In this document: piece after piece, positions 1 to 64,000 of the stretch | How positions within the stretch are numbered: position 1 is the stretch's first letter | How the letters are laid out: every line of letters starts with the position of its first letter | NCBI RefSeq assembly: GCF_002897035.1 | Contig: NZ_BAUX01000019.1 | Span: forward strand, 1 to 64,000 | Origin: Methylopila sp. Yamaguchi | GTDB taxonomy: Bacteria > Pseudomonadota > Alphaproteobacteria > Rhizobiales > Methylopilaceae | Length of the DNA stretch: 64,000 bases | Reading direction: 5' to 3' | Notes under the pieces: generated by a model | Told to the model about the DNA's origin: nothing | Databases searched by the model: none | The model's input: only the letters and a program-made list of their open reading frames with translations | Position numbers and translations under genes: made by a program

Positions 1-310
1 ACGACGTCACACGAAAAAATGCGGGGCTGTGGGCGGGCGGTGGAAAAGCCGTGTTGCGACGCAGCGGAAGGCCGAGAAGTTCTTGGCGCGAAGGCTAAGT
101 ACTTGAATCGACGATCTTCCTCGCGGCGCGACGGTTTGGGGGGACCGTCCCGCGAGACGGCGGGCGGAACGCGACCGGTGATTTGCGCGACGCCTCGGCG
201 CCCGAGGCCGCTTGATCATGACAGCGTCACACGACGGCAATGAGAGCATGTCTTCGCGGATGCGGCGCGACGCTCGACGTCGCGCCGGTCCGCCTGCAGG
301 AGCCTTGCGC
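1..310. other. intergenic stretch without a supported gene
   Basis: No reading frame here has convincing coding character and no RNA gene is visible. The last part must hold the promoter and leader of the CYTH-CHAD gene; a CAGGAG ribosome-binding site lies at about 296-301. Confidence 0.5.
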
Positions 311-1879
311 ATGCCCAACGCCGTCGTCTCGCCCCCGTCCGATCCGCACGAGCGGGAGCTGAAGTTCGACGTGGCGCGCGAGGACCTCGCCTCCCTGGCC
401 GATCGGCTCGCGGACACGCCAGGCGCCGTGCGCCGCGCCCGGACGGCGAAGCTTCTGAGCGTCTATTTCGATACGCCGCACCGCGCTCTCGCGGCGGCTG
501 GCGTCACGCTGCGCGTCCGCAGGGAAGGGCGGTGGCGCGTGCAGACGCTTAAGCAGGGGGAGGTCGGCGCCGGAATGTCGGATCGGCTCGAGCGCGAGCG
601 CCGCGTCTACGCGGATGTTCCCGTTCTAGACGCTGAGGACGCGGCCCTCGTCGAAACGGTCGTCGGGCGTGGGGTGACCATCGAGGAGCTCGAACCGGTC
701 GTCACCACCCGCGTACGGCGGACGGTGTTCGACGTCTCGCGCGACGATGCGGCGATCGAGGTCGCGCTCGACGACGCCAACGTTCAGGCGGGAGGGGGCG
801 TCGCCGCATTCGCGGAGCTCGAACTCGAGCTCAAGCGCGGCGAACCCGCAGCGCTGTTCGCTCTCGCCCGCGACCTCGCCGACCATGCGCCGTTGCGGCT
901 CGCAACGTTGTCGAAGTCGGCGCGCGGAATTCGTCTGGCTGCGGGGGAGCCGCTTGGCGCGGTGTCCGCGGGCGCGTCGCCGGTCAGGCCCGACATGGAT
1001 GTGGCGACGTCCGCTGTCGCGGTGCTCGCCGAGTGCGTCCGGCAGTTCCGCGGCAATGAGGACGCGCTGTTGGCGGGCGGAGACGACAAGGCGGTGCATC
1101 AGGCGCGGGTCGGGCTCCGGCGGCTGCGCTCGGCGCTGAAGATCTTTCGGCCGGCGCTGTCCGACGCGCGGCTTCCCGTGGTCGCGGGTGAGATCAAATG
1201 GCTCGCGCATGCGCTCGGCGCGGCGCGGGATCTCGACGTCTTCGCCGAAGGCGCGCTCGCGGACGCGGGACGGCACGTCGACGTCGGTCCGCTTGCGGAC
1301 GAGGTCGAGGCGTCCCGGAGGGAGGCTTACGCCGCCGCCCTCGACGCGCTGCGGTCGCCGCGCGCGCGCGGGGCTCTGTTTGATCTTGCGGAGTGGATGG
1401 CGATCGGGGAGTGGCGAACCGCGCCCAAGACCGAGGCAGTCCGCAAGACCCCGATCGAGACCTTCGCGGCGGAGGTGCTGTCGGCGCGCTTCGCGAAATT
1501 CGAGAAGAAGGCCAAGGGGCTGGTGCGGCTGACCCCGGAGAAGCGCCACGACGCTCGCATCGAGGCGAAGGCGCTGCGGTACGCCGTCGGCTTCTTTGCG
1601 CCCTTGTACCAGCGGGACGCCGCCGTCAGGCGACGGTTCGAGCGGTTCGACCGGAGGCTGAAGAAGCTGCTGGACGCGCTCGGGACGCTGAACGACATCG
1701 CCACCTCGGGCCCCCTTGCGCTTCGCATCGGCCACGACGCGGTGAAGCGTGGGGAGGCCGCGCTCGGGCTCGCCGCCGGGGTCATTGCTGGGTCGACCGG
1801 CGGCCGCGCGCAGGCGCCGTTGGCCAAGGCGGACCGGCGTCTGCGGAAACTGCGGGACACGAAGATCTTCTGGAAGTGA
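311..1879 (+). CDS. CYTH and CHAD domain protein (predicted inorganic triphosphatase / polyphosphate-associated)
   Basis: The 522-residue protein begins with a CYTH domain: the ExExK signature is visible as EREL-K at residues 14-18, and the domain runs to about residue 205. CYTH enzymes hydrolyse triphosphate compounds, often inorganic triphosphate, with divalent metal. The second half (about 235-500) is a CHAD domain of charged helices with conserved His and Arg, for example HQARVGLRRLRS; CHAD domains are known to bind polyphosphate. The ATG at 311 is preferred to the in-frame ATG at 212 because CAGGAG lies 9 bases before it and the CYTH motif follows directly. The gene stands alone and converges on the oxidoreductase operon. 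The exact substrate is unknown. Confidence 0.88.
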   Translation: MPNAVVSPPSDPHERELKFDVAREDLASLADRLADTPGAVRRARTAKLLSVYFDTPHRALAAAGVTLRVRREGRWRVQTLKQGEVGAGMSDRLERERRVYADVPVLDAEDAALVETVVGRGVTIEELEPVVTTRVRRTVFDVSRDDAAIEVALDDANVQAGGGVAAFAELELELKRGEPAALFALARDLADHAPLRLATLSKSARGIRLAAGEPLGAVSAGASPVRPDMDVATSAVAVLAECVRQFRGNEDALLAGGDDKAVHQARVGLRRLRSALKIFRPALSDARLPVVAGEIKWLAHALGAARDLDVFAEGALADAGRHVDVGPLADEVEASRREAYAAALDALRSPRARGALFDLAEWMAIGEWRTAPKTEAVRKTPIETFAAEVLSARFAKFEKKAKGLVRLTPEKRHDARIEAKALRYAVGFFAPLYQRDAAVRRRFERFDRRLKKLLDALGTLNDIATSGPLALRIGHDAVKRGEAALGLAAGVIAGSTGGRAQAPLAKADRRLRKLRDTKIFWK

Positions 1880-1908
1880 CGGAGCGCGGCGACGCCGCGG
1901 CGCTCCGT
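1879..1908. terminator. hairpin between convergent genes
   Basis: ACGGAGCGC at 1879-1887 pairs perfectly with GCGCTCCGT at 1900-1908, with a smaller GC hairpin inside. It starts at the stop codon of the CYTH-CHAD gene and lies before the end of the convergent oxidoreductase operon, so it could end transcripts from both sides. There is no clear U-tract. Confidence 0.5.
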
Positions 1909-1922
1909 CGCCGGGTGGAGGA

Positions 1923-4154
1923 TCAGAGCAACTTATCGATCGTGATCGGCAGTTCGCGGACGCGCTTGCCAGTGGCGTGAAAGATGGCGTTCGCGACCGC
2001 AGCCGCCGTTCCGACGATCCCGATCTCACCGAGCCCTTTGACGCCGAGCGGATTGCTGCCGTCCTCCTCGTCGACGAAGACCACGTCGATGTCGGGAATG
2101 TCGGCGTGCGCCGGCACGTGGTATTCGCCGAGATTGGCGTTCATCACGCGGCCGAGGGTTTTGTCCCACAGCGTCTCCTCGTGAAGCGCCATGCCGCAGC
2201 CCATCACCACGCCGCCCAGGATCTGGCTGCGCGCGGTGAGCGGGTTCAGGATCTTGCCTGCCGCGACCGCGCTCACGACGCGGGCGAGGCGGACCACGCC
2301 GAGATCCTCGTCGACGCGCACCTCGACGAAACAGGCGGCGTGGGTGTAGCCGGCGTAGGTCTGGGCGAAGTCCTTGTCCGGCTCGAAGCCGCCGTCGGCC
2401 TCAAGCTTATCAAGGCCGGCCCCCTTCAGGACGTCAGCGAACGACACCGCCTTCGCCGGGTCGGACGCGAGCGCGATGCGCCCGTTTCCGAAGACGACGT
2501 GGTCCAGGCCGGCGTTGGCCAATGGCGAGCCGTCAATCCCGCGTGCCCGCTTGAGCAGCTCGTCCTTCAGTGTCTCACAGGCGCTCTTCACCGCGGAGCC
2601 CGCGGACGCAGCGGCCCAGGAGCCGCCTTCGACCGGCGCCATCGGCAGCGAGGTGTCGCCGACCCGGGACGTGACCTCCGCGATGTCGAGCCCGAGCGCA
2701 TCGGCGGCGATCTGCGCGAGGATCGTGTACGTGCCGGTGCCGATGTCGGCCGTCGCGCAGCCGACCTCGAGCTTGCCGTCGGCGGTCAGCGTGGCCCGGG
2801 CCTTGTGCGGCATGGTCATCGCCTCCCAGCAGCCGGTCGCCATGCCGTAGCCGATCAGTTCGCGGCCCTCCCGCATTGAACGCGGCTCGGGCGAACGCTT
2901 CGACCAGCCGAAGCGCTCCGCTCCCAGCCGATAGGCTTCCCGCAGCTCCTTGGAGGAGAACGGCTTGTCGTCGTTCTTGTCGCGGTCGGAGTAGTTCATG
3001 AGCCGGAGCTCGACGGGATCGACCTTCGCCGCGTAGGCCAGCTCGTCCATCGCGCACTCGAGCGCGAACACGCCGGTCGTGGCGCCCGGCGCCCTCATGT
3101 CGGATGGAGTCGGGGTGTCGACCTTCCCGAGTTCATACTTGAGCGCGACGTTGTCGCAGTCGTACAGGAAGCCCGACCAGTTCACGATCGGCTCCTGGTA
3201 GTCCTCGTAGCGCGAGGTCGCCTGGATCGCGTGGTGCTGGATCGACGTCAGCCGCCCGCCGGCGTCCGCGCCGAACGACACGGTCTGCAGACAGTCCGGC
3301 CGCCAGCCCATCGTAAACATCTGCCCGCGCGTCAGCACGAGGCGGATTGAACGCTGGAGCTTCAGGCTGGCCATCACGGCGAGGAAGACGTCGTAATGGG
3401 GGCGAAGCGCCATGCCGAAGGCGCCGCCGACGAAGGGCGAGACGAGCCGCACCTTGTCTTCGTCGAGCCCGAACACCGAACAGATGTAGTTCTTCGGGTT
3501 TACGACGCCCTGCGTCTTGTTGTGGATCAGGAGACGCCCGTCCCCTTCCCACACGACCGTCGTCGCCTGCAGCTCCATCGGGTTGTGGTGTTCCGCCACG
3601 ACCCGGTAGTCCGCCGTCACTTGGACGGGCGCAGCGGCGAAGGCGCCGGCGGCGTCGCCGCGCGGCTCGGGCGTGGGCGGAATGCCGTCTCTGGGTTCCG
3701 GCGGTTCGTAGTGGTTCGCCGCCGACGCCACGTCGACGTTTGGCGTTTCGGCGGCGTAGGTCGCCCTCACCAAGGTGGCTGCATGGCGGGCGTTCTCATG
3801 GGTGTCCGCCACCACAAGCGCGATCGCCTGGCCGCTGTAGTGCACCTGGTCGTCTCGGAAGGGCCGGAACGGGCTTCCCGGCACGGCGACCATGTCGTTC
3901 TTGAAGGGTTCGTCGTCCTCGGGGAAAGCGAGCTTGTTCTCGTGGCTGAGCACGTCGATCACGCCGGGCGCCGCACGCGCCGCCGAGACATCGAGCGACG
4001 TGACGCGACCCTTGGCGATCGCGCTCGGGACAGCCGCGGCGTAGGCAAGGTCGGGGGCCCCGAATTCGGCCGCGTACTGGGCGAGTCCAGAGACCTTGAG
4101 CGGCCCGTCGACGCGCGACGTCGCGCGGCCGACATAGGGATGGATGTTGGACAT
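1923..4154 (-). CDS. xanthine dehydrogenase-family molybdopterin-binding subunit (PaoC/YagR-like)
   Basis: This 743-residue protein is the large molybdenum-cofactor subunit of a heterotrimeric aldehyde or N-heterocycle oxidoreductase. It contains the family sequences FVGGAFGMALRPHYD for cofactor binding and, near the C-terminus, GVKGLGEIG, whose glutamate is the expected catalytic base. Length and order match E. coli PaoC (YagR). It is the last gene of a three-gene operon, 13 bases after the FAD subunit. No Tat signal is visible and no XdhC/PaoD-type maturation factor is encoded in the window, so cofactor insertion must rely on a gene elsewhere. The substrate cannot be read from the sequence; aromatic aldehydes are the closest analogy. 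Confidence 0.9.
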   Translation of the reverse strand: MSNIHPYVGRATSRVDGPLKVSGLAQYAAEFGAPDLAYAAAVPSAIAKGRVTSLDVSAARAAPGVIDVLSHENKLAFPEDDEPFKNDMVAVPGSPFRPFRDDQVHYSGQAIALVVADTHENARHAATLVRATYAAETPNVDVASAANHYEPPEPRDGIPPTPEPRGDAAGAFAAAPVQVTADYRVVAEHHNPMELQATTVVWEGDGRLLIHNKTQGVVNPKNYICSVFGLDEDKVRLVSPFVGGAFGMALRPHYDVFLAVMASLKLQRSIRLVLTRGQMFTMGWRPDCLQTVSFGADAGGRLTSIQHHAIQATSRYEDYQEPIVNWSGFLYDCDNVALKYELGKVDTPTPSDMRAPGATTGVFALECAMDELAYAAKVDPVELRLMNYSDRDKNDDKPFSSKELREAYRLGAERFGWSKRSPEPRSMREGRELIGYGMATGCWEAMTMPHKARATLTADGKLEVGCATADIGTGTYTILAQIAADALGLDIAEVTSRVGDTSLPMAPVEGGSWAAASAGSAVKSACETLKDELLKRARGIDGSPLANAGLDHVVFGNGRIALASDPAKAVSFADVLKGAGLDKLEADGGFEPDKDFAQTYAGYTHAACFVEVRVDEDLGVVRLARVVSAVAAGKILNPLTARSQILGGVVMGCGMALHEETLWDKTLGRVMNANLGEYHVPAHADIPDIDVVFVDEEDGSNPLGVKGLGEIGIVGTAAAVANAIFHATGKRVRELPITIDKLL

Positions 4155-4167
4155 CGGCTGGTCTCCC

Positions 4168-5184
4168 TCAGTTCACGGTCTTGTCGGACTGGACCTGCGG
4201 TTCGCCCGCCGCGGCCTGCGCGAGAGCGCGGACGATGGCGCGGCGCGCGAGCTCGATCTTGAAGTCGTTGCCGCCATACCCCTTCGCCCCCGCAAGGATC
4301 ACGTCCGCCGCCGCCCCGAAGCTGTCAGGGGTCGCGGGCTTTCCCTTCAGGACGGCTTCCCCGTCGGGCACGCGCCAAGGCTTATGCGCGACCCCGCCGA
4401 GCGCGATGCGGGCCTCGGCGATCCCTTCGCCGTCCATCTCCAAAGCGGCGGCCACCGACACAAGCGCGAAGGCGTAGGACAGTCGGTCGCGGAGTTTGAG
4501 ATAGGTGTGGTTCCGCCCGAACCTCGGAGCGGGGAGTTCGACGGCGACGACCATCTCGCCGTGGGCCAAGGTGTTGTCGTGCTGCGGCGCGTCGCCGGGC
4601 AGGCGATGAAACTCGGCGAAGGGCAGCACGCGGGGGCCGTTCGGGCCTTCGACATGAACGGTCGCCTCCAGCGCCGCGAGGGCGACGCACATGTCGGACG
4701 GGTGGGTCGCGATGCAGGCTTCGCTGGTCCCGAGAATCGCATTCACGCGGTTAACCCCGGTCTTCGCGGCGCAGCCGGAGCCCGGCTCGCGCTTGTTGCA
4801 GGGGGTCGCAACGTCATAGAAGTAGTAGCAACGGGTGCGCTGAAGCAGATTGCCGCCGGTGGTCGCCGCGTTCCGGAGCTGAGCGGAGGCGCCCGCCAGG
4901 ATCGCGCTGGCGAGCAACGGGTAGTCGCGCTGGACGCGGGCGTCGTAGGCGAGGTCGGAGTTCGGAACCAGCGCGCCGATCCGAAGGCCGCCGGCGTCCG
5001 TCGCCTCAATCTCGCGCAGCGGCAGACGCGTGATGTCCACCAGCCTCTCGGGCTTCATCACGTCGTACTTCATCAGGTCGACGAGATTGGTGCCGCCGGC
5101 GATGAAACGTGCGGCGGGGTCGCCGGCGACGGCCGCGATGGCTTCGGCCACGGTCTCGGCCCGGGTGTAGCTGAAGTTCATCAT
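4168..5184 (-). CDS. xanthine dehydrogenase-family FAD-binding subunit (PaoB/YagS-like)
   Basis: The 338-residue protein has the FAD-binding fold of molybdopterin dehydrogenases ([15 protein letters not shown] near the N-terminus). Between about residues 125 and 165 it carries the Cys-rich segment [22 protein letters not shown] followed by another Cys in a SEAC motif, split here as [13 protein letters not shown] and NKREPGSGC. In E. coli PaoB a similar insertion binds an extra [4Fe-4S] cluster, and the same is inferred here. The start is the ATG at 5184, which overlaps the stop of the upstream 2Fe-2S subunit as ATGA, a sign of translational coupling. Confidence 0.9.
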
Positions 5185-5699
5185 TCCGCGGCCTCCTTGA
5201 AGGCGCTTCGGCCCATCACGTCCTCGATCGCGTCCACGATGTTGCCATAGGCGCCGCAGCGGCAGAGGTTGCCGCTCATCAGCTCGCGGATTTCCGCCTC
5301 GGTCTTGGCATGGCCCTCGTTCATCATGCCGATGGCGGAACAGATCTGCCCGGGCGTGCAGTAGCCGCACTGGAAGGCGTCATGGGCGATGAAGGCCTCC
5401 TGCAGCGGATGCAGAGCGCCGGGCTGGCCGACGCCTTCGATCGTGGTGATCTCCGCGCCGTCGTTCATCACCGCGAGTTGAAGGCAGGCGTTCACGCGGC
5501 GCCCGTTGACGAGCACCGTGCAGGCCCCGCACTGGCCCTGGTCGCAGCCCTTCTTCGAGCCCGTGAGGTCGAGCCTTTCCCGCAAGAGATCCAGAAGGGT
5601 CACCGAGGGTGGGACCTCCAGCCGGCGCTCGACGCCGTTGACTTTGAGCGCGATGGACACAGCGGTGGGGCCCGCGGCGGTCAACCGGTCAATTTCCAT
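5181..5699 (-). CDS. xanthine dehydrogenase-family 2Fe-2S subunit (PaoA/YagT-like)
   Basis: The 172-residue protein has a plant-ferredoxin-type domain with [14 protein letters not shown] and a later Cys, then a helical domain with [12 protein letters not shown] and [12 protein letters not shown] for the second [2Fe-2S] cluster. It passes electrons from the molybdenum site to the FAD subunit. The ATG at 5699 is chosen because AGGAG lies 8 bases upstream and the ferredoxin domain starts soon after; an upstream in-frame ATG at 5786 would add an unconserved tail without a Tat motif. It is the first gene of the operon 5699 to 1923. Confidence 0.9.
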
Positions 5700-5902
5700 C
5701 GGATGCTCCTGGCAAAGCGGCGCGGCGGCGCTGGGGATTCGAACTGAAACAATTCGAAGCGCGGCCGGGTTCCCGAAGCAAGCCAATCACCCGCCGGCCG
5801 CTCGTGCGGCGAATGCTGTTTGCGGCCCACCGGCGGTCGGCTATCGTGCGGCGACCGGCCTCGCGCGAAGCCCGGCGCCCTCCGACGAGTTCTCCAAGCC
5901 CT

Positions 5903-8251
5903 ATGCCCGACCGCGTTCCTGACCCAGCGGACGTCGCCGATCCCGACCGGCTGGCCGCGCTGGCGAGCTACGCCATTCTCGACACGCCGCCCGAGAAGGG
6001 ATTCGACGACCTCGTCGCCATCGCCGCCGAAGCGTTGGGGGCGCCGACGGCGCTCGTCAGCTTCGTCAGCGGCGATCGGCAGTGGTTCAAAGCGCGTATC
6101 GGCATGGACGCCCAGGAGACGCCGATCGACCGGTCGGTCTGCGCGCACGCCCTGAGCGAGCGCGAGACGCTGGTCATCCCTGATCTCACGCAGGATCCGC
6201 GCACGCGCGCCAACCGCCTCGTCGTCGACCACCCCCATCTGCGGTTCTACGCCGGCGCGGTGCTGCGCAGCCCGGAGGGGCACGCGCTCGGGACGCTGTG
6301 CGTTCTCGACGTCAAGCCAAGGCCGGAGGGCGTCACGCCCGGGCAGGCGAGGATCCTGAAGGCGCTGGGACGCCAAGTCGAAGCCCAGCTGGCTCTCCGC
6401 CGTGCGATCGCGAGCGGAGACGAGGCCTTCCGCCGCTATCACCTCGTGGGCCATGTCACGCACGATGCGATCTGGGACTGGGACCTGCTCGCGGATCAGG
6501 TGATCTGGAACGAGGCCCTGAGCTCGGCCTACGGCCACCGGCTGGAGGATGTCGAGCCGACGGGCGCGTGGTGGATGGACCACATTCACCCGGACGATCG
6601 CGACCGCGTCAGCGCGGACTTTCAGGCCTTTCTCGGCCCCAAGGGCGCGGAGTGGCGCAGCGAGTACCGTTTTCGCCGCGCGGACGGCAGCTACGCAATG
6701 GTCCTCGACCGCGGCACGGCCGTGCGCGACGCCGAGGGCGCAGCCGTCCGGGCGATCGGCGCGATGCTCGACCTCACGGAGCGCGCGGAGGCGGAGGAGC
6801 AGTTCCGCTCCGTGTTCGAGGGCGCGAACGTCGGCATCGTGCAGCTCGACCCGGTGACCGCCCGGGCGCTTCGGGTGAACGACAAGCTCTGCGAGATCTG
6901 GGGCGCCAGCAAGGAGGAGATCGTCGGTCAATCCGTCGCGCGCTGGACGCCCGAGGAGGACGACGACGCGCGCAGGGAGCTGCACGGACGACTGGCTCGC
7001 GGCGAGCTGATGACCATGCTGCTTGAGAAGCGCTACCGGCGCGGCGACGGCCGCATCATCTGGGCGCGGGTGAACCTCGTTTCCCGCCGGCTGGCCGGCG
7101 GAAGCATCCAGACCACCGCGATGATCGAAGACGTGACGGGCGAGCGCGAGGAAAAGGCCTGCAAGGCCGCGCTGGCGGAACTCGGCGTCCGCATGCGCGA
7201 TCAGAGCGACGAGCGGGTGATCGCCGGCATAGCCTGCGAGGTCGTCGGGCGCACGCTGGGTCTGTCGCGGGTGAGCTTCGGAACGGTCGATTCCCGTGGA
7301 GCTGAGGTCGAAGTGAAAGCGGACTGGCGGGCGGGCGATCTCGCAAGCGGGGTCGGGGTGCACGCGCTCGACCGGTTTGGCGATCTGGCGCAGGCCCTCG
7401 TCCATGATGACGCATTCGCGGTCTCCGACGTCGCCGCCGACCCCCGCACCGCGGACCATGCCGCGGATTACGCCGCGATCGGCATTCGCGCGATGCTGCA
7501 CGTTCCGATCCGGGAGCGCGGGAGTCTCGCGTCGGTGTTCTTCCTCCATGCCGCGGAGCCTCGCGACTGGACCACTGGGGCGGTAGCCTTCGTGCGGATG
7601 GCTGCGGACCAAGCCGCGGCGGCGGCGGCGCGCGCCTTGTCCGAAGAGCGGCAGCGGATCCTGAACCAGGAGCTCAGCCACCGCATGAAGAACCTGCTGG
7701 CGCTGGTCCAGGCGATCGCGTCGCAGACCATGCGCGGCGCGAGCACACTTGAAGGCGCGAGCCGCGTGCTCGAGGGCCGGCTGGTGGCGCTCGGGCGCGC
7801 CCACGACGTGCTGCTGGGAGGAGCGGTGTCCGCGGCTCCGCTGGAGGGGGTGGTCGTTGAGGCCCTCAAGAGCCATCTCGACGGCCCGGAACGCCTGACG
7901 GCCGACGGGCCGGAGGTGCTGGTCGGACGGAAGGCCGCCCTGCCGCTGGTGCTGATGATGCACGAGCTCGGCACCAACGCGGCGAAATACGGGGCGCTGT
8001 CCACGCCCGCGGGCGTGGTCTCGGTCAAGTGGACGCTCGACGGCGCCCCCGGTCGCCAGATCGTCCGCTTGGTGTGGGCGGAAAGCGGCGGGCCCGAAGT
8101 GGAGCCGCCGACCCGCAAGGGGTTCGGCGTTCGGCTTCTCGAGCGCGGCCTGGCGAGCCAGCTCGAGGGCGCCGTGCGGCTGGACTACGCGCCGACCGGC
8201 GTGGTGTGCACGCTCGACGTGCCGCTGGAGCGCCTGCAGGACCAGAGCTGA
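5903..8251 (+). CDS. GAF-PAS-PAS-GAF sensor histidine kinase of the HWE family
   Basis: The 782-residue protein lacks membrane segments. It starts with a GAF domain (about 10-165, opening ASYAILDTPPEKGFDD), followed by a PAS with PAC segment (about 190-295), a second PAS (about 300-420), a second GAF (about 425-570), and an HWE/HisKA_2-type kinase core. The phospho-acceptor is His593 in ELSHRMKNLLAL; the N-box reads HELGTNAAKYGAL and a WAE triplet follows. HWE kinases are typical of Alphaproteobacteria and often sense light or general stress. No response regulator adjoins it, so it is an orphan kinase. The ATG at 5903 is preferred to a GTG at 5804 because family homology begins right after it; no strong SD is visible. 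Confidence 0.9.
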   Translation: MPDRVPDPADVADPDRLAALASYAILDTPPEKGFDDLVAIAAEALGAPTALVSFVSGDRQWFKARIGMDAQETPIDRSVCAHALSERETLVIPDLTQDPRTRANRLVVDHPHLRFYAGAVLRSPEGHALGTLCVLDVKPRPEGVTPGQARILKALGRQVEAQLALRRAIASGDEAFRRYHLVGHVTHDAIWDWDLLADQVIWNEALSSAYGHRLEDVEPTGAWWMDHIHPDDRDRVSADFQAFLGPKGAEWRSEYRFRRADGSYAMVLDRGTAVRDAEGAAVRAIGAMLDLTERAEAEEQFRSVFEGANVGIVQLDPVTARALRVNDKLCEIWGASKEEIVGQSVARWTPEEDDDARRELHGRLARGELMTMLLEKRYRRGDGRIIWARVNLVSRRLAGGSIQTTAMIEDVTGEREEKACKAALAELGVRMRDQSDERVIAGIACEVVGRTLGLSRVSFGTVDSRGAEVEVKADWRAGDLASGVGVHALDRFGDLAQALVHDDAFAVSDVAADPRTADHAADYAAIGIRAMLHVPIRERGSLASVFFLHAAEPRDWTTGAVAFVRMAADQAAAAAARALSEERQRILNQELSHRMKNLLALVQAIASQTMRGASTLEGASRVLEGRLVALGRAHDVLLGGAVSAAPLEGVVVEALKSHLDGPERLTADGPEVLVGRKAALPLVLMMHELGTNAAKYGALSTPAGVVSVKWTLDGAPGRQIVRLVWAESGGPEVEPPTRKGFGVRLLERGLASQLEGAVRLDYAPTGVVCTLDVPLERLQDQS

Positions 8252-8337
8252 CCGTCAGGCGGCGGGTCTGATCGCGGCCGGCCGCAGCGGAGGCGAGGCT
8301 GCCGGGGACGCCCGTCTTTCAGCACGGCAAACGAAAA

Positions 8338-8362
8338 CGCCGCGCTCCGAAGGGGCGCGGCG
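8338..8362 (-). terminator. rho-independent terminator of the porin gene
   Basis: CGCCGCGC at 8338-8345 pairs with GCGCGGCG at 8355-8362 around a 9-base loop. Read on the minus strand, the stem is followed by a T-rich run (CGTTTTCGTTTGC), which suits the porin gene ending at 8401. It could also stop readthrough from the kinase on the plus strand. Confidence 0.65.
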
Positions 8363-8400
8363 TCGTCGTTTCGGAAGGGGCCGCCGTCAGGCGGCGCCGA

Positions 8401-9240
8401 TCACTTCAGCTTGCTGAAGGCCGTGTCGAACGAGAGGCTGACCATGTAGCGGTCGCCACAAGCGTAGCGGGCGTTGCCGTTGGTGAAGCAGTCGCGGCGG
8501 GACAGATCGCTGTCCGAGTAGCGGAACTCGATGGTCGCGGCCTTGTAGGTCGCGCCGATGCCGGCGTTCCAGGTGAGGTAGTTGACCAGGTTGACGTTGC
8601 CGTACTTGTCGCTGGTCTTGCCAATCCACTGCTTGCCGAGCTCGCCGGAGACGTAGAAGCCCACGTCCGGAATGGAGTCGACCGGGAGGTTAACCTTGGC
8701 GATGGCGGAGAGGTACGTCGCGTCCGCGCCGGTGTTCACGTAGTCGCTGGTCCAGTAGACATTACCGGTGATCGAGGCCAGATCGCCGATCGCGTAGCTC
8801 GGCTTGGCGTAGATCTCCCAGTAATCGAGCTGGAAGCGCTTCGGTCCGGCTTCGCCCGGATAGTAGTAGTACAGGCCGCCGACGTCGAGAGTGAAGGCGT
8901 CCCAAGTGTGGCGCAGGCCGGCGTAGAGATCGACTTCCGCGGAGGGGTCGGTCACGAAGCCGTTGACGCTGGACGACCAGATGCCCGCGTAGACCCAGTC
9001 GAAGGCCTGAAGTTCGGCGTAGCCCTGAACGGCCGGGTCGCCGTCGCTCTGCGTGATGCCACGGAACACGTAGTCGGTGGTGAACTTGACGCCGAAGGCG
9101 ACGTCGATCGGCGACGGGGCCGACTCGATCACCGCCGCCTCGGGGGCGGCGAGGTCAGCCGCCGACGCGACGGACAGCGCCGACAGGCTGGCCGTGGCCG
9201 AAAGCAGCGCCGTGAAAGCAAACCCCGTGACAGTCTTCAT
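8401..9240 (-). CDS. TorF-family putative porin
   Basis: The 279-residue protein starts with a clear signal peptide; cleavage is expected after Ala27 (SVASA-ADLA). The mature part alternates polar and hydrophobic residues with many Tyr and Trp, contains TTDYVFRGITQSDGDPAVQG, and ends in a C-terminal Phe-containing strand, as expected for an outer-membrane beta barrel. It matches the Gcw_chp/TorF group of uncharacterised porins. GGAAGAG precedes the ATG. It is a single-gene unit with its own terminator. The transported solute is unknown; its location beside the methylamine island may be chance. Confidence 0.85.
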   Translation of the reverse strand: MKTVTGFAFTALLSATASLSALSVASAADLAAPEAAVIESAPSPIDVAFGVKFTTDYVFRGITQSDGDPAVQGYAELQAFDWVYAGIWSSSVNGFVTDPSAEVDLYAGLRHTWDAFTLDVGGLYYYYPGEAGPKRFQLDYWEIYAKPSYAIGDLASITGNVYWTSDYVNTGADATYLSAIAKVNLPVDSIPDVGFYVSGELGKQWIGKTSDKYGNVNLVNYLTWNAGIGATYKAATIEFRYSDSDLSRRDCFTNGNARYACGDRYMVSLSFDTAFSKLK

Positions 9241-9389
9241 AACTCTTCCCCAACCCGCAAGGAACCTCAGTTCGTTGCAGTGAAAATCGGGGAGGCCCGA
9301 CGTTAAGTCGAGCCCCTTTTTTGTGCTTTGGCGCGACGGTCATCCCGTAGATGCTTTTCCGCCACACCTATGGCGACGACACAATGTCG

Positions 9390-10529
9390 TCACGCAACCC
9401 GTTCGTCGAGCGGGTGGGTGCGAAGTCGATGTGGGTCGTAGAAGGGCGTCCGGACGATGTGGGCTGGGAATTCGCCAAGCGATGACTTCACCGTGAGAGA
9501 CGTCCCGAGCGCCTTCAGCTCTGGCGTGACGTGGCTCAGCGCAATCGATTTCATCAGGTGCTTACTGTAGGTCGTACTGTTTACGATGCCCACTTCCGCG
9601 CCATCTTTGTAGATCTTCGCTCCGGGTTCGATTGCTTCGTGGGCGTCGATCTCCAGTCCGACCTGCGCGACCCGCTCGCTGCCCTTTTTTGCGGCAAGGG
9701 CGGCTTTGCCATGGAAGTCGGGCTTGTTCAGGTTCACGGTCCAGTCCGCGCCCACCTCCCATGGGGTGGTATCTCCCTGCGGCATGTCGAACGGGAAGAA
9801 CAGCAGTCCGCCCTCGACTCGCACGATGTCGAGGCACGACCACGACGCCGCACAGACGCCATGGGGTTTGCCCGCCTCCATGATTGCGTCCCAAAGAACC
9901 GGGGCGTCGGCCGCGGAGCAGAACACTTCGTAGCCGCGCTCGGCCGAATAGCCGCCGCGGGCGAGCGATACGGGCTTGCCGAACAGTTCGGTCCGGACGT
10001 GCTCGAAATACTTGAGCGTCTTGAGCTCGAACGGGGTATGCGGATCGAGGATCTCGAGCGCGAGCGGGCCCTGCAGCGAGAGGATGTGGACGTCGTCGTC
10101 CTTCTCCCAGCTCGCGTCCGATCCCTCGAAGAAGCCGTCGATGACCTCTTCCAGGGCGCCGCCGCCGTGGCTCAGCCGGTAGGCGTCCGGCCCGTCGCGG
10201 TAGACCAGCACGTCGTCGATCAGCGCTCCGTCCGCGTTGACGATGTTGGAGATCGCCGACTGGCCCGGCGCCAGCGCGTCGATGTCGGACGTCAGCATGT
10301 GGTTCAGCACCTTAACCGCGTCCGGCCCCGAGACGTTGATCATCCGCAGACCCGAGACGTCGAAGAGTCCGGCCTTGGAGCGGACGGTCGTCACCTCCTC
10401 ATAGGGGTCGGTCGCGTAGTTCTGGGGGATCGGCATGCCGTTCCAGTCGCTGTCGAGCGGCGAGCCTAGGTCGCGATGGCGGGAGAACAGCGCGTTCTTG
10501 CGCGGGAAGTCTTCAGCGGTGGTGGCCAT
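9390..10529 (-). CDS. GcvT/DmdA-type aminomethyltransferase of the dimethylamine demethylase set
   Basis: This 379-residue protein has the folate-binding fold of the glycine-cleavage T protein and DmdA: an N-terminal FDVSGLRMINVSGPDA segment, ALEEVIDGFFEG in the middle, and the C-terminal GcvT barrel with GAKIYKDGAEVG. It is the last gene of the HODM cluster. In known dimethylamine monooxygenase clusters (dmmDABC; HODM) a GcvT-like protein accompanies the heme subunit and is thought to capture the released formaldehyde on tetrahydrofolate, giving methylene-THF. That role is inferred here from context. A 114-base gap with GC-rich inverted repeats separates it from the heme subunit gene. DMSP demethylase is a less likely alternative. 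Confidence 0.85.
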   Translation of the reverse strand: MATTAEDFPRKNALFSRHRDLGSPLDSDWNGMPIPQNYATDPYEEVTTVRSKAGLFDVSGLRMINVSGPDAVKVLNHMLTSDIDALAPGQSAISNIVNADGALIDDVLVYRDGPDAYRLSHGGGALEEVIDGFFEGSDASWEKDDDVHILSLQGPLALEILDPHTPFELKTLKYFEHVRTELFGKPVSLARGGYSAERGYEVFCSAADAPVLWDAIMEAGKPHGVCAASWSCLDIVRVEGGLLFFPFDMPQGDTTPWEVGADWTVNLNKPDFHGKAALAAKKGSERVAQVGLEIDAHEAIEPGAKIYKDGAEVGIVNSTTYSKHLMKSIALSHVTPELKALGTSLTVKSSLGEFPAHIVRTPFYDPHRLRTHPLDERVA

Positions 10530-10643
10530 GGCGGCGGTTCCTTCCGGTAGATGACGAGGCTCGAGCGGCCCCTGGGGCGACCGGGCGGGCCGCCCGGGTC
10601 GAGAAGCCGGGTGTGATGGGCGCCGCGCGCGGCGCGGGGCGGG

Positions 10644-11684
10644 TCAGTCCGGGAAGAAGCCCGGCGAGGTCGGGGCGCCGTCGTCGTGGCGCGCGAGGTA
10701 GTCGACCGTCGTGTCGCGGAAGCGCGTCAGGCCCTTGTAGTCGACGAGCTCCGGCGGCAGGTCGCGCAGCACCCGGTGCAGGCGCCGACCCCATTTCGGG
10801 ATCGTCACCAGCTCCTCCATCTTGATGAGGTAGCAGCGGATCGAGAACACAATCGCGTTCGAACGCGGCAGCCGCCACAGCGCCTGCAGCTCCACCCGCA
10901 GATGGACCTTATTCCCGACGTTCTCCGGCGTGACCGTGGTCCGGTCGATGCCCCACTTGTGGTAGTTCTCGGGGCTGGTATCGAGCCGCGGATTGACGGT
11001 CATCGTCCAGTTCAGCCGGCGGACGGGCCGGCCCTGCTGCAGGTTGAGCAGGAACTTCAGCGCCCGGTCGAACACCCCCATGTCATGGGCCAGCGGCACC
11101 GGGCCGTGCCACTCCATGAAGTTCATGCCCATGTCGAAATCGAGCGACCAGTCCGCCTGCGTCGTGACGATGCCGGCGTCCATCCAGAGGTTGTCGTTGC
11201 GCTGGTCGAGCAGGCAGAAGTCGCCCTGGCACTGCCGGGTGACGTACTCCATCGGCGGGCAGGGCAGCGTGGCCGCGTCGCCGAAGGTGAAGGTCTGGTC
11301 GATCTCAAGCGGCCGGTTGATCCAATGCCAGCGGTCGCCGTCCCGGGTCAGCGTGAAGTGCTCGGGGTAGTGCTTCGCCATCGACTCCATCAGGAGTTCG
11401 ACGAGGTCCCATTCCGCCGTGATCATGTGCGGCAGCGACTGGCAGCGCAGCGGGTCCGCCTTCAGCACCAGCGCCCGATCGCGCATCTCCGAGACGTAGT
11501 GCTCGTCGATGTCGATGGGAAACTCGGTCGCCGACTTCGCCGGCCCCGGCATGTGCTGCTCGATGTTGACCGCGTACATGTACTGGTCCTTGTCGAACGG
11601 GAACGGAAAGCGACGGATCGCCTCCGGCGAGTTCGAAAAGGTGAAGTCGTCCCGGAACGTTTCGTTCTTGAACTGGATGGTCAT
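10644..11684 (-). CDS. heme-dependent oxidative N-demethylase, heme subunit (DUF3445; dimethylamine monooxygenase)
   Basis: The 346-residue protein matches the DUF3445/HODM alpha family, a PAS-like fold that binds heme and oxidises dimethylamine to methylamine and formaldehyde using oxygen. Family sequences include DIDEHYVSEMRDRALVLK and the WALWRLPRS-like helix around residue 275 (here ELQALWRLPRSNA). No signal peptide is present, so it acts in the cytoplasm. It sits between the reductase (49-base gap) and the GcvT-like gene, the arrangement expected for a multi-subunit enzyme. Literature lettering of the subunits varies, so no dmm letter is given. With gmaS and mgs/mgd nearby, its product methylamine can be used at once. 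Confidence 0.88.
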   Translation of the reverse strand: MTIQFKNETFRDDFTFSNSPEAIRRFPFPFDKDQYMYAVNIEQHMPGPAKSATEFPIDIDEHYVSEMRDRALVLKADPLRCQSLPHMITAEWDLVELLMESMAKHYPEHFTLTRDGDRWHWINRPLEIDQTFTFGDAATLPCPPMEYVTRQCQGDFCLLDQRNDNLWMDAGIVTTQADWSLDFDMGMNFMEWHGPVPLAHDMGVFDRALKFLLNLQQGRPVRRLNWTMTVNPRLDTSPENYHKWGIDRTTVTPENVGNKVHLRVELQALWRLPRSNAIVFSIRCYLIKMEELVTIPKWGRRLHRVLRDLPPELVDYKGLTRFRDTTVDYLARHDDGAPTSPGFFPD

Positions 11685-11733
11685 CGGGGGCCTCCGGCCT
11701 TCAGTTCGTGAGCATTCGCGACGCGCGCCATCG

Positions 11734-12696
11734 TCACAGGTCCAGCACCAGCTCGCGGCCCTTAAGCCGCGAGACGCAGGTCATGATCTTCGCGCCCGAC
11801 GCCTTCTCGTCGTCCGACAGGAAGTGGTCGTTATGAACGAGCTCCCCGTCGGCGGAGACGACCCTGGTCTCGCACTGGCCGCAGGCGCCGCCGCGACACA
11901 GGAAGGCTGCGTCGACGCCGGCCGCCTCGATCGCCTCGAGCAGGCTTTGGTCGGCGCGCACCTCGGTGGTGATCCCGGCCTTCGCGAGCCGCAGCGCGAA
12001 AGGCGAGCCGCCGGGAGGGGCGAGGAAGCGCTCGGCGTGAAGGTTCTCCTCCGGCCAGCCGGCCGCGCGGCCTCCGGCGAGGATCGCGTTGATCATGCCC
12101 TCGGGGCCGCAGACGTAGAGATGCGTGCCGAGCGGCTGGTTGGGGAGGATGCGGTCGACGGCGATCACCTCCTGGCAATCGTCGCGGTAGAGCCGGACCC
12201 TGTCTCCATGGCGTGCGACCAGCTCGTCAGCGAAGGCGCCGTGGGCGGAGTCGCGCATCGCGTAGTGGATCTCGTAAGCGACGCTCTGGCGCGCGAGCTC
12301 CTCCGCCATGGCGTAGATCGGCGTGACGCCGATGCCGCCCGCGATCAGCAGGTGCTTCCGGCCGGTCCGGTTCAGCGGGAACAGGTTCACCGGCATGGTG
12401 ATCGTCAGCTCGGACCCGACCGCGACCTGCTCGTGCATGAAGGCCGAACCGCCGCGCGATTGCTGGGTGCGCAGCACGCCGATGCGGTAGGTCGAGCCGT
12501 CGGGCGACCGGTCGATCAGGGAGTAGGGGTTCTTGATGCGGCGGTCGGCCGCGTCCATCGCGACGACGACATGCGCGCCGGCGGAGTAGAGGGGGAGGGG
12601 AGCGCCGTCGCGCGCGGCGAGGCTGAAGCGCTTTACCGTCGGCGTCGCCTGCTCGATCGCGACGACGCGCACGGGGATCTCGACGCCGCCGCTCAT
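11734..12696 (-). CDS. flavin/2Fe-2S reductase of the dimethylamine demethylase (phthalate-dioxygenase-reductase type)
   Basis: The 320-residue protein has a flavin-binding barrel (RIKNPYSLIDRS), a nucleotide-binding domain (LLIAGGIGVTPIYAMAEELA, YVCGPEGMI) and a C-terminal [2Fe-2S] ferredoxin domain with CRGGACGQCETRVV plus a later Cys. It should move electrons from NAD(P)H through flavin and the iron-sulfur cluster to the heme subunit. The ATG at 12696 overlaps the upstream stop as ATGA, which fixes the start; frames reaching further upstream run into the preceding gene. Confidence 0.9.
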   Translation of the reverse strand: MSGGVEIPVRVVAIEQATPTVKRFSLAARDGAPLPLYSAGAHVVVAMDAADRRIKNPYSLIDRSPDGSTYRIGVLRTQQSRGGSAFMHEQVAVGSELTITMPVNLFPLNRTGRKHLLIAGGIGVTPIYAMAEELARQSVAYEIHYAMRDSAHGAFADELVARHGDRVRLYRDDCQEVIAVDRILPNQPLGTHLYVCGPEGMINAILAGGRAAGWPEENLHAERFLAPPGGSPFALRLAKAGITTEVRADQSLLEAIEAAGVDAAFLCRGGACGQCETRVVSADGELVHNDHFLSDDEKASGAKIMTCVSRLKGRELVLDL

Positions 12697-13295
12697 GCGT
12701 AGAGCTCCTCGGCTGGCGGAATTTCGCCGGGGGTTTCGGCGTTCACGGACACGCCCTGAAAGGCGCCGAGCCGGCGCGAGAAGTGGTCGCGGACGAGCAG
12801 CTGAATGCCGCAGTGGCTGCAGACGACGGGGGATACGGTCACGTTCTCCGTCATTCCCTTGCAATGGACGCACTGCACTCGGCGGGCGAGCGAGCCGCGG
12901 TGTTCGGTCCGGATCGACGCCTGGTCGACCCCGTGAGCCATCCCGGCCGCCACCACCGAGCCGATGAAGCCCTCGACGCCCGCCGCGTAGAGCCGCGTTC
13001 CCATGGTGGCGGTCGCCAGGATGACGTTGAGGCGGGTGATCAGCGTCGCCTGCGACGGCATGACGAAGAGGTCGTCGAGACCGAGCGCAGCAAGCTTGGC
13101 CGCGTGATCCTCGCCGGCGGAGCCGCCGGGCGCATAGAGCACGGTCGCGCGGGCGGTGGCTTCGGCGCGGCCGGCGAAGGCCGCGAGCACCGCAAGGGCT
13201 CCTTCGCCCTCCGCCGCCACGAGATGTCGCCGCGCCGCGTCGTCGACCTTCAGGCCTCCGTAGACCGGACGGCTCTTGATGTTGGAAACCAGCAT
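12693..13295 (-). CDS. small zinc-ribbon subunit of dimethylamine monooxygenase (DmmA-family)
   Basis: This 200-residue protein has an N-terminal alpha/beta part with NAD-like character (LFVMPSQATLITRLNV) and a C-terminal zinc-ribbon-like segment with Cys142, Cys145, Cys159 and Cys162 (CVHC ... CSHC). Short proteins of this kind accompany the DUF3445 heme subunit in dimethylamine monooxygenase clusters and are named DmmA-family in some databases. The role, perhaps assembly or electron transfer, is not established from the sequence. It is the first gene of the set 13295 to 9390 and overlaps the reductase start. Confidence 0.75.
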   Translation of the reverse strand: MLVSNIKSRPVYGGLKVDDAARRHLVAAEGEGALAVLAAFAGRAEATARATVLYAPGGSAGEDHAAKLAALGLDDLFVMPSQATLITRLNVILATATMGTRLYAAGVEGFIGSVVAAGMAHGVDQASIRTEHRGSLARRVQCVHCKGMTENVTVSPVVCSHCGIQLLVRDHFSRRLGAFQGVSVNAETPGEIPPAEELYA

Positions 13296-13358
13296 GTCTT
13301 CGGAACCAGCGTCGAGAGATCTTCAGGACGGACCGCGGACGTGTCCGCGTCCGGCGAG

Positions 13359-13395
13359 GCCCGAGCCCGGAGCGATGTCCCCCCCGGGCTCGGGC
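13359..13395. other. strong GC hairpin between permease and demethylase genes
   Basis: GCCCGAGCCCGG at 13359-13370 pairs perfectly with CCGGGCTCGGGC at 13384-13395. On the minus strand it lies between the stop of the APC permease (13403) and the first demethylase gene (13295). No U-tract follows, so it may be a processing or pausing element, or an attenuator, instead of a full terminator. Confidence 0.4.
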
Positions 13396-13402
13396 GAGCG
13401 CG

Positions 13403-15028
13403 TCAGAACTGGAAGACCGCGTTCGCGATCAGCACGGTCGCGACGCCCGCCAGCAGCGTGATGTACGGCAGCATGCCCGCCTTCTTGGGCATCTTGGCGC
13501 CGACCTCCCCGCCGACCTGCAGGTCCTCGAGCATCTTCGCCGGGAACTTGCCCTTGTCCTGCACGTAGTGCCGGAAGAAGAACACCGGGATGATGAGCGC
13601 CGCCGTGATCAGGCCGGCCCAGAGCGCGTACGGGTTCCACACCTTGGCGCCCGCGCCCATGAAGACGGCGTTGACGAAGGCGAACACGGCGCCGAGAGCG
13701 ATGATGAAGGTCGGCGCCTTGTAGGGCCGCGGGATGTGGCCGCTGTCGATGCGGTGGATCCAGCCGGAGTTCAGGTTCAGGAAGTTGAAGATGATGTAGC
13801 CGCAATTCGACACCGCCAGGATGAAGAAGAACGAGGTGGCGTCGGCGCAGGCGATCGCGAGCAGGACCAGGTTGAAGACGAGGTCGGTCCACATGGCGTT
13901 GGTCGGGGCGCCGTGGTGGTTCACGTAGGAAAGATACTTCGGCAGCCAGCCGTCGACGGAGCCCTGGTAGAGCGTGCGCGACGAGCCCGCCATCGCGGTC
14001 ATCAGGCAGAGCATCAGCGCGAGGATCATGAGCATGACCAGCGCGTTCTCGATGATCGGGCCGCCGCCGACCATGTGCGCGAGCGCGGCCGCCACGCCCG
14101 AGCCGTCGACGATCGGTGTCTCGAGCATGCCGGTGAGGCCGAGTTCGCTCTGGAAGGTGAACGGCACGATCACGAACACGGCGATGCAGAGCAGGCCGGA
14201 GAAGAAGATCGCCTTGAACGTGTCGCGGGCGGGATCCTTGAACTCGCTCGTGTAGCAGATCGCGGTCTCGAAGCCGTAGGTCGACCAGGCGGCGATGAAC
14301 ATGCCGCCGAGCACCAGCGTCCAGCCCGGGATGTTCCACGCGCCCGGCTCCGGCTTGTAGGCTTCCGCGAGCGGCACGAAGGGCTGGAAGTTCGACCAGT
14401 TCACGCCGTGCTGCAGCAGCGGCGCGACGCCGACGATGACGAGCGGCACGATCACCAGAACGCCGACGACCTTTTGCACCCGAGCGGTGCCCAGGATGCC
14501 CCGGTGCTGCACGGCGAAGGTCCCGAGCATCAGCGCCGCGCCGATGAAGAAGGCCGAGTTCAGCGAGAAGGACACCGGGCCGAGCGAGCCCGACACCAGC
14601 GTCCAGGTGCGGATCGACGAGGCGGCGTCAGGCGCGATGGCGGTCAGGATGTAGCCCGCGGCGATCGAGCAGCCGAGCGACAGCACCGGCGACCACGCGA
14701 ACCAGTTGCACCACACCGACAGCGGGGCGATCGGCTTGGCGTAGCGCACCCAGGCGGCCGCGCCGTAGATCGAGGCGCCGCCGGACTTGTTCGGGAACAG
14801 GCCCGCGATCTCCGCGTATACGAAGGACTGCAGGAAGCCCATCATCATGGACGCCGCCCAGATGGCGAAAGCGGGCGTGCCGGTGGTGCCGGCGATGCCG
14901 CCGATCGAGAACAGCACGAGCGGCGGCACGCCGCTCGCCACCCAGAAGGCGCCTGTCCATGAGATGTGGCGTTTAAGTTGGTGCGTGTCGTTGGCTGAGA
15001 CCGGCGTGTCGGCCGTTGCGATGCTCAT
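13403..15028 (-). CDS. APC-family amine/amino-acid permease
   Basis: The 541-residue protein has a short cytoplasmic N-terminus and about 12-14 hydrophobic helices, starting with FWVASGVPPLVLFSIGGIAG and followed by the GGASIYGAAAW segment typical of APC transporters. It is 107 bases upstream of the demethylase genes on the same strand and could be co-transcribed with them, so uptake of dimethylamine, methylamine or a glutamyl derivative is a reasonable guess. GGAAGAG precedes the ATG. About 290 bases upstream lies one of the TTCYY-N3-RRGAA palindromes. The substrate cannot be read from sequence. Confidence 0.82.
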   Translation of the reverse strand: MSIATADTPVSANDTHQLKRHISWTGAFWVASGVPPLVLFSIGGIAGTTGTPAFAIWAASMMMGFLQSFVYAEIAGLFPNKSGGASIYGAAAWVRYAKPIAPLSVWCNWFAWSPVLSLGCSIAAGYILTAIAPDAASSIRTWTLVSGSLGPVSFSLNSAFFIGAALMLGTFAVQHRGILGTARVQKVVGVLVIVPLVIVGVAPLLQHGVNWSNFQPFVPLAEAYKPEPGAWNIPGWTLVLGGMFIAAWSTYGFETAICYTSEFKDPARDTFKAIFFSGLLCIAVFVIVPFTFQSELGLTGMLETPIVDGSGVAAALAHMVGGGPIIENALVMLMILALMLCLMTAMAGSSRTLYQGSVDGWLPKYLSYVNHHGAPTNAMWTDLVFNLVLLAIACADATSFFFILAVSNCGYIIFNFLNLNSGWIHRIDSGHIPRPYKAPTFIIALGAVFAFVNAVFMGAGAKVWNPYALWAGLITAALIIPVFFFRHYVQDKGKFPAKMLEDLQVGGEVGAKMPKKAGMLPYITLLAGVATVLIANAVFQF

Positions 15029-15307
15029 TGCTCTTCCCCGTTCCAGAAACCGCGCGGCCGGACGGCCGGACGTTCAGGCGCGCTCCGCGGCGGCCGTCGG
15101 CGGGAGCGTTCCCGGCGCGGCGATGCGTTCTCGTGGAGTTGGCCGATGAGGTCGCGGGGCGGGCGCCGGAGCGAAGCGCCCCGGCGTCGTGCGTCGTGCG
15201 GCTGGCGTGCCAGACAGCGAACATCGAAGGTCCCTTCGTCCTCGCGGACGTCCTTCGCGCGGCGTCGCGCGACCTCGCCGGGGATCATGCAGGTCTGCGC
15301 ATCGTTG

Positions 15308-15649
15308 TCAAAAGTTTTTCCCATGAGGAAAAATTAGGCGGGAGCGTCTCGCCGCAGGCAGGACGCGAGCGCTCTGTCGGGCGCGCTCGAAATCCAGCCG
15401 CGCGGCGCGATAGACGTCGGGCAGCGACAGCGCCCAGACGAAGAACCCGCCCGCATGACGGCCGATGATCGAGGCGTCGGGGGCGGCGAACCGCGCCGTC
15501 AGCCATCCGAGCAGGATCGTGAACAGCGCGAATCCGAGACCGCGCGCAGCCCTGCCGATGAGGACATGTCCGAAGCCCGGCAGCAGCGCGCCGACGATAA
15601 GAACGAGGCGGGGATCACGCGGCGCGGACGTCGAGGCGGTCGCTTTCAT
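15308..15649 (-). CDS. small membrane protein of unknown function
   Basis: The 113-residue protein has two or three hydrophobic segments: LVLIVGALLPGFGHVLIGRA, FALFTILLGWLTARF and a shorter FFVWALSLPDV. The PGFGHxxIGR pattern recalls small TM2-like proteins, but I cannot assign a family. Its start overlaps the end of the 239-residue gene by 35 bases, so it is the last gene of the unit 18663 to 15308. Its final codons cover the palindrome at 15315-15333. Function unknown; context suggests a role with the amine permeases. Confidence 0.6.
   Translation of the reverse strand: MKATASTSAPRDPRLVLIVGALLPGFGHVLIGRAARGLGFALFTILLGWLTARFAAPDASIIGRHAGGFFVWALSLPDVYRAARLDFERARQSARVLPAARRSRLIFPHGKNF
15315..15333. 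promoter_or_regulatory. candidate operator TTCYY-N3-RRGAA upstream of the APC permease
   Basis: TTTTTCCcatgaGGAAAAA is a perfect palindrome with 7-base arms. Its core TTCCCATGAGGAA fits the same pattern as sites in front of the XRE-cupin gene, mgsA and the small-membrane-protein unit. It lies 287 bases before the APC permease ATG and inside the last codons of the 113-residue gene. Confidence 0.45.
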
Positions 15650-16334
15650 GAGCGTCTCTCGTTGCTGGCGCCAAAGCGGCGGCGATTTGTAGGGCGAGGT
15701 CGAGGGCGGCGGCCGCGTCGTGGCGCGTCACGCTCGCCTTCGGGAAGCGCATGTCGCGGAACAGCAGGTACGCGCCCCGGCTCCCCTGCGCCGCCTGCCG
15801 GACGACCCGCACGCCTCGAGGGGTGACGAGGATGGATTTCAGCCGCGGATCCGCGAGCGGCGCCGCGAGGCGGTCGGTCAGCGCGGCGAGCAGGGCGCCG
15901 GCGTCGGCCGAGCCGCAGATGCGGGTGTCCTGCGGCCAGCCTTCAGGCGGCGCCCAGCGGCGGGGCAGGGCCAAGCCCGCCGAGAAGAACTCGGCGCCGG
16001 TCGGCCGGCGGACGAGGTCGAGCGTCGCGGAGGTCGCGAGGTCCGCCCGGACGGTCGCCGCGAGCCAGAGCTGCGGCAGGCGGCGGAAGGCGAGCTGCTC
16101 GGCGAAAACCCGCAACGCCGCCTTGCCGCCGCCGTAGCGCCCCCGCAGCACGGGGTCCCCTGAGCGATCGATCGAGCGGACGCAGCCGTCGAGCAGATTG
16201 GCGCAGGCGTCGAGGCGCCCCGCGCGACGGAGGGCTTCGGCGCGTCCCGCCCGGCGAAGGGCGACCGCGGCGAAGAGCACGACGCCCAAGACCACGACGC
16301 TCAAGGCCAGCGCGAGGAGCGTGGCGCTCGCCAT
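15615..16334 (-). CDS. membrane-anchored protein of unknown function
   Basis: From the ATG at 16334 this is a 239-residue protein with one N-terminal membrane helix (LLALALSVVVLGVVLFAAVA) followed by a basic stop-transfer segment and a soluble part rich in Arg and Ala, for which I recognise no domain. The soluble part contains three Cys and a VTPRGVRVVRQAA segment. An upstream in-frame start exists but would overlap the permease gene. It is 4 bases after the ethanolamine-type permease gene and overlaps the following small membrane protein gene, so it belongs to that operon. Confidence 0.6.
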   Translation of the reverse strand: MASATLLALALSVVVLGVVLFAAVALRRAGRAEALRRAGRLDACANLLDGCVRSIDRSGDPVLRGRYGGGKAALRVFAEQLAFRRLPQLWLAATVRADLATSATLDLVRRPTGAEFFSAGLALPRRWAPPEGWPQDTRICGSADAGALLAALTDRLAAPLADPRLKSILVTPRGVRVVRQAAQGSRGAYLLFRDMRFPKASVTRHDAAAALDLALQIAAALAPATRDAHESDRLDVRAA

Positions 16335-16338
16335 GGAC

Positions 16339-17766
16339 TCAGTACCCCCTCGGCTTAGGCCAGGCCATGGTGAACTGGTCGCCGCGCCGGACATACTTGT
16401 AGCGGTGCAGGACGAACCAGGCGGAGGCGGCGATGTAGAACGCCATCATCGCAAGCAACTGCGTGCCGTAGCCGAGGAAGACCGCGGCGTAGGTGACCGA
16501 GCAGAGCAGCAGAAGCAGCACGGCGGGCAGCGGATGCAGCGGGTGCACGAAGCCGCGGGGAATGGAGCCAAGCGGCCACTTGCGGCGGAACATCACGATG
16601 CTGAGCGCCATGGTGGTGTAGCCGAGCAGGCCGGACAGGATCGAGAAGGTGATCGTCTGGTCGAGCGGCGTCGAGATGGCGAAGAGGATCGCGATCGGGG
16701 CGAAGAACACGATCGCGCGGTAGGGGGTGCGGTAGGTCGGATGGACCGCCCCGAACCAGACCGGCATGTAGCGGTCGCGGCCCATGGCGAACCACGCGCG
16801 GGAGGCGTCGTTCACGCAGCCGTTGGCGGAGGCGACGGTCGCGAAAAGCGTTCCGAAGAACAGGAAGATCTCGAGCGGCGCGCTGCCGGTGAGGCGGGCC
16901 GCGTCATAGAGCGGCGTCACCGCCTGGCCGAGGTACTCCCAGGGCATCAGGCCCGTGCCGACGTACCAGGTGAGCGTCGCCGCGATCAGCAGCGTCATGA
17001 TGCCGGTGAGCGTGCCGAGCGGCAGCGCGCGGGCCGGCGAACGCACCTCTTCGGCGGCCTGCGTGGTGCCCTCGATGCCGAGGTAGAACCACAGCCCGAA
17101 GTGCATCGCCGCGAGGATGCCGAGGCCGCCGTAGGGCAGGCCGGTCAGCAGCTCGCCGTGCTTCAGGGTTTCGCCGGGCGCCCAAGGCTGGGCGTAGACG
17201 AACAAGGTCACGATGGCGGCGAAGGCGATGGCGGTGATGACGAGGTTCAGCGTCAGCGTCGCCAGCACGCCGCGGTAGTTCAGCCACGACAGGAAGACGA
17301 TCGTCAGCACCATGAAGGCGCGTTTGTCGACGTCGCCGACGAGGCCCATGTTGTGGGAGAAGGCCTCGATCAGGTCGCCGGTGACGATCGCGTTCGAGAC
17401 CTCGAGCATGGTGTAGGCCATGACGAGGTAGAGGCCGACGTTGAACGCGGCGAGCGGGCCGATGATGTGCTTGGCCTGGGCGTATTGGCCGCCCGCGGCC
17501 GCGACCGTCGAGGTGATCTCGCTGTCGATCATCGCGACGCAGGTGTAGAGGATGCCCGCAAGCCAGCAGGCGGTGAGCGCCGCGATCGCGCCGCCTTTGC
17601 CGACCGCGAAGTTCCAGCCCATGAACTCGCCGACGAGCACGATGCCGACGCCAAGCCCCCAGACGTGGGCGGGGCCGAGCACGCGCTTGAGGGCGACGCG
17701 GCGTGGCGCGGGCGCGGCGGGCGCGCCGGCGACGGCGCCTGCGATCGGGTGGCTGATGTCGGTCAT
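16339..17766 (-). CDS. ethanolamine permease-like APC transporter
   Basis: The 475-residue protein has about 12 membrane helices and family features of the ethanolamine permease branch of the APC superfamily: GLGVGIVLVGEFMGWNFAVG in helix 1, GGQYAQAKHIIGP, and LWFYLGIEGTTQAAEEVRSP. Ethanolamine permeases carry small primary amines, so methylamine, dimethylamine or gamma-glutamylmethylamide are plausible cargoes here. The gene begins exactly at the end of the 56-residue gene and is embedded in a unit with four unknown membrane proteins. Confidence 0.82.
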   Translation of the reverse strand: MTDISHPIAGAVAGAPAAPAPRRVALKRVLGPAHVWGLGVGIVLVGEFMGWNFAVGKGGAIAALTACWLAGILYTCVAMIDSEITSTVAAAGGQYAQAKHIIGPLAAFNVGLYLVMAYTMLEVSNAIVTGDLIEAFSHNMGLVGDVDKRAFMVLTIVFLSWLNYRGVLATLTLNLVITAIAFAAIVTLFVYAQPWAPGETLKHGELLTGLPYGGLGILAAMHFGLWFYLGIEGTTQAAEEVRSPARALPLGTLTGIMTLLIAATLTWYVGTGLMPWEYLGQAVTPLYDAARLTGSAPLEIFLFFGTLFATVASANGCVNDASRAWFAMGRDRYMPVWFGAVHPTYRTPYRAIVFFAPIAILFAISTPLDQTITFSILSGLLGYTTMALSIVMFRRKWPLGSIPRGFVHPLHPLPAVLLLLLCSVTYAAVFLGYGTQLLAMMAFYIAASAWFVLHRYKYVRRGDQFTMAWPKPRGY

Positions 17767-17936
17767 CAGGTCCTCGCCGCCGTTTCCGCCATCTCGGCGT
17801 CGATGATGTCGCCCTCCGCGGAGGAGGTGAGGTAGTCCTCGCTGTAGGACCGGTTCGTCTTGAACATGTCCCAGGCCATCCAGAGCGCGAGGACGGCCGA
17901 GACCGCCCAGGCGCCGAGGTTCAGGATCGTCAGCAT
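17766..17936 (-). CDS. 56-residue membrane protein
   Basis: The peptide has one membrane helix (LNLGAWAVSAVLALWMAWDMF) and an acidic C-terminal tail (SAEGDIIDAEMAE). GGAG lies 7 bases before the ATG at 17936; another ATG at 17948 would add four residues but has no SD. The stop codon touches the start of the permease gene, so it may be a small accessory subunit of that transporter. No family recognised. Confidence 0.6.
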   Translation of the reverse strand: MLTILNLGAWAVSAVLALWMAWDMFKTNRSYSEDYLTSSAEGDIIDAEMAETAART

Positions 17937-17971
17937 CCGGCGCTCCATCGATTCGGAGGAGGAAAGGCGGT

Positions 17972-18370
17972 TCAGGCGGACGGACGCTCGCCGTCGTCGA
18001 AGCGCTCCGCGATCACCTCGCGGTACTCCCTGTCGGACCAGCGCAGCATCGCGACGAAATAGACGACGATCACCAGCGCGGTGACGGCGAAAGCCATCCA
18101 GGAGACGCTGTAGTCGAACCGCGCGCCGATGATTGCGGCGGCGCTTTCGGGCGTGAAGCCAAGCTTCTCCCACTGCGCGGCCATGGTCGGGTTCTGCTTG
18201 AGCGTCTCCCAGCTTGGATTGTCGTAGGCGGTGGTCGTTGAGCCGCCGCCGGCGAGGCCGAGCAGCAGCGGCAGGTAGAGGGTGACGACGACGAGGCCGA
18301 GCATCAGCACCGCGTCGACGATCTGACCGAACACCGACTGCTTCGGCGGCTCGTAGGGGCGCCGGCTCAT
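17972..18370 (-). CDS. 132-residue membrane protein of unknown function
   Basis: Two membrane helices are visible: AVLMLGLVVVTLYLPLLLGL near the N-terminus and VSWMAFAVTALVIVVYFVAM near the C-terminus. Between them is a polar loop of about 60 residues with NPSWETLKQNPTMAAQWEKL, probably periplasmic. The start ATG at 18370 overlaps the stop of the 98-residue gene as ATGA. Unknown family; in the same operon as the ethanolamine-type permease. Confidence 0.65.
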   Translation of the reverse strand: MSRRPYEPPKQSVFGQIVDAVLMLGLVVVTLYLPLLLGLAGGGSTTTAYDNPSWETLKQNPTMAAQWEKLGFTPESAAAIIGARFDYSVSWMAFAVTALVIVVYFVAMLRWSDREYREVIAERFDDGERPSA

Positions 18371-18663
18371 CGGGCGGCTCTGCGTTCGGCGGCGATGCGG
18401 TCGAGGTAGTAGATGTCGGCGCCGTAGATCGCGGCCTTGTCCTCCTCGTAGTGCCGCAGCAACGCCAGCACGGCCGCTGTGTTGAGGAAGAGGACGACGC
18501 CGGCGAGAACCGCCATGAGCGCCGTCAGGCCGGTTTCGGCGAAGGCGCCGGTCATGCGCCAGAACACGAAGGCGTAGGTGGCCCAGACAAGGCCAACGGC
18601 GATCCACGCAGCCGCTCGGTCGCGCCCGAACATGGTTCGGACGCGGGGATCTTGCTCCGTCAT
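18367..18663 (-). CDS. 98-residue membrane protein of unknown function
   Basis: The protein has two membrane helices (AAWIAVGLVWATYAFVFWRM and LTALMAVLAGVVLFLNTAAV) and a cytoplasmic C-terminal tail with YGADIYYLDRIAAERRA. It is the first gene of the six-gene unit running 18663 to 15308 and is translationally coupled to the next gene. The upstream region carries an AT-rich promoter-like stretch and two candidate regulator sites. I recognise no family. Confidence 0.65.
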   Translation of the reverse strand: MTEQDPRVRTMFGRDRAAAWIAVGLVWATYAFVFWRMTGAFAETGLTALMAVLAGVVLFLNTAAVLALLRHYEEDKAAIYGADIYYLDRIAAERRAAR

Positions 18664-18688
18664 AGACGTTCTCCCCAGCCGCAGCGTT

Positions 18689-18701
18689 TTCCTGCGGAGA
18701 T
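18689..18701. promoter_or_regulatory. candidate operator (one mismatch) upstream of the small-membrane-protein unit
   Basis: TTCCTGCGGAGAT fits the pattern TTCYY-N3-RRGAA at all but the last base. It lies 26-38 bases before the ATG at 18663, where a repressor or activator could act on the transporter operon. Found by eye; chance occurrence is possible. Confidence 0.35.
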
Positions 18702-18704
18702 ATT

Positions 18705-18735
18705 TTTAGTCTTAAAGAGAAACGTACTGACTAAA
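18705..18735. promoter_or_regulatory. inverted repeat TTTAGTC-N17-GACTAAA
   Basis: Perfect 7-base arms at 18705-18711 and 18729-18735 flank a 17-base AT-rich spacer in the promoter region of the 98-residue gene. The spacing between arm centres is 24 bases. The low GC content stands out in this genome. Confidence 0.4.
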
Positions 18736-18813
18736 TACGCGCCGTCAATCGCCTAACTGTTGTGCATCGCGTCAATTCGAGCCGCGATCGCTCCAGTCTC
18801 CGCGCAACGAAAA

Positions 18814-18841
18814 AGCGCCGGAGCCGTGCGGCTCCGACGCT
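18814..18841 (-). terminator. rho-independent terminator of gmaS
   Basis: CGGAGCC at 18819-18825 pairs with GGCTCCG at 18830-18836 around GTGC, extended by AGCG/CGCT with one mismatch. On the minus strand the stem is followed by TTTTCGTTG. It lies 139 bases after the gmaS stop and separates gmaS from the downstream transporter unit. Confidence 0.7.
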
Positions 18842-18917
18842 CTCTCATGCTCTCCCGGGGGAAGGAGCTCTGGCTTTCTCGAGACGTCCTCGTCGAACGC
18901 CCGCTGCGACTGGCTGG

Positions 18918-18940
18918 ATGCCCCGAATAAGCCGGGGCAT
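18918..18940. repeat. short palindromic repeat unit
   Basis: ATGCCCCG (18918-18925) and CGGGGCAT (18933-18940) form a hairpin of the half-unit kind found in the longer intergenic repeats at 44289, 60757 and 63663. It lies between gmaS and its terminator. The rest of the 18664-18979 gap holds only the promoter, terminator and operator signals listed. Confidence 0.45.
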
Positions 18941-18979
18941 GACGCGCCATCTGAGGACTTAAGCCCTCCGGCCGGGCGT

Positions 18980-20320
18980 TCAGCAGTCCAGCGTGTTGTC
19001 CCGCTCCCACTGCGTGAGGTGCCGGGCGTAGTTGTTCCACTCCTGGTTCTTCAGCTTGGCGTAGGCGGTGACGAACTCTTCGCCGAACATCGCCTTGGTG
19101 GCGGGCGAGGACTCGAACGTCCGGATCGCGTCGAGAAGATTGAGCGGCAGCTTCTTGCAGTCCGTGACCGTGTGGCCGTCCGTGTACATGTTGATGTCGA
19201 GGCGCTTGCCCGGGTCGCGCTTGTTCTCGATGCCGTCGAGACCGGCCGCCAGGATCGCGGCCTGCAGGAGGTAGGGGTTGGCCGCGCCGTCACCCAGGCG
19301 GAACTCGAACCGGCCCGCGTCCGGGATCCGGATCATGTGGGTGCGGTTGTTGCCCGTGTAGGTGATCGAGTTCGGCGCCCAGGTCGCGCCCGACGTCGTC
19401 CGGGGCGCGTTGATGCGCTTGTACGAGTTCACCGTCGGGTTGGTGAGCGCGCAGATCGCGTCGGTGTTGTGCATCAGGCCGCCGATGAAGTGGTAGCCGA
19501 GCTGGCTGACGCCGAGCTCCCCGGCGGGGTCCGCGAACAGATTTTTCCCGCCCTCCCACATCGACACGTGGGCGTGGCAGCCCGAGCCGGTGAGGTTCAG
19601 GAACGGCTTCGGCATGAAGGTGGCGCGCAGACCGTGCTTCTCGGCGATCGACTTCGCCATGAACTTGTAGAACGCGTGCTGGTCGGCGGTCTGCAGCGCC
19701 GGGCCGTAGTTCCAGTTCATCTCGAACTGGCCGTTCGCGTCCTCGTGGTCGTTCTGGTAGGGGCCCCAGCCGAGCTGAAGCATCGCATCGCAGATTTCCG
19801 TGATCACGTCGTAGCGCCGCATCAGCGCCTGCTGGTCGTAGCAGGGCTTTTCGGCGGTGTCGGCAGGGTCCGAGATCAGGGTGCCATCGGAGTTGACCAG
19901 GAACATCTCGGGCTCGATGCCCGATTTCATCTGGTAGCCGGACCGGGCGATCAGGCGCTTCAGGAGGTTGCGCGGCGCTTGATCGACTTCCTTGCCGTCC
20001 ATCCAGAGATCGGCGGCGAGCCAGCCGACCTCTGGCTTCCACGGCAGCTGGATCAGACTATCCGGATCGGGCTTCGCGAACAGGTCGGAGTCCGACGGGC
20101 TCATGTCGAGCCAGGTGGCGAAGCCCGCGAAACCGGCCCCCGCCTTCTGCATGTCGCCGATCGCGGCGGCGGGGACCAGCTTGGCGCGCTGCGCGCCGAA
20201 CAGGTCGGTGTAGGAAATGAGGAAGTATTTGATGCCGCGTTCGCGCGCGGTTTCGGAAAGATCCATCGCCACTGCAGTCCCCTCGATCGCCCCTTTTTGG
20301 GGTCTAACCTCAATGTTCAC
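18980..20320 (-). CDS. gmaS: gamma-glutamylmethylamide synthetase (type III glutamine synthetase-like)
   Basis: The 446-residue protein is a glutamine synthetase homologue of the GmaS branch, which condenses glutamate and methylamine with ATP. Visible family segments are GIKYFLISYTDLFGAQRAK near the N-terminus, the metal and substrate sites in EPEMFLVN, GQFEMNWNYGP and GSGCHAHVSMWE, and the ATP site NRTHMIRIP. The GTG at 20320 is taken as start because AAGGAGAG lies about 8 bases before it; the ATG at 20266 would give 428 residues and has a weaker SD. It follows mgsC after a 103-base gap. With HODM, mgs and mgd nearby it forms the entry to the N-methylglutamate pathway. Confidence 0.92.
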   Translation of the reverse strand: MNIEVRPQKGAIEGTAVAMDLSETARERGIKYFLISYTDLFGAQRAKLVPAAAIGDMQKAGAGFAGFATWLDMSPSDSDLFAKPDPDSLIQLPWKPEVGWLAADLWMDGKEVDQAPRNLLKRLIARSGYQMKSGIEPEMFLVNSDGTLISDPADTAEKPCYDQQALMRRYDVITEICDAMLQLGWGPYQNDHEDANGQFEMNWNYGPALQTADQHAFYKFMAKSIAEKHGLRATFMPKPFLNLTGSGCHAHVSMWEGGKNLFADPAGELGVSQLGYHFIGGLMHNTDAICALTNPTVNSYKRINAPRTTSGATWAPNSITYTGNNRTHMIRIPDAGRFEFRLGDGAANPYLLQAAILAAGLDGIENKRDPGKRLDINMYTDGHTVTDCKKLPLNLLDAIRTFESSPATKAMFGEEFVTAYAKLKNQEWNNYARHLTQWERDNTLDC

Positions 20321-20423
20321 GGCTCTCTCCTTCGGCGTTCCAACCAAGTGCGAGGCGCCGGCCGCGTTCCGGAGGACGGAAGGCCCTCCGGGGGACGTCG
20401 GCGGACCTTCTGTTCTTCGTCGT

Positions 20424-21767
20424 TCAGAACCCGGTCTTGCCGGGGATCCAGTTCGTGCCCGCGAGCGGGACGTTCGCCATAGCGGCCGCCTCGATCGTCA
20501 GGGCCACGAGGTCTTCGGGCTCGAGGTTGTGGACGTGGCTCTTGCCGCAGGCGCGGGCGATGGTCTGCGCCTCGAGCGTCATGACTGAGAGGTAGTTCGC
20601 GAGCCGGCGGCCGGCGATCTCCGGATCGAGGCGCTTCATCAGCTCGGGATCCTGGGTGGTGATGCCCGCGGGGTCGCGGCCCTCGTGCCAGTCGTCGTAG
20701 GCGCCGGCCTTGGTTCCGAGCGCCTCGTATTCGGCGTCCCAGCGCGGATCGTTGTCGCCGAGCGCGACGAGCGCCGCGGTGCCGATCGCGACCGCATCTG
20801 CGCCCAGCGCCAGCGCCTTCGCGACGTCGGCGCCGTTGCGGATGCCGCCGGAGACGATCAGCTGCACCTTACGGTGCATGCCGAGATCCTGCAGCGCCTT
20901 CACGGCCTGATGGACGGCGGCGAGCGTCGGGATGCCGACGTTCTCGATGAACACCTCCTGCGTGGCGGCGGTGCCGCCCTGCATGCCGTCGACGACCACG
21001 ACGTCGGCGCCCGACTTCACCGCGAGCGCGGTGTCGTAATAGGGCCGCGCCGCGCCGACCTTCACGTAGATCGGCTTCTCCCAGTCGGTGATCTCGCGCA
21101 GCTCCTCGATCTTGATCTCGAGGTCGTCCGGGCCGGTCCAGTCGGGATGACGGCAGGCCGAGCGCTGGTCGATGCCCTCGGGGAGCGTCCGCATCTTGGC
21201 GACGCGCGGCGAGATCTTCTGGCCGAGCAGCATGCCGCCGCCGCCGGGCTTCGCGCCCTGGCCGACCACGACCTCGATCGCGTCCGCCTTGCGCAGGTCG
21301 TCCGGGTTCATGCCGTAGCGCGAGGGCAGGTACTGGTAGACCAGCTTGGTCGAGTGCCCGCGCTCCTCCGGGGTCATGCCGCCGTCGCCGGTCGTCGTGG
21401 AGGTGCCCATCGCGGACGCCCCGCGGCCGAGCGCTTCCTTGGCCGGACCCGACAGCGAGCCGAAGCTCATGCCGGCGATGGTGATCGGGATCTTGAGCTC
21501 GATCGGCTTTTTGGCGAAGCGGTCGCCCAGCACGACGCCCGTGCCGCACTTCTCGCGGTAGCCCTCGAGCGGGTAGCGCGACATCGACGCGCCGAGGAAC
21601 AGCAGGTCGTCGAAGTGGGGCAGCTTGCGCTTCGCGCCGGCGCCGCGGATGTCGTAGATGCCGGTCGCCGCCGCGCGGCGGATCTCGGAGAGGGTGTAGG
21701 CGTCGAAGGTCGCGCTCTCGCGGGGGAGGGTGCGCGGGGCGCTGGGGCCCTTGACGTGCTCGTTCAT
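20424..21767 (-). CDS. mgsC: N-methylglutamate synthase subunit C (FMN-binding glutamate synthase domain)
   Basis: The 447-residue protein is the central FMN-binding domain of glutamate synthase as a separate chain. It contains IAGMSFGSLSGPAKEALGRG, the GGMTPEERGHSTKLVYQYLP segment, GQGAKPGGGGMLLGQKI and the phosphate-binding GGIRNGADVAKALALGADAV. Near the C-terminus a CRH-type iron-sulfur-like motif is reduced compared with GltB. Together with MgsA and MgsB it transfers the methylamino group of gamma-glutamylmethylamide to 2-oxoglutarate, giving N-methylglutamate. Gene order mgsA-mgsB-mgsC-gmaS is typical of this pathway. Confidence 0.92.
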   Translation of the reverse strand: MNEHVKGPSAPRTLPRESATFDAYTLSEIRRAAATGIYDIRGAGAKRKLPHFDDLLFLGASMSRYPLEGYREKCGTGVVLGDRFAKKPIELKIPITIAGMSFGSLSGPAKEALGRGASAMGTSTTTGDGGMTPEERGHSTKLVYQYLPSRYGMNPDDLRKADAIEVVVGQGAKPGGGGMLLGQKISPRVAKMRTLPEGIDQRSACRHPDWTGPDDLEIKIEELREITDWEKPIYVKVGAARPYYDTALAVKSGADVVVVDGMQGGTAATQEVFIENVGIPTLAAVHQAVKALQDLGMHRKVQLIVSGGIRNGADVAKALALGADAVAIGTAALVALGDNDPRWDAEYEALGTKAGAYDDWHEGRDPAGITTQDPELMKRLDPEIAGRRLANYLSVMTLEAQTIARACGKSHVHNLEPEDLVALTIEAAAMANVPLAGTNWIPGKTGF

Positions 21768-21780
21768 CGTCGTCTGTCCC

Positions 21781-22524
21781 TCAGTACGCGGACGCGTTGT
21801 CGACGTGGAAGTGGTAGAGCGTGCGGGCCGAGCCGTAGCGCTTGAACTCAGAAGGATCGACCTGACCCTCGAGGCCCGCCGCCTTCAGCTTTTCGAACAC
21901 CTGCGCCTTGTGCTCGTCGCGCATCTCCTTCTCGACGCAGTCGGCGCCGAGGCTCTTCACGGACCCGCGGACGTAGAGCCGCGCCTCGTAGATGGAGTCG
22001 CCGAGCGCTTCGCCGGCGTCGCCCAGCACCGTGAGCGTGCCGGCCTGCGCCATGAAGGCGGACATGTGGCCGACCGAGCCGCCGACGACGATGTCGACGC
22101 CCTTCATCGAGATGCCGCAGCGCGCCCCGGCCTGACCGCGGATGAACAAAAGTCCGCCATGGGCGGTCGCCCCCGCAGCCTGGCTCGCGTCGCCCTCGAC
22201 CTCGATCCGCCCGGACATCATGTTCTCGCCGATGCCGACGCCGGCGTTGCCGCGGACGATCACGGTCGCCTGCTTGTTCATGCCGGCGCAGTAGTAGCCG
22301 ACGGGTCCGTCGATCTCGACGGTGACCGGCGCGTCGAGGCCGGCCGCGAGCGCATGCAGCCCGCGCGGGTTCGACACCCGCCACAGCGAGGCGTTGGACC
22401 CCTCCTTCAGCGCGTGCAGCGCGGCGTTGAGATCACGGACCTTGGCGGTGGAGAGATCGAAGGAATGACTCTGCGTGCTCGCGTTCATGAGCGGCGCCCC
22501 CTGGTTGGGTGTTGTCGTCGTCAT
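21781..22524 (-). CDS. mgsB: N-methylglutamate synthase subunit B (GXGXG domain)
   Basis: The 247-residue protein corresponds to the C-terminal beta-helix of glutamate synthase large subunit, with glycine-rich turns such as GNAGVGIGENMMSGRIEVEG and GGSVGHMSAFMAQAGTLTVLG. It has a structural role in MgsABC. The ATG at 22524 overlaps the mgsA stop as TGATG, supporting translational coupling and this start; a second in-frame ATG lies 12 codons in. Confidence 0.92.
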   Translation of the reverse strand: MTTTTPNQGAPLMNASTQSHSFDLSTAKVRDLNAALHALKEGSNASLWRVSNPRGLHALAAGLDAPVTVEIDGPVGYYCAGMNKQATVIVRGNAGVGIGENMMSGRIEVEGDASQAAGATAHGGLLFIRGQAGARCGISMKGVDIVVGGSVGHMSAFMAQAGTLTVLGDAGEALGDSIYEARLYVRGSVKSLGADCVEKEMRDEHKAQVFEKLKAAGLEGQVDPSEFKRYGSARTLYHFHVDNASAY

Positions 22525-23414
22525 CAGGCCGCGGCGCGGTCCCAGAAGTAGACCTTGGCGGGTTCAGGCTCGAAGATCTTGGCGTTCTCGATGCCGGGCA
22601 GGCCGGCGAGCGCGCGGTACTCGGAACCGAAGGCGACGTACTGGTCGGTCTCGGCCATCACCGCGGGCTTGCAGGCGATAGGGTCGCGCAGCACGCCGAA
22701 GCCGGACTCGGTGCCGACCACGAAGGTGTAGAAGCCGTCGAGGTCGTCGAGGCTGTCTTCGAGCGCCTCGCCGAGCGAGCGGCCCTCCTTCATGCGCCAG
22801 GTCAGGTAGCCGGCGGCCACTTCGCTGTCGTTCTCGGTCTGGATCGTCACGCCCGCGCGCTCGAGGTTGCGGCGCACGGTGCGGAAGTTCGACAGCGAGC
22901 CGTTGTGCACCAGGCACTGGTCGAGCCCGGTGGAGAAGGGGTGCGCGCCGTTGGTCGTGACCGCGCTCTCGGTCGCCATGCGGGTGTGCGCGATGCCGTG
23001 GGTGCCGGCCATCTTGGCGAGGTCGAAGCGCACCGCGACGTCGGTCGGCATGCCGACCTCCTTGTAGAGCTCCATGCGGGAGCCGGCGCCAACCACCGTC
23101 ACCTCGGGGGCGAGCGCCGCGATCTTGGCGCGGACGTCGGCTTCGTCGGCGGAGGGAACGGTCAGGACCGCATGGGTCGCGCGCTGGAGGATCTCGGCGC
23201 CGTCGCCAAGCTTGGCGGCGAGGCCGACGAAGTCATAGCCCTCGGCGGCGCGGAGGGTGAGCTTCACCTCGTCGCTCTCGCCCGCGCCGTAGACGGCGAA
23301 ACCGGCCGAGTCCGGCCCCCGGCCGCACATCGTGCCGAGCATCCCGCTCAGCATCTCGCCGAGCTTCGGCTCGAGCGCCTTGTCCTTCAGAAACAGACCG
23401 ACGATGCCGCACAT
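22524..23414 (-). CDS. mgsA: N-methylglutamate synthase subunit A (class II glutamine amidotransferase domain)
   Basis: The 296-residue protein starts MCGIVGLF, so Cys2 becomes the N-terminal nucleophile of a class II amidotransferase. Other family segments are GIAHTRMATESAVTTNGAHP and CLVHNGSLSNF. In MgsABC this domain releases methylamine from gamma-glutamylmethylamide, replacing the release of ammonia from glutamine in glutamate synthase. It is the first gene of mgsABC-gmaS. The 161-base leader contains an A-tract and the palindrome at 23510-23522. Confidence 0.92.
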   Translation of the reverse strand: MCGIVGLFLKDKALEPKLGEMLSGMLGTMCGRGPDSAGFAVYGAGESDEVKLTLRAAEGYDFVGLAAKLGDGAEILQRATHAVLTVPSADEADVRAKIAALAPEVTVVGAGSRMELYKEVGMPTDVAVRFDLAKMAGTHGIAHTRMATESAVTTNGAHPFSTGLDQCLVHNGSLSNFRTVRRNLERAGVTIQTENDSEVAAGYLTWRMKEGRSLGEALEDSLDDLDGFYTFVVGTESGFGVLRDPIACKPAVMAETDQYVAFGSEYRALAGLPGIENAKIFEPEPAKVYFWDRAAA

Positions 23415-23509
23415 GAAGGGGCTCCCTGTCTCGCGTGCTGTGGCCCGGGGGCCTTGAGACCGGAAGCTATCCGCCGCGCGTCAACGCGTCAATGAAGCGG
23501 AAAAAAAAA

Positions 23510-23522
23510 TTCTTCAGAAGAA
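23510..23522. promoter_or_regulatory. candidate operator TTCTTC-A-GAAGAA upstream of mgsA
   Basis: A perfect 13-base palindrome lies 96 bases upstream of the mgsA ATG, next to a run of nine A. It fits TTCYY-N3-RRGAA. It is between mgsA and the end of the XRE-cupin gene on the same strand, so it probably belongs to the mgs promoter. Confidence 0.5.
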
Positions 23523-23575
23523 ACTCAGCCTTTGATTTTCCAGCGCTGGCCTCGTCCCGAACAGGGACGGGAGCA

Positions 23576-24304
23576 TCAGTCCTTCTCGTACATAATGACC
23601 GAGAGATAGGTCATCGGCTTCACCACCAGCCGCTCCGGCCCGTGGGGCGCGCCGGAATCGAACAGCAGCGAATCGCCGGGCTTGAGGTGGTAGCTGTTGC
23701 CGGCGTGGGCGTAGACCACCTCGCCGGTCAGCATGTAGATCAGCTCGGTGCCCTCATGCTGGAACGCGGTGTAGGGCGCCGCGTCCTCGGTGAGCGTGAT
23801 CAGGTAGGGCTCGACCGCGATCGCCCCGCCCAGCATGTGCCCGAGCAGTTCGTAATTGTGGCCGACCTTGGTGCCGCGCCGCTGGATCACGACGCCCTGG
23901 CCGGCGGGCACATAGGAGCAGTCGCGCCTCTCCTCGAAGCCGGCGAACAGCAGGCTGATCGGCATGTTCAGCGCCGCCGCGAGCGTCTGCAGCGACGTCA
24001 GGGACGGTGAAATCTGACCGTTTTCGATCTTTGACAGCATGCCCGTGGACACGCTCGCCGCGGCCGCGAGCTCGGCGACCGTCAGTCCCATGAGCTTGCG
24101 GTGGTGCCGGATCTGCAGGCCGATCGCCTGTTCGAGCGTCCGCCGCTCGGGCGCGGCCGGAGCGCCGGAGCCCGTGACGTAGTCCTCGTCGTCCGCAGGC
24201 TCGACGACCTCAAGCTGCGGCGCGACCGGCGCCGCCGCTGTCTTCGCGACGGACGGTTTGGGCGCGGCCGTCTTGGCGGCGACGTTCGCGGACTTGCTGG
24301 CCAT
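23576..24304 (-). CDS. XRE-family regulator with C-terminal cupin domain
   Basis: The 242-residue protein has a low-complexity Ala/Lys N-terminus, an XRE helix-turn-helix at about 60-118 (LTVAELAAAASVSTGMLSKI) and a cupin domain at about 165-235 with HEGTELIYMLTGEVVYAHAG and the metal-site-like FDSGAPHGPERL. Such regulators respond to small ligands in amine and amino-acid pathways. Its position between mgd and mgs genes makes it the obvious regulator of the methylamine island. A TTTCCT-CTC-AGGAAA palindrome just before its start suggests autoregulation. Confidence 0.88.
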   Translation of the reverse strand: MASKSANVAAKTAAPKPSVAKTAAAPVAPQLEVVEPADDEDYVTGSGAPAAPERRTLEQAIGLQIRHHRKLMGLTVAELAAAASVSTGMLSKIENGQISPSLTSLQTLAAALNMPISLLFAGFEERRDCSYVPAGQGVVIQRRGTKVGHNYELLGHMLGGAIAVEPYLITLTEDAAPYTAFQHEGTELIYMLTGEVVYAHAGNSYHLKPGDSLLFDSGAPHGPERLVVKPMTYLSVIMYEKD

Positions 24305-24311
24305 ACGGACT

Positions 24312-24326
24312 TTTCCTCTCAGGAAA
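24312..24326. promoter_or_regulatory. candidate operator TTTCCT-N3-AGGAAA upstream of the XRE-cupin gene
   Basis: A perfect 15-base palindrome lies 8-22 bases before the ATG of the XRE-cupin gene, where binding would block transcription or translation initiation. The same core pattern occurs before mgsA and the two transporter units. Confidence 0.5.
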
Positions 24327-24381
24327 CGTTCGTAGGCTAACCAACCTTTGGCCGATCCCCAAGCCTTGCGTTCGTCGGTTC

Positions 24382-24960
24382 CTAACCGCCGTGGCGAGCG
24401 TCGACGCTGCGGGACTGCGCCGCCTCCGCCAGCCAGCGCCAGAACGTGGCGGCGAAGGTGCGGAACACCGCGATCTCATAGGTCGGGGCGTCATCCGCCT
24501 GCCAGAGGTGGATGGAGATCGAGGCGGCGTGGGTGAGCGCCGCGTCGCCCACGCCGAACACCCGCGGATGCAGGTCGATCGCGGTCAGCGTCGCAAGCGT
24601 CTCGCGGGCGCGCGGTCCCCACACCCGGACGACCGTGCGGCCATCGGACTGGTCCGCGACCGCCGCCGGGAGGCCGGCGAAGTCCGCGGCGCCGGAGGAC
24701 ACCGCGAGCCATTTGCCGGGCCCGGCGCCTATGAAGGCGACGTCGCCTGAGGCGGCGCGCTTCGGGCCGGTTGGAAGCTCGAGGCCGTAGGCCACGCGCA
24801 CGGCGTCGGCGAGCTCAGCCTCGCGCCCGCGGAAGGCCGCCACCGAGGCGAGGGTCAGGCCCTCCGCTTCGCGCAAGGCGACGCCGGCGACGCCTGTCGT
24901 CGAGGCGAGGGGAGCGACGTGCGGCCGGAAGGCCGAGCGGGCGACGAGAGGCTCAGCCAC
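24382..24960 (-). CDS. mgdD: N-methylglutamate dehydrogenase subunit D (sarcosine oxidase gamma-like)
   Basis: The 192-residue protein matches the gamma subunit of heterotetrameric sarcosine oxidase, with the family segment VRVWGPRARETLATLTAIDLHP and a C-terminal FRTFAATFWRWLAEAA. It is a structural subunit of the N-methylglutamate dehydrogenase complex. Its start overlaps the end of mgdC by 8 bases. It is the last of the four mgd genes and is followed by the XRE-cupin gene after 77 bases. Confidence 0.9.
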   Translation of the reverse strand: MAEPLVARSAFRPHVAPLASTTGVAGVALREAEGLTLASVAAFRGREAELADAVRVAYGLELPTGPKRAASGDVAFIGAGPGKWLAVSSGAADFAGLPAAVADQSDGRTVVRVWGPRARETLATLTAIDLHPRVFGVGDAALTHAASISIHLWQADDAPTYEIAVFRTFAATFWRWLAEAAQSRSVDARHGG

Positions 24961-27934
24961 GGACGCGAACTCCTTCGGGATCGACGAAGACGGGAGCGAC
25001 GACCTCGACCTCGACGTCGCCGTCGCGCACCGGATCGACGGCGCGGACGATCTCTCCGATACGTTCGGGACCGTTCGTGAGGAAACCGAGCCCGATCCAG
25101 CAGCCGTTCGACGGCGAGTAAGCGACCGAGGTCATGTAGCCTTGGTCGTTGTCGGCGGTCGCCGTGGCCTCGCGCGGGATGAAGTGCGCGCCGCCGCGGA
25201 GCCGCGCGGAGCGATCGACCGGCCTGAAGCCGACGAGCCGCGGACGGGCGGGGTCGGTCAGCGCGGCGCGCTCCGCCATGACGCGGCCGACATAGTCCTT
25301 TTTCTTGGACATCATGCCGCCGAGACCGAGGTCGAACGCCGTGGTCGTGCCGTTGAGTTCGGCCGCCGCAGCATGCCCCTTCTCGATGCGCATCACCGAG
25401 AGCGCCTCCGCGCCGTAGGGGCAGATGCCGAACGGCTGGCCGGCCGCGATGATCGCGCGGATGGTCGCGTCGCCGTAGCGGGCGGGCACCGCGAGCTCGA
25501 AGGCCATCTCGCCGGAGAACGAGAGGCGGAACAGCCGCGCCTTCACGCCGCCGCCCACGGTGACTTCCTTGACGCCAAGATAGGGGAGCCCCGCGTCCGA
25601 CACGTCCGCGTCGTCGACCAGCGACGCCACCACGTCGCGCGAGCGCGGACCGGCGATGGCGTATTTCGCCCACTGGTCGGTGATCGAAGCGAGGTGGACG
25701 TCGAGCTCGGGCCAAAGCCACTGGCGGCAGTACTCGAGATGCCGCATGGCTTGCGCCGCGTGCGCCGTCGAGGTCGTCACGTAGTAATGCGTCGGACTGA
25801 GCCGGGCGACGGTGCCGTCGTCCATGGCGAAGCCGTCCTCGCGCAGCATCACGCCGTAGCGCGCCTTGCCCACGGGCATGGTCGAGAAGCCGTTGATGTA
25901 GACCCGGTCAAGGAAGACGCCGGCGTCCGCGCCCTGCACGTCGATCTTGCCGAGCGTCGAGGCGTCGTAGACGCCGACGGCGGTGCGAACAGTGTTGACC
26001 TCGCGGATGGTGGTCTCGAGCCAGTCGGCTTCGCCGGCGCGCGGAAAGTAGGCCGCGCGCATCCACAGCCCGGTCTCAACGAAGACCGCGCCCTGCTCCT
26101 CGGCCCAGAAGTGCGAGGGCGGCAGTCGGGTGGGGCGGAACTCCTTGTGGCGGTGCGCGCCGCCGAGCGCGCCGATGGCGACCGGCGTGAAGGGCGGCCG
26201 CGTCAGCGTCGTGCCGGTGTCCGGGATCGAGCGGCCGGTGATCTCCGCCATCAGCGCGAGCCCGACCACGTTTGCGGTCTTGCCTTGGTCGGTCGCCATG
26301 CCGAGGGTGGTGTAGCGCTTGAGATGCTCCACCGACTTGAAGCCTTCGCGCGCCGCCAGCTCCACGTCCTTTACGGTCACGTCGTTCTGGAAGTCGACGA
26401 AGGCCTTGCCGCGAGATCTCTTGGGCTTCCAAGGCCCATGGCCGTGGACGGCGTCGGTCTCGGGCTCGGTCTGCGGCGCTTCGAACGGGGTCGCCGCGTA
26501 GCCGCAAGCCTCCGCCGCCGCAGCGCCGAGCCGACCGCCTTCGGCGAAGGCCTCCGCCAGGGCGAACGCTCCGGAGGCGGCGCCGGCGACGTCCATGCCG
26601 GGGGGACGCGAGCCCGGCAGGAAGGCGGCGCGCTGCGCGTCCCAGGCCGGCCGGCCGCCAAGATGCGTCGCGATCTGGATCGAAGGGTTCCAGCCGCCGG
26701 ACACGGCGACGAGATCGCAGGCGACGTTGAAGCTGCGGCCGCGGGAGTCCGCGATCTCGCAGCCCTTCACAGACTGGCCGCCGTAGGCGCGCACGACGGC
26801 GCCGCCGAAGATCAAGGGCGCGCCGGCGGAGCGGGCGGCGGCTGCGAGCGCCGGCGCGTCGCCGCTGGCGTCGACCACGGCGGCGATCTCGCAGCCGGCG
26901 GCGGCGAGATCGAACACGGTCTTCGCGGCGTCGTCGTTGTTGGCGTAGACGACCGCCCGCTTGCCCGGCGCGACGCCGAAGCGATTGAGGTAGCTGCGCA
27001 CGGCGCCGGCCAGCATCACGCCGGGGGCGTCGTTGTTCCCGAACGGGATCGGCCGCTCTAGCGCGCCGGCCGCAAGAACGCAGCGCTTGGCGACGATGCG
27101 CCAGAACCGCTGCCGCGGCTGGTGCGGCAAGGGCGTCGCGCGGTGGTCCGACACGCGCTCCAGAGCGCCGTAGACGCCGCCGTCGTAGGCGCCGATCACG
27201 GAGGTGCGCGTCAGCACGGTGACGTCGGGCAGGCTCGCAAGCTCGGACGCGGCGGAGGCCGCCCACTGGGCGCCGCCGCCGTCGCCGACCGTCAGGCGGT
27301 CCGAGAGCAGCCGGCCGCCGAGAACGGAGTCGTCGTCGGCGAGGATCACCCGCGCCCCGGCGCGGCCGGCGGCGAGCGCGGCCGCGAGGCCGGCGGGACC
27401 GCCGCCGATCACCAGCACGTCGCAATGCGCGGTGGTCTTCTCGTAGGCGTCGGGATCGGCGGCGTCCGCCGCGCGGCCGAGGCCCGCCGCGCGACGGATC
27501 AGCGGCTCGTAAAGCTTCTCCCAAAGCTTCGCCGGCCACATGAAGGTCTTGTAGTAGAAGCCCGCCACGAACACCGGCGCCGCGAGCTGGTTCACCGCCA
27601 GCAGGTCGAAGGCGAGGGAGGGAAACCGGTTCTGGCTGCGCGCCTCCAGCCCGTCATAGAGCTCGGCGACCGTCGCTTTGACGTTCGGCTCGCGCCGCGC
27701 GCCGGTCCGGAGCTCGACGAGGGCGTTCGGCTCCTCGGAGCCGGCGGTCAGGACGCCGCGCGGGCGGTGGTACTTGAACGAGCGCCCGACGAGGGTCACC
27801 CCGTTCGCGAGCAGCGCCGAGGCGAGCGTGTCGCCGGGGTGGCCGACGTAGCCCTTACCGTCAAAGGTGAAGGCGAGCGGCGTCGCACGGTCGATCAGGC
27901 CCCCGGAGGCGAGGCGGTTCGGCTGGCTCATCAT
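24953..27934 (-). CDS. mgdC: N-methylglutamate dehydrogenase subunit C (sarcosine oxidase alpha-like)
   Basis: The 993-residue protein has the alpha-subunit architecture of heterotetrameric sarcosine oxidase: an N-terminal ferredoxin-like domain (FTFDGKGYVGHPGDTLASAL, then SFKYHRPRGVLTAGSEEPNA), an NAD-binding domain with VLVIGGGPAGLAAALAAG at about residue 170, and a C-terminal GcvT-like folate domain from about 600. This domain can capture the methyl carbon as methylene-THF. The ATG at 27934 overlaps the mgdB stop as ATGA; the longer open frame upstream overlaps mgdB and is not used. Confidence 0.92.
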   Translation of the reverse strand: MMSQPNRLASGGLIDRATPLAFTFDGKGYVGHPGDTLASALLANGVTLVGRSFKYHRPRGVLTAGSEEPNALVELRTGARREPNVKATVAELYDGLEARSQNRFPSLAFDLLAVNQLAAPVFVAGFYYKTFMWPAKLWEKLYEPLIRRAAGLGRAADAADPDAYEKTTAHCDVLVIGGGPAGLAAALAAGRAGARVILADDDSVLGGRLLSDRLTVGDGGGAQWAASAASELASLPDVTVLTRTSVIGAYDGGVYGALERVSDHRATPLPHQPRQRFWRIVAKRCVLAAGALERPIPFGNNDAPGVMLAGAVRSYLNRFGVAPGKRAVVYANNDDAAKTVFDLAAAGCEIAAVVDASGDAPALAAAARSAGAPLIFGGAVVRAYGGQSVKGCEIADSRGRSFNVACDLVAVSGGWNPSIQIATHLGGRPAWDAQRAAFLPGSRPPGMDVAGAASGAFALAEAFAEGGRLGAAAAEACGYAATPFEAPQTEPETDAVHGHGPWKPKRSRGKAFVDFQNDVTVKDVELAAREGFKSVEHLKRYTTLGMATDQGKTANVVGLALMAEITGRSIPDTGTTLTRPPFTPVAIGALGGAHRHKEFRPTRLPPSHFWAEEQGAVFVETGLWMRAAYFPRAGEADWLETTIREVNTVRTAVGVYDASTLGKIDVQGADAGVFLDRVYINGFSTMPVGKARYGVMLREDGFAMDDGTVARLSPTHYYVTTSTAHAAQAMRHLEYCRQWLWPELDVHLASITDQWAKYAIAGPRSRDVVASLVDDADVSDAGLPYLGVKEVTVGGGVKARLFRLSFSGEMAFELAVPARYGDATIRAIIAAGQPFGICPYGAEALSVMRIEKGHAAAAELNGTTTAFDLGLGGMMSKKKDYVGRVMAERAALTDPARPRLVGFRPVDRSARLRGGAHFIPREATATADNDQGYMTSVAYSPSNGCWIGLGFLTNGPERIGEIVRAVDPVRDGDVEVEVVAPVFVDPEGVRVRG

Positions 27935-28218
27935 TCGGCTCCCGAAGCGCGCGCCGCCGCGACGTCGCGGGCGGCTTCGACCTGCTCGATCGCATGGGTG
28001 CGGGTGTCGCGGGTCACTACCAGCCAGGACTGGCAGCCGGCCGCGTGCTGCCACAGCTCGCGGTGCCGTCCGGCAGGGTTGTCGCGCAGGTAGACGTAGT
28101 CGGCGAAGGCGGCCTCGGCGTTCGGCGCGGAGGCGTCGGGCCGGGTCAGCGAGGCGTCGCCGAGGTAGGAGAACTCGTCCACGCCGCGGACGCCGCAATA
28201 GGGGCAGGGGATGCGCAT
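27931..28218 (-). CDS. mgdB: N-methylglutamate dehydrogenase subunit B (sarcosine oxidase delta-like)
   Basis: The 95-residue protein has the delta-subunit start MRIPCPYCGVRG, with Cys5 and Cys8 of the zinc site, and the family segment DYVYLRDNPAGRHRELWQHA followed by GCQSWLVVTRDT. It is a structural subunit of the dehydrogenase. It lies 10 bases after mgdA and overlaps mgdC. Confidence 0.92.
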   Translation of the reverse strand: MRIPCPYCGVRGVDEFSYLGDASLTRPDASAPNAEAAFADYVYLRDNPAGRHRELWQHAAGCQSWLVVTRDTRTHAIEQVEAARDVAAARASGAE

Positions 28219-28228
28219 GGCTTGGGCC

Positions 28229-29488
28229 TCAGTGCAGGTTCGGCTGGGCGCCGACGCCCTTTTCGTCGATGACGCGGCCGGTCGCGAAGCGGTCGAGCCG
28301 GTAGGCGGTCGCGGTCTCGTGCGGCGTGTCGGTCGCGATCAGGTGCGCGAAGCTCCAGCCGGAGGCGGGCGTCGCCTTGAAGCCGCCGTAGCACCAGCCG
28401 GCGTTGAGGTAGAGGCCCTCGATCGGCGTGCGGTCGATGATTGGCGAGCCGTCCATCGACATGTCCATGATCCCGCCCCAGTGCCGCAGAAGCTTCACGC
28501 GGCCGATCGCGGGCATCAGCGCCATGCCGCCCTCGGCGACGTCCTCGATGGTCGGCAGGTTTCCGCGGCTGGCGTAGGAGTTGTAGCCGTCGATGTCGCC
28601 GCCGAAGACCAGGCCGCCCTTGTCGGACTGCGAGATGTAGAAGTGCCCGGCGCCGAAGGTGCAGACCGTGTCGATGAAGGGCTTGATCCCCTCCGACACG
28701 AAGGCCTGCAGCACGTGGCTCTCGATGGGCAGGCGCAGGCCCGCCATCCCCGCGACGCGCGAGGAATTGCCGGCGCAGGCGAGGCCGACCTTCTTCGCGC
28801 CGATGAAGCCGCGCGACGTCTCCACGCCCACGACGCGGCCGGCCTCGATGCGGAAGCCCGTGACCTCGCAGTTCTGGATGATGTCGACGCCGCGTCTGTC
28901 CGCAGCGCGGGCGTAGCCCCAGGCGACCGCGTCGTGCCGCACCGTGCCGCCGCGCTTCTGGCGCAGGGCGCCCTTCACAGGGAAGCGGGCGTTGTCGAAG
29001 TCGAGCATCGGCAGGATGCGCTTGAGCTCGGGCACGTCCAGCAGCTCGGAATCGACGCCGTGCAGGCGCATGGCGTTGCCGCGGCGGGCGTAGGCGTCGC
29101 GCTGCCCGTCGGAGTGAAACAGGTTCACCACGCCGCGCTGGCTCACCATCGCGTTGTAGTTCAGGTCCTGCTCCAGCTCCTCCCAGAGCTTCATGGAGTG
29201 CTCGTAGAACGGGACGTTGCCCGGCAGCAGGTAGTTGGAGCGGACGATGGTGGTGTTGCGGCCGACGTTGCCGCCGCCGATCCAGCCCTTCTCGACCACC
29301 GCGATGTTCGTGAGCCCATGGACCTTGGCGAGGTAATGCGCCGTCGCGAGCCCATGCCCGCCGCCGCCGACGATGACGATGTCGTAGGCCGCCTTCGGCT
29401 GCGGCTCGCGCCAGGCCGGCTTCCAGCCGGTGTGGCCGCGAAGCGCCTCACGGAGCACGGAGAAAATCGAATACCGGTCGGTCGACAT
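28229..29488 (-). CDS. mgdA: N-methylglutamate dehydrogenase subunit A (sarcosine oxidase beta-like)
   Basis: The 419-residue flavoprotein has an N-terminal FAD site (YDIVIVGGGGHGLATAHYLA) and the beta-subunit segment GWIGGGNVGRNTTIVRSNYL. It carries out oxidation of N-methylglutamate to glutamate with release of the methyl carbon. It is the first gene of mgdABCD and is divergent from a LysR gene across 98 bases that contain a LysR-type palindrome. As gene order and neighbours (mgs, gmaS, HODM) are those of the methylamine pathway, a true sarcosine oxidase is less likely. Confidence 0.9.
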   Translation of the reverse strand: MSTDRYSIFSVLREALRGHTGWKPAWREPQPKAAYDIVIVGGGGHGLATAHYLAKVHGLTNIAVVEKGWIGGGNVGRNTTIVRSNYLLPGNVPFYEHSMKLWEELEQDLNYNAMVSQRGVVNLFHSDGQRDAYARRGNAMRLHGVDSELLDVPELKRILPMLDFDNARFPVKGALRQKRGGTVRHDAVAWGYARAADRRGVDIIQNCEVTGFRIEAGRVVGVETSRGFIGAKKVGLACAGNSSRVAGMAGLRLPIESHVLQAFVSEGIKPFIDTVCTFGAGHFYISQSDKGGLVFGGDIDGYNSYASRGNLPTIEDVAEGGMALMPAIGRVKLLRHWGGIMDMSMDGSPIIDRTPIEGLYLNAGWCYGGFKATPASGWSFAHLIATDTPHETATAYRLDRFATGRVIDEKGVGAQPNLH

Positions 29489-29555
29489 GAGCGCGCCTGG
29501 GGTGATCGCGAAACAGGACGGGCGGCACTATGGCCGACGGCCGGGCGCTATGAGA

Positions 29556-29572
29556 TATAAATCGGACTTATA
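29556..29572. promoter_or_regulatory. LysR-type operator TATAA-N7-TTATA
   Basis: A 17-base perfect inverted repeat (TATAA atcggac TTATA) lies between the divergent mgdA and LysR genes, 68 bases before the mgdA ATG and 15 before the LysR ATG. Its T-N11-A core is the usual LysR box. It probably serves autoregulation and control of mgd. Confidence 0.55.
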
Positions 29573-29586
29573 GTGGGAGCCCCAAG

Positions 29587-30546
29587 ATGCAGCCGCGTCC
29601 CGACGACCTTCCCTTCGATCTCCGGCAGCTGACGATCTTCCTCGCCGTCTGCGACGCCGGCTCGATGGCGGCGGCGGCTCGGCGGCTGGGCCTGACGCAG
29701 CCGGCGGTGTCGCTCGCCGTGGCGGAGCTCGAACTGCGGATCGGCGCCGCTCTGTTCGACCGCGCGATCCGCCCGATCGCGCTGACGCCCGCCGGCGTCC
29801 TGCTGCGCCAGCGCGCCTCGGCGCTGGTCTCCGAAGCGCGCCAGATCGCGCCGATGCTGCGGGAGGCGGGGAGGGCGCGGTTCCCGCTCGTGCGGCTCGG
29901 CCTGGTGGACTCGCTGTCGCGCACGCTCGGGCCGAGGCTCGCGGACGCGATCGCCCAGCGCGCGGACGAGGTGGCGATCCTGTCCGGCCTGACCGCCTCC
30001 CACGCCAGCGCCCTGCTGTCGCGCAACCTCGACGTGATGATCGGCGTCGACGACCTCGCGCAGGTCGCAGGGCTCGAGCGCCGGCCGATCCTTACCGAGT
30101 CCTACGTGCTGATGCTGCCGCCGGGCGTGCCCGCGGTCGGAAGCCTTGAGGACCTGAGAGGCCTGGCCGAGCGCTCCGAACTGGTGCGGTTCAGCGCGCG
30201 GTCGAGCACCGGCGTGGAGATCGAGCGGCACCTGAGGCGGGTCGGGCTCGAGCCGCCGCGGCGGCTGTCGTTCGACACGCCGCAGGGCGTGGCGTCTATG
30301 GTGGCGGAGGGCGGGCGGTTCGCCATCGTCACGCCGCTCTGCGTGGTCGAAGCCGCGCCGCCGCCGGGGGCGGTGGTCTGCGCCCCGCTGCCGGGGCCGG
30401 AGTTCGCTCGCAGCCTGACGCTGGTCGCCTACGCGCACGAACTCGGCCGGTTGCCGGCGGAGCTGGCGGAGACGAGCCGCGCAGGGGTGCGCGCGCGGCT
30501 CGCCGCGGTCGCGCCGGACTTGGCGCGGTTCGTCCAGATCGCCTGA
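29587..30546 (+). CDS. LysR-family regulator divergent from mgdABCD
   Basis: The 319-residue protein has an N-terminal winged helix-turn-helix (LRQLTIFLAVCDAGSMAAAA, RRLGLTQPAVSLAVAELELR) and a substrate-binding domain of the periplasmic-protein type. GGGAG precedes the ATG at 29587. The divergent position and shared palindrome suggest that it controls mgd in response to a pathway intermediate such as N-methylglutamate or a C1 signal; the ligand is unknown. Its stop is only 6 bases from the convergent RTX gene. Confidence 0.88.
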   Translation: MQPRPDDLPFDLRQLTIFLAVCDAGSMAAAARRLGLTQPAVSLAVAELELRIGAALFDRAIRPIALTPAGVLLRQRASALVSEARQIAPMLREAGRARFPLVRLGLVDSLSRTLGPRLADAIAQRADEVAILSGLTASHASALLSRNLDVMIGVDDLAQVAGLERRPILTESYVLMLPPGVPAVGSLEDLRGLAERSELVRFSARSSTGVEIERHLRRVGLEPPRRLSFDTPQGVASMVAEGGRFAIVTPLCVVEAAPPPGAVVCAPLPGPEFARSLTLVAYAHELGRLPAELAETSRAGVRARLAAVAPDLARFVQIA

Positions 30547-30552
30547 GCGGCC

Positions 30553-31245
30553 TCAGTCGAAGATGAAGTCGTTCGCGCCGAGGCTCGCGGCCGACACGTC
30601 GTCGAGCGTGATCGAGGAGCCGGTGTTGCCGGCCCAGGTGATCACGGCGTCGCCCGCCGCGTTCGAGCGGATGATCAGGTCGTTGAAGCCAAGGCCGTCG
30701 ACGTCGAGCTCGATCTTGTCGGTCCCGTCCTGGAAGTCGGTGATGCGGTCCTTGCCGTCGCCGGTCTCGAACACGAAGATGTCGGCGCCCGCGCCGCCGC
30801 TCAGCACGTCGATGCCCTTGCCGCCGTCGAGTTCGTCGTTCCCGACGCCGCCGAACAGCACGTCGCGGCCGTTTCCGCCGTCGAGTTCGTCGTTGCCCGC
30901 GTCGCCGATCAGCCGGTCGTCGCCGTCGCCGCCCTCGATCTCGTCGTGGCCGGCGCCTCCGTAAAGCGTGTCGTCGCCCAGCCCGCCTTCGAGATCGTCA
31001 TTGCCGGCGCCCCCCACGAGCCGGTCGTCGCCCGCGCCGCCCTCGAGGTCGTCGTCGCCGTTGTCGCCGTAGAGCCGATCGGCGCCGTCGCCGCCGAAGA
31101 GGTCGTCGTTCTGGTCGCCGCCGAACAGCGTGTCCGCGCCCGCCTGGCCGAACAGCTTGTCCTGCCCGGCGTAACCGCGCAGCACGTCCGCCGCGCCCGT
31201 TCCCACGAGGCGGTCAGCGCCGGAGGTTCCGTTGATCGTCGCCAT
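30553..31245 (-). CDS. small RTX (hemolysin-type) calcium-binding repeat protein
   Basis: The 230-residue protein is almost entirely nonapeptide repeats of the GGxGxDxLx kind (for example GGAGDDRLVGGAGNDDLEGG), at about residues 30-155, followed by a C-terminal segment (DFQDGTDKIELDVDGLGFND, LGANDFIFD) typical of type I secretion substrates. It should bind calcium outside the cell. It has no catalytic domain and no adjacent type I secretion genes, so it would need an exporter encoded elsewhere. The repeat codons are nearly uniform, which could reflect recent repeat expansion. Confidence 0.85.
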   Translation of the reverse strand: MATINGTSGADRLVGTGAADVLRGYAGQDKLFGQAGADTLFGGDQNDDLFGGDGADRLYGDNGDDDLEGGAGDDRLVGGAGNDDLEGGLGDDTLYGGAGHDEIEGGDGDDRLIGDAGNDELDGGNGRDVLFGGVGNDELDGGKGIDVLSGGAGADIFVFETGDGKDRITDFQDGTDKIELDVDGLGFNDLIIRSNAAGDAVITWAGNTGSSITLDDVSAASLGANDFIFD

Positions 31246-31381
31246 CTCATCAGCTCCACATGATGCGGGCGGGCGCCCCGCCCGGCCCTTCTGGAGCTGA
31301 ACTTAAGCGGGCACAGTTAGACCACGTTGAGCGGTTGGTTAGAATTTGGAGAGAGCGCGGCGGCCAACACAAGGCGAAGCA

Positions 31382-32068
31382 TCATGGGGCGACGTCGCGG
31401 CCGGAGATCTTGTAGCCGACGCCCCGAACCGTCTGGATGATGAACGGGGGGCCGTCGTCCTCAAGCTTCTTCCTGAGATAGCGGATGTAGACGTCGACCA
31501 CCTTGGTGCCGGGGTCGAAGGTGTAGTCCCAGACGTTGTTCAGCAGCCGCTGACGGCTGACCACGCGCTCGGCGTTCGCCATCAGGAAGCGCAGGAGCTC
31601 GAACTCGCGGACCGTGAGCGAGATCTCGCGGCCGCGGCAGGTCACGCGCCGGGACTCCGGGTCGAGGGTGAGGGGCCCGACGGCGAGGGTCGCCTGGGTG
31701 TCCTCCGCGGGGCGGCGCCGCTTCAGCGCTTCGAGCCGCGCCAGCAGTTCGTCGAATGAAAACGGCTTGGTGAGGTAGTCGTCCGCGCCGCCCTTGAGGC
31801 CATCGATCTTGTCCTGCAGCCCGTCCTTCGCCGTGAGCATCAGGATCAGCGCCGTCAGCCGCTCCCGCCGCGCCAGCCGGCAGACCTCGAGCCCGTCGAC
31901 GTAAGGCAGCATGCGGTCGAGGATCACGAGTTCGAACTCGCCCGAGCGCATGCGCTCCAGCCCGTCGCGGCCGTCCGGGGCGACGGTCACCTGATAGCCT
32001 TCAGAGGTCAGCCCGCGGCTGAGAAAGTCGGCGATGCGGCGGTCGTCCTCCACCACCAGGATCTTCAC
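31382..32068 (-). CDS. OmpR-family response regulator
   Basis: The 228-residue protein has a receiver domain with Asp8, Asp9, phospho-acceptor Asp51 and the TKPF lysine near residue 103, and a winged-helix output domain ending [11 protein letters not shown]-like ([14 protein letters not shown]). The start codon is GTG at 32068, overlapping the stop of the sensor kinase gene as GTGA. Targets are unknown. Confidence 0.9.
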
Positions 32069-33651
32069 GTCATGGCCTCCGCCAGCGGCAGCGACACGGT
32101 CAGCACGGCGCCGCCCGAGGGTCGGTTGTCGAGCGTGATCACGCCGTCGTGCCGCTCGACGATGAGTTTAGCGATCGCGAGACCGATGCCGAGGCCGCCG
32201 GTGGAGCCGCGGTCGACCGTGCGGCCACGATAGAACCGGCTGAACACATGCGCGCGATCCTCCTCCGACAGGCCCGGCCCCTCGTCCGAGACCTCGACCA
32301 CGAACCGACCGTCGGCGACGAGAGCCGCGACGCGCACGCGCCCGCCGGCCGGCGAATGCTTTATCGCGTTGTCGAGGCCGATCAGGAAGACCTGCTTCAG
32401 CCGCCGCGCATCGGCGGCGATCACGGCGCCGCCGTCGTTCCAGGCGGTCTCGATCAGGATGTCGCGCGGGGCGGCGAGCGCCTCGCCCTCGGCCGCCGCC
32501 GCGGCTGCGACGTCGCGGCCGCGCGTCAGCGTGATCTCGAAGCTCTGGTCTTCCGCGTCGGACCGGGCGAAGGCCAGCAGGTCGTCGAGCAACGAGCCGA
32601 GGCTTTCGGCCTGCTCCTGGATGCGGAACAGGGCCTCCGCCTGGTCGCCCGGATCGCCGCGCCCGCGCAGCGCGACGTCCGCCTCGCCGCGCAGGATCGT
32701 CAGCGGCGTCCGAAGTTCGTGGCTGACGTCCGCCAGGAACTGGGCCCGACGCGCGTCCACGTCCCTCAGCCGCTCGTTGGCGTGCCGAAGCTCGGCGGTG
32801 CGGGCCTCGACCTCGGAGTGCAGACGCTGCTGCGCGGTGACGAGCTCTCCCCGTTGGGCCTCGATCGCGTGCGCCATGTCGTTGAAGGTTCGCGCGAGCG
32901 CCGCGAACTCGTCTCGGCCGCGCACGGGGATGCGGGCGTCGAGCGCGCCGTCCGCGATCGCTCTCGCGCCTTGCGCGAGATCCTGCACCGGGCGAACGAT
33001 CGACCGCTTCAGCATCAGACCGAAGCCGGCGCTGAACAGGACGGCGAGCAGCGTCAGCGCGATCGCGCCGATGAGAAGCCACTGCTGACGCCGACGCACC
33101 TCGGCGAGCTCGCTCGCGACCTCGCCGCGCTCGTCCTTCAGGGCGTTCTCGAGCAGCGTCTCGAAGTCGTTCGACAACCGATACTCGACCTCGCGCCGGA
33201 AATGGGCGACCGCTTCGGCCTGCTTGCCGTCGCGCTGAAGCGCGAAGACGTGCTCGGCCGCGCGGTCGATGGCGCGGTAGAGCTCGTTCATGCGGCTCGT
33301 CATCTCCACGTCCGAGATCTCCCGCCGCACCTCCTCGATCCCTTCGAGGGTCAGCACTTCGGCCCGCGTGACGCGGGCGAGGCGCTCGAACGCCTCCTCC
33401 ATCTTGCGGCGCGCGGCCTCGAAGTCCGGCATCTGCTCCGGCCCGAGCAGCAGCACCTCGGCGATCTGCTCGGCGTAGTTGTTGGCGTGGCCGTCCAGTT
33501 CGGCGATCACTTCGAAACGGTGATGGACGCCGTCGATGCGGCGCACGAAATCGTCCGCCACCCTGAGCGACAGCGCGGTCACCCCGACCATCAGCGCCAC
33601 GAAGGCGAGGGTCACGATCTCGAAGACGAAAATACGCCAACGCACGGTCAT
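32065..33651 (-). CDS. membrane sensor histidine kinase
   Basis: The 528-residue protein has a membrane helix at about 8-30, a helical periplasmic sensor of about 150 residues, a second helix at about 190-213, a HAMP domain, then HisKA with [16 protein letters not shown] and an HATPase with [19 protein letters not shown]-like N-box, [19 protein letters not shown] and [12 protein letters not shown]. It pairs with the OmpR-type regulator in one operon. The signal is unknown; the all-helical sensor domain resembles four-helix-bundle sensors. Confidence 0.9.
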
Positions 33652-33806
33652 CGGCCGGTCAGGCTCCAGGTGAGGGGAGTGGGGCGGCGGACCGCGCGCG
33701 CATCATGACGGGCGGCCGGAAGCGCGTCGACCGGGCGAGCGCCGATTGACGCCGGCGTCCCGCTCGGCTTGCATCGCGCCAAGATCACAAGACGAGGAGC
33801 GCCGCC

Positions 33807-34040
33807 ATGACCGAAACGCCCCAGCCCGCCGCCGGATGGAAACTGACGATCCCGGTCGTCAACCTGAAGGGCGACCAGCGCGTCGCGGGCTCCTACGTGG
33901 CGGCGATCGCCGACCGCGAGGCCGCCCGGAAGGCGATTCCCTATGGCCGCGCCGTCCCCAGCGCGCCTCTTCAACCGCTGTCCGCCGCCGAGCTCGCCGG
34001 CTTCGGCGTGGACGCCGGAACGGTCAAGAAGATCGCCTGA
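33807..34040 (+). CDS. 77-residue protein of unknown function
   Basis: The short soluble protein (MTETPQPAAGWKLTIPVVNL at its start) has the strong ribosome-binding site GAGGAGC 7 bases before its ATG and codon use like its neighbours, so it is probably real. No domain is recognised; the sequence suggests one or two beta strands followed by a small helical part. A GCCCCGGGGC palindrome just after the stop could help termination. Confidence 0.5.
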   Translation: MTETPQPAAGWKLTIPVVNLKGDQRVAGSYVAAIADREAARKAIPYGRAVPSAPLQPLSAAELAGFGVDAGTVKKIA

Positions 34041-34190
34041 CGCCCCGGGGCGGCCCAGGCCGTCGCCTCATGCTTTCGTCGGCTTAGCGGAACATGATCC
34101 GCGCGAAGGACGTTTTTCCAGCGAAGGCCGGCGGGAAAGGCCTCGCTCCAAGCGAGACCCGCGCCGTCGGCGGCAACAGGAGCGCCTCTC

Positions 34191-34268
34191 ATGCATCCTC
34201 TCGCTGGAACCCCGATCGCGTTCTGGATGACCGCAATGTCCTGGTGGATGGCGGCCCTCAACAAGTAA
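34191..34268 (+). CDS. possible 25-residue membrane microprotein
   Basis: An ATG at 34191 with AGGAG about 8 bases upstream opens a 25-codon frame ending in TAA. The peptide is one hydrophobic stretch rich in Trp, Met and Ala (LAGTPIAFWMTAMSWWMAAL) with a basic C-terminal end, as in bacterial single-helix microproteins. It ends 7 bases before the convergent HerA-type gene. Support is only SD, composition and hydrophobicity, so it may be spurious. Confidence 0.35.
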   Translation: MHPLAGTPIAFWMTAMSWWMAALNK

Positions 34269-34275
34269 TCGACGT

Positions 34276-35751
34276 TCAATGCCCCGACGCGCTTTCGAGC
34301 GCGCCGGGCGCCGTCTGCCAGCCGAGGTCGGGCAGCATGACGATGCGGTTGCCCCGCAGGTCCGAGGCGCAACTGATGAAGCCGCGCTCCTCCATGTAGG
34401 TCAGAAGCCGACGCGCGCGCCCAGTGGAGCGGGTGCCATAGGCCTTCGCGATGTCGGCGTCGCTCGGGCACGGCCCCTTCATCAACGCCGCTTTCGCCAC
34501 CAGCAGAAACACGCCCCGCACATCCTCCGGCAGCGACGCCGCGATCAGCGTCGCCTGATCCCAGTCGGAACTCGCCACCTCGCCGTCGTCGACGCCGGCC
34601 TTCGCAATCGCAAGCTCGCGCCGGAACCGCGGCAAGTCCGGCGCGTCGCCAGGCAGGCGAGCGATGCGGCAGCGGACGAGAAAGTCTTGGTAGAGCAAGG
34701 ACACAGGCTGAAAGCTCGCGTCGGGCTCGGCCATCATCGCCGTCATGATCTCGGCGATCTTGCTCTCCCGCTCTGCGTCGGCGAACAGGTCGGCCGGCAA
34801 CGGCTGGGCGGCGGTCGCGTCGCTGCGCGACTGAGCGAGCTGAGCAAGCACCTCGGCCGTGTTCGCCGTCGCAGGCGCGGCGCGTGGGCGAGCCTCGTCC
34901 GCCCCGCGGCGGAAGATCAGCCCGGCCGCGTCCTCGGCGAGCGTCTCCGGCAGCGGCATGAGCTTCGGGCTGCCGCCGCGCCCCTGCGTCGCCACGGGCG
35001 CGATCTTCACCGTCTCCGGCCGGCGCCCGATGGCGGGGCCGAGCCCCACGAACTGGCCGCGGTCGAGATTGCGGAAGGCTTCCGCCTGCCGGCGCTCCAT
35101 TCCGAGCAGGTCGGCGGCCCGCGCCATGTCGATGTCGAGGAATGTGCGCCCCATCAAAAAGTTGGAGGCTTCCGCCGCGACGTTCTTGGCGAGCTTCGCC
35201 AGCCGCTGCGTCGCGATGACGCCGGCGAGGCCGCGCTTTCGCCCGCGGCACATCAGGTTGGTCATGGCGGCGAGCGCCTGCCGGCGGGACTCCTCGTCGG
35301 CCTCGCTGGAGGCCGCCGGCGCAAACAGCTGCGCCTCGTCCACCACCACCAGCATTGGGTACCAGCAGTCGCGCTCGACCTCGAACAGCGCGTTCAGGAA
35401 GACCGCCGCCGCGCGCATCTGGCGGTCGACGTCCAGGCTCTCGAGGTTGAGGATCACCGAGACCCGGTGCCGCCGCGCCCGCTCGGCGATCATCGCAAGG
35501 TCGCGCTCCACGCCGGCGGCCTCCACCACCACATGCCCATGGGCGTCCGCGAGCGTGACGAAATCGCCCTCCGGGTCGATCACGCACTGCTGCACCCAGG
35601 GCGCGCTCTGCTCCAGCAGCCGGCGGAGCAGGTGCGACTTGCCCGAGCCGGAGTTGCCCTGGACGAGAAGACGGGTCGCGAGCAGCTCCTCGAGGTCGAC
35701 CGTCGAGCGCTGTCCGTTCGACTTCGCGCCGATGTCGATGCTGACCGTCAT
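34276..35751 (-). CDS. HerA/DUF87-type ATPase
   Basis: The 491-residue protein has a Walker A motif at residues 32-39 (GNSGSGKS) and a Walker B segment with MLVVVDEAQLFAP, and the IATQRLAKLAKNVAAEASNF sensor region, as in HerA/FtsK-like helicase or translocase ATPases. The C-terminal 150 residues include a winged-helix-like part (SDADIAKAYGTRSTGRARRL). No NurA or Sir2 partner adjoins it, so this is the stand-alone type with unknown DNA role. The ATG at 35751 is chosen because AAGG lies 7 bases upstream and the conserved N-terminus begins there. Confidence 0.82.
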   Translation of the reverse strand: MTVSIDIGAKSNGQRSTVDLEELLATRLLVQGNSGSGKSHLLRRLLEQSAPWVQQCVIDPEGDFVTLADAHGHVVVEAAGVERDLAMIAERARRHRVSVILNLESLDVDRQMRAAAVFLNALFEVERDCWYPMLVVVDEAQLFAPAASSEADEESRRQALAAMTNLMCRGRKRGLAGVIATQRLAKLAKNVAAEASNFLMGRTFLDIDMARAADLLGMERRQAEAFRNLDRGQFVGLGPAIGRRPETVKIAPVATQGRGGSPKLMPLPETLAEDAAGLIFRRGADEARPRAAPATANTAEVLAQLAQSRSDATAAQPLPADLFADAERESKIAEIMTAMMAEPDASFQPVSLLYQDFLVRCRIARLPGDAPDLPRFRRELAIAKAGVDDGEVASSDWDQATLIAASLPEDVRGVFLLVAKAALMKGPCPSDADIAKAYGTRSTGRARRLLTYMEERGFISCASDLRGNRIVMLPDLGWQTAPGALESASGH

Positions 35752-35880
35752 GATGCCTTGTCGTCGCCGTCCCTTGCGCGTGTCGCGCGCCGAACCGTGG
35801 TCGATCGCGGCCTCAGAGTCCAAGCCGCAGCCGGCTTTTCCCCAGAAAGGCGCCTCGAAGCGTCGGAGCTTTGGGGGACG

Positions 35881-37224
35881 TCAGCGTTTGGTGGGCCGGA
35901 ACGCGCTCTGGTCGATCCCGTGCCGCTTCAGCTTGTCGTACAGCGTCTTGCGCGGAACGCCGAGGGCCAGAAGCGTCGCCTGGATGTCGCCCTGCGTCGC
36001 GGCGAGCGCCTGGCGGATCTGCTCCGCCTCGAAGGCCTCGACCCTGTCGGGAAGGGTGCCGCCGGGCGGGGCGGGCGGAGCGGCTGCGGGGGGCGGGCCG
36101 TCGTCGAGGCCGAGCGCCACCCGTTCCGCGTAATGCGCGAGCTCGCGCACGTTGCCGGGCCAGTCGTGCTCGTCGAGCTTCCGCCGGACCGTCGCGGTCA
36201 TCGGAGGCGGTTCGCGGCGGAACCGCCGGGCGGCGCGGTCGAGGAAATGGGCGAACAGCAGCGGCACGTCATCCCGCCGTTCGCGCAGCGGCGGAATGCG
36301 GATCGTCGCCACGTGCAGCCGGTAGTAGAGGTCCTCGCGGAAGGCGTTGGTCCGCACCAGATCCAGCAGGTCGACCTTGGACGCCGCGGCCACCCGGATG
36401 TCGACCTTCCGCGTCTCGTTCATGCCGAGCGGTGTCACCTCCCGGGCTTCCAGCACGCGCAGGAACTTGACCTGCAGCGCGGGCGGCATGGCCTCGATCT
36501 CGTCGAGGAACAGCGTGCCGCCGTGCGCGTGCTCGATCCGGCCCACACGCTTCTTCACCGCTCCGGTGAAGGCGCCGGCCTCATGGCCGAAAAGCTCGCT
36601 CTCGATGACGCTTTCCGGCAGGGCGCCGCAGTTGACCGCGACGAAGGGCCGGGCCGCCCGCGGGCTCCAGCGGTGCAACGCGGTCGCGACCACCTCCTTG
36701 CCGGCGCCGGTCTCTCCCTCGATCAGCACGTCGACATCGGCGTCGGCGATCTGGCGCAGCGTGGCGCGCAGCCGCTCCATCGCCGGCGTCCCGCCCAGCA
36801 GCGGCATGTCGGTGGCGCTGGCTTCTTCGGCAGCGCGCCGGAGGGCGCGGTTCTCCAGCACCAGGCGCCGCTTCTCCAGCGCGTGGCGGATCGGCCCCAG
36901 CAGCCGGTCGGCGGGGTAGGGCTTGGCCACGAAGTCGTAGGCGCCCTCCCGCATCGCCTCGACGGCCATCGCGACGTCGCCATGGCCGGTGATGAGGATG
37001 ACCGGGAGGTCGGGATCGACCGCCCGCAGGCGGCGGAACAGCTCCAGTCCGTCGATCCCCGGCATGCGCACGTCGGTGACGACGACGCCGGGAAAGCTCG
37101 CGCCGAGCGCGCCGAGGGCCGCGGTCGCGGAGGGGTAGGGCGCGACCGCGAAGCCCGCCAGCGTCAGGGCCTGGGCGTTCGCCGCGCGCAGCATCTCGTC
37201 GTCGTCGATGAAGGCGACGTCCAT
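35881..37224 (-). CDS. dctD: C4-dicarboxylate response regulator, sigma-54 activator
   Basis: The 447-residue NtrC-type protein has a receiver domain with phospho-acceptor Asp51, a central AAA+ domain with Walker A GETGAGKE and the sigma-54 contacting motif GAFTGA, and a C-terminal Fis-type helix-turn-helix ([20 protein letters not shown]). It is translationally coupled to dctB (TGATG) and lies divergent from dctA, whose upstream region contains two matching palindromes and a -24/-12 promoter. Confidence 0.92.
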
Positions 37225-38999
37225 CAGGCGAGCCTCGGTAGGGTGACGGTGAAGACCGCGCCGCCGCGGTTTTCGGCGGCGAGGCGGCCGCCGAACTCGG
37301 CGACGATGTCGTGCGAGATGACGAGGCCGAGGCCGAGGCCCGCCGGCTTCGTCGTGGTGAAGGGCATGAACAGCGCGCCCATGACCGCGTCCGGCAGGCC
37401 CGGTCCGTTGTCGGCGACGGTCACGACGGCGCTGTCCTCGGTCACGGCCGCGGAGACCACGATGCGGCCGCCGGGGCGGTCCGCCAGCGCGTCGAGGGCG
37501 TTTTGCAGCAGGTTGACGAAGACCTGCTCGAGTCGGACGCGCTCGCCCGCAACCGTCACGTCGTCGGCGAGGTCGAGATCGAGCGTCACGCCTTGTTCGC
37601 GCAGACGGTGGCCGACCAGCAGCAGCGCGCCGTCGACGGCGGCGCGGAGCGAGACCGGCTCCGTCACCCCTTTGGTCTTGCGCGCGAAGGCGCGCAGCTC
37701 GCCGGTGATCGCGCCGATCCGCTCCGTCAGGACGGCGATGGTCGCAAGGTTGTCCGCCGCGGGGCCGGTCTGGGCGCGGTCCAGGAAGGTTCGGGCGTTG
37801 TCGGCGAAGGTGCGGATCGCCGCGACCGGCTGGTTGATCTCATGCGCGACGCTGGCGGCGATCTGGCCAAGCACGGCGAGCTTGCTCGCCTGGACGAGCT
37901 CGTCCTGCAGGTCCTGCAGCGCCGCCTCCGCGCGGCGGCGCTCGTCGATTTCGGCGCGGAGCTCCAGGGTGCGCGCCTCGACCCGCTCCTCGAGCTCGCG
38001 CCGGGCGGCGGCTTGCGCCGCGCGCTCGCTCGCAGACCTTCGACGTCGGGACAGCGCGAACCCGACGGCGCCCAGCACGAGCACGCCGGCGAGCAGCGCG
38101 GAGGCGCGCGCCGCCGTGCGCGCCAGCGCGACCGACGGCGCGGTCGGCGCCAGGACGTGCAGCGTCCACGCGGTGGTGGGGACCGGGGCTGCGGCTTCGA
38201 CGAAGCTGCGGGCGCGCGCGCCTGCGCTCGCCGCCGCCTGCACAAGGCCGTCGCCGCTCGAGCTGATCGGGAGAAGGTCCAGAGGCGCGGCGCCGAACTG
38301 AAGACTGGCCCTGAGCTCGGCGCGCCGCTCCTCGGGGATCGGGGCGGTCGCCCGGAAGCGCCAGTCGGGCTCGCTCGCGATCAGCACGATCGAACGGTCG
38401 TCGGTGACGAAGGTCGGCTCGGCGAAACGTCGCCACTCCGTCTCCAGCGCCTCGAACTCGGCCTTCACCACCATCACGCCGAGCGGGCCGCCGGCGCCGT
38501 CGATGCGGCGGGTGAGGTAGAGGCCGGGCTTTCCGCTGACCGTGCCGAGGGCAAAATGCTCCGCCGCGCCGTCCGCCATCGCGCGGCTGTAATAGGGCCG
38601 GAAGGAGTAATCCGACCCGACGAAGCTCGTCGGCGTGCCGGCGTTGCTCGCGGCGAGCGTCAGTCCCTTGGCGTCGAGCAGATAGATCGCGCCGGCCCGG
38701 GTCCCCTCCGCCAGCGTCCGGAACTTGGCGTCGAGGGCGGCCAGCCGCCCGGCGTCGCGGCTTTCGAGCGCGCCGCGCACGTCCGGGTCCTGCGCCAGCA
38801 CCACCGGCAGGATGCGCTGCTTCTCGATCTCGCTTCGGAGGGCCGAAATCCGCAGGTCCGCGGCCGCCTGCGCCGCGGCGACCAGGTTGGACCGCGCCCA
38901 GCGCTCGCCCGCGTAATCGGCGCCGCGGTCGAGCGCGACGAGGGCGGCCGCCGCGAGCAGCATCAGCACCCAACCCGACCATCGGCGTCCTGCGTTCAC
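37224..38999 (-). CDS. dctB: C4-dicarboxylate sensor histidine kinase
   Basis: The 591-residue kinase has an N-terminal membrane helix ([19 protein letters not shown]), a double-Cache periplasmic sensor of about 250 residues with [13 protein letters not shown] and [11 protein letters not shown], a second helix at about 295, a coiled-coil, and a kinase core with [22 protein letters not shown] and [12 protein letters not shown]. These match DctB. It senses succinate, fumarate or malate and signals to DctD. Confidence 0.93.
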
Positions 39000-39020
39000 G
39001 GCGGCGCGGCCCCTTTAGCC

Positions 39021-39038
39021 TGTGTGGCTTTTCGCACA
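39021..39038. promoter_or_regulatory. DctD-binding site, distal
   Basis: TGTGTGG-cttt-TCGCACA is an 18-base palindrome with one mismatch, of the same form as the site 33 bases downstream. The pair forms a tandem upstream activating sequence for dctA. Confidence 0.75.
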
Positions 39039-39053
39039 GCGGCCGCCGGGATT

Positions 39054-39071
39054 TGTGCGGCATTCCGCACA
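39054..39071. promoter_or_regulatory. DctD-binding site, proximal
   Basis: TGTGCGG-catt-CCGCACA is a perfect 18-base palindrome. Its centre lies 33 bases, about three helical turns, from the distal site, and about 90 bases before the -24/-12 promoter. Confidence 0.8.
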
Positions 39072-39153
39072 TCCTGTCGAGGCAAATCTTTGGACGTCCG
39101 GCGATCGCCAGCGAATTCAACGACTTAAAGCGGTCGCGGCGTTTCGGCGCGTC

Positions 39154-39168
39154 TGGCATGCGGATTGC
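39154..39168 (+). promoter_or_regulatory. sigma-54 promoter of dctA
   Basis: TGGCAT at 39154-39159 and TTGC at 39165-39168 are separated by five bases, the exact -24/-12 spacing of sigma-54 promoters. Transcription should start near 39180, about 95 bases before the dctA ATG. Confidence 0.8.
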
Positions 39169-39274
39169 GCATGGAACTGCGCGACGTCGGCTCGACGCCG
39201 CCCTGCAACGTCACATCAGACCGCAACGGCGCCGGCCCCCACAAGGCGACGACGGTCGACAAGGAGGACAGATC

Positions 39275-40615
39275 ATGGCGATCGCCGTTCCTGCCGCGGC
39301 TCCGGCCGCCGCGCCCCGCAAGTTCTACCAGCACCTCTACGTCCAGGTTCTCGTCGCGATCGCGGCGGGCGTGGCGCTCGGCCACTTCTACCCGACCGTC
39401 GGCGCCGACCTGAAGCCGCTCGGCGACGCCTTCATCAAGCTGGTGAAGATGGTCATTGCCCCCGTGATCTTCCTCACCGTCGTGACCGGCATCGCCGGCA
39501 TGCGGGACATGGGCAAGGTCGGTCGCGTCGCCGGCAAGGCCATGCTCTACTTCCTCACCTTCTCGACGCTGGCGCTGATCATCGGTCTCGTCGTGGGCAA
39601 CGTCGTGCAGCCGGGCGCCGGCCTCAACATCAACCCGGCCTCGCTCGACCCGAAGGCGGTCGCCGACTACGCCGCCAAGGCCCACGACACGACGATCGTC
39701 GGCTTCCTCACCAACATCATTCCCAACACGCCGGTCAGCGCGCTCGCCTCGGGCGACATCCTGCAGGTGCTGTTCTTCGCGGTCCTGTTCGGCATCGCGC
39801 TGGGCGCGGTCGGCGACAAGGGCGAGCCGGTGATGACCGTCCTCGTCTCGCTGTCGCAGGCGATGTTCAAGCTGGTCTCGATCCTGATGAAGGCCGCCCC
39901 GATCGGCGCCTTCGGCGCAATGGCCTTCACCATCGGCAAGTACGGCATCGGCTCGGTCGCGAACCTCGCGATGCTCGTCGGCACCTTCTACCTGACGTCG
40001 CTGCTGTTCGTGTTCATCGTGCTCGGCGCGGTCGCCCGCTACAACGGCTTCTCGATCCTTGCGCTGCTCCGCTACATCAAGGAGGAGCTGCTGCTGGTGC
40101 TCGGCACCTCGTCCTCGGAAGCCGCGCTGCCCACGCTGATGGAGAAGATGGAGCGCGCGGGCTGCCGCAAGTCGGTGGTCGGGCTCGTCATCCCCACCGG
40201 GTACTCGTTCAACCTCGACGGCACCAACATCTACATGACGCTGGCCGCGCTGTTCATCGCGCAGGCGACCGGCATCGAGCTCAGCCTCGCCGACCAGGTG
40301 CTGCTGCTGCTCGTCGCGATGCTGAGCTCCAAGGGCGCCGCCGGCATCACCGGCGCGGGCTTCATCACGCTCGCCGCGACGCTGTCGGTTGTTCCCTCCG
40401 TGCCGGTCGCCGGCATGGCGCTGATCCTCGGCATCGACCGTTTCATGTCCGAGTGCCGCGCTCTGACGAACCTCGTCGGCAACGCTGTGGCGACCATCGT
40501 GGTGGCCCGTTGGGAAGGCGAACTCGACGCGGACAAGCTGCGGGCCGCGCTCGCCGGCGAGCCGACCGCGCTCGAAGCCGCGTCTCCCGCTCCGGCGCTC
40601 GTCCCGGCGGAATGA
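39275..40615 (+). CDS. dctA: C4-dicarboxylate:proton/sodium symporter
   Basis: The 446-residue protein is a DAACS-family carrier: multiple membrane helices, the serine-rich re-entrant motif [15 protein letters not shown] and the conserved [20 protein letters not shown]. It imports succinate, fumarate and malate. AAGGAGG lies 8 bases before the ATG at 39275, which decides the start against upstream in-frame codons. It is divergent from dctBD and followed by a strong terminator. Confidence 0.95.
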
Positions 40616-40670
40616 CCGGCTATGCGGATGCGGGGGGTGGACCCCCGCGCCGCCCCATGACAGATCATCG

Positions 40671-40698
40671 AGCGCCCCGGCTCCCGAGCCGGGGCGCT
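40671..40698 (+). terminator. rho-independent terminator of dctA
   Basis: AGCGCCCCGGCT at 40671-40682 pairs perfectly with AGCCGGGGCGCT at 40687-40698 around a CCCG loop, followed by CTTCGTTTT. It lies 56 bases after the dctA stop. Confidence 0.85.
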
Positions 40699-40784
40699 CT
40701 TCGTTTTGGGCTGCGCGCGGATGTCGCTCGGAGCGTCTCCAATAAACCCGCGCCTGCGCCTGTAAATTCGTTCAAGCTTCCCCC

Positions 40785-41723
40785 ATGAGCCTACGCCCCG
40801 ACCTTGACCTGATCGTGCAGGAGCTCGCCGACGAGATGCGTCGGCGGCCGGACCGCGGCGAGGTCGCGACCTACATTCCCGAACTTGCGCGGGTCGATCC
40901 GTCGGCTTTCGGCATGGTCGTCATCGACGCCGACGGCCGGGTAAGCGCCGGCGGCGATAGCGACGCGCCGTTTTCGATCCAGAGCGTCTCGAAGGTGTTC
41001 ACCCTGACGCTGGCGCTCGGCAAGGCGGGCGACCGGCTGTGGCGGCGGGTAGGCCGTGAGCCCTCGGGCAGTCCGTTCAACTCGATCGTTCAGCTGGAGC
41101 GCGAGCAGGGCGTGCCGCGCAATCCCTTCATCAACGCCGGCGCCATCGCCGTCACCGACGCCATCGTCTCCGGCCACCAGCCCCGGGAGGCGCTGGGCGA
41201 GATCCTGCGCTTCATGCAGTTCCTGGCCGACGACGACACCATCGCGATCGACGAAGCGGTGGCGGCGTCTGAGCAGCGGACCGGCTTCCGCAACGCCGCG
41301 CTCGCGAACTACATGAAGTCGTTCGGGGTGATCGAGAACCCGGTCGACTACACGCTGGGCGTCTACTTCCACCACTGCGCCATCGCGATGTCCTGCCGGC
41401 AGTTGGCGATGGCCGGCCGCTTCCTGGCGCACTCCGGCGTACAGCCTTCGACCGGGCGTTCGGTGGTGACGCCGGAGCGCGCGCGCCGCATCAACGCAAT
41501 CATGCTGACCTGCGGGCACTACGACGGCTCGGGCGATTTCGCCTACCGCGTGGGCCTGCCGGGCAAGAGCGGGGTCGGCGGCGGCATCCTCGCGGTGGCG
41601 CCGGGAAAGGCGTCGATCGCGGTCTGGTCGCCGGGCCTCGACGCCTCCGGAAACTCGCACCTCGGACGCATCGCGCTTGAAGCGCTTGTGAAGCGCACGG
41701 GCTGGTCGATTTTCGGCGTCTAG
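40785..41723 (+). CDS. glsA: glutaminase
   Basis: The 312-residue protein is a serine-dependent (beta-lactamase-fold) glutaminase with the SxxK motif at Ser67-Lys70 ([10 protein letters not shown]), [10 protein letters not shown] and [10 protein letters not shown] segments. It hydrolyses glutamine to glutamate and ammonia in the cytoplasm. It stands after the dctA terminator and so has its own promoter. In a methylamine user it could help supply the glutamate consumed by GmaS. Confidence 0.92.
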
Positions 41724-41823
41724 CTACATACCGGAGGCCTTCCGCGCATCGCGCGCCCTCCTATCCGCCGACCGCGCGCCGCGGTCTCAGGACCGAACCC
41801 AACGGCGCCGACAGAAGGGCCAG

Positions 41824-42327
41824 ATGGCCGACGCCTCCGCTCGAATCGCCGCCCTCCGGGCTTACGGGGTTCTGGACACCCCGCCGGAGCCGCGGTTCGA
41901 CGACATCGCGCGGCTCGCCGGCGTGCTGTGCCAGGCGGGACAGGCGGTGGTCAGCTTCGCCGACGCCGAGCGGCATTGGTACAAGGCGCATATCGGCGTC
42001 GGTATCGAGGAGGTCGCGTGGAACGACGCCATCTGCTCGTACATGGTCGAGAACGACCTCGACGAACTCGTGGTCGACAATCTCGCGGCGGACGAGCGGT
42101 TCCGCCACAAGGGCGTGGTGACCCACGCGCCGTTCTGCCGCTTCTATGCGGGCGTCGCCATGCGTACGCCCTCCGGCCAGATGATCGGGACCGTCTGCGT
42201 CGGCGACGGCGTTCCACGGCCCGGCGGCCTGACGCTGGCGCAGCGTGACGGTCTGCACGCGCTGGCGCGACACGCCATGGCGCTTGTCTGGGCGCGAACG
42301 ATGATCGTCGGCCCCGCGGCGGCCTGA
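41824..42327 (+). CDS. single GAF-domain protein
   Basis: The 167-residue protein is one GAF domain, opening AYGVLDTPPEPRFDDIARLA, with the segments WYKAHIGVG and FYAGVAMRTPSGQMIGTVC. It is clearly related to the first GAF domain of the HWE kinase at 5903-8251. It has no output domain and could bind a small ligand or partner protein. Isolated genes of this sort occur in stress-response settings; its role is unknown. Confidence 0.75.
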   Translation: MADASARIAALRAYGVLDTPPEPRFDDIARLAGVLCQAGQAVVSFADAERHWYKAHIGVGIEEVAWNDAICSYMVENDLDELVVDNLAADERFRHKGVVTHAPFCRFYAGVAMRTPSGQMIGTVCVGDGVPRPGGLTLAQRDGLHALARHAMALVWARTMIVGPAAA

Positions 42328-42407
42328 CGCCGCCGGGCGACAAACCGCAGGCGAAGGCGAACAAACCGCCGCCGAGGTCGTTTCGCTCCCGACGACAGGA
42401 GCAGACC

Positions 42408-43265
42408 ATGACCTATCCCACCCCGCCGTTCCCCCGGCAGTCGCAGTCCTTTCCCGGCAAGACCTCCGGCATGAACCCCAAGCCGGACCATGGCGAGACC
42501 AGCTACCGCGGCTCTGACCGCCTTGCGGGCAAAAAGGCGATCATCACCGGCGGCGACAGCGGCATCGGCCTCGCCGTCGCGATCGCCTTCGCCCGCGAGG
42601 GAGCAGACCTCGTGATCGTCCACCTTCCGGACGAGGCGGAGGACGCCGCCGCCTGCCGCGCGCTCATCGAAGAGGCGGGCCGCAAGGCGGTGATGCTGCC
42701 GGGCGACGTCGGCGACGCCGGCTTCCGCGCGGAGATCGTGGAGCGCGCCGTCTCCGAACTCGGGGGCCTCGACGTGCTCGTCAACAACGCCGCCTACCAG
42801 AAGCCCTATCAGTCGATCGAGGAGATCACGCTCGAGGAGTGGGAGAAGACTTTCGCGGTCAACGTCCACGCCTATTTCCACCTGGCCCAGCTCTCCGTGG
42901 CGCGCATGGGCGCCGGCGGCTCGATCATCAACACGGCGTCCATCAACTCCAAGGATCCGACGCCGATGCTGCTGCCCTACGCCGCGACCAAGGGCGCGAT
43001 CGCCAACATGACGCTTGGTCTCGCCGGCCTGCTGGGCGAGCGCGGAATCCGCGTGAACGCCGTGCTGCCTGGGCCGATCTGGACGCCGTTCATTCCCGCC
43101 GGCATGCCGCCCGAGGCCGTCGAGACCTTCGGCTCCAAGACCCCCATGGGGCGCCCCGGCCAGCCGGCCGAGCTCGCCTCGGCCTACGTCATGCTCGCCT
43201 CCGACGAGTCGAGCTACACCTCCGGCGCGCTGATCACCGTGGCGGGCGGCCAGGCGGTGCTCTGA
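42408..43265 (+). CDS. short-chain dehydrogenase of the YghA/YhdF stress group
   Basis: The 285-residue protein has a Pro-rich N-terminal extension of about 40 residues (PPFPRQSQSFPGKTSGM) characteristic of YghA/glucose-dehydrogenase-like SDRs, the cofactor motif TGGDSGIG, NNAA, catalytic Ser in NTASI and the YAATK pair. These proteins reduce aldehydes or ketones in general stress. It is separated from the GAF gene by 80 bases and may share its transcript. It converges on the ureohydrolase gene with a 16-base gap. Confidence 0.85.
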   Translation: MTYPTPPFPRQSQSFPGKTSGMNPKPDHGETSYRGSDRLAGKKAIITGGDSGIGLAVAIAFAREGADLVIVHLPDEAEDAAACRALIEEAGRKAVMLPGDVGDAGFRAEIVERAVSELGGLDVLVNNAAYQKPYQSIEEITLEEWEKTFAVNVHAYFHLAQLSVARMGAGGSIINTASINSKDPTPMLLPYAATKGAIANMTLGLAGLLGERGIRVNAVLPGPIWTPFIPAGMPPEAVETFGSKTPMGRPGQPAELASAYVMLASDESSYTSGALITVAGGQAVL

Positions 43266-43281
43266 GGCGTCCGAGAGCGCC

Positions 43282-44232
43282 TCAGCGGTTGTGCAGGATG
43301 CGGCCGATCAGGTTCAGCAGCACCTGCGCCGCAAGGATCGAGGTTACGCCCGCGGGATCGTACTCGCGGGCGACTTCGACGAGGTCGACGCCGACCACCG
43401 TTCCGCGCTTGGTGATCCCGTCGAGCAGCTCCAGCACCTCGTAGTAGGTGAAGCCGCCGTGGCTCGGGGTGCCGGTGCCGGGCGCGATCGAAGGGTCGAA
43501 TCCGTCGATGTCGATCGTGAGGTAGTAGCGCTTGGCCGCAGGGATGCGCTCGAGCACGGCGTCCACGCCGAGCTTGCGGATCTGGCGCACCGACAGGATG
43601 TCGGAGCCCATCGCCCGGGCGTCCTCGTAGCCTTCGCGGGCGGTGGAGGAGACGTTGCGGATGCCGAGCTGGGTGAGGCCGGTGACGTAAGGGCGTTCGG
43701 CCGCGCGCCGCATCGGGTTGCCGTGGCCGTAGCGGACGCCGTGCCGCTCGTCGACGAAGTCGAGATGGGCGTCGACCTGGATAAGGTGGATCGGCTCCTC
43801 GTCCGAGAACGCGGCGATGCAGGGGATGTTGACTGAGTGGTCGCCGCCGAGCGTCACCGGCAACGCGCCCGCCTTCAGGATCTTCCGCACCGCAGCCTCG
43901 ATGTTGGCGTGGCTCTGCAGCGTGTCGGTATGGACCATGTCAGCGTCGCCGACGTCGACGATTCGCGCCTGCCCCGCGGGCAGGTAGACGACGTCGTCCT
44001 CGTGGTCGTAGGCGCCGGCGTGGCCGAAGGCGAAGAGCGTCGAAGCCTCGCGAATCGCGCGCGGGCCCGACCGGGCGCCCGACCGCCACTGCGTGCCGAG
44101 GTCGAACGGCGCGCCGAGGATGGCGACGTCCGCGTCCAGCCGGTCCCAGTCGAGGCAGAGCGGGTATTTGCCGAAGGTCGCGACCCCCACGAAGGGGAGG
44201 TCGAGCCGTCCGGCGTCGTAGCCATGAGCCAT
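43282..44232 (-). CDS. ureohydrolase (agmatinase/guanidinobutyrase family), first copy
   Basis: The 316-residue arginase-fold protein has all metal-binding residues: His132 (LGGDHS), Asp154, His156 and Asp158 (DAHLDF), and Asp241 and Asp243 (TIDIDGFDPSIAPGTGTP). It hydrolyses a guanidino group to urea and an amine. Its substrate loops differ clearly from the second copy at 44422, for example SHGGFTYYE versus EIGGFTTRE. It lies 189 bases after the second copy and a repeat element lies in between, so it may have its own promoter. AAGGA precedes the ATG at 44232. Candidate substrates are agmatine, guanidinobutyrate, creatine or another substituted guanidine. Confidence 0.82.
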   Translation of the reverse strand: MAHGYDAGRLDLPFVGVATFGKYPLCLDWDRLDADVAILGAPFDLGTQWRSGARSGPRAIREASTLFAFGHAGAYDHEDDVVYLPAGQARIVDVGDADMVHTDTLQSHANIEAAVRKILKAGALPVTLGGDHSVNIPCIAAFSDEEPIHLIQVDAHLDFVDERHGVRYGHGNPMRRAAERPYVTGLTQLGIRNVSSTAREGYEDARAMGSDILSVRQIRKLGVDAVLERIPAAKRYYLTIDIDGFDPSIAPGTGTPSHGGFTYYEVLELLDGITKRGTVVGVDLVEVAREYDPAGVTSILAAQVLLNLIGRILHNR

Positions 44233-44288
44233 GGCGCAGGGTCCTTGTGGTTTGGGATCGGGCGGCGAACCGCCCTTTTCAAGCTCGC

Positions 44289-44389
44289 CGTCGCCCCGGC
44301 CGAAGTGCCGGGGCCCATAATCCCCTCGCTGGAGATCATTCTCGGTCGGCGGGATCATGGGTTCCGGGACAAGCCCGGAACGACGGCGG
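44289..44389. repeat. intergenic paired-hairpin repeat
   Basis: Two hairpins (CCCCGGC..TGCCGGGG and TTCCGGG-acaa-GCCCGGAA) are joined by a stem formed from CCCATAATCCC and GGGATCATGGG. The same layout recurs at 63663-63760. This is the style of alphaproteobacterial intergenic REP-like elements. It sits between the two ureohydrolase genes. Confidence 0.7.
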
Positions 44390-44421
44390 GATTCAGAGCG
44401 TCGTCGCTGCCCAACGTCCTC

Positions 44422-45384
44422 TCAGCCGCGGCGCGCCGCCAGACTGTCGGCGATCACGCACAGCTCTTCGAACATGATCGTCGCGCCTGTCATTGCGGTG
44501 AGACCGGAGGGGTCGAAGGGCGGCGCGACCTCGACCAGGTCCGCTCCGATGACATTGAGGCCGGCGAGCTTGCGGACCATCGCCTGCGCCTCGCGGGTGG
44601 TGAAGCCGCCGATCTCGGGCGTGCCGGTGCCCGGCGCCTGGGAGGGGTCGATCCCGTCGATGTCGAAGCTGACGTAGGTCGGCTTGTCGCCGAGGATCTC
44701 GCGCGCCTCCGCCATGACGTCGTCGACGCCGCGGGCGACGAATTCCTCCATGAAGATCGTGCGGACGCCGGCGTCTCTGGCGAAGTCGAAGTTGCGCGGA
44801 TCGCCGATGGAGCCGCGGATGCCGATCTGCACGAACCGCTTCGGATCGATCAGCCCCTCCTCGACGCCGCGGCGGAAGGGGGTGCCGTGATTGTACTTCT
44901 GGCCGAAGAACTCGTCGTAGGTGTCGGAGTGCGCGTCGAACTGGATCAGGCCGACGGGTTCGCCGCGATTGAGGCCGCGCAGGATGGGCAGCGTGATGAG
45001 GTGGTCCCCGCCGCCGGTCAGCGGGATGGCGCCGGCGTCGCGAATGCGGCGGTAGAAGCCCTCGATGAGGCTCAGGTTTTCCATCAGGTCGAGCGGGTGC
45101 ACCGGCGCGTCGCCGCAATCCGCGACCCGCGCCAGGTCATAAGGCGAGCGGTTCGTGACGTGATGGAAACGCCGCATCAGCGAGGACTGGTTGCGGAGCT
45201 CCCGCGGCCCGTGCCGCGTGCCCGGACGGTTGGTCACCGCGATGTCGAACGGCACGCCGACGATCGCGACGTCCACCTCCTCCGGCGTCATCACAGGCAG
45301 GCGCATGAAGGTCGGCATGCCTGCGAACCGCGGCACCGTTCCGGAATCGAGCGGCTGCGGGAGCCCGTCGTTGGGAGATTTCAT
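44422..45384 (-). CDS. ureohydrolase (agmatinase/guanidinobutyrase family), second copy
   Basis: The 320-residue protein has the full metal set: His128 (GGGDHL), Asp150, His152 and Asp154 (DAHSDT), Asp241 and Asp243 (SFDIDGIDPSQAPGTGTP). It is close to typical agmatinase or guanidinobutyrase sequences. The ATG at 45384 overlaps the stop of the Rieske oxygenase gene as ATGA, so it is firmly part of the catabolic operon. It would release urea from the guanidino intermediate of that pathway. Confidence 0.85.
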   Translation of the reverse strand: MKSPNDGLPQPLDSGTVPRFAGMPTFMRLPVMTPEEVDVAIVGVPFDIAVTNRPGTRHGPRELRNQSSLMRRFHHVTNRSPYDLARVADCGDAPVHPLDLMENLSLIEGFYRRIRDAGAIPLTGGGDHLITLPILRGLNRGEPVGLIQFDAHSDTYDEFFGQKYNHGTPFRRGVEEGLIDPKRFVQIGIRGSIGDPRNFDFARDAGVRTIFMEEFVARGVDDVMAEAREILGDKPTYVSFDIDGIDPSQAPGTGTPEIGGFTTREAQAMVRKLAGLNVIGADLVEVAPPFDPSGLTAMTGATIMFEELCVIADSLAARRG

Positions 45385-46592
45385 GCCGGACGCCTCGGTT
45401 CGCTCTCGCGCAGGCGGCGCGAGAGATAGCGTTGGATATGCCAGATGGGCTCTTCGAGATGGCTGAGGCGGCCGCGCACGACCTTGGAGGAGCGCAGGCC
45501 CGCTTGCATGGCGGCGTTGACCTGCATGTCCTCGACATGGAAGTCGCGCAGCATCCTCGTCTCGGCTTCGAGGGTGGCGGCGTAGTCCGGGTCCGTCATC
45601 GCCGCCTTCGTCACGAGCGTCGTCGTGAGCAGCGCGCAGCGATCCTCCGCCTGCGGCAGCAGCCTGTACCAGATGACCCGGTCGCGCGCGGTCAGCAGCA
45701 TGAAGCAGGGCAGGCCGAGATAGAGGCCCCACTCGGTCTGCCGGTCGACCGGCAGGCCGGGAACCGGCTTGAAGCCGTCGAGCGCCGCGTCGCGGGCCGC
45801 CGCCTCCTCGGTCGCGCGCCTCGTCTTCTCGTTGAATGGCAGATGGCAGCGGATGAAGTGGCCCTGCTCCGGCTCCGTCCAGGTCATGGCGGCCGGCATG
45901 GACGTGTTGAGCGTATGGTGGTGTATGCCGAGGTGGTGGTAGGACTCGATCCAGTTCTCCACCATGACTTTCCAGTTGAAGTCGCAGTCCCACTTCAACT
46001 CGATGACGACCTCCATCTCGGCCGCGCTCCACGGCGCGATGGCGTCTCCGAAGCCGGCGTAGAGCTCGGCGACCGGAGCTGCGTCGCCGGAGATGTTCAC
46101 GAAAACGAAGCCGTGCCAGATCTCGGCGCGGAACGGCGCGAGCCGCCAGTCCGCCTTCTCGAAGCCTTCCGCCTTCTGCATCTCCGGGCAGCCCTTGAGC
46201 GCTCCGTCGGCCTCGAAGGACCAGCGGTGGTACGGGCAAACGAGGATAGGTTCATTGCCCTCTTCGCCGCCGCCGAAGACGGGGTGGAGTATATCGGCGC
46301 CACGATGCGGACAGACGCGCGAGAGAACGCGCATGTCTCCGTCCCGGCCCCGGATGACGACCATCGGCTCTCCCAGGACGTCGAGGCGGAGATAGTCCCC
46401 AGGCTTCTTGAGCTGCGAGACGTGAGCGAGGCAGATCCAGCCGCGCGCGAGCACCATCTCCGCCTCGTGGGCGAAGAATCCGGGGTCGATATAGGTCTCC
46501 GGCGGCAGCGTCACCGCGCGCGAGAGAGGCAGCGCGGCGGCCTGGAAAACGGCCTCGCGGACGTCCTCGACGGATAGGGACGTGCGTGTCAT
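45381..46592 (-). CDS. Rieske non-heme iron oxygenase, alpha subunit
   Basis: The 403-residue protein has a Rieske centre with Cys94, His96, Cys119 and His122 (CPHRG ... CPYH) and a catalytic domain with His219 and His224 in the NWIESYHHLGIHH segment, where the glutamate precedes as in ring-hydroxylating and N-demethylating oxygenases. It needs an electron-transfer partner, but none is in this operon. The HODM reductase 33 kb away or one elsewhere could serve. In context it may hydroxylate or N-demethylate a guanidino compound. It is 17 bases after the creatininase-family gene. Confidence 0.88.
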   Translation of the reverse strand: MTRTSLSVEDVREAVFQAAALPLSRAVTLPPETYIDPGFFAHEAEMVLARGWICLAHVSQLKKPGDYLRLDVLGEPMVVIRGRDGDMRVLSRVCPHRGADILHPVFGGGEEGNEPILVCPYHRWSFEADGALKGCPEMQKAEGFEKADWRLAPFRAEIWHGFVFVNISGDAAPVAELYAGFGDAIAPWSAAEMEVVIELKWDCDFNWKVMVENWIESYHHLGIHHHTLNTSMPAAMTWTEPEQGHFIRCHLPFNEKTRRATEEAAARDAALDGFKPVPGLPVDRQTEWGLYLGLPCFMLLTARDRVIWYRLLPQAEDRCALLTTTLVTKAAMTDPDYAATLEAETRMLRDFHVEDMQVNAAMQAGLRSSKVVRGRLSHLEEPIWHIQRYLSRRLRESEPRRPA

Positions 46593-46609
46593 CGCGGCGC
46601 TCCCTTGGA

Positions 46610-47383
46610 TCAGAGCCCGAATTCCTTTCGGACGGCGGCGGAGATCAGGGCGACGTGGTCGTCCATCAGCCATTGGCCCTTCTCGGCCGTGGATCCCTGC
46701 GCAATCGCGAGCACGCCCGAGGCCGGCACGAAGCCCTTGGGCACCGGGAAGCGGTCGTAGGTCGGGAACTTCGCCGGACCGTCGGTCGGCGCCTTGTCGA
46801 TCTCCACCAGCTCCGGACACAGCAGCATCATCAGCGACGTTTCGAGCAGGCTCGCGTGCTCCAGCTCGGTGCCGGGGAAGCCGTCCGGGAACAGGCGGTC
46901 GAGCGTCTCGCGCCGCACGAAGTCCCAGTACTCGAAGCGCATCGCCTGCATGTCGGCGATCCCGTCGCGGCGAAGCTCGCGCAGGCCGAGGTCGAGGCCC
47001 TCGACCGAGGGCCAGGCGTTCTCGAAATGGCCGACCACCAGCACGATGCGGCGGACGCCGTGATGGCCGAGGCCGCGGATGACGTCGCGCACCACGAGGG
47101 AGAAGGTGTTGGCGTCGAGGCTGACCGTGCCGGGAAACAGCTCGCCCCCGCCCGAGCGCGGCATCGACTTGTAGCCGTAGGGGATCGTCGGGGCGACGAG
47201 CCCGCCGACCTCACGCGCCACGCGCTCGCAGACGCCGGTCGGGAGCACCACGTCGACGCCGAGCGGCAGGTGCGGCCCATGCTGCTCGGTCGCGCCGAGC
47301 GGCAGGAACACGGGGGCGCCCCCGGCGATCTTGCTCTCGAACTCCGGCCAGCTCAGCTCGGACATGAAAACGCTGTCGACCAT
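46610..47383 (-). CDS. creatininase-family amidohydrolase
   Basis: The 257-residue protein aligns along its length with Pseudomonas creatininase as I remember it: metal-site residues Glu33, His35 and Asp44 (ATEQHGPHLPLGVD), His119 and Glu121 (VGHFEN), YGYKS, the SGGGELFPGT loop and Trp153 in YWDF. The position of the mobile active-site Trp174 of the Pseudomonas enzyme appears to be Thr172, so the substrate may differ from creatinine. Creatininases open a cyclic amide to give a guanidino acid. The start at 47383 has GAAGGA upstream. It is 8 bases after an SDR gene and 17 before the Rieske gene. Confidence 0.82.
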   Translation of the reverse strand: MVDSVFMSELSWPEFESKIAGGAPVFLPLGATEQHGPHLPLGVDVVLPTGVCERVAREVGGLVAPTIPYGYKSMPRSGGGELFPGTVSLDANTFSLVVRDVIRGLGHHGVRRIVLVVGHFENAWPSVEGLDLGLRELRRDGIADMQAMRFEYWDFVRRETLDRLFPDGFPGTELEHASLLETSLMMLLCPELVEIDKAPTDGPAKFPTYDRFPVPKGFVPASGVLAIAQGSTAEKGQWLMDDHVALISAAVRKEFGL

Positions 47384-47391
47384 GGGATCCT

Positions 47392-48099
47392 TCAGTGCAT
47401 CGCGGCGCCGCCGTCGACGCTGACGCATTGGCCCGTCATGAACGTCGTGTGGCGGCTGGTGAGGAACAGGATCGCCTCGGTCAGCTCGTGCGGCTGGCCG
47501 ATGCGGTTGAGCGGGTTGCGGGTCTCGACCGCGAGCTCCTCGGGGGACATCGCGCCGGCGTCGAGCAGCGGGGTGTCGACCGGGCCCGGCGCGATGGCGT
47601 TGACCAGCACGCGGGGGCCGAGCTCGCGCGCCCAGGAGCGCGTCAGCGCCAGCACCGCGCCCTTGGTCGCGCAGTAGCCGGAGGCGCCGGCGCGGCCGAG
47701 ATAGCCGAGCTCGGAGGCCACGTTGACGATCTTGCCGCCCTCGGGCCCGAAATGCTTCAGCGCCTCCCGCGCGGACAGGATGAGGCCCCTAAGGTTCACG
47801 GCGACCATCAGGTCGAAGGCGGCGAAGTCGAACGCCGCGAGGGGGGAGCCGCGGTAGACGCCGGCGCAGTTCACCACGGCGTCGATCCCGCCGAGCGACT
47901 CCGCCGCCTCGGCCATGGTGGCGATCATGTCGGCCTCGTCCGAGACGTCGGCGGTGATCGTGAGGAACGGCGCGTCGGCGGGCGACAGATCGATCCCGGC
48001 GACCTTGGCCCCGGCCTCCGCCAGCCGCAGGGCGCCCGCGCGGCCGATGCCGCTTGAGGCGCCGGTCACCACCACCTTCAGGCCTGCGTGCCCATTCAC
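47392..48099 (-). CDS. short-chain dehydrogenase/reductase, first of pair
   Basis: The 235-residue classical SDR has TGASSGIG, NCAG in place of NNAG, a Ser in VASEL and the catalytic YCATK. The start is GTG at 48099, overlapping the stop of the upstream SDR gene as GTGA; this fixes the start. It would oxidise an alcohol or reduce a carbonyl intermediate of the pathway. Confidence 0.85.
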   Translation of the reverse strand: MNGHAGLKVVVTGASSGIGRAGALRLAEAGAKVAGIDLSPADAPFLTITADVSDEADMIATMAEAAESLGGIDAVVNCAGVYRGSPLAAFDFAAFDLMVAVNLRGLILSAREALKHFGPEGGKIVNVASELGYLGRAGASGYCATKGAVLALTRSWARELGPRVLVNAIAPGPVDTPLLDAGAMSPEELAVETRNPLNRIGQPHELTEAILFLTSRHTTFMTGQCVSVDGGAAMH

Positions 48100-48854
48100 C
48101 ACGGCGCTTCTCCACGGTCGACGCCGAGGCTCTGCCCCGTCACGCTCGCCGCCAGGTCGGAGGCGAGGAACAGGTAGGGGCCGGCGACGTCCTCCGGCTC
48201 CATGAAGCCCGGCAGCGCCTGCGCGGCCACGACGCCGTCGAGCAGAGCCTCCTCCGGAGTTCCCGAGCGCTCGGACATGCGCTGGAGCGAGCGCAGCGAA
48301 GCCTCGGTCCGCACCCAGCCCGGACACACCGCGTTGACGGTGATCCCGCGCGGCCCGAGCTCCTTCGCCCAGGTCTTGGTGAGGCCGATGACCGCGTGCT
48401 TCGACGCGACGTAGCCGCCGAACGCCGCTTCCGCGGTGCGCGACCAGACCGAGGCGGTGTTGATGACCCGTCCGCCGGACGAGAGCTTCGGCAGCAGCGC
48501 CCGGGTCATCAGAAACATGCCGGTGACGTTGATCTCGAGGATCCGGCGGAAGGTCGCCTCGTTCGCGGCGCTGGCGTCGTCGAGCGGCGTCAGGCGCTCG
48601 TAGCCCGCGTTGTTCACCAGAACGTCGAGCTTCGGCAGCGCGGCGGCGAAGGCCTCGACCTCGGCCGATCGCGTGACGTCGACCTCATGGCCGCGGGCGC
48701 CGAGGCGTTGCGCCTCCTCATGGATCGCCGGGTCGTCGGCGAGCATGATCAGCTCGGCGCCGGCGGCGGAGAAGGCGCGGGCGATGCCGAGCCCGATGCC
48801 GCGGCTGGAGCCGGTGACGACGACCGTGCGGCCGGCGAGCCCCTCGAGGTTCAC
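48096..48854 (-). CDS. short-chain dehydrogenase/reductase, second of pair
   Basis: The 252-residue classical SDR has TGSSRGIG, NNAG, the Ser in NTASVWS and the catalytic YVASK. It differs clearly in sequence from the downstream SDR, so the two are not a recent duplication and probably act on different intermediates. The ATG overlaps the stop of the ATPase gene as ATGA. Confidence 0.85.
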   Translation of the reverse strand: MNLEGLAGRTVVVTGSSRGIGLGIARAFSAAGAELIMLADDPAIHEEAQRLGARGHEVDVTRSAEVEAFAAALPKLDVLVNNAGYERLTPLDDASAANEATFRRILEINVTGMFLMTRALLPKLSSGGRVINTASVWSRTAEAAFGGYVASKHAVIGLTKTWAKELGPRGITVNAVCPGWVRTEASLRSLQRMSERSGTPEEALLDGVVAAQALPGFMEPEDVAGPYLFLASDLAASVTGQSLGVDRGEAPW

Positions 48855-49621
48855 AGTTCGTCTCCCGCCGCCGCGCGCACCAGGCCGATGGTCTCGCGCC
48901 GGAGAGCGAAGAAGTCCTCGCCGTCGCGGATCTCCAGCGACCGCTCCTCGCCGAGCCGGCTGCGGACGTCGATCTCGGCGACGATCCGGGTCGGACGTTT
49001 CGAGAACACCACTACGCGGTCGGCCAGGAACAGCGCCTCCTCCACGTCATGGGTGACGAACACGATGGTCTTGGCGTCGCGCCGCTGAATGCGTCGCAGT
49101 TCGGTCTGGAGCTGCTCGCGCCGGAGGGCGTCGAGCGCGCCGAAGGGCTCGTCCATCAGCAGCACGTCGGCGCCGGCCGCGAGCGTGCGGGCGATCGCGA
49201 TGCGCTGCCGCATCCCGCCGGAGACCTGGCTCGGGAAGTGGTCGGAGAACTCGTAGAGGCCGACGAGGTCGAGGTAGCGTTCGGCGCGGACGGCCTTCTC
49301 CTGCTCGGAGAGGTCGTTGCGGTACTTCAGCCCGAAGGCGACGTTCTGCGCGACGGTGAGCCAGGGGAACGACGAGTAGGACTGGAACACCATGCCTCGG
49401 CGCCGGTCCGGCGCGCCGACCGGCTCGCCCTCGAGCCGAATCTCTCCGGAGGTCGGCTGGTCGAGCCCGCCGATCATGCGCATCAGGGTGGTCTTGCCGC
49501 AGCCCGAGGGGCCGAGGAACACCACGAACTCGTGCCGGTCGATCGCAAGGTTGAACGGGGTCTCGACCACCGGCACGGCGCCGAAGCTCTTGGTGACCTG
49601 ATCGAACTGAAGATGCGTCAC
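48851..49621 (-). CDS. ABC transporter ATPase (nitrate/sulfonate/taurine type)
   Basis: The 256-residue ATPase has Walker A GPSGCGKTT, signature VSGGMRQRIAIAR, Walker B VLLMDEPFGALD and the switch His (FVTHDVEEAL). This sequence set is typical of the SsuB/TauB/NrtD family. It energises the permease encoded 10 bases upstream. Confidence 0.9.
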   Translation of the reverse strand: MTHLQFDQVTKSFGAVPVVETPFNLAIDRHEFVVFLGPSGCGKTTLMRMIGGLDQPTSGEIRLEGEPVGAPDRRRGMVFQSYSSFPWLTVAQNVAFGLKYRNDLSEQEKAVRAERYLDLVGLYEFSDHFPSQVSGGMRQRIAIARTLAAGADVLLMDEPFGALDALRREQLQTELRRIQRRDAKTIVFVTHDVEEALFLADRVVVFSKRPTRIVAEIDVRSRLGEERSLEIRDGEDFFALRRETIGLVRAAAGDEL

Positions 49622-49631
49622 GGCCGCGCCC

Positions 49632-50501
49632 TCACAGATACCGGAAGGCGCGGCGGTGGATGAGCCGCAGCAGCTGGTCGGTGGCGAGGCCGATGACGCC
49701 GATCAGCACGACGCCGGCCATCACTTCGGGCGTCTTCATGTAGCGGCGCGCCGCCCAGATCACGAAGCCGAGGCCGGAGTCCGCCGCCACGATCTCGGCG
49801 ATGATCAGGTAGGTCCAGCACCAGCCGAGGGTGATGCGCAGGTTGTCGACGAGCCCCGGCAGCATGGCGCGGAAGGCGACGTCCTTCAGCACCTGGCCCT
49901 CGTTCGCGCCGACGGTGTAGGCGATCTCGACGTACTCCTGCGGCACGCGCCGCATGTCGTCGGCGACCAGCAGCACCAGCTGGAAGAAGGTGCCGAGCCA
50001 CAGCAGGAAGATCTTGGTCTCCTCGCCGACGCCGAACCAGATGATCGCGAGCGGCACCAGCGCCGGAACCGGCAGATAGCGGATGAAGTCGATCGCAGGC
50101 TCCAGCGCCGCGCCAACCACGCGGTAGCCGCTCATCGCGACGCCGATCGGGATGGCGAGCACCGCCGCCAGCAAGAAGGCGCCCCAGACGCGGAGCGTGG
50201 AGACCCAGGCGTGCCAGAGCAGGTGCTGGTCCGAGATCATCCTCGCCATGGCGGAGAGGATCGCGGTGGGGGAGGGGAAGAACAGCGGCGTGGTGAGCCC
50301 GAGGCGGGCGACGAATTCCCAGGCCAGCACGATCGCGACGCTGGCGCCGACCGCGATCGTCGGGCCCCATCCCCGCGGCAGCGGCGTCCTGAGCCGCAGA
50401 AGCCCGCGGGTGGCGCGCTTCCGGGGGCGCGCCGCCGCCGAGGCCGCCGCAGGGGGCGCGGCGGCCTCGGGCCGGGAGATCGTCTCCGCCACCGCGCTCA
50501 C
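49632..50501 (-). CDS. ABC transporter permease (nitrate/sulfonate/taurine type)
   Basis: The 289-residue protein has an Ala/Pro-rich cytoplasmic N-terminus of about 45 residues and about six membrane helices, with the EAA-like loop (EYVEIAYTVGANEGQVLKDV). It forms the membrane channel of the importer. The ATG overlaps the stop of the binding-protein gene as ATGA. Confidence 0.88.
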   Translation of the reverse strand: MSAVAETISRPEAAAPPAAASAAARPRKRATRGLLRLRTPLPRGWGPTIAVGASVAIVLAWEFVARLGLTTPLFFPSPTAILSAMARMISDQHLLWHAWVSTLRVWGAFLLAAVLAIPIGVAMSGYRVVGAALEPAIDFIRYLPVPALVPLAIIWFGVGEETKIFLLWLGTFFQLVLLVADDMRRVPQEYVEIAYTVGANEGQVLKDVAFRAMLPGLVDNLRITLGWCWTYLIIAEIVAADSGLGFVIWAARRYMKTPEVMAGVVLIGVIGLATDQLLRLIHRRAFRYL

Positions 50502-51487
50502 TTCGCGCCGGAGATCGCGGCCATGACCGACGGGTCGATCTGCTGCTTGGCGTCGAGCTTCACGTCCGCCGACTTGTAGTCGAGGTTGAGCTGCATGACG
50601 GTGTCGAAGATCTCGTAGAGCTTGCCCGGCTTCTCGGGCGTCCCGAGCATCGCCGCGGCCGCCGCCTTGTCGGTGAACTCAAGACTGGTGTCGAAGATTT
50701 CCTTCACCTCCTTGTCGCTCAGGTTGTAGTGCGGCGCCGCCAGCTTGATGAACTCGGCCGGGTCGCTCTTGTAGAGGTCGATCGCCTTGAAGATGCCCGT
50801 GAGGAAGTGCTGGTACTTCACCGGGTTCTTCTTCAGGTCGTCCTGGCGCACGTCGATGATGTCGACGACGATGTCGCTGTCCTTGGACGAGATCAGCAGC
50901 TTGCCGTTGCGCTGGGTCTGCGAGGAGAGCGCCTGCGACATCACCGGCTCGTAGGTGCCGATCGCGTCGATGGAGCTGTCCGCGAACACCGCCACGGTGT
51001 CCTGCGTCATGATCTCCTTGATCTTCAGGTCGTCGAGGGTCAGGCCCTCCTTCTTCAGCGCGAGCTGCAGCAGCAGGCGGGCCGGAATGTTGGGCTCGAT
51101 CGCGACCGTCTTGCCCTTCAGCTCCTTGACCGAGCCGATCTTGCCGTCGGCGATCACGCCGTCGCCGCCGACCGACATGTCGATGGTGCCGATGATGACG
51201 CCCGGGGTGGAGGCGTCGCGCGGGCGGCCCTGGTGCTCGCCGACGGTGCGCATGTCGACTTCGACGTCGCCGCGCGTCATGGCGGCGAGCACGTTCGAGC
51301 GGTCGTCCTCGAACCGCATCTCGACGTCGATCCCGAGCTCCTTGAAGTAGCCCTTGTCGATGGCGACGAAGACCGGCGCGTAGCCGGTCCAGGTCGGGGC
51401 CAGCACGCGGATCTTGTTGTCCGCAGCGTGGGCCGTCCCGGCGAGGACGGCGAGCGACAATGCGGCGGCGATCGTGATGCGCGTCAT
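50498..51487 (-). CDS. ABC transporter substrate-binding protein (SsuA/TauA/NMT1 type)
   Basis: The 329-residue protein has a signal peptide ending near Ala21 (VLAGTAHAAD) and an NMT1/SsuA-like fold (WTGYAPVFVAIDKGYFKELG). It is periplasmic and sets the specificity of the importer. It is the first gene of the eight-gene operon 51487 to 44422 and lies divergent from LysR across a 138-base region with a 30-base palindrome. The ligand is unknown; proteins of this class bind nitrate, sulfonates, taurine, urea-like or heterocyclic compounds. Confidence 0.88.
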   Translation of the reverse strand: MTRITIAAALSLAVLAGTAHAADNKIRVLAPTWTGYAPVFVAIDKGYFKELGIDVEMRFEDDRSNVLAAMTRGDVEVDMRTVGEHQGRPRDASTPGVIIGTIDMSVGGDGVIADGKIGSVKELKGKTVAIEPNIPARLLLQLALKKEGLTLDDLKIKEIMTQDTVAVFADSSIDAIGTYEPVMSQALSSQTQRNGKLLISSKDSDIVVDIIDVRQDDLKKNPVKYQHFLTGIFKAIDLYKSDPAEFIKLAAPHYNLSDKEVKEIFDTSLEFTDKAAAAAMLGTPEKPGKLYEIFDTVMQLNLDYKSADVKLDAKQQIDPSVMAAISGAK

Positions 51488-51562
51488 GCGGGGAAGCTCC
51501 GGGCGGGGACGATGGCCGGATGCTTGCGCGAATTCATATCGACGAAAATCATGAATGTTGAA

Positions 51563-51592
51563 ATCTTACATCGAGGAATGTCGATGTAAGAT
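51563..51592. promoter_or_regulatory. 30-base perfect palindrome in the LysR / ABC divergent promoter
   Basis: ATCTTACATCGA at 51563-51574 and TCGATGTAAGAT at 51581-51592 are exact inverted repeats around six bases. It lies 76 bases from the ATG of the binding-protein gene and 34 from the LysR ATG. A LysR tetramer site is the likely role. Confidence 0.7.
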
Positions 51593-51625
51593 CGCCTACT
51601 GGCGAACGACGGGGAGCGGCATCGC

Positions 51626-52570
51626 ATGCGCCGGCTGGACAACATCGATCTGCGGCTGCTGCGCGTGTTCGTGGCGCTGGCGGAGGCCGGCAGCTTCGCG
51701 GACGCGCAGGTGGTCCTGAACCTGTCGCAGTCCACGCTCTCGACGCACCTCGCGGCGCTGGAGCGCAACATGGGCGGCCAGCTTTGCGAACGCGGCCGCG
51801 CGGGCTTCCGGCTGACGCCGTTCGGGCAGTCAACCTACGCCGCGGCGAAGCGCCTGTTCGAGGACATCGACGCCTTCCAGAACCGCGTCGGCAGCGACCG
51901 CCAACGCCTCGTCGGACGCCTGCGCGTCGGCATCATCGACGGCGTGGTGACGAACGCGAAGCTCGGCCTGCAGACGGCCTTCAGCCGCTACATGGACTAC
52001 GCCTCGGAGGTGTTCGTCGACCTCGAGCTCGGCACGCCGCTCGAGCTCGAGCAGGCGCTGATGGACGGGCGGCGCGACGTCATCATCGGCCCGTTCTCCC
52101 AGAAGGCGCCGGGCGTCGCTTACACCCCGCTCTGCCGGGAGCCGCACGCGCTCTACTGCGGCGCGGGGCATCCGCTTTTCGGGATGAAGGACATCCGCCA
52201 CGCCGACATCGAGGCGGCGCTGTTCTCGGTCCGGCGCTACCGGCACCTCGACGATCTCTACCGGGTCAACCACCCGCGGGCGAGCGGCTCCATCCTGCAC
52301 ATGGAGGCCCAGGCCATGCTGATCCTGTCCGGCCGCTTCATCGGCTATCTGCCACGCCACATCGGCGACGACTGGGCCTCGCGCGGCCGAATGAAGGCGC
52401 TCAAGGCCGAGAGCTACGGCTTCGACTCCCAGCACTTCGTGGCGACGCGCCGGCTGAAGGGCGACGCGCCCCATGTCGACGCTTTCGTCGAGGAGCTGAA
52501 GCGCCAGTCGGCCGAGACCGGCGCGCAGGAGAAGCGCGCGGGCCGGCAGGTTCCGACCCCGGCCGCCTGA
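51626..52570 (+). CDS. LysR-family regulator of the guanidino-type operon
   Basis: The 314-residue protein has an N-terminal helix-turn-helix (LRLLRVFVALAEAGSFADAQ, LNLSQSTLSTHLAALERN) and a C-terminal ligand-binding domain. It is divergent from the ABC/creatininase operon with the 30-base palindrome between them, so it most likely controls that operon. Its end is 2 bases from the convergent allophanate hydrolase gene. Confidence 0.88.
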   Translation: MRRLDNIDLRLLRVFVALAEAGSFADAQVVLNLSQSTLSTHLAALERNMGGQLCERGRAGFRLTPFGQSTYAAAKRLFEDIDAFQNRVGSDRQRLVGRLRVGIIDGVVTNAKLGLQTAFSRYMDYASEVFVDLELGTPLELEQALMDGRRDVIIGPFSQKAPGVAYTPLCREPHALYCGAGHPLFGMKDIRHADIEAALFSVRRYRHLDDLYRVNHPRASGSILHMEAQAMLILSGRFIGYLPRHIGDDWASRGRMKALKAESYGFDSQHFVATRRLKGDAPHVDAFVEELKRQSAETGAQEKRAGRQVPTPAA

Positions 52571-52572
52571 GG

Positions 52573-54384
52573 TCAGGCCGCCTTCAGCGAGCGCGCATAG
52601 GCGCGCCAGCCGCCGAACGAGGTGATGTCCGGCGCGCCCGCGGCGCCGGCCGCCTCCACGAGGAAGCCGAGCGCGCTCGTCCCGTCGCCGAGCCGAAGCG
52701 TCCCGACGCCGAGCGGCGACGGGATCCCGGCGACGAAGGGCCCGAAGCTTGCGGCCGGCAGCGCCCAGACCTCGGTTTCGATCGCCGCTCCGGAGCCGTC
52801 GGCGACGCGCAGCAACCCGGGCCGCGGCGTCGCGCCGTCGAGCAGGTGCAGCCGGTAGAGCGGCGCCGTCGCGACGGCGCGCAGAAAGCGCCCCCCGCGC
52901 TTCAGGAGCTCGCCGTTCAGCGCCATGCCGGAGAGGTGCGCGCCGACGACGACGATCTCGATCTCGCCGGCTTCCGCGACGGCCGGCCGGACAACCGGCT
53001 GCGGCGCCGGGCGCCCGAGCGCGCCGATCGCGACGCCGCCCGCCGCATGGATCGCAGCCCCGAGCGCCGCGAGCCTCCCGTCCGCGCCGGCGGGCCCGAT
53101 GAGGGTGACGCCGGCGGGAATGCCGTCGGCGCGCGGCCGGCCGGGCACGGCCAGGGCGCAGTAGTCCAGCAGGTTGACGAAGTTGGTGTAGGTTCCGAGC
53201 TCGCTGTTGAGCGAGATCGGGTCCGCCAGCACCGCCTCAACCGTGTGGGCGCGGGGAAAGGTCGGGACCAGCATGCAGTCGACCTTGTCCCAGACGCGGC
53301 CGAGCTCCCGGCGCAGCTCCAGCAGGCGGTAAACGTCGCCATAGGCGTCGGCGGCGGAGAACGTCCGCGCGCCCTCGATGATCTCGCGGGTGACCGGGTG
53401 CAGGGCCTCGGGCGAGGCTTCGATAAAGTCGCGGATCTGGTGATAGCGCGAGGCGACCCAGGACCCCTCGTAGAGCATCCGCGCGACCGCGAAGTAGGGC
53501 TCGAAGTCGATCTCCACGGTCTCGCCGCCGAGCGCCCGTACGTCGGCGAGCGTGCCGTCGAAGGCCGCCTCCGCCGCGGCGTTCCCGCCGAAGCGACGGC
53601 TTGCGGCGTCGGGGATTGCGACGCGCGTCCGGGGCGGAAGCGGCCCCAGCGGCGGCACGGCCATGTCGCGCGAGAACCCGTCGTCCGGGTCGTAGCCGCC
53701 GATGACGCCAAGCACCGCGTAGCCGTCGTCGACGGTCTGCGCGAACACCGTCACGCCGTCGACCAGCCGCACCGAGTAGACCACGCCGCTGGTGGGCGTC
53801 AGGCCGACGGTCGGCTTCACGCCAACGATGTTGTTGAGCCCCGCCGGCACGCGGCCTGAGCCCGCCGTGTCGGTGCCGAGCGTGAAGGGCACGAGCCCCG
53901 CCGCGACCGCGACCGCTGATCCCGAGCTGGAGCCGCCCGGCACGAGCGTCGGATCGACCGTGTTGCGCGGGATGGGGTAGGGCGTGCGCACGCCGACGAG
54001 GCCGGTCGCGAACTGGTCGAGGTTGGTCTTGCCGATCGCGATCGCGCCGGCCGCAAGCGTGCGCTCGACGGAGGGGGCGTGACGCGCCGGCTCGTAGGCG
54101 AACTCTCGGCAGGCCGCGGTGGTGGGGAGGCCGGCGAAGTCGATGCTGTCCTTGATGCCGAACGGAACGCCCCAGAGCGGCCGCCCGTCGGGCTTCGGCC
54201 CGAGCGCGCGGGCCGCCGCGCGCGCGGTCTCCCGGTCGACCAGCGAGATGAAGACGCCGGGATCGTTCCGCGCCTCGATCCGGTCGTAGACCTCGTCGAC
54301 CACGGCGACGGGATCGAGCCCCTCGGCGTAGGCCGCCTTGAGCGAGGCGAGATCGAAGGCGAGCTCGGAAAGTTTGGTCGTCAT
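52573..54384 (-). CDS. atzF: allophanate hydrolase
   Basis: The 603-residue protein has an amidase-signature domain with Lys in FGIKDSIDFAGLPTTAAC and the Ser-cisSer pair in PGGSSSGSAVAVAAG, and a C-terminal domain of about 130 residues (VVGAHLSGMALNGELLKRGG, IPSPLGVGTLRLGDG) that in AtzF decarboxylates the intermediate. The full length and both domains fit AtzF/DUR2-type enzymes, which turn allophanate into two ammonia and two carbon dioxide. No urea carboxylase, biuret hydrolase or guanidine carboxylase is in the window. It is 83 bases after the Dpp-type ATPase gene and may be the last gene of that operon. Confidence 0.88.
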   Translation of the reverse strand: MTTKLSELAFDLASLKAAYAEGLDPVAVVDEVYDRIEARNDPGVFISLVDRETARAAARALGPKPDGRPLWGVPFGIKDSIDFAGLPTTAACREFAYEPARHAPSVERTLAAGAIAIGKTNLDQFATGLVGVRTPYPIPRNTVDPTLVPGGSSSGSAVAVAAGLVPFTLGTDTAGSGRVPAGLNNIVGVKPTVGLTPTSGVVYSVRLVDGVTVFAQTVDDGYAVLGVIGGYDPDDGFSRDMAVPPLGPLPPRTRVAIPDAASRRFGGNAAAEAAFDGTLADVRALGGETVEIDFEPYFAVARMLYEGSWVASRYHQIRDFIEASPEALHPVTREIIEGARTFSAADAYGDVYRLLELRRELGRVWDKVDCMLVPTFPRAHTVEAVLADPISLNSELGTYTNFVNLLDYCALAVPGRPRADGIPAGVTLIGPAGADGRLAALGAAIHAAGGVAIGALGRPAPQPVVRPAVAEAGEIEIVVVGAHLSGMALNGELLKRGGRFLRAVATAPLYRLHLLDGATPRPGLLRVADGSGAAIETEVWALPAASFGPFVAGIPSPLGVGTLRLGDGTSALGFLVEAAGAAGAPDITSFGGWRAYARSLKAA

Positions 54385-54467
54385 GGCGCGCTCCTGAAAT
54401 CGAGGCCGCTGAAGTGATGTGCATGCCGCCGCGCGGCGCGACGGCGCGTTTCCATTCGACGCGCCCC

Positions 54468-56153
54468 TCACGCCGGCGGGTGCGGGATCGCGGCGGTGAG
54501 CTCGCGCGTGTAGGCGGCCTGCGGGGTCTCGAGCACCGCCTTCGCGGATCCCTGCTCGACGGCCGCGCCCTGCCGCATGACGATGACGCGGTCGCAGAGC
54601 AGCCGGACCACGTGAAGGTCGTGGCTCACGAACAGGTAGCTCATCCCGAGCCTCGCCTTGAGGTCGTCGAGCAGGTTGAGCACCACCGCCTGGACCGAGA
54701 CGTCGAGCGCCGCGGTCGGCTCGTCGAGGATGACCAGCTCCGGATCGAGCGCGATGGCGCGGGCGATGCCGACGCGCGCCTTCTGGCCGCCGGACATCTG
54801 GTGCGGGAAGCGATCGAGCAGGTCGAGCGGCAGCCCGACAAGCGCCGCGAGCTCTTCGCAGCGGGCGCGGACCGCGTCGCGGCCCTCCAGCGCGCCCATG
54901 CGCATCAAGGGATCGGCGATGGCGCGCGCCGCAGTGAACCGTGGGTTCAGGCTGTCGGTCGGGTCCTGAAACACCATCTGGATGCGCCGACGATGTGGGG
55001 ACGACGCGAAGCTTTTCGCCGGGATCGAGCCGATGTCGTCGGTTCCGAGCGTGATCCTCCCCGAGGTCGGATCGAGCAGCCGCATCACCATCATGGAGGT
55101 GGTGGACTTGCCGCAGCCGCTCTCCCCCACGAGGCCGAGGCTCTCGCCGCGGCGGATTTCGAACGAGAGCCCGTCGACGGCGCGGAACGGCGCCTGGTCG
55201 CCCGCGGGCGCGCCGCGACCGAACATCTGGGCCCAGGTCTTGGAGGCGCCTTGGCGCGGGTACTCCTTCACCAGCCCCTCGACCTTGAGCAGCACGTCGC
55301 CGGTCACGGAGGCGCGCGGGTTCGCCGGCGTCGCGCTCTCCGGCGGCAGCAGGCCGCGGAGCGTCGAGCCCGGCCGCGGCGTCGCCCGCATCAGCCGCCG
55401 CGTGTAGTCGTGGGCGGGCGCGACGAAGACCTGGCGGGCAGGCGCGGTCTCGACCACTTCGCCCTTCCTCATCACCACGACCTTGTCGCAGTAGGCGGCG
55501 GCGAGGCCGAGGTCATGGGTGATCAGGATGGTGGACATGCCGCGCGCCCGCGTCAGCTCCGTCACCAGATCCAGCACCGCCTTCTGGGTGGTGACGTCGA
55601 GGCCGGTGGTCGGTTCGTCCGCGATCAGCAGTTGCGGCCGGCAGGCGAGCGCCAGCGCGATCACGATGCGCTGGCACATGCCGCCCGACAGTTCGAACGG
55701 ATAGGCGTGATAGCGCTCCTCCGGCCGCGCGATCTTGACCTGCTCCAGCATCTCGATCGCCTTGGCCCTGGCGTCCATGGAGCCCGCCTGCGCGTGGCGG
55801 CGCAGCACGTCCTCGATCTGGCGGCCGACCTTGCGGATCGGGTTCAGCGCCATGCGTGGGTTCTGGAAGATCATCGAGATCTCGCGGCCGCGCACGTCTG
55901 TCATCTGCCGCTCGCTCGCGGCGCGGAGATCGACGCCGGAGAAGGCGACCGAGCCGTCCGCGATCCGGCCGGCGCGGTCGAGGATCCGCATCACGGCGTA
56001 GGAGGTGACGGACTTGCCTGAGCCGGACTCGCCGACGACCCCGACGGTCTCCCCGCGCCCGACCTCCAGGTCGACGCTCCTCACCGCCTGCACCACGCCG
56101 TTACGAGTGGCGAACTCGACAGTGAGGGCCTTAACGTCCAACAGAGCGGTCAT
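54468..56153 (-). CDS. peptide/nickel-type ABC transporter, fused double ATPase
   Basis: The 561-residue protein contains two complete ABC modules of the DppD/DppF kind: Walker A GESGSGKSVTS in the first and GESGCGKSTTS in the second, signatures LSGGMCQRI and MSGGQKARVGIARAIA, and each ends in an oligopeptide-transporter C-terminal region. It powers import by the two permeases upstream. The start lies 3 bases after the permease stop. Confidence 0.9.
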   Translation of the reverse strand: MTALLDVKALTVEFATRNGVVQAVRSVDLEVGRGETVGVVGESGSGKSVTSYAVMRILDRAGRIADGSVAFSGVDLRAASERQMTDVRGREISMIFQNPRMALNPIRKVGRQIEDVLRRHAQAGSMDARAKAIEMLEQVKIARPEERYHAYPFELSGGMCQRIVIALALACRPQLLIADEPTTGLDVTTQKAVLDLVTELTRARGMSTILITHDLGLAAAYCDKVVVMRKGEVVETAPARQVFVAPAHDYTRRLMRATPRPGSTLRGLLPPESATPANPRASVTGDVLLKVEGLVKEYPRQGASKTWAQMFGRGAPAGDQAPFRAVDGLSFEIRRGESLGLVGESGCGKSTTSMMVMRLLDPTSGRITLGTDDIGSIPAKSFASSPHRRRIQMVFQDPTDSLNPRFTAARAIADPLMRMGALEGRDAVRARCEELAALVGLPLDLLDRFPHQMSGGQKARVGIARAIALDPELVILDEPTAALDVSVQAVVLNLLDDLKARLGMSYLFVSHDLHVVRLLCDRVIVMRQGAAVEQGSAKAVLETPQAAYTRELTAAIPHPPA

Positions 56154-56156
56154 GCC

Positions 56157-57095
56157 TCACGTCCTCCGCTGCGGGTCGATGATGTCGCGCAGGCCGTCGC
56201 CGAGCAGATTGAAGCAGAACACGGCGATCATCAGCGCGAGCCCGGGGAACAGCGCGATCCACCACTCGCCGGAGATGATGAAGCCGGCGCCCTCGGCGAC
56301 CATGATCCCCCACTCGGGGGTCGGCGGCTTCACGCCGAGGCCGATGAACGAGAGGCCGGCCGCGTTCAGGATGGCGTAGCCCATGGTCAGCGACATCTGC
56401 ACCGCCATGATCGGCATGATGTTCGGCAGGATCTGCGTCATCAGGATGCGCATCTCGGAGTTGCCGGTGAGCCGGGCCGCCTGCACGAAGCCGGCGTCGC
56501 GGCGCACGTTGGCCTCCGCCCGGGCGATGCGCTGGTACAGCGGGAAATTCACGATCGCGGTGGCGATGACGATGTTGGTCACCGTGTTGCCGAGCGCCGC
56601 GACGATGCCCATGGCCAGCACGAACAGCGGGAAGGCCATGATGGTGTCGCTGACGCGGCTCATGACGCGGTCGGTCCAGCCCCCGAAGAAGCCGGCGCAG
56701 ACGCCGGCGAAGCCGCCGAGCGCAAACACCAGCGCGACCGAGCAGATCGCGATCGTCAGGTCGAGCCGGGTCGCGACCAGCACGCGGGAGAAGATGTCCC
56801 GCCCGATCTGGTCGGTGCCGAACCAGTGCGCCGCGGAGGGAGGCTGCAGCGCCGCCGCGGTGTCGGAGGCGAGGGGATCGTAGGGCGCGATCCAGGGTCC
56901 GAGGATCGCGGCGAGCGCGATCACGAAGAATAGCGCGAAGGCGAAGCCGGTGACGGGGTTCGAGGTCGCGACGTAGCGGGCGTGGCCGAGGCCGGCGGCG
57001 AAGCCGGCGGCGGGCCGCGCGGGCTGTTCGATCACGGCCGGGGCGGGCTCCGGGAGCGGCTGCGGCAGCGCGGCTGAGACGTCGAGGTTGCTCAT
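56157..57095 (-). CDS. peptide/nickel-type ABC transporter permease (DppC-like)
   Basis: The 312-residue protein has a 45-residue Pro/Ala-rich N-terminus, helix 1 (ASNPVTGFAFALFFVIALAA region) and about five further helices, with the DppC family segments FGTDQIGRDIFSRVL and GLGVKPPTPEWG. Its start overlaps the upstream permease stop by 4 bases. Confidence 0.9.
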   Translation of the reverse strand: MSNLDVSAALPQPLPEPAPAVIEQPARPAAGFAAGLGHARYVATSNPVTGFAFALFFVIALAAILGPWIAPYDPLASDTAAALQPPSAAHWFGTDQIGRDIFSRVLVATRLDLTIAICSVALVFALGGFAGVCAGFFGGWTDRVMSRVSDTIMAFPLFVLAMGIVAALGNTVTNIVIATAIVNFPLYQRIARAEANVRRDAGFVQAARLTGNSEMRILMTQILPNIMPIMAVQMSLTMGYAILNAAGLSFIGLGVKPPTPEWGIMVAEGAGFIISGEWWIALFPGLALMIAVFCFNLLGDGLRDIIDPQRRT

Positions 57096-58105
57096 GACTC
57101 CAGCCTCACGCGGGGGTCGATCAGCCCGTAGGCGAGGTCGATCAGGAGGTTGAGGGCGACGTAGAGCAGCGCCATGGCGAGCACGAAGCCCTGCACCGGC
57201 GCGTAGTCCGACTGGATCAGCGCCTCGACGGCGAAGGAGCCGACGCCCGGCCAGGCGAACACCTTCTCTACCAGGACGTTCGCGCCGAGCAGGAAGGAGA
57301 ACACCATGCCGAGCGTGGTGACGACCGGCAGCATGGCGTTGCGGAAGGCGTAGGCGACGATCACCGTGCCGGGCCGGAGGCCCGAGGCGCGGGCGGTGCG
57401 GATGAACTCCGACGACAGCACCGACAGCATCGCGGCGCGCGTCATCCGGGCGATCGGCGCCAGCGCGAACAGGGCGAGCGTCGCGGCCGGCAGCACGAGC
57501 TGCGCCGCCGCCGCCCGGAAGGTCTCGAGGTCGCCCGCGATCAGCGCGTCGATCGTAAAGAAGCCGGTGACCTTGGCGGGCTCGGTGAAGAACACGTCGA
57601 GCCGGCCGACCGGCGCCGGGGCCCAGCCGAGTTGGTAGTAGAAGACGTAAACGAACAGCAGTCCGGTGAAGAACACCGGCAGCGAGACGCCCGCGGTCGT
57701 CACCACCCGGCAGACGTGGTCGATGAGCGAGCCTTCCTTCACCGCGGCCAGGATGCCGAGCGGGATCGCGATCGCCATCGCCAGCAGCAGCGCGGTCAGG
57801 GTCAGCTCCGCCGAGGCCGGCAGCCGGGCGGCGAGCTCGGTCAGCACGGGCTGGCCGGTGGAGAGCGCCGAGCCGAGGTTGCCGGTCGCGAGGTCCTTCA
57901 CATAGGCCAGGAACTGAACCGGCAGCGGCCTGTCGAGGCCGAGCGAGGCGCGGATCTGCTCGATCGAGGCCTGGTCGGCCGTCGGACCCGCGAAGTAGGC
58001 CGCCGGGTCGCCGGGCAGCACGCGGGTGAGCAGGAAGGTCACGATCACCACGCCGACGAGCGTCGGCGCGATGGTCGCAAGGCGTCGCGCGAGCGCGCGG
58101 AGCAT
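57092..58105 (-). CDS. peptide/nickel-type ABC transporter permease (DppB-like)
   Basis: The 337-residue protein has six membrane helices and the DppB family segments FLLTRVLPGDPAAYFAG and LGLDRPLPVQFLAYVKDLA. The ATG at 58105 is chosen because AAGGAGG lies about 8 bases upstream; the longer frame starts in the gap after the binding-protein gene. Confidence 0.9.
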   Translation of the reverse strand: MLRALARRLATIAPTLVGVVIVTFLLTRVLPGDPAAYFAGPTADQASIEQIRASLGLDRPLPVQFLAYVKDLATGNLGSALSTGQPVLTELAARLPASAELTLTALLLAMAIAIPLGILAAVKEGSLIDHVCRVVTTAGVSLPVFFTGLLFVYVFYYQLGWAPAPVGRLDVFFTEPAKVTGFFTIDALIAGDLETFRAAAAQLVLPAATLALFALAPIARMTRAAMLSVLSSEFIRTARASGLRPGTVIVAYAFRNAMLPVVTTLGMVFSFLLGANVLVEKVFAWPGVGSFAVEALIQSDYAPVQGFVLAMALLYVALNLLIDLAYGLIDPRVRLES

Positions 58106-58202
58106 GGCGGCCTCCTTGGCTGGAGCGCGCGGGCGGTCATCCGCCGCGCAGGGCATGCGTTACGCTTGGGGTCACTCGAACGTCAGGCGGGCGAAGGGGG
58201 CC

Positions 58203-59825
58203 TTACGCGCCCTTGGTCAGCGTTCGGTAGTCGAGCTGGCGGTGGAACCAGTAGGCGTAGCCGCCGATCGCCTTCTGCATCGCGACGTTGAGGTGCGGCT
58301 GGAACAGCGGGATGCGCGGCGCGTCGTCGTACGCGATCGCGATCATCTTCTTGACCGAGGCCGCGTAGGTCGCGGCGTCGCCGCTCGCGGCGGCGGCGCG
58401 GGCCGCGTCCACCTCCTTGTCGAGCGCCGGGTTCTTGTAGGCCATCGTGTTGAACACGGCGTTCTGGCCGTGATAGGCCCAGAAGAAGAAGTATTCGGGA
58501 TAGTCGAGCCAGCCCGAGAAGAAGTTGATGATGAACGGCATCGACTTCTTGGCCATCTCGCCGCGCCAGTTCGCGCCCGGCACCTTGTCGAGCGCGGCCT
58601 TGATCCCGATCTGGGCGAGGCTCTCCTGCAGCAGGACGGCGAGCGGCTCGCCGACGATTCCCTGGCCGAGGTCGAACGACAGCCTGGTCTCGAAGCCCTC
58701 GGGGAAGCCCGCCTCGGCGAGCAGCGCCTTCGCCTTGGCGACGTCGGTCGCGTAGGCGGTCGGGCGCGGCCAGGTCAGGTCGTCCGGCGTGTTGGAGGCC
58801 GCGCCGAACAGCGGCGTCGCCTCGCCGAACAGCACCGCGTCCATGATCTTCTGGTAGGGCACGGCGTAGGCGATCGCCTGCCGCACCTTCGGGTTGTCGA
58901 ACGGCGGCTTGGTGACGTTCATCTCGATCGACCACATGCCGTTCGAGATCGGCGTCGAGGCGACGGCGACCTTGCCGGCCTTCTTCATCTCCGCGAAGTC
59001 CTTCGCCGGCAGGTCGAAGGAGACGTCGGCGTCGCCGCGCTCCACCAGCGCCCGGCGGTTGCCCGAGGAGGGGATGGTGCGCCAGATCACGCGCTTCAGC
59101 GCGGGCAGCGGGCCGCATTTCCAGTCGTCGTTGCGGGCGTAGACGACCTCCGTTCCCGGGGTCCACTTCGCCACCTTGAAGGCGCCGCCGCCGGCGACGT
59201 TGTTCTTGGTGAACTCGAGGCCCCAGGGGTCCTTCTCGGTCGCGTTCTTCTTCACCAGCGCCGAATTGAACACCGCCGGCACGATCACCGCGAGGTCCGG
59301 GATGGTCAGCGCGTCGGGCCGGGCGAACGTCACCCGGAAGGTGTGGTCGTCGACGGCCTCGAACTGCTCGGGCTTCAGCAGGCTGCCGGCCGCCATCTGC
59401 ACCGTCGGGAAGCCGCCGACGCTGACGGCCCGGTCGAACGACCATTTGACGTCCGCCGCGGTGACGGGCGTCCCGTCGTGGAAGGTCGCGTCCTTGCGCA
59501 GCTTGAAGGTCACCCCCGTGGCGTCCACGGTCCAGCTCTCGGCGAGCTCCGGCGCGATCACGTCCTTGTCGTAGGAGCGCGAGCCGTCCGGCAGCGTCTT
59601 CAAGCCGTAGGTGATCAGCCGGTCGTAGCAGTTCCAGGAGGCTTCGTAGCCCGGCCGGTTGGTCCCGACGCCATGGATGTCGAGGTTGTTCGGCCCGTTC
59701 TCGGAGATCAGCAGGAGGGTGTCCTGCCGGGATTGCGCGAAGGCCTGGGCCCAGGGCAGTCCCGAGCCGACGACGCCGGCGCCGAGCATCGCCGATGCGG
59801 ATGAAAGGAATGCGCGACGGTCCAT
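58203..59825 (-). CDS. peptide/nickel-type ABC transporter substrate-binding protein
   Basis: The 540-residue SBP_bac_5 protein begins with a twin-arginine signal (MDRRAFLSSASAMLG) with cleavage expected after Ala30, so it is probably exported folded by Tat. Family segments include NLDIHGVGTNRPGYEASWNC and FHDGTPVTAADVKWSFDRAV. It is the first gene of the transporter operon. The ligand could be a dipeptide, opine or other amino compound; the allophanate hydrolase and GGT neighbours suggest a nitrogen-rich substrate. An upstream ATG would place the Tat motif inside the protein and is rejected. Confidence 0.88.
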   Translation of the reverse strand: MDRRAFLSSASAMLGAGVVGSGLPWAQAFAQSRQDTLLLISENGPNNLDIHGVGTNRPGYEASWNCYDRLITYGLKTLPDGSRSYDKDVIAPELAESWTVDATGVTFKLRKDATFHDGTPVTAADVKWSFDRAVSVGGFPTVQMAAGSLLKPEQFEAVDDHTFRVTFARPDALTIPDLAVIVPAVFNSALVKKNATEKDPWGLEFTKNNVAGGGAFKVAKWTPGTEVVYARNDDWKCGPLPALKRVIWRTIPSSGNRRALVERGDADVSFDLPAKDFAEMKKAGKVAVASTPISNGMWSIEMNVTKPPFDNPKVRQAIAYAVPYQKIMDAVLFGEATPLFGAASNTPDDLTWPRPTAYATDVAKAKALLAEAGFPEGFETRLSFDLGQGIVGEPLAVLLQESLAQIGIKAALDKVPGANWRGEMAKKSMPFIINFFSGWLDYPEYFFFWAYHGQNAVFNTMAYKNPALDKEVDAARAAAASGDAATYAASVKKMIAIAYDDAPRIPLFQPHLNVAMQKAIGGYAYWFHRQLDYRTLTKGA

Positions 59826-59860
59826 GCCTCGTCTCCCCAAGCGATGTCTTCGCTGGAGGG

Positions 59861-59891
59861 ATATTGTATGCAATTCATCTATATTGCATGC
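59861..59891. promoter_or_regulatory. direct repeat ATATTGYATGC, candidate GntR operator
   Basis: ATATTGTATGC at 59861-59871 and ATATTGCATGC at 59881-59891 are spaced 20 bases apart, two helical turns. Each contains a short GCAT/ATGC symmetry. They lie 36-66 bases before the binding-protein ATG and about 100 before the GntR ATG. Confidence 0.5.
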
Positions 59892-59992
59892 TTAAATGAG
59901 CGTCAGTCGTGCACAAAGATTCGGATGCATGCGGTTTAGGCTTGTGCGCCGGCGTGCCGCCGGGCGAGTCTGTTAGGGCAGTGGAGTTCAAG

Positions 59993-60658
59993 ATGGACAT
60001 CGTCGACGACCGCACGCGCGCCGACCGCCTCGTGAGCGACGTCTCGGAAGACATTCTCAACGGGGCCTTCGCGCCGGGCGACCGGCTGGACGAGCTCTCG
60101 CTCGCCGAGCGCTACGGCGTGTCGCGCACCCCGGTCCGCGAGGCCCTGCGGCGCCTCGCCTCCAGCGGCCTCGTCGAGGTGCGCCCGCGCCGCGGGGCGA
60201 TCGTGGCGCGCATCACGGCGGAGAAGCTCGCGGAGCTGTTCGGCGCCATGGCCGAGCTGGAGGCGACCTGCGCGCGGCTGTCGGCGATCGGCATGACCCC
60301 GATGGAGCGGCGCCGCCTCGAGGCGTTCTACGCCTCGATGGAGCCGCTGGTCTCGGCGGCGGACGCGGAGGGCTTCGCGGCCGCAAACCTCGTGTTCCAC
60401 ACCCAGATCTACGCCGGCGCGCACAACGGCCATCTGGCCGAAATCACCGCCGGCCTGCGCTCCCGGTTGCTGCCCTACCGCTGCGCGCAGTTCCGCACCC
60501 CGGGCCGGCTGCCGCGCTCCCACGCCGAGCACGGCGCCGTGGTGGCGGCGATCCTCGACGCCGACGCCGCGGGCGCCCACGCCGCCATGCTGCGCCACGT
60601 CAGCCTGGTGGAGGACTCGTTCGAGCGGCTTGCCGCCGCAAGGGCCGTGCGGGGCTGA
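59993..60658 (+). CDS. GntR-family regulator (FCD type)
   Basis: From the ATG at 59993 the 221-residue protein has a winged helix-turn-helix (AERYGVSRTPVREALRRLAS) and an all-helical FCD ligand-binding domain with the metal-site His residues in NLVFHTQIYAGAHNGHL and HAEHGAVVAAI. An upstream ATG at 59909 would add 28 residues without family similarity. It is divergent from the Dpp-type transporter operon and is its likely repressor. Confidence 0.88.
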   Translation: MDIVDDRTRADRLVSDVSEDILNGAFAPGDRLDELSLAERYGVSRTPVREALRRLASSGLVEVRPRRGAIVARITAEKLAELFGAMAELEATCARLSAIGMTPMERRRLEAFYASMEPLVSAADAEGFAAANLVFHTQIYAGAHNGHLAEITAGLRSRLLPYRCAQFRTPGRLPRSHAEHGAVVAAILDADAAGAHAAMLRHVSLVEDSFERLAAARAVRG

Positions 60659-60756
60659 GGCGAGCCTGCTCGACGGCGCGGAGTCCGTCTCAGTCCGCGG
60701 TTCTGCGCCGCCTCCCCCTTTGAGCTCTTTCGGTCGGTTCCGGCGCAGTGAACCCC

Positions 60757-60858
60757 GCCGTCATGCCCGGCGGAAGCCGGGCGTCCACGACGTTCGGTAG
60801 ACGTCGGACGCAACGCAAAAGTCGTGGATACCCGCGCGAAGGCGCGGGCCTGACGGCG
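60757..60858. repeat. intergenic paired-hairpin repeat, second type
   Basis: The element begins CCGTCATGCCCGGCGGAAG and ends GAAGGCGCGGGCCTGACGG. Two short GC hairpins are joined by GTCCACGACGTT / AAAGTCGTGGAT pairing. It resembles the common alphaproteobacterial form GTCATGCCCG...CGTGGATGCCCG. It fills most of the gap between the GntR and GGT genes. Confidence 0.65.
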
Positions 60859-60883
60859 CGATGCAATCTGACGCGAGCATGCC

Positions 60884-62506
60884 TCAGCTGACCGCCGCGT
60901 AACCGTCGCGGCGGGGATCGCTGGCGGCGGCGTAGCCCTCGACGCCGGGATCGCCCATGCGCCAGATAAACTGACCGGCGCCGAAGTCCTGGTAGCTGTC
61001 CTCGATCACGCTCATCTCATGGCCGCGCGCCGCGAGCCCGGCGATCGTCTCCGCCCGCATGGTCGCCTCGACGTTGATGTCGAGCCCGGCGTTGAAGCGC
61101 CAGCGCGGCGCGTCGCAGGCGGCCTGCGGGTTCTGCGCGTAGTCGATCATCCGAACCAGCGTCTGCATGTGCCCCTGCGGCTGCATGTTGCCGCCCATCA
61201 CGCCGAAGCTCATCACCGGCTGGCCGTCCTTGGTGAGGAAGCCGGGGATGATGGTCTGGAACGGGCGCTTGCCCGGCGCGACGACGTTCGGGCTCGCGGG
61301 ATCGAGGTGGAAGCCGTGACCACGGTTCTGCAGCGACAGGCCCCATTCCGGCAGGCAGACGCCGGAGCCGAAGCCCATGAAGTTCGACTGGATGAAGCTC
61401 ACCATCATGCCGCTCTCGTCGGCCGCGGTGAGGTAGATCGTGCCGCCCTTCACCGGGTTGCGCGGCGCGAAGACCTGCGCGCGGCGCGGGTCGATGAGCT
61501 TCGCGGCCTCCGCCAGATGCGCGTCGTCGAGCAGCTGCGCCGGCGTCACCCGCATGTGGGCGAGGTCGGCGACGTGGGCGTAGGTGTCGGCGAAGGCGAG
61601 CTTCATCGCCTCGATCTGCAGGTGGTTCGCGTCTACCCCGTCCGCCTCCAGCTCCGCCAGATCGAAGCGTGAGAGGATGCCCAGCGCGATCAGGGCCGCG
61701 ATGCCCTGTCCGTTCGGGGGGATCTCGTGGACCGTGTAGCCGCGGTAGGTCTTGGCGATCGGCTCCACCCATTCCGGGCGGAACGCTGCGAGGTCGGCGA
61801 CCGTCATCGCTCCGCCGTGCGCCGCGGCGTGGGCCGCCATGGCCTCGGCGATCTCGCCCCGGTAGAAGGCGTCGCCCCTCGTCGCGCCAATGGCGCGCAG
61901 CGTGCGCGCCGCCCCCGGCAGCCTCACCAGTTCGCCGACCTCGGGCGCGCGGCCGCGCGGCAGAAACAGCTCGGAGAAACCGGGCGCGCCGACGAGGTCC
62001 TTCACCTTGGCCGCCGCCGCCCATTTCTGCTGCACGACGGTCGGAGCGAGGTAGCCGCGCTCCGCGATCTCGATCGCAGGCTCCAGCGTCTCCTCAAGCG
62101 GCAGCGAGCCGAAGCGTTCGCTGAGCGCGACCCAGGAGCCGACCGCGCCCGGCACGGTGACGCTGTCCCAGCCGCGCATCGGCGGCCGCGCGCGGCCCTC
62201 GCCGTACTTCGCCGCGAAGTACTCCGGCGTCCACGCCGCTGGCGCTCCGCCCGAGGCGTTGAGGCCGTGCAGCTCCTTTCCGTCCCACAGGATGCAGTAG
62301 GCGTCGGAGCCGAGGCCGTTGCTGCAGGGCTCCACGAGCGTCATCACCGCCGCCGCGGCGATCGCCGCGTCCACGGCGTTGCCGCCCTGATGCAGCATCT
62401 TCAGCCCCGCCTGCGCCCCGAGAGGATGCGAGGTGGAGACGACGTTTCGCCCGAACACGGGCATGCGGCGTGATGGGTAGCCCGCGGTCCAGTCGAAGTG
62501 GGTCAT
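60884..62506 (-). CDS. gamma-glutamyltransferase-family protein
   Basis: The 540-residue Ntn-hydrolase proenzyme has the family N-terminus (LHQGGNAVDAAIAAAAVMTL) and the expected autoprocessing nucleophile Thr356 in KGGTIYLTAADESG. Near the C-terminus it has GVMGGNMQPQGHMQ. It lacks a signal peptide, so it works in the cytoplasm, unlike periplasmic GGT. Substrates may be gamma-glutamyl amines or amides, or, as in some relatives, cephalosporin-type or other acyl compounds. It is 40 bases downstream of the PLP-enzyme gene. Confidence 0.85.
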   Translation of the reverse strand: MTHFDWTAGYPSRRMPVFGRNVVSTSHPLGAQAGLKMLHQGGNAVDAAIAAAAVMTLVEPCSNGLGSDAYCILWDGKELHGLNASGGAPAAWTPEYFAAKYGEGRARPPMRGWDSVTVPGAVGSWVALSERFGSLPLEETLEPAIEIAERGYLAPTVVQQKWAAAAKVKDLVGAPGFSELFLPRGRAPEVGELVRLPGAARTLRAIGATRGDAFYRGEIAEAMAAHAAAHGGAMTVADLAAFRPEWVEPIAKTYRGYTVHEIPPNGQGIAALIALGILSRFDLAELEADGVDANHLQIEAMKLAFADTYAHVADLAHMRVTPAQLLDDAHLAEAAKLIDPRRAQVFAPRNPVKGGTIYLTAADESGMMVSFIQSNFMGFGSGVCLPEWGLSLQNRGHGFHLDPASPNVVAPGKRPFQTIIPGFLTKDGQPVMSFGVMGGNMQPQGHMQTLVRMIDYAQNPQAACDAPRWRFNAGLDINVEATMRAETIAGLAARGHEMSVIEDSYQDFGAGQFIWRMGDPGVEGYAAASDPRRDGYAAVS

Positions 62507-62546
62507 GGGATCCTCGTTCCGGTCTGCGTCATCACGTCGTCCGCCC

Positions 62547-63647
62547 TCAGCCGTCCCGCCCGAAGACCGCGGCGAGGCGCGCGCGCGCGGGGGCGAGGTC
62601 GAGGCCGCGGCTGGCGATCCAGGCGTCGTCGAACAGGGTGGAGCGGTAGCGCTCCCCGCTGTCGCAGAGCAGCGTCACGATCGCGCCCTCGCGGCCCGCC
62701 GCCCGCATCTCCTCGATCAGCGTCAGGCAGGCCCAGACGTTGGTGCCCGTGGAGCCGCCGCAGGGGCGGCCGAGAATGTCGCTGACGAGCCGGGCGGCCG
62801 CCACGCTCGCGGCGTCCGGCGCGACGATCATCCGGTCGACCAGCTCCGGCACGAAGGACGGCTCCACCATGGTGCGGCCGATGCCCTCGATCACGCTGTC
62901 GCAGCGCTCGACACGCTTCACCGAGCGTTCGGCGTAGTGGCGGTGGAACACCGAGCTCTCGGGGTCCGCCACGCAGAGCGACGTCGAAAGCTTGCGGTAG
63001 CGCAAGTAGCGCCCGATCGTCGCCGAGGTGCCGCCGGTGCCGGCGCCGCAGACGACCCAGTCCGGGACGGGGCGGTCCTCCAGCGTAAGCTGCGCGAACA
63101 TCGTCTCGGCGATGTTGTTGTTGCCGCGCCAGTCCGTCGCCCGCTCGGCGTAGGTGAACTGGTCCATGAAATGGCCGCCGATCTCGGCCGCCAGCCGGCG
63201 CGCTTCGCCGGAGACGTCGCCATGGTCGACGAGATGCGGCCGACCGCCGTGGAAGGCGATGGCCGCGATCTTCTCGGGCGAGGTCGAGCGCGGCATGACC
63301 GCGACGAAGCTGAGCCCCAGCAGACGAGCGAAGTAGGCCTCCGAGATCGCGGTCGAGCCGGAGGAGGACTCCACGATCGGCGTGTCCGGCCCGATCCAGC
63401 CGTTGCAGAGCGCATAGAGGAACAGCGATCGCGCCAGCCGGTGCTTCAGGCTGCCGGTGGGGTGGCTGGACTCGTCCTTGAGATAGAGCGCGACGCCCGG
63501 CGCCTTCGGCAGTTCGAGCCTGAGCAGATGGGTGTCGGCGGAACGGGCGCTCTCCGCCTCGAGCCGCGCGATCGCCTGCGCCACCCAGGCGCGGCGGCAG
63601 GGCTCCGAGGCGGCGGGGGCGGGGTTAGTGGCTGCGGCGGTCAGCAT
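62547..63647 (-). CDS. PLP-dependent cysteine synthase-family enzyme
   Basis: The 366-residue fold-type II enzyme has the PLP lysine at residue 68 ([15 protein letters not shown]), the phosphate loop [16 protein letters not shown] and the [18 protein letters not shown] substrate loop. It is of the cysteine synthase/cystathionine beta-synthase type but longer than CysK, with an N-terminal extension of about 45 residues, and has a VCGAGTGGT instead of the usual GTGGT context only slightly changed. The reaction could be beta-elimination or replacement on a Cys- or Ser-like substrate. It is the likely partner of the GGT-family gene. Confidence 0.82.
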
Positions 63648-63662
63648 GGGGTTGCGCTCCGC

Positions 63663-63760
63663 CGTCGTCCCGGGCTTGTTCCGGGGCCCATAACCCCGCC
63701 GGTTGGGACCTGCCGGCGCCGGCGGGCTGATGGGTTCCGGGACTTCGCCCGGAGGGACGC
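63663..63760. repeat. intergenic paired-hairpin repeat
   Basis: The element begins CGTCGTCCCGGGCTTGTTCC and ends TTCGCCCGGAGGGACG, with GGGGCCCATAACCCC and a matching TGATGGGTTCC in the middle. Layout and several words (GGGGCCCATAA, ATGGGTTCCGGGAC) are shared with the repeat at 44289-44389. Confidence 0.7.
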
Positions 63761-63825
63761 TCGCTCTGTCGGCCATGACGGCGAGGATGTCCGAGCCTGA
63801 TCCTCCAGCGATGACAGGCTCACTC

Positions 63826-64000
63826 TCACGACCCCCTCAGCTCCGCCTCGGCGCGCGCCTTCAGGGCCGCCCGATCGATCTTGTTGGTGGAGGCCAGCAG
63901 CATCTGGTCCAGGAACCACACTCGGCGCGGATGCTGGTAGGCGGGGGCGTTCGCAAGCGCGAAGGCCTTGAGCGACGCCTCGTCGAGGCTGGAGCCCGGC
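63826..64000 (-). CDS. acyl-CoA synthetase / AMP-binding enzyme, C-terminal end (partial)
   Basis: The frame read in from the right edge encodes 57 residues before a TGA at 63826-63828. They include [20 protein letters not shown] and [15 protein letters not shown], the classic C-terminal end of AMP-forming acyl-CoA synthetases, in which the Lys of NKID is the adenylation lysine. The rest of the gene lies beyond the window. The frame runs from base 63999. Confidence 0.85.

Follow-up and report, generated by a model that had tools for sequence, protein, structure and literature searches.

A candidate guanidino-compound operon in Methylopila sp. Yamaguchi that combines short-chain dehydrogenases, a creatininase-family hydrolase and ureohydrolases

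A nine-gene operon that recurs in related genomes

What does an operon break down that joins an ABC importer to two short-chain dehydrogenases (SDRs), a creatininase-family hydrolase, a Rieske oxygenase and two ureohydrolases? All of its genes lie on the minus strand of the 64-kb stretch of DNA that was analysed (hereafter the window), where the initial annotation had placed them, with the suggestion that they degrade creatinine by an unusual route or another cyclic or N-methylated guanidino compound. Much of that reading stands, namely a single operon, guanidino chemistry, no creatinase partner and no earlier description found, while a simple creatinine route does not. A guanidino-compound operon is well supported, and plain creatinine as its substrate is not supported. 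The open literature searched, which had a Molecular Cell paper on a guanidine riboswitch outside its scope, yielded no description of such an operon.

From its upstream end, the operon comprises a periplasmic substrate-binding protein (SBP) of the NMT1/SsuA type (50498..51487, 329 aa, PF09084), an ABC permease overlapping it by 4 nt (49632..50501, 289 aa, PF00528), an ABC ATPase after a gap of 10 nt (48851..49621, 256 aa, PF00005), and SDR1 (48096..48854, 252 aa) and SDR2 (47392..48099, 235 aa; both PF13561/PF00106), each overlapping the preceding gene by 4 nt. These are followed after 8 nt by the cyclic-amide hydrolase of the creatininase family (CRN; 46610..47383, 257 aa, TIGR04448), after 17 nt by a CntA/GbcA-like Rieske oxygenase alpha subunit (RHO; 45381..46592, 403 aa, PF00355 and PF00848), and with a 4-nt overlap by ureohydrolase 1 (UH1; 44422..45384, 320 aa, PF00491; 430.8 bits to PDB 3nip). 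The ORF coordinates confirm that eight genes are joined by 4-nt overlaps or gaps of 8-17 nt, and Pfam places all nine proteins in the families first assigned to them. The count of eight holds for the tightly joined genes; ureohydrolase 2 (UH2; 43282..44232, 316 aa, PF00491; 189.3 bits to PDB 1wog) is a ninth. Homology supports a start at 44232, which leaves 189 nt between it and UH1; with the alternative in-frame ATG at 44358 the distance falls to 63 nt. The spacer between them (44233..44421) carries an inverted repeat, TTCCGGG-N5-CCCGGAA, and is much shorter in three relatives; between homologous matches, the UH1-UH2 gap is 11, 23 and 29 nt in the same-genus loci L023, L024 and L025, respectively. 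A dispersed repeat was considered for the spacer and rejected, as the exact 19-mer occurs once in the genome and the 29-mer once in the window. The SBP scored 99 bits against TIGR01728, under the cut-off of 163.5, and a search of solved structures for a ligand-naming relative returned none that was close. Divergent from the operon is a LysR-family regulator gene (51626..52570, plus strand, 314 aa, Pfam LysR_substrate/HTH_1), missing from the gene list of the initial annotation and oriented likewise in L023, L024, L025, L030 and L040.

Three other genomes of the genus show the nine genes in identical arrangement, and subsets of them occur in other taxonomic orders and classes; the operon is therefore not a chance arrangement, and its reading as one unit is borne out. 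Hansschlegelia plantiphila and a Chelatococcus strain are among its carriers. To follow these subsets, we used 29 CRN neighbourhoods, defined as matches above 45% identity to two creatininase-type queries and viewed within 9.5 kb. Because L042 and L085 coincide, the separate places number 28; L043 is close to L044, a number of Parvibaculum-type rows are closely related, and several loci are cut by contig ends; four places were also fetched twice (L013/L023, L014/L024, L015/L025 and L016/L028). Genes in these loci were called with a simple ORF caller and tblastn, not taken from annotation. Twelve verrucomicrobial rows carrying another type of creatininase-family protein were used only for the carboxylase link described below.

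The creatininase-family hydrolase and its dehydrogenase partner

CRN scored 355.1 bits against the NCBI creatininase model TIGR04448 (cut-off, 235), and its best solved relative is the P. putida creatininase (PDB 1j2t, 3a6e; 49% identity). It retains E34, H36, D45, H120, E122, W154 and H178 (P. putida numbering), which we take to be the metal-binding and core active-site residues of that enzyme and which are kept in 28 of 28 CRN-clade rows with data. The two enzymes differ at Tyr121 and Trp174, presumably the residues that close creatininase over its substrate, which are Phe and Thr in CRN; Trp174 is absent from 27 of the 28 rows with data and retained only in L094. By its sequence, CRN thus groups with proteins that retain the core residues of creatininase and, with that one exception, lack Trp174, and the annotation 'creatininase' spans a clade that may act on a substrate other than creatinine. 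The company differs as well: the P. putida creatinine pathway employs creatinase and sarcosine oxidase, whereas the window operon combines CRN with SDRs, a Rieske oxygenase and ureohydrolases.

The most constant of these partners is SDR2. In 28 of the 29 neighbourhoods it lies no more than 9.5 kb from CRN, in 23 of them at a distance of at most 44 nt, and it is missing from L094. The spacing widens to one gene's length (878-925 nt) in L090-L093, where SDR2 is 37-40% identical to the query and near the SDR background, and to 3.2 kb in L030. SDR1 accompanies all 10 UH1-bearing neighbourhoods among the 29 and was not called in L092. Both labels denote best matches to two queries with an identity of at least 36%, and what the SDRs do cannot be read from their sequences.

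These observations bear on a direct creatinine route, by which CRN would form creatine. A ureohydrolase would then either replace the M24 creatinase and split creatine to sarcosine and urea, or act after demethylation of creatine by the Rieske enzyme and cleave the resulting guanidinoacetate to glycine and urea, with the SDRs as accessories. Its merits are the creatininase equivalog score, the identity to the P. putida enzyme, an MgdL-type lyase in relatives that would suit removal of an N-hydroxymethyl group, and a genome in which no Creatinase_N gene has the length of a creatinase (about 400 aa). Indeed, as the initial annotation stated, no M24 creatinase partner is present: the sole Creatinase_N gene of the genome is a 612-aa ORF on another contig, by length probably an Xaa-Pro aminopeptidase rather than a creatinase. 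Sarcosine-oxidase-family alpha and beta genes about 15 kb away in the window also exceed their cut-offs (soxA, 1222.7 against 1164 bits; soxB, 712.8 against 529), though their company fits N-methylglutamate dehydrogenase. However, the route gives SDR2 no role, sits poorly with the loss of Trp174, and finds no sarcosine oxidase gene in the operon; in addition, a human ureohydrolase near GbuA is inactive on creatine and guanidinoacetate according to PMC9772407. We consider it unlikely.

A second alternative is a pathway for an inositol-like, aromatic or other ring substrate, in which the ureohydrolase-family proteins would have another function. Inositol breakdown does pair an SDR with a creatininase-family hydrolase, IolN, and ring compounds are frequent substrates of Rieske enzymes. 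Against the model for IolN (3-dehydro-scyllo-inosose hydrolase), though, CRN reached 70.6 bits, far under the cut-off of 245, so an assignment to this inositol-type hydrolase was rejected and the inositol substrate, which the initial annotation had named as the case that would overturn its reading, is disfavoured. The retained creatininase residue set, the complete metal sites of both ureohydrolases, and the riboswitch and MgdL links of relatives likewise oppose a non-guanidino substrate, which we judge highly improbable.

Ureohydrolases

UH1 is 61% identical to the P. aeruginosa 3-guanidinopropionase GpuA (PDB 3nip), and the operon UH1s as a group are 59-67% identical to it (69% for a fragment in L033). 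It shares with GpuA the residues H126, D148, H150, D152, D240 and D242, which we take to be the ureohydrolase metal ligands; UH1 and UH2 each keep all six. GpuA itself is not known to belong to an operon of this kind. In a tree that left out the L033 fragment and every UH2 except that of the window, the operon UH1s branch beside GpuA, not within its branch, with weak support. PMC10833137 gives Tyr157 of GpuA a part in substrate recognition; the corresponding residue is Phe in UH1 of the window, L023, L024, L025 and L086, and Tyr in L030, L040, L067, L087 and L088.

UH2 has Arg at the specificity position, and its nearest solved relative is the D. radiodurans agmatinase (1wog; 36% identity). 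Among the 29 neighbourhoods, UH2 occurs only alongside UH1 (8 of 8) and UH1 only alongside SDR1 (10 of 10). UH1-like genes are nevertheless present in 76 of 385 genomes of the class, mostly outside such operons as judged from the 29 neighbourhoods viewed, and UH1 alone therefore does not fix the substrate.

Both proteins share the ureohydrolase superfamily, and presumably guanidino substrates, with the guanidinase GdmH and the metformin/dimethylguanidine hydrolase MefH, the latter also encoded by tandem genes. Guanidinases are marked by a Trp that is residue 313 of the N. inopinata enzyme (PMC11410670). The UH2 residue aligned with the Trp of 9fek, by its numbering probably the N. inopinata enzyme, is Thr, and UH1 has the same GTGTP motif; an assignment to GdmH was thus rejected. 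MefH is a heteromer whose beta subunit lacks a metal site (PMC11399263), whereas UH1 and UH2 both retain theirs, and a MefH-like pair of active and inactive subunits was set aside.

Rieske oxygenase and desaturase-type gene

The best solved relative of RHO is carnitine monooxygenase. Its residues C94, H96, C119, H122, E216, H219, H224 and D355 are invariant across five orthologues, and the Glu at the bridging position is presumably shared with CntA and GbcA, Rieske oxygenases that also act at carbons adjoining nitrogen. RHO scored 120.5 bits against the GbcA model (cut-off, 670), and no reductase gene is found inside the operon.

The Rieske gene and the operon occur together in 4 of 13 same-genus genomes. 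Five of the 29 neighbourhoods carry a desaturase-family gene instead or in addition, namely L090-L093, which lack a Rieske gene, and L044; the window genome gave no match to this gene at the E-value limit used, a search that an unrelated enzyme of the same function could escape. Five genomes (G077, G738, G690, G722 and G1366) retain the SDR2/CRN pair, joined in four cases by UH1, and have no close copy of the Rieske gene or, at the E-value limit used, of the desaturase-type gene. The best Rieske matches were a partial one of 42% in G077 and one of 30% in G722, with none at E<=1e-40 in G738, G690 and G1366, where unrelated enzymes could serve the same function. More distant Rieske homologues (L017-L021; 33-37% identity) were not taken as orthologues because of their company: a glutamine-synthetase-like protein at all five loci and, in L017-L020, a creatininase-family protein without Glu122 and the Gly triad.

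Links to guanidine in related loci

A Guanidine-I riboswitch precedes the SDR/CRN operon in L090-L093 (76.3-82 bits; Rfam cut-off, 63). The Rfam scan covered 23 of the 29 rows (all except L031, L035-L038 and L043) and returned these four Guanidine-I hits and 19 rows with none, including the fifth desaturase-type row, L044, and the window, for which riboswitch control was rejected at the gathering score. Guanidine riboswitches were likewise absent from ten more Rieske loci that lack a CRN row, among them L032, L041 and L045.

Homologues of MgdL were detected in 11 of the 29 neighbourhoods, including the same-genus L024 and L025. MgdL is an N-(hydroxymethyl)guanidine lyase with D49 and R51 two residues apart (PMC12508155). 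This Asp/Arg pair (D-L-R) is kept in 10 of the 11 homologues (L039 lacks the Arg) and is invariant in 13 aligned MgdL-type sequences; as a profile, six of the 11 matched seven independently found sequences with an hhalign probability of 99.9%. One of these seven, L115, lies in a gene set that follows the published order gca-mgdH-mgdL-atzF and is preceded by a Guanidine-II riboswitch. A 2-oxoglutarate dioxygenase beside the MgdL-like gene was confirmed with Pfam in L115 and L117 and identified by eye in others. The window genome had no MgdL match (E<=0.01), which leaves room for an unrelated enzyme of the same function. Carboxylase-type and Rieske genes share a locus in L041, L044, L045, L046, L058 and L061, with L058 alone scanned against models; residue 701 of TIGR02712, used to recognise guanidine carboxylases, was placed by counting and not by HMM alignment. 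The strongest guanidine links thus come from relatives, since the window genome has no MgdL or desaturase-type match and the window no riboswitch.

Among the closest described systems is the Vreelandella boliviensis guanidine carboxylase operon with MgdH and MgdL (PMC12508155), in which an oxygenase that hydroxylates next to a guanidino nitrogen is paired with the MgdL lyase. Relatives of the window operon share with it MgdL homologues, carboxylase-type genes or guanidine riboswitches. Its oxygenase is 2-oxoglutarate dependent, whereas those found here are of the Rieske or desaturase type; the window operon moreover ends in ureohydrolases, has no MgdL homologue or riboswitch, and adds SDRs and CRN.

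Proposed pathway

From the observed gene content and order, families, kept catalytic residues, recurrence and co-occurrence, we infer the substrate, the reactions and their order. It is about an even call, in our view, that the operon imports a small guanidino compound and degrades it by an oxidative and then hydrolytic route. The ABC importer would bring in the compound, and RHO would hydroxylate a carbon on a guanidino nitrogen, leading to N-dealkylation or carbinolamine formation. One or both SDRs may then oxidise an alcohol, or a cyclic carbinolamine arising spontaneously from a guanidino aldehyde, which would give a cyclic acylguanidine, a lactam resembling creatinine. CRN would open this lactam to a guanidino acid, and UH1 would cut the acid to urea and an amino acid, with UH2 serving a second product or acting as a partner of UH1. 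The urea could pass to the genome's ureases, as two urease alpha genes score above the cut-off. Candidate substrates are a short N-alkyl guanidine or a guanidino alcohol (guanidinoethanol, guanidinopropanol) or, alternatively, creatinine entering through a hydroxylated form.

A rival reading is a route through creatol, in which the oxygenase would hydroxylate creatinine at C5, an SDR would oxidise creatol to 5-oxocreatinine and CRN would open it. Cleavage of methylguanidine or the acid would then yield urea plus methylamine or methyloxamate; in relatives, a second oxygenase together with the MgdL-type lyase would instead remove the methyl group and leave guanidine. Such a scheme employs most genes of L044 (two oxygenases, SDR2, CRN, the MgdL homologue, the carboxylase and an allophanate hydrolase), has N-methylglutamate-pathway-like genes for methylamine in the same window, and recalls the abiotic formation of methylguanidine from creatinine (PMC12508155, PMC3775425). 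It nevertheless leaves SDR1 of the window and a luciferase-type gene of L044 without a role, neither oxygenase gene has a close counterpart in the five SDR2/CRN genomes, and no enzyme of the route was found described in the literature searched. We see only a slim chance that it applies.

Returning to the oxidative and hydrolytic route, the SDR/CRN core in relatives is apparently coupled to release of free guanidine, not urea. Tentatively, and at somewhat less than even odds, we suggest that an SDR and a Trp174-less CRN are common to a so far undescribed family of pathways, at whose core they oxidise cyclic guanidines resembling creatinine and open their rings. Combined with ureohydrolases, this core would yield urea; combined with an MgdL-type lyase and an oxygenase of the Rieske or desaturase type, it would yield free guanidine, sensed by a riboswitch. 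Guanidine riboswitches are widespread and the enzymatic reactions known to produce guanidine are limited in number (PMC12508155); if true, this family would add a new enzymatic route by which bacteria form guanidine. The SDR/CRN core ties the riboswitch-controlled operons of another class of the phylum to the ureohydrolase operons of the window's genus, and offers named genes with which to seek the missing upstream substrate.

Genomic context

Next to the operon, and possibly linked to it, is an allophanate hydrolase gene (52573..54471, minus strand; TIGR02713, 723 bits against a cut-off of 511), which ends a Dpp-type ABC importer set (54468-59873) with an SBP_bac_5 domain. The SBP of this set is 49% identical to that beside a carboxylase, dioxygenase and MgdL-like set in L114. 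The window also holds genes resembling the N-methylglutamate pathway for methylamine.

Operon organization and distribution

The operon, encoded on the window's minus strand, runs in the order binding protein, permease, ATPase, two short-chain dehydrogenases (SDR1 and SDR2), creatininase-family hydrolase (CRN), Rieske oxygenase alpha subunit (RHO) and ureohydrolase 1 (UH1), followed after 189 nt by ureohydrolase 2 (UH2), with a divergent LysR gene. Neighbours among the eight genes ending in UH1 overlap by 4 nt or are spaced by 8, 10 or 17 nt, as tightly joined as the initial annotation proposed, and every protein family that it named was confirmed by Pfam. The host genome comprises 4.42 Mb in 39 contigs, and the G+C content of the window is 69.6%. 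At E ≤ 1e-60, 10 of the 397 genomes from the order had an RHO match; four of these ten are among the 13 genus members, and all four show the nine-gene order. CRN matches at this threshold occurred in 10 of the 398 genomes from the phylum. Scanning a genome collection, described as covering 84,980 species, with the RHO alignment yielded 51 loci, which fall in Pseudomonadota, Verrucomicrobia and cyanobacteria and in one Ilumatobacter MAG.

A constant SDR2-CRN core

We compared 29 CRN neighbourhoods, representing 28 distinct places, and detected SDR2 in 28, RHO in 20, SDR1 in 15, a homologue of the N-(hydroxymethyl)guanidine lyase MgdL in 11, UH1 in 10, UH2 in 8 and a desaturase-type gene in 5. 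In 23 neighbourhoods no more than 44 nt separated SDR2 from CRN; the two lay one gene's length apart in loci L090-L093 and 3.2 kb apart in L030, and only L094 lacked SDR2. UH1 was always accompanied by SDR1 (10/10), UH2 by UH1 (8/8) and the desaturase-type gene by an MgdL homologue (5/5). UH1-like genes were also common elsewhere (76/385 genomes), mostly with other neighbours (29 neighbourhoods viewed). RHO was missing from L086-L089 (SDR1-SDR2-CRN with or without UH1/UH2) and from L122 (SDR2-CRN-UH1, 5' side cut). Because these five genomes contain neither a close RHO copy (the best were a partial 42% match in G077 and a 30% match in G722, and the other three gave none at E ≤ 1e-40) nor a desaturase-type gene, SDR2 and CRN are the constant core, whose substrate may enter in an already oxidised form.

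A stand-alone UH1-UH2-LysR unit was observed in three genomes of one genus (L123, L124 and L125; the search reported one internal TGA in L124 UH1), and in G425 such a unit lies ~33 kb from an SDR2-CRN-RHO unit. In Methyloligella sp. GL2 (L016, 10573-12866; the same locus as L028), EutB and EutC (ethanolamine ammonia-lyase) directly follow SDR2-CRN-RHO.

Sequence features of the enzymes

CRN passed the creatininase equivalog model (355 vs cut-off 235 bits) and shares 49% identity with P. putida creatininase (124/253 positions), whose numbering is used here. The metal-binding and core active-site residues E34, H36, D45, H120, E122, W154 and H178 were retained in all 28 clade rows with data, whereas Trp174 was retained in 1 of 28 (L094); the window CRN has Thr at 174 and Phe at 121. 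L094, the sole clade row with Trp174 and without SDR2, neighbours an ammeline/guanine-deaminase-type amidohydrolase and, judged by eye, a separate deaminase gene, and probably represents a different pathway. RHO retains the Rieske ligands, the two His and Asp of the iron site and a bridging-position Glu, the last as in carnitine monooxygenase. In both SDRs the second strand is followed by an acidic residue, usually a sign of NAD use. UH1 is 61% identical to 3-guanidinopropionase (GpuA) and UH2 36% to D. radiodurans agmatinase, and both retain the six metal ligands. At the GpuA specificity position, given as Tyr157 in PMC10833137, UH1 has Phe and UH2 Arg.

Links to guanidine in related loci

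L090-L093, from three genera and two families of the same phylum, encode a binding protein, an FA_desaturase-family enzyme, SDRs, CRN, an MgdL homologue and an ATPase, with a permease also called in three of the four. A same-strand Guanidine-I riboswitch precedes each operon, ending 75-120 nt before the binding-protein match begins. L091 adds lactonase-like and EamA proteins, and L093 a biuret-hydrolase-like protein. Rfam searches of 23 of the 29 neighbourhoods gave these 4 positives and 19 negatives, including L044 despite its desaturase-type gene.

The scanned members of c27, the family holding MgdL homologues, matched neither Pfam nor NCBIfam models at E ≤ 1e-5. L115 runs from a Guanidine-II riboswitch through carboxylase, 2-oxoglutarate dioxygenase and c27 to allophanate hydrolase, the same order and control as PMC12508155 describes for mgdH-mgdL. 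The Asp and Arg described there as essential in MgdL were invariant across 13 aligned sequences and retained in 10 of 11 MgdL homologues near CRN (L039 lacks the Arg). The 13 sequences comprise 6 of these homologues and 7 from an independent search, and the two groups aligned with an hhalign probability of 99.9%. In the same-genus relatives L024 and L025, c27 comes after UH2, but no c27 match was found in the window's genome. Near the position discriminating guanidine from urea carboxylases, Asp is found in the carboxylases of L041, L046, L058, L061, L114 and L115; the L044 and L045 pieces stop short of it.

Seven Verrucomicrobial loci (L046, L048, L050, L054, L057, L058 and L061) and L117, from another phylum member, encode a different creatininase-family type with a glutamine-synthetase-like protein, some adding a NikR-like regulator and carboxylase or MgdH/MgdL-like genes. 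They represent a second, putative guanidino-type cluster.

Proposed reactions and neighbouring clusters

We infer that oxidation adjacent to a guanidino nitrogen would be followed by SDR dehydrogenation, in which an alcohol or cyclic carbinolamine would become a cyclic acylguanidine; CRN would open this ring, and a ureohydrolase would then release urea. This is the simplest chemistry giving the constant partners a role. Rival explanations are a creatol route and non-guanidino substrates. The genome has two urease alpha genes above cut-off. An allophanate hydrolase closes a Dpp-type ABC set (52573-59873, minus strand), while a carboxylase query gave only separate partial matches in this genome (best 48% over residues 1-439). 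Each protein family is already known; in the open literature searched, we found no publication with both 'creatininase' and 'Rieske', and no description of this cluster, its gene combination or its probable reaction set.

Direct creatinine use, a further rival, gains some support from sarcosine-oxidase-family genes 15 kb from the operon. The minus strand of positions 18980-29488 encodes Type III glutamine-synthetase, glutamate-synthase-like, GXGXG and glutamine amidotransferase proteins and an HTH/cupin regulator, followed by the alpha and beta subunits of the sarcosine-oxidase family; this set looks like the N-methylglutamate pathway for methylamine. GcvT-like, haem-dependent oxidative N-demethylase alpha-like and DmmA-like proteins with an amino acid permease (9390-15028, minus strand) look like a dimethylamine monooxygenase cluster.
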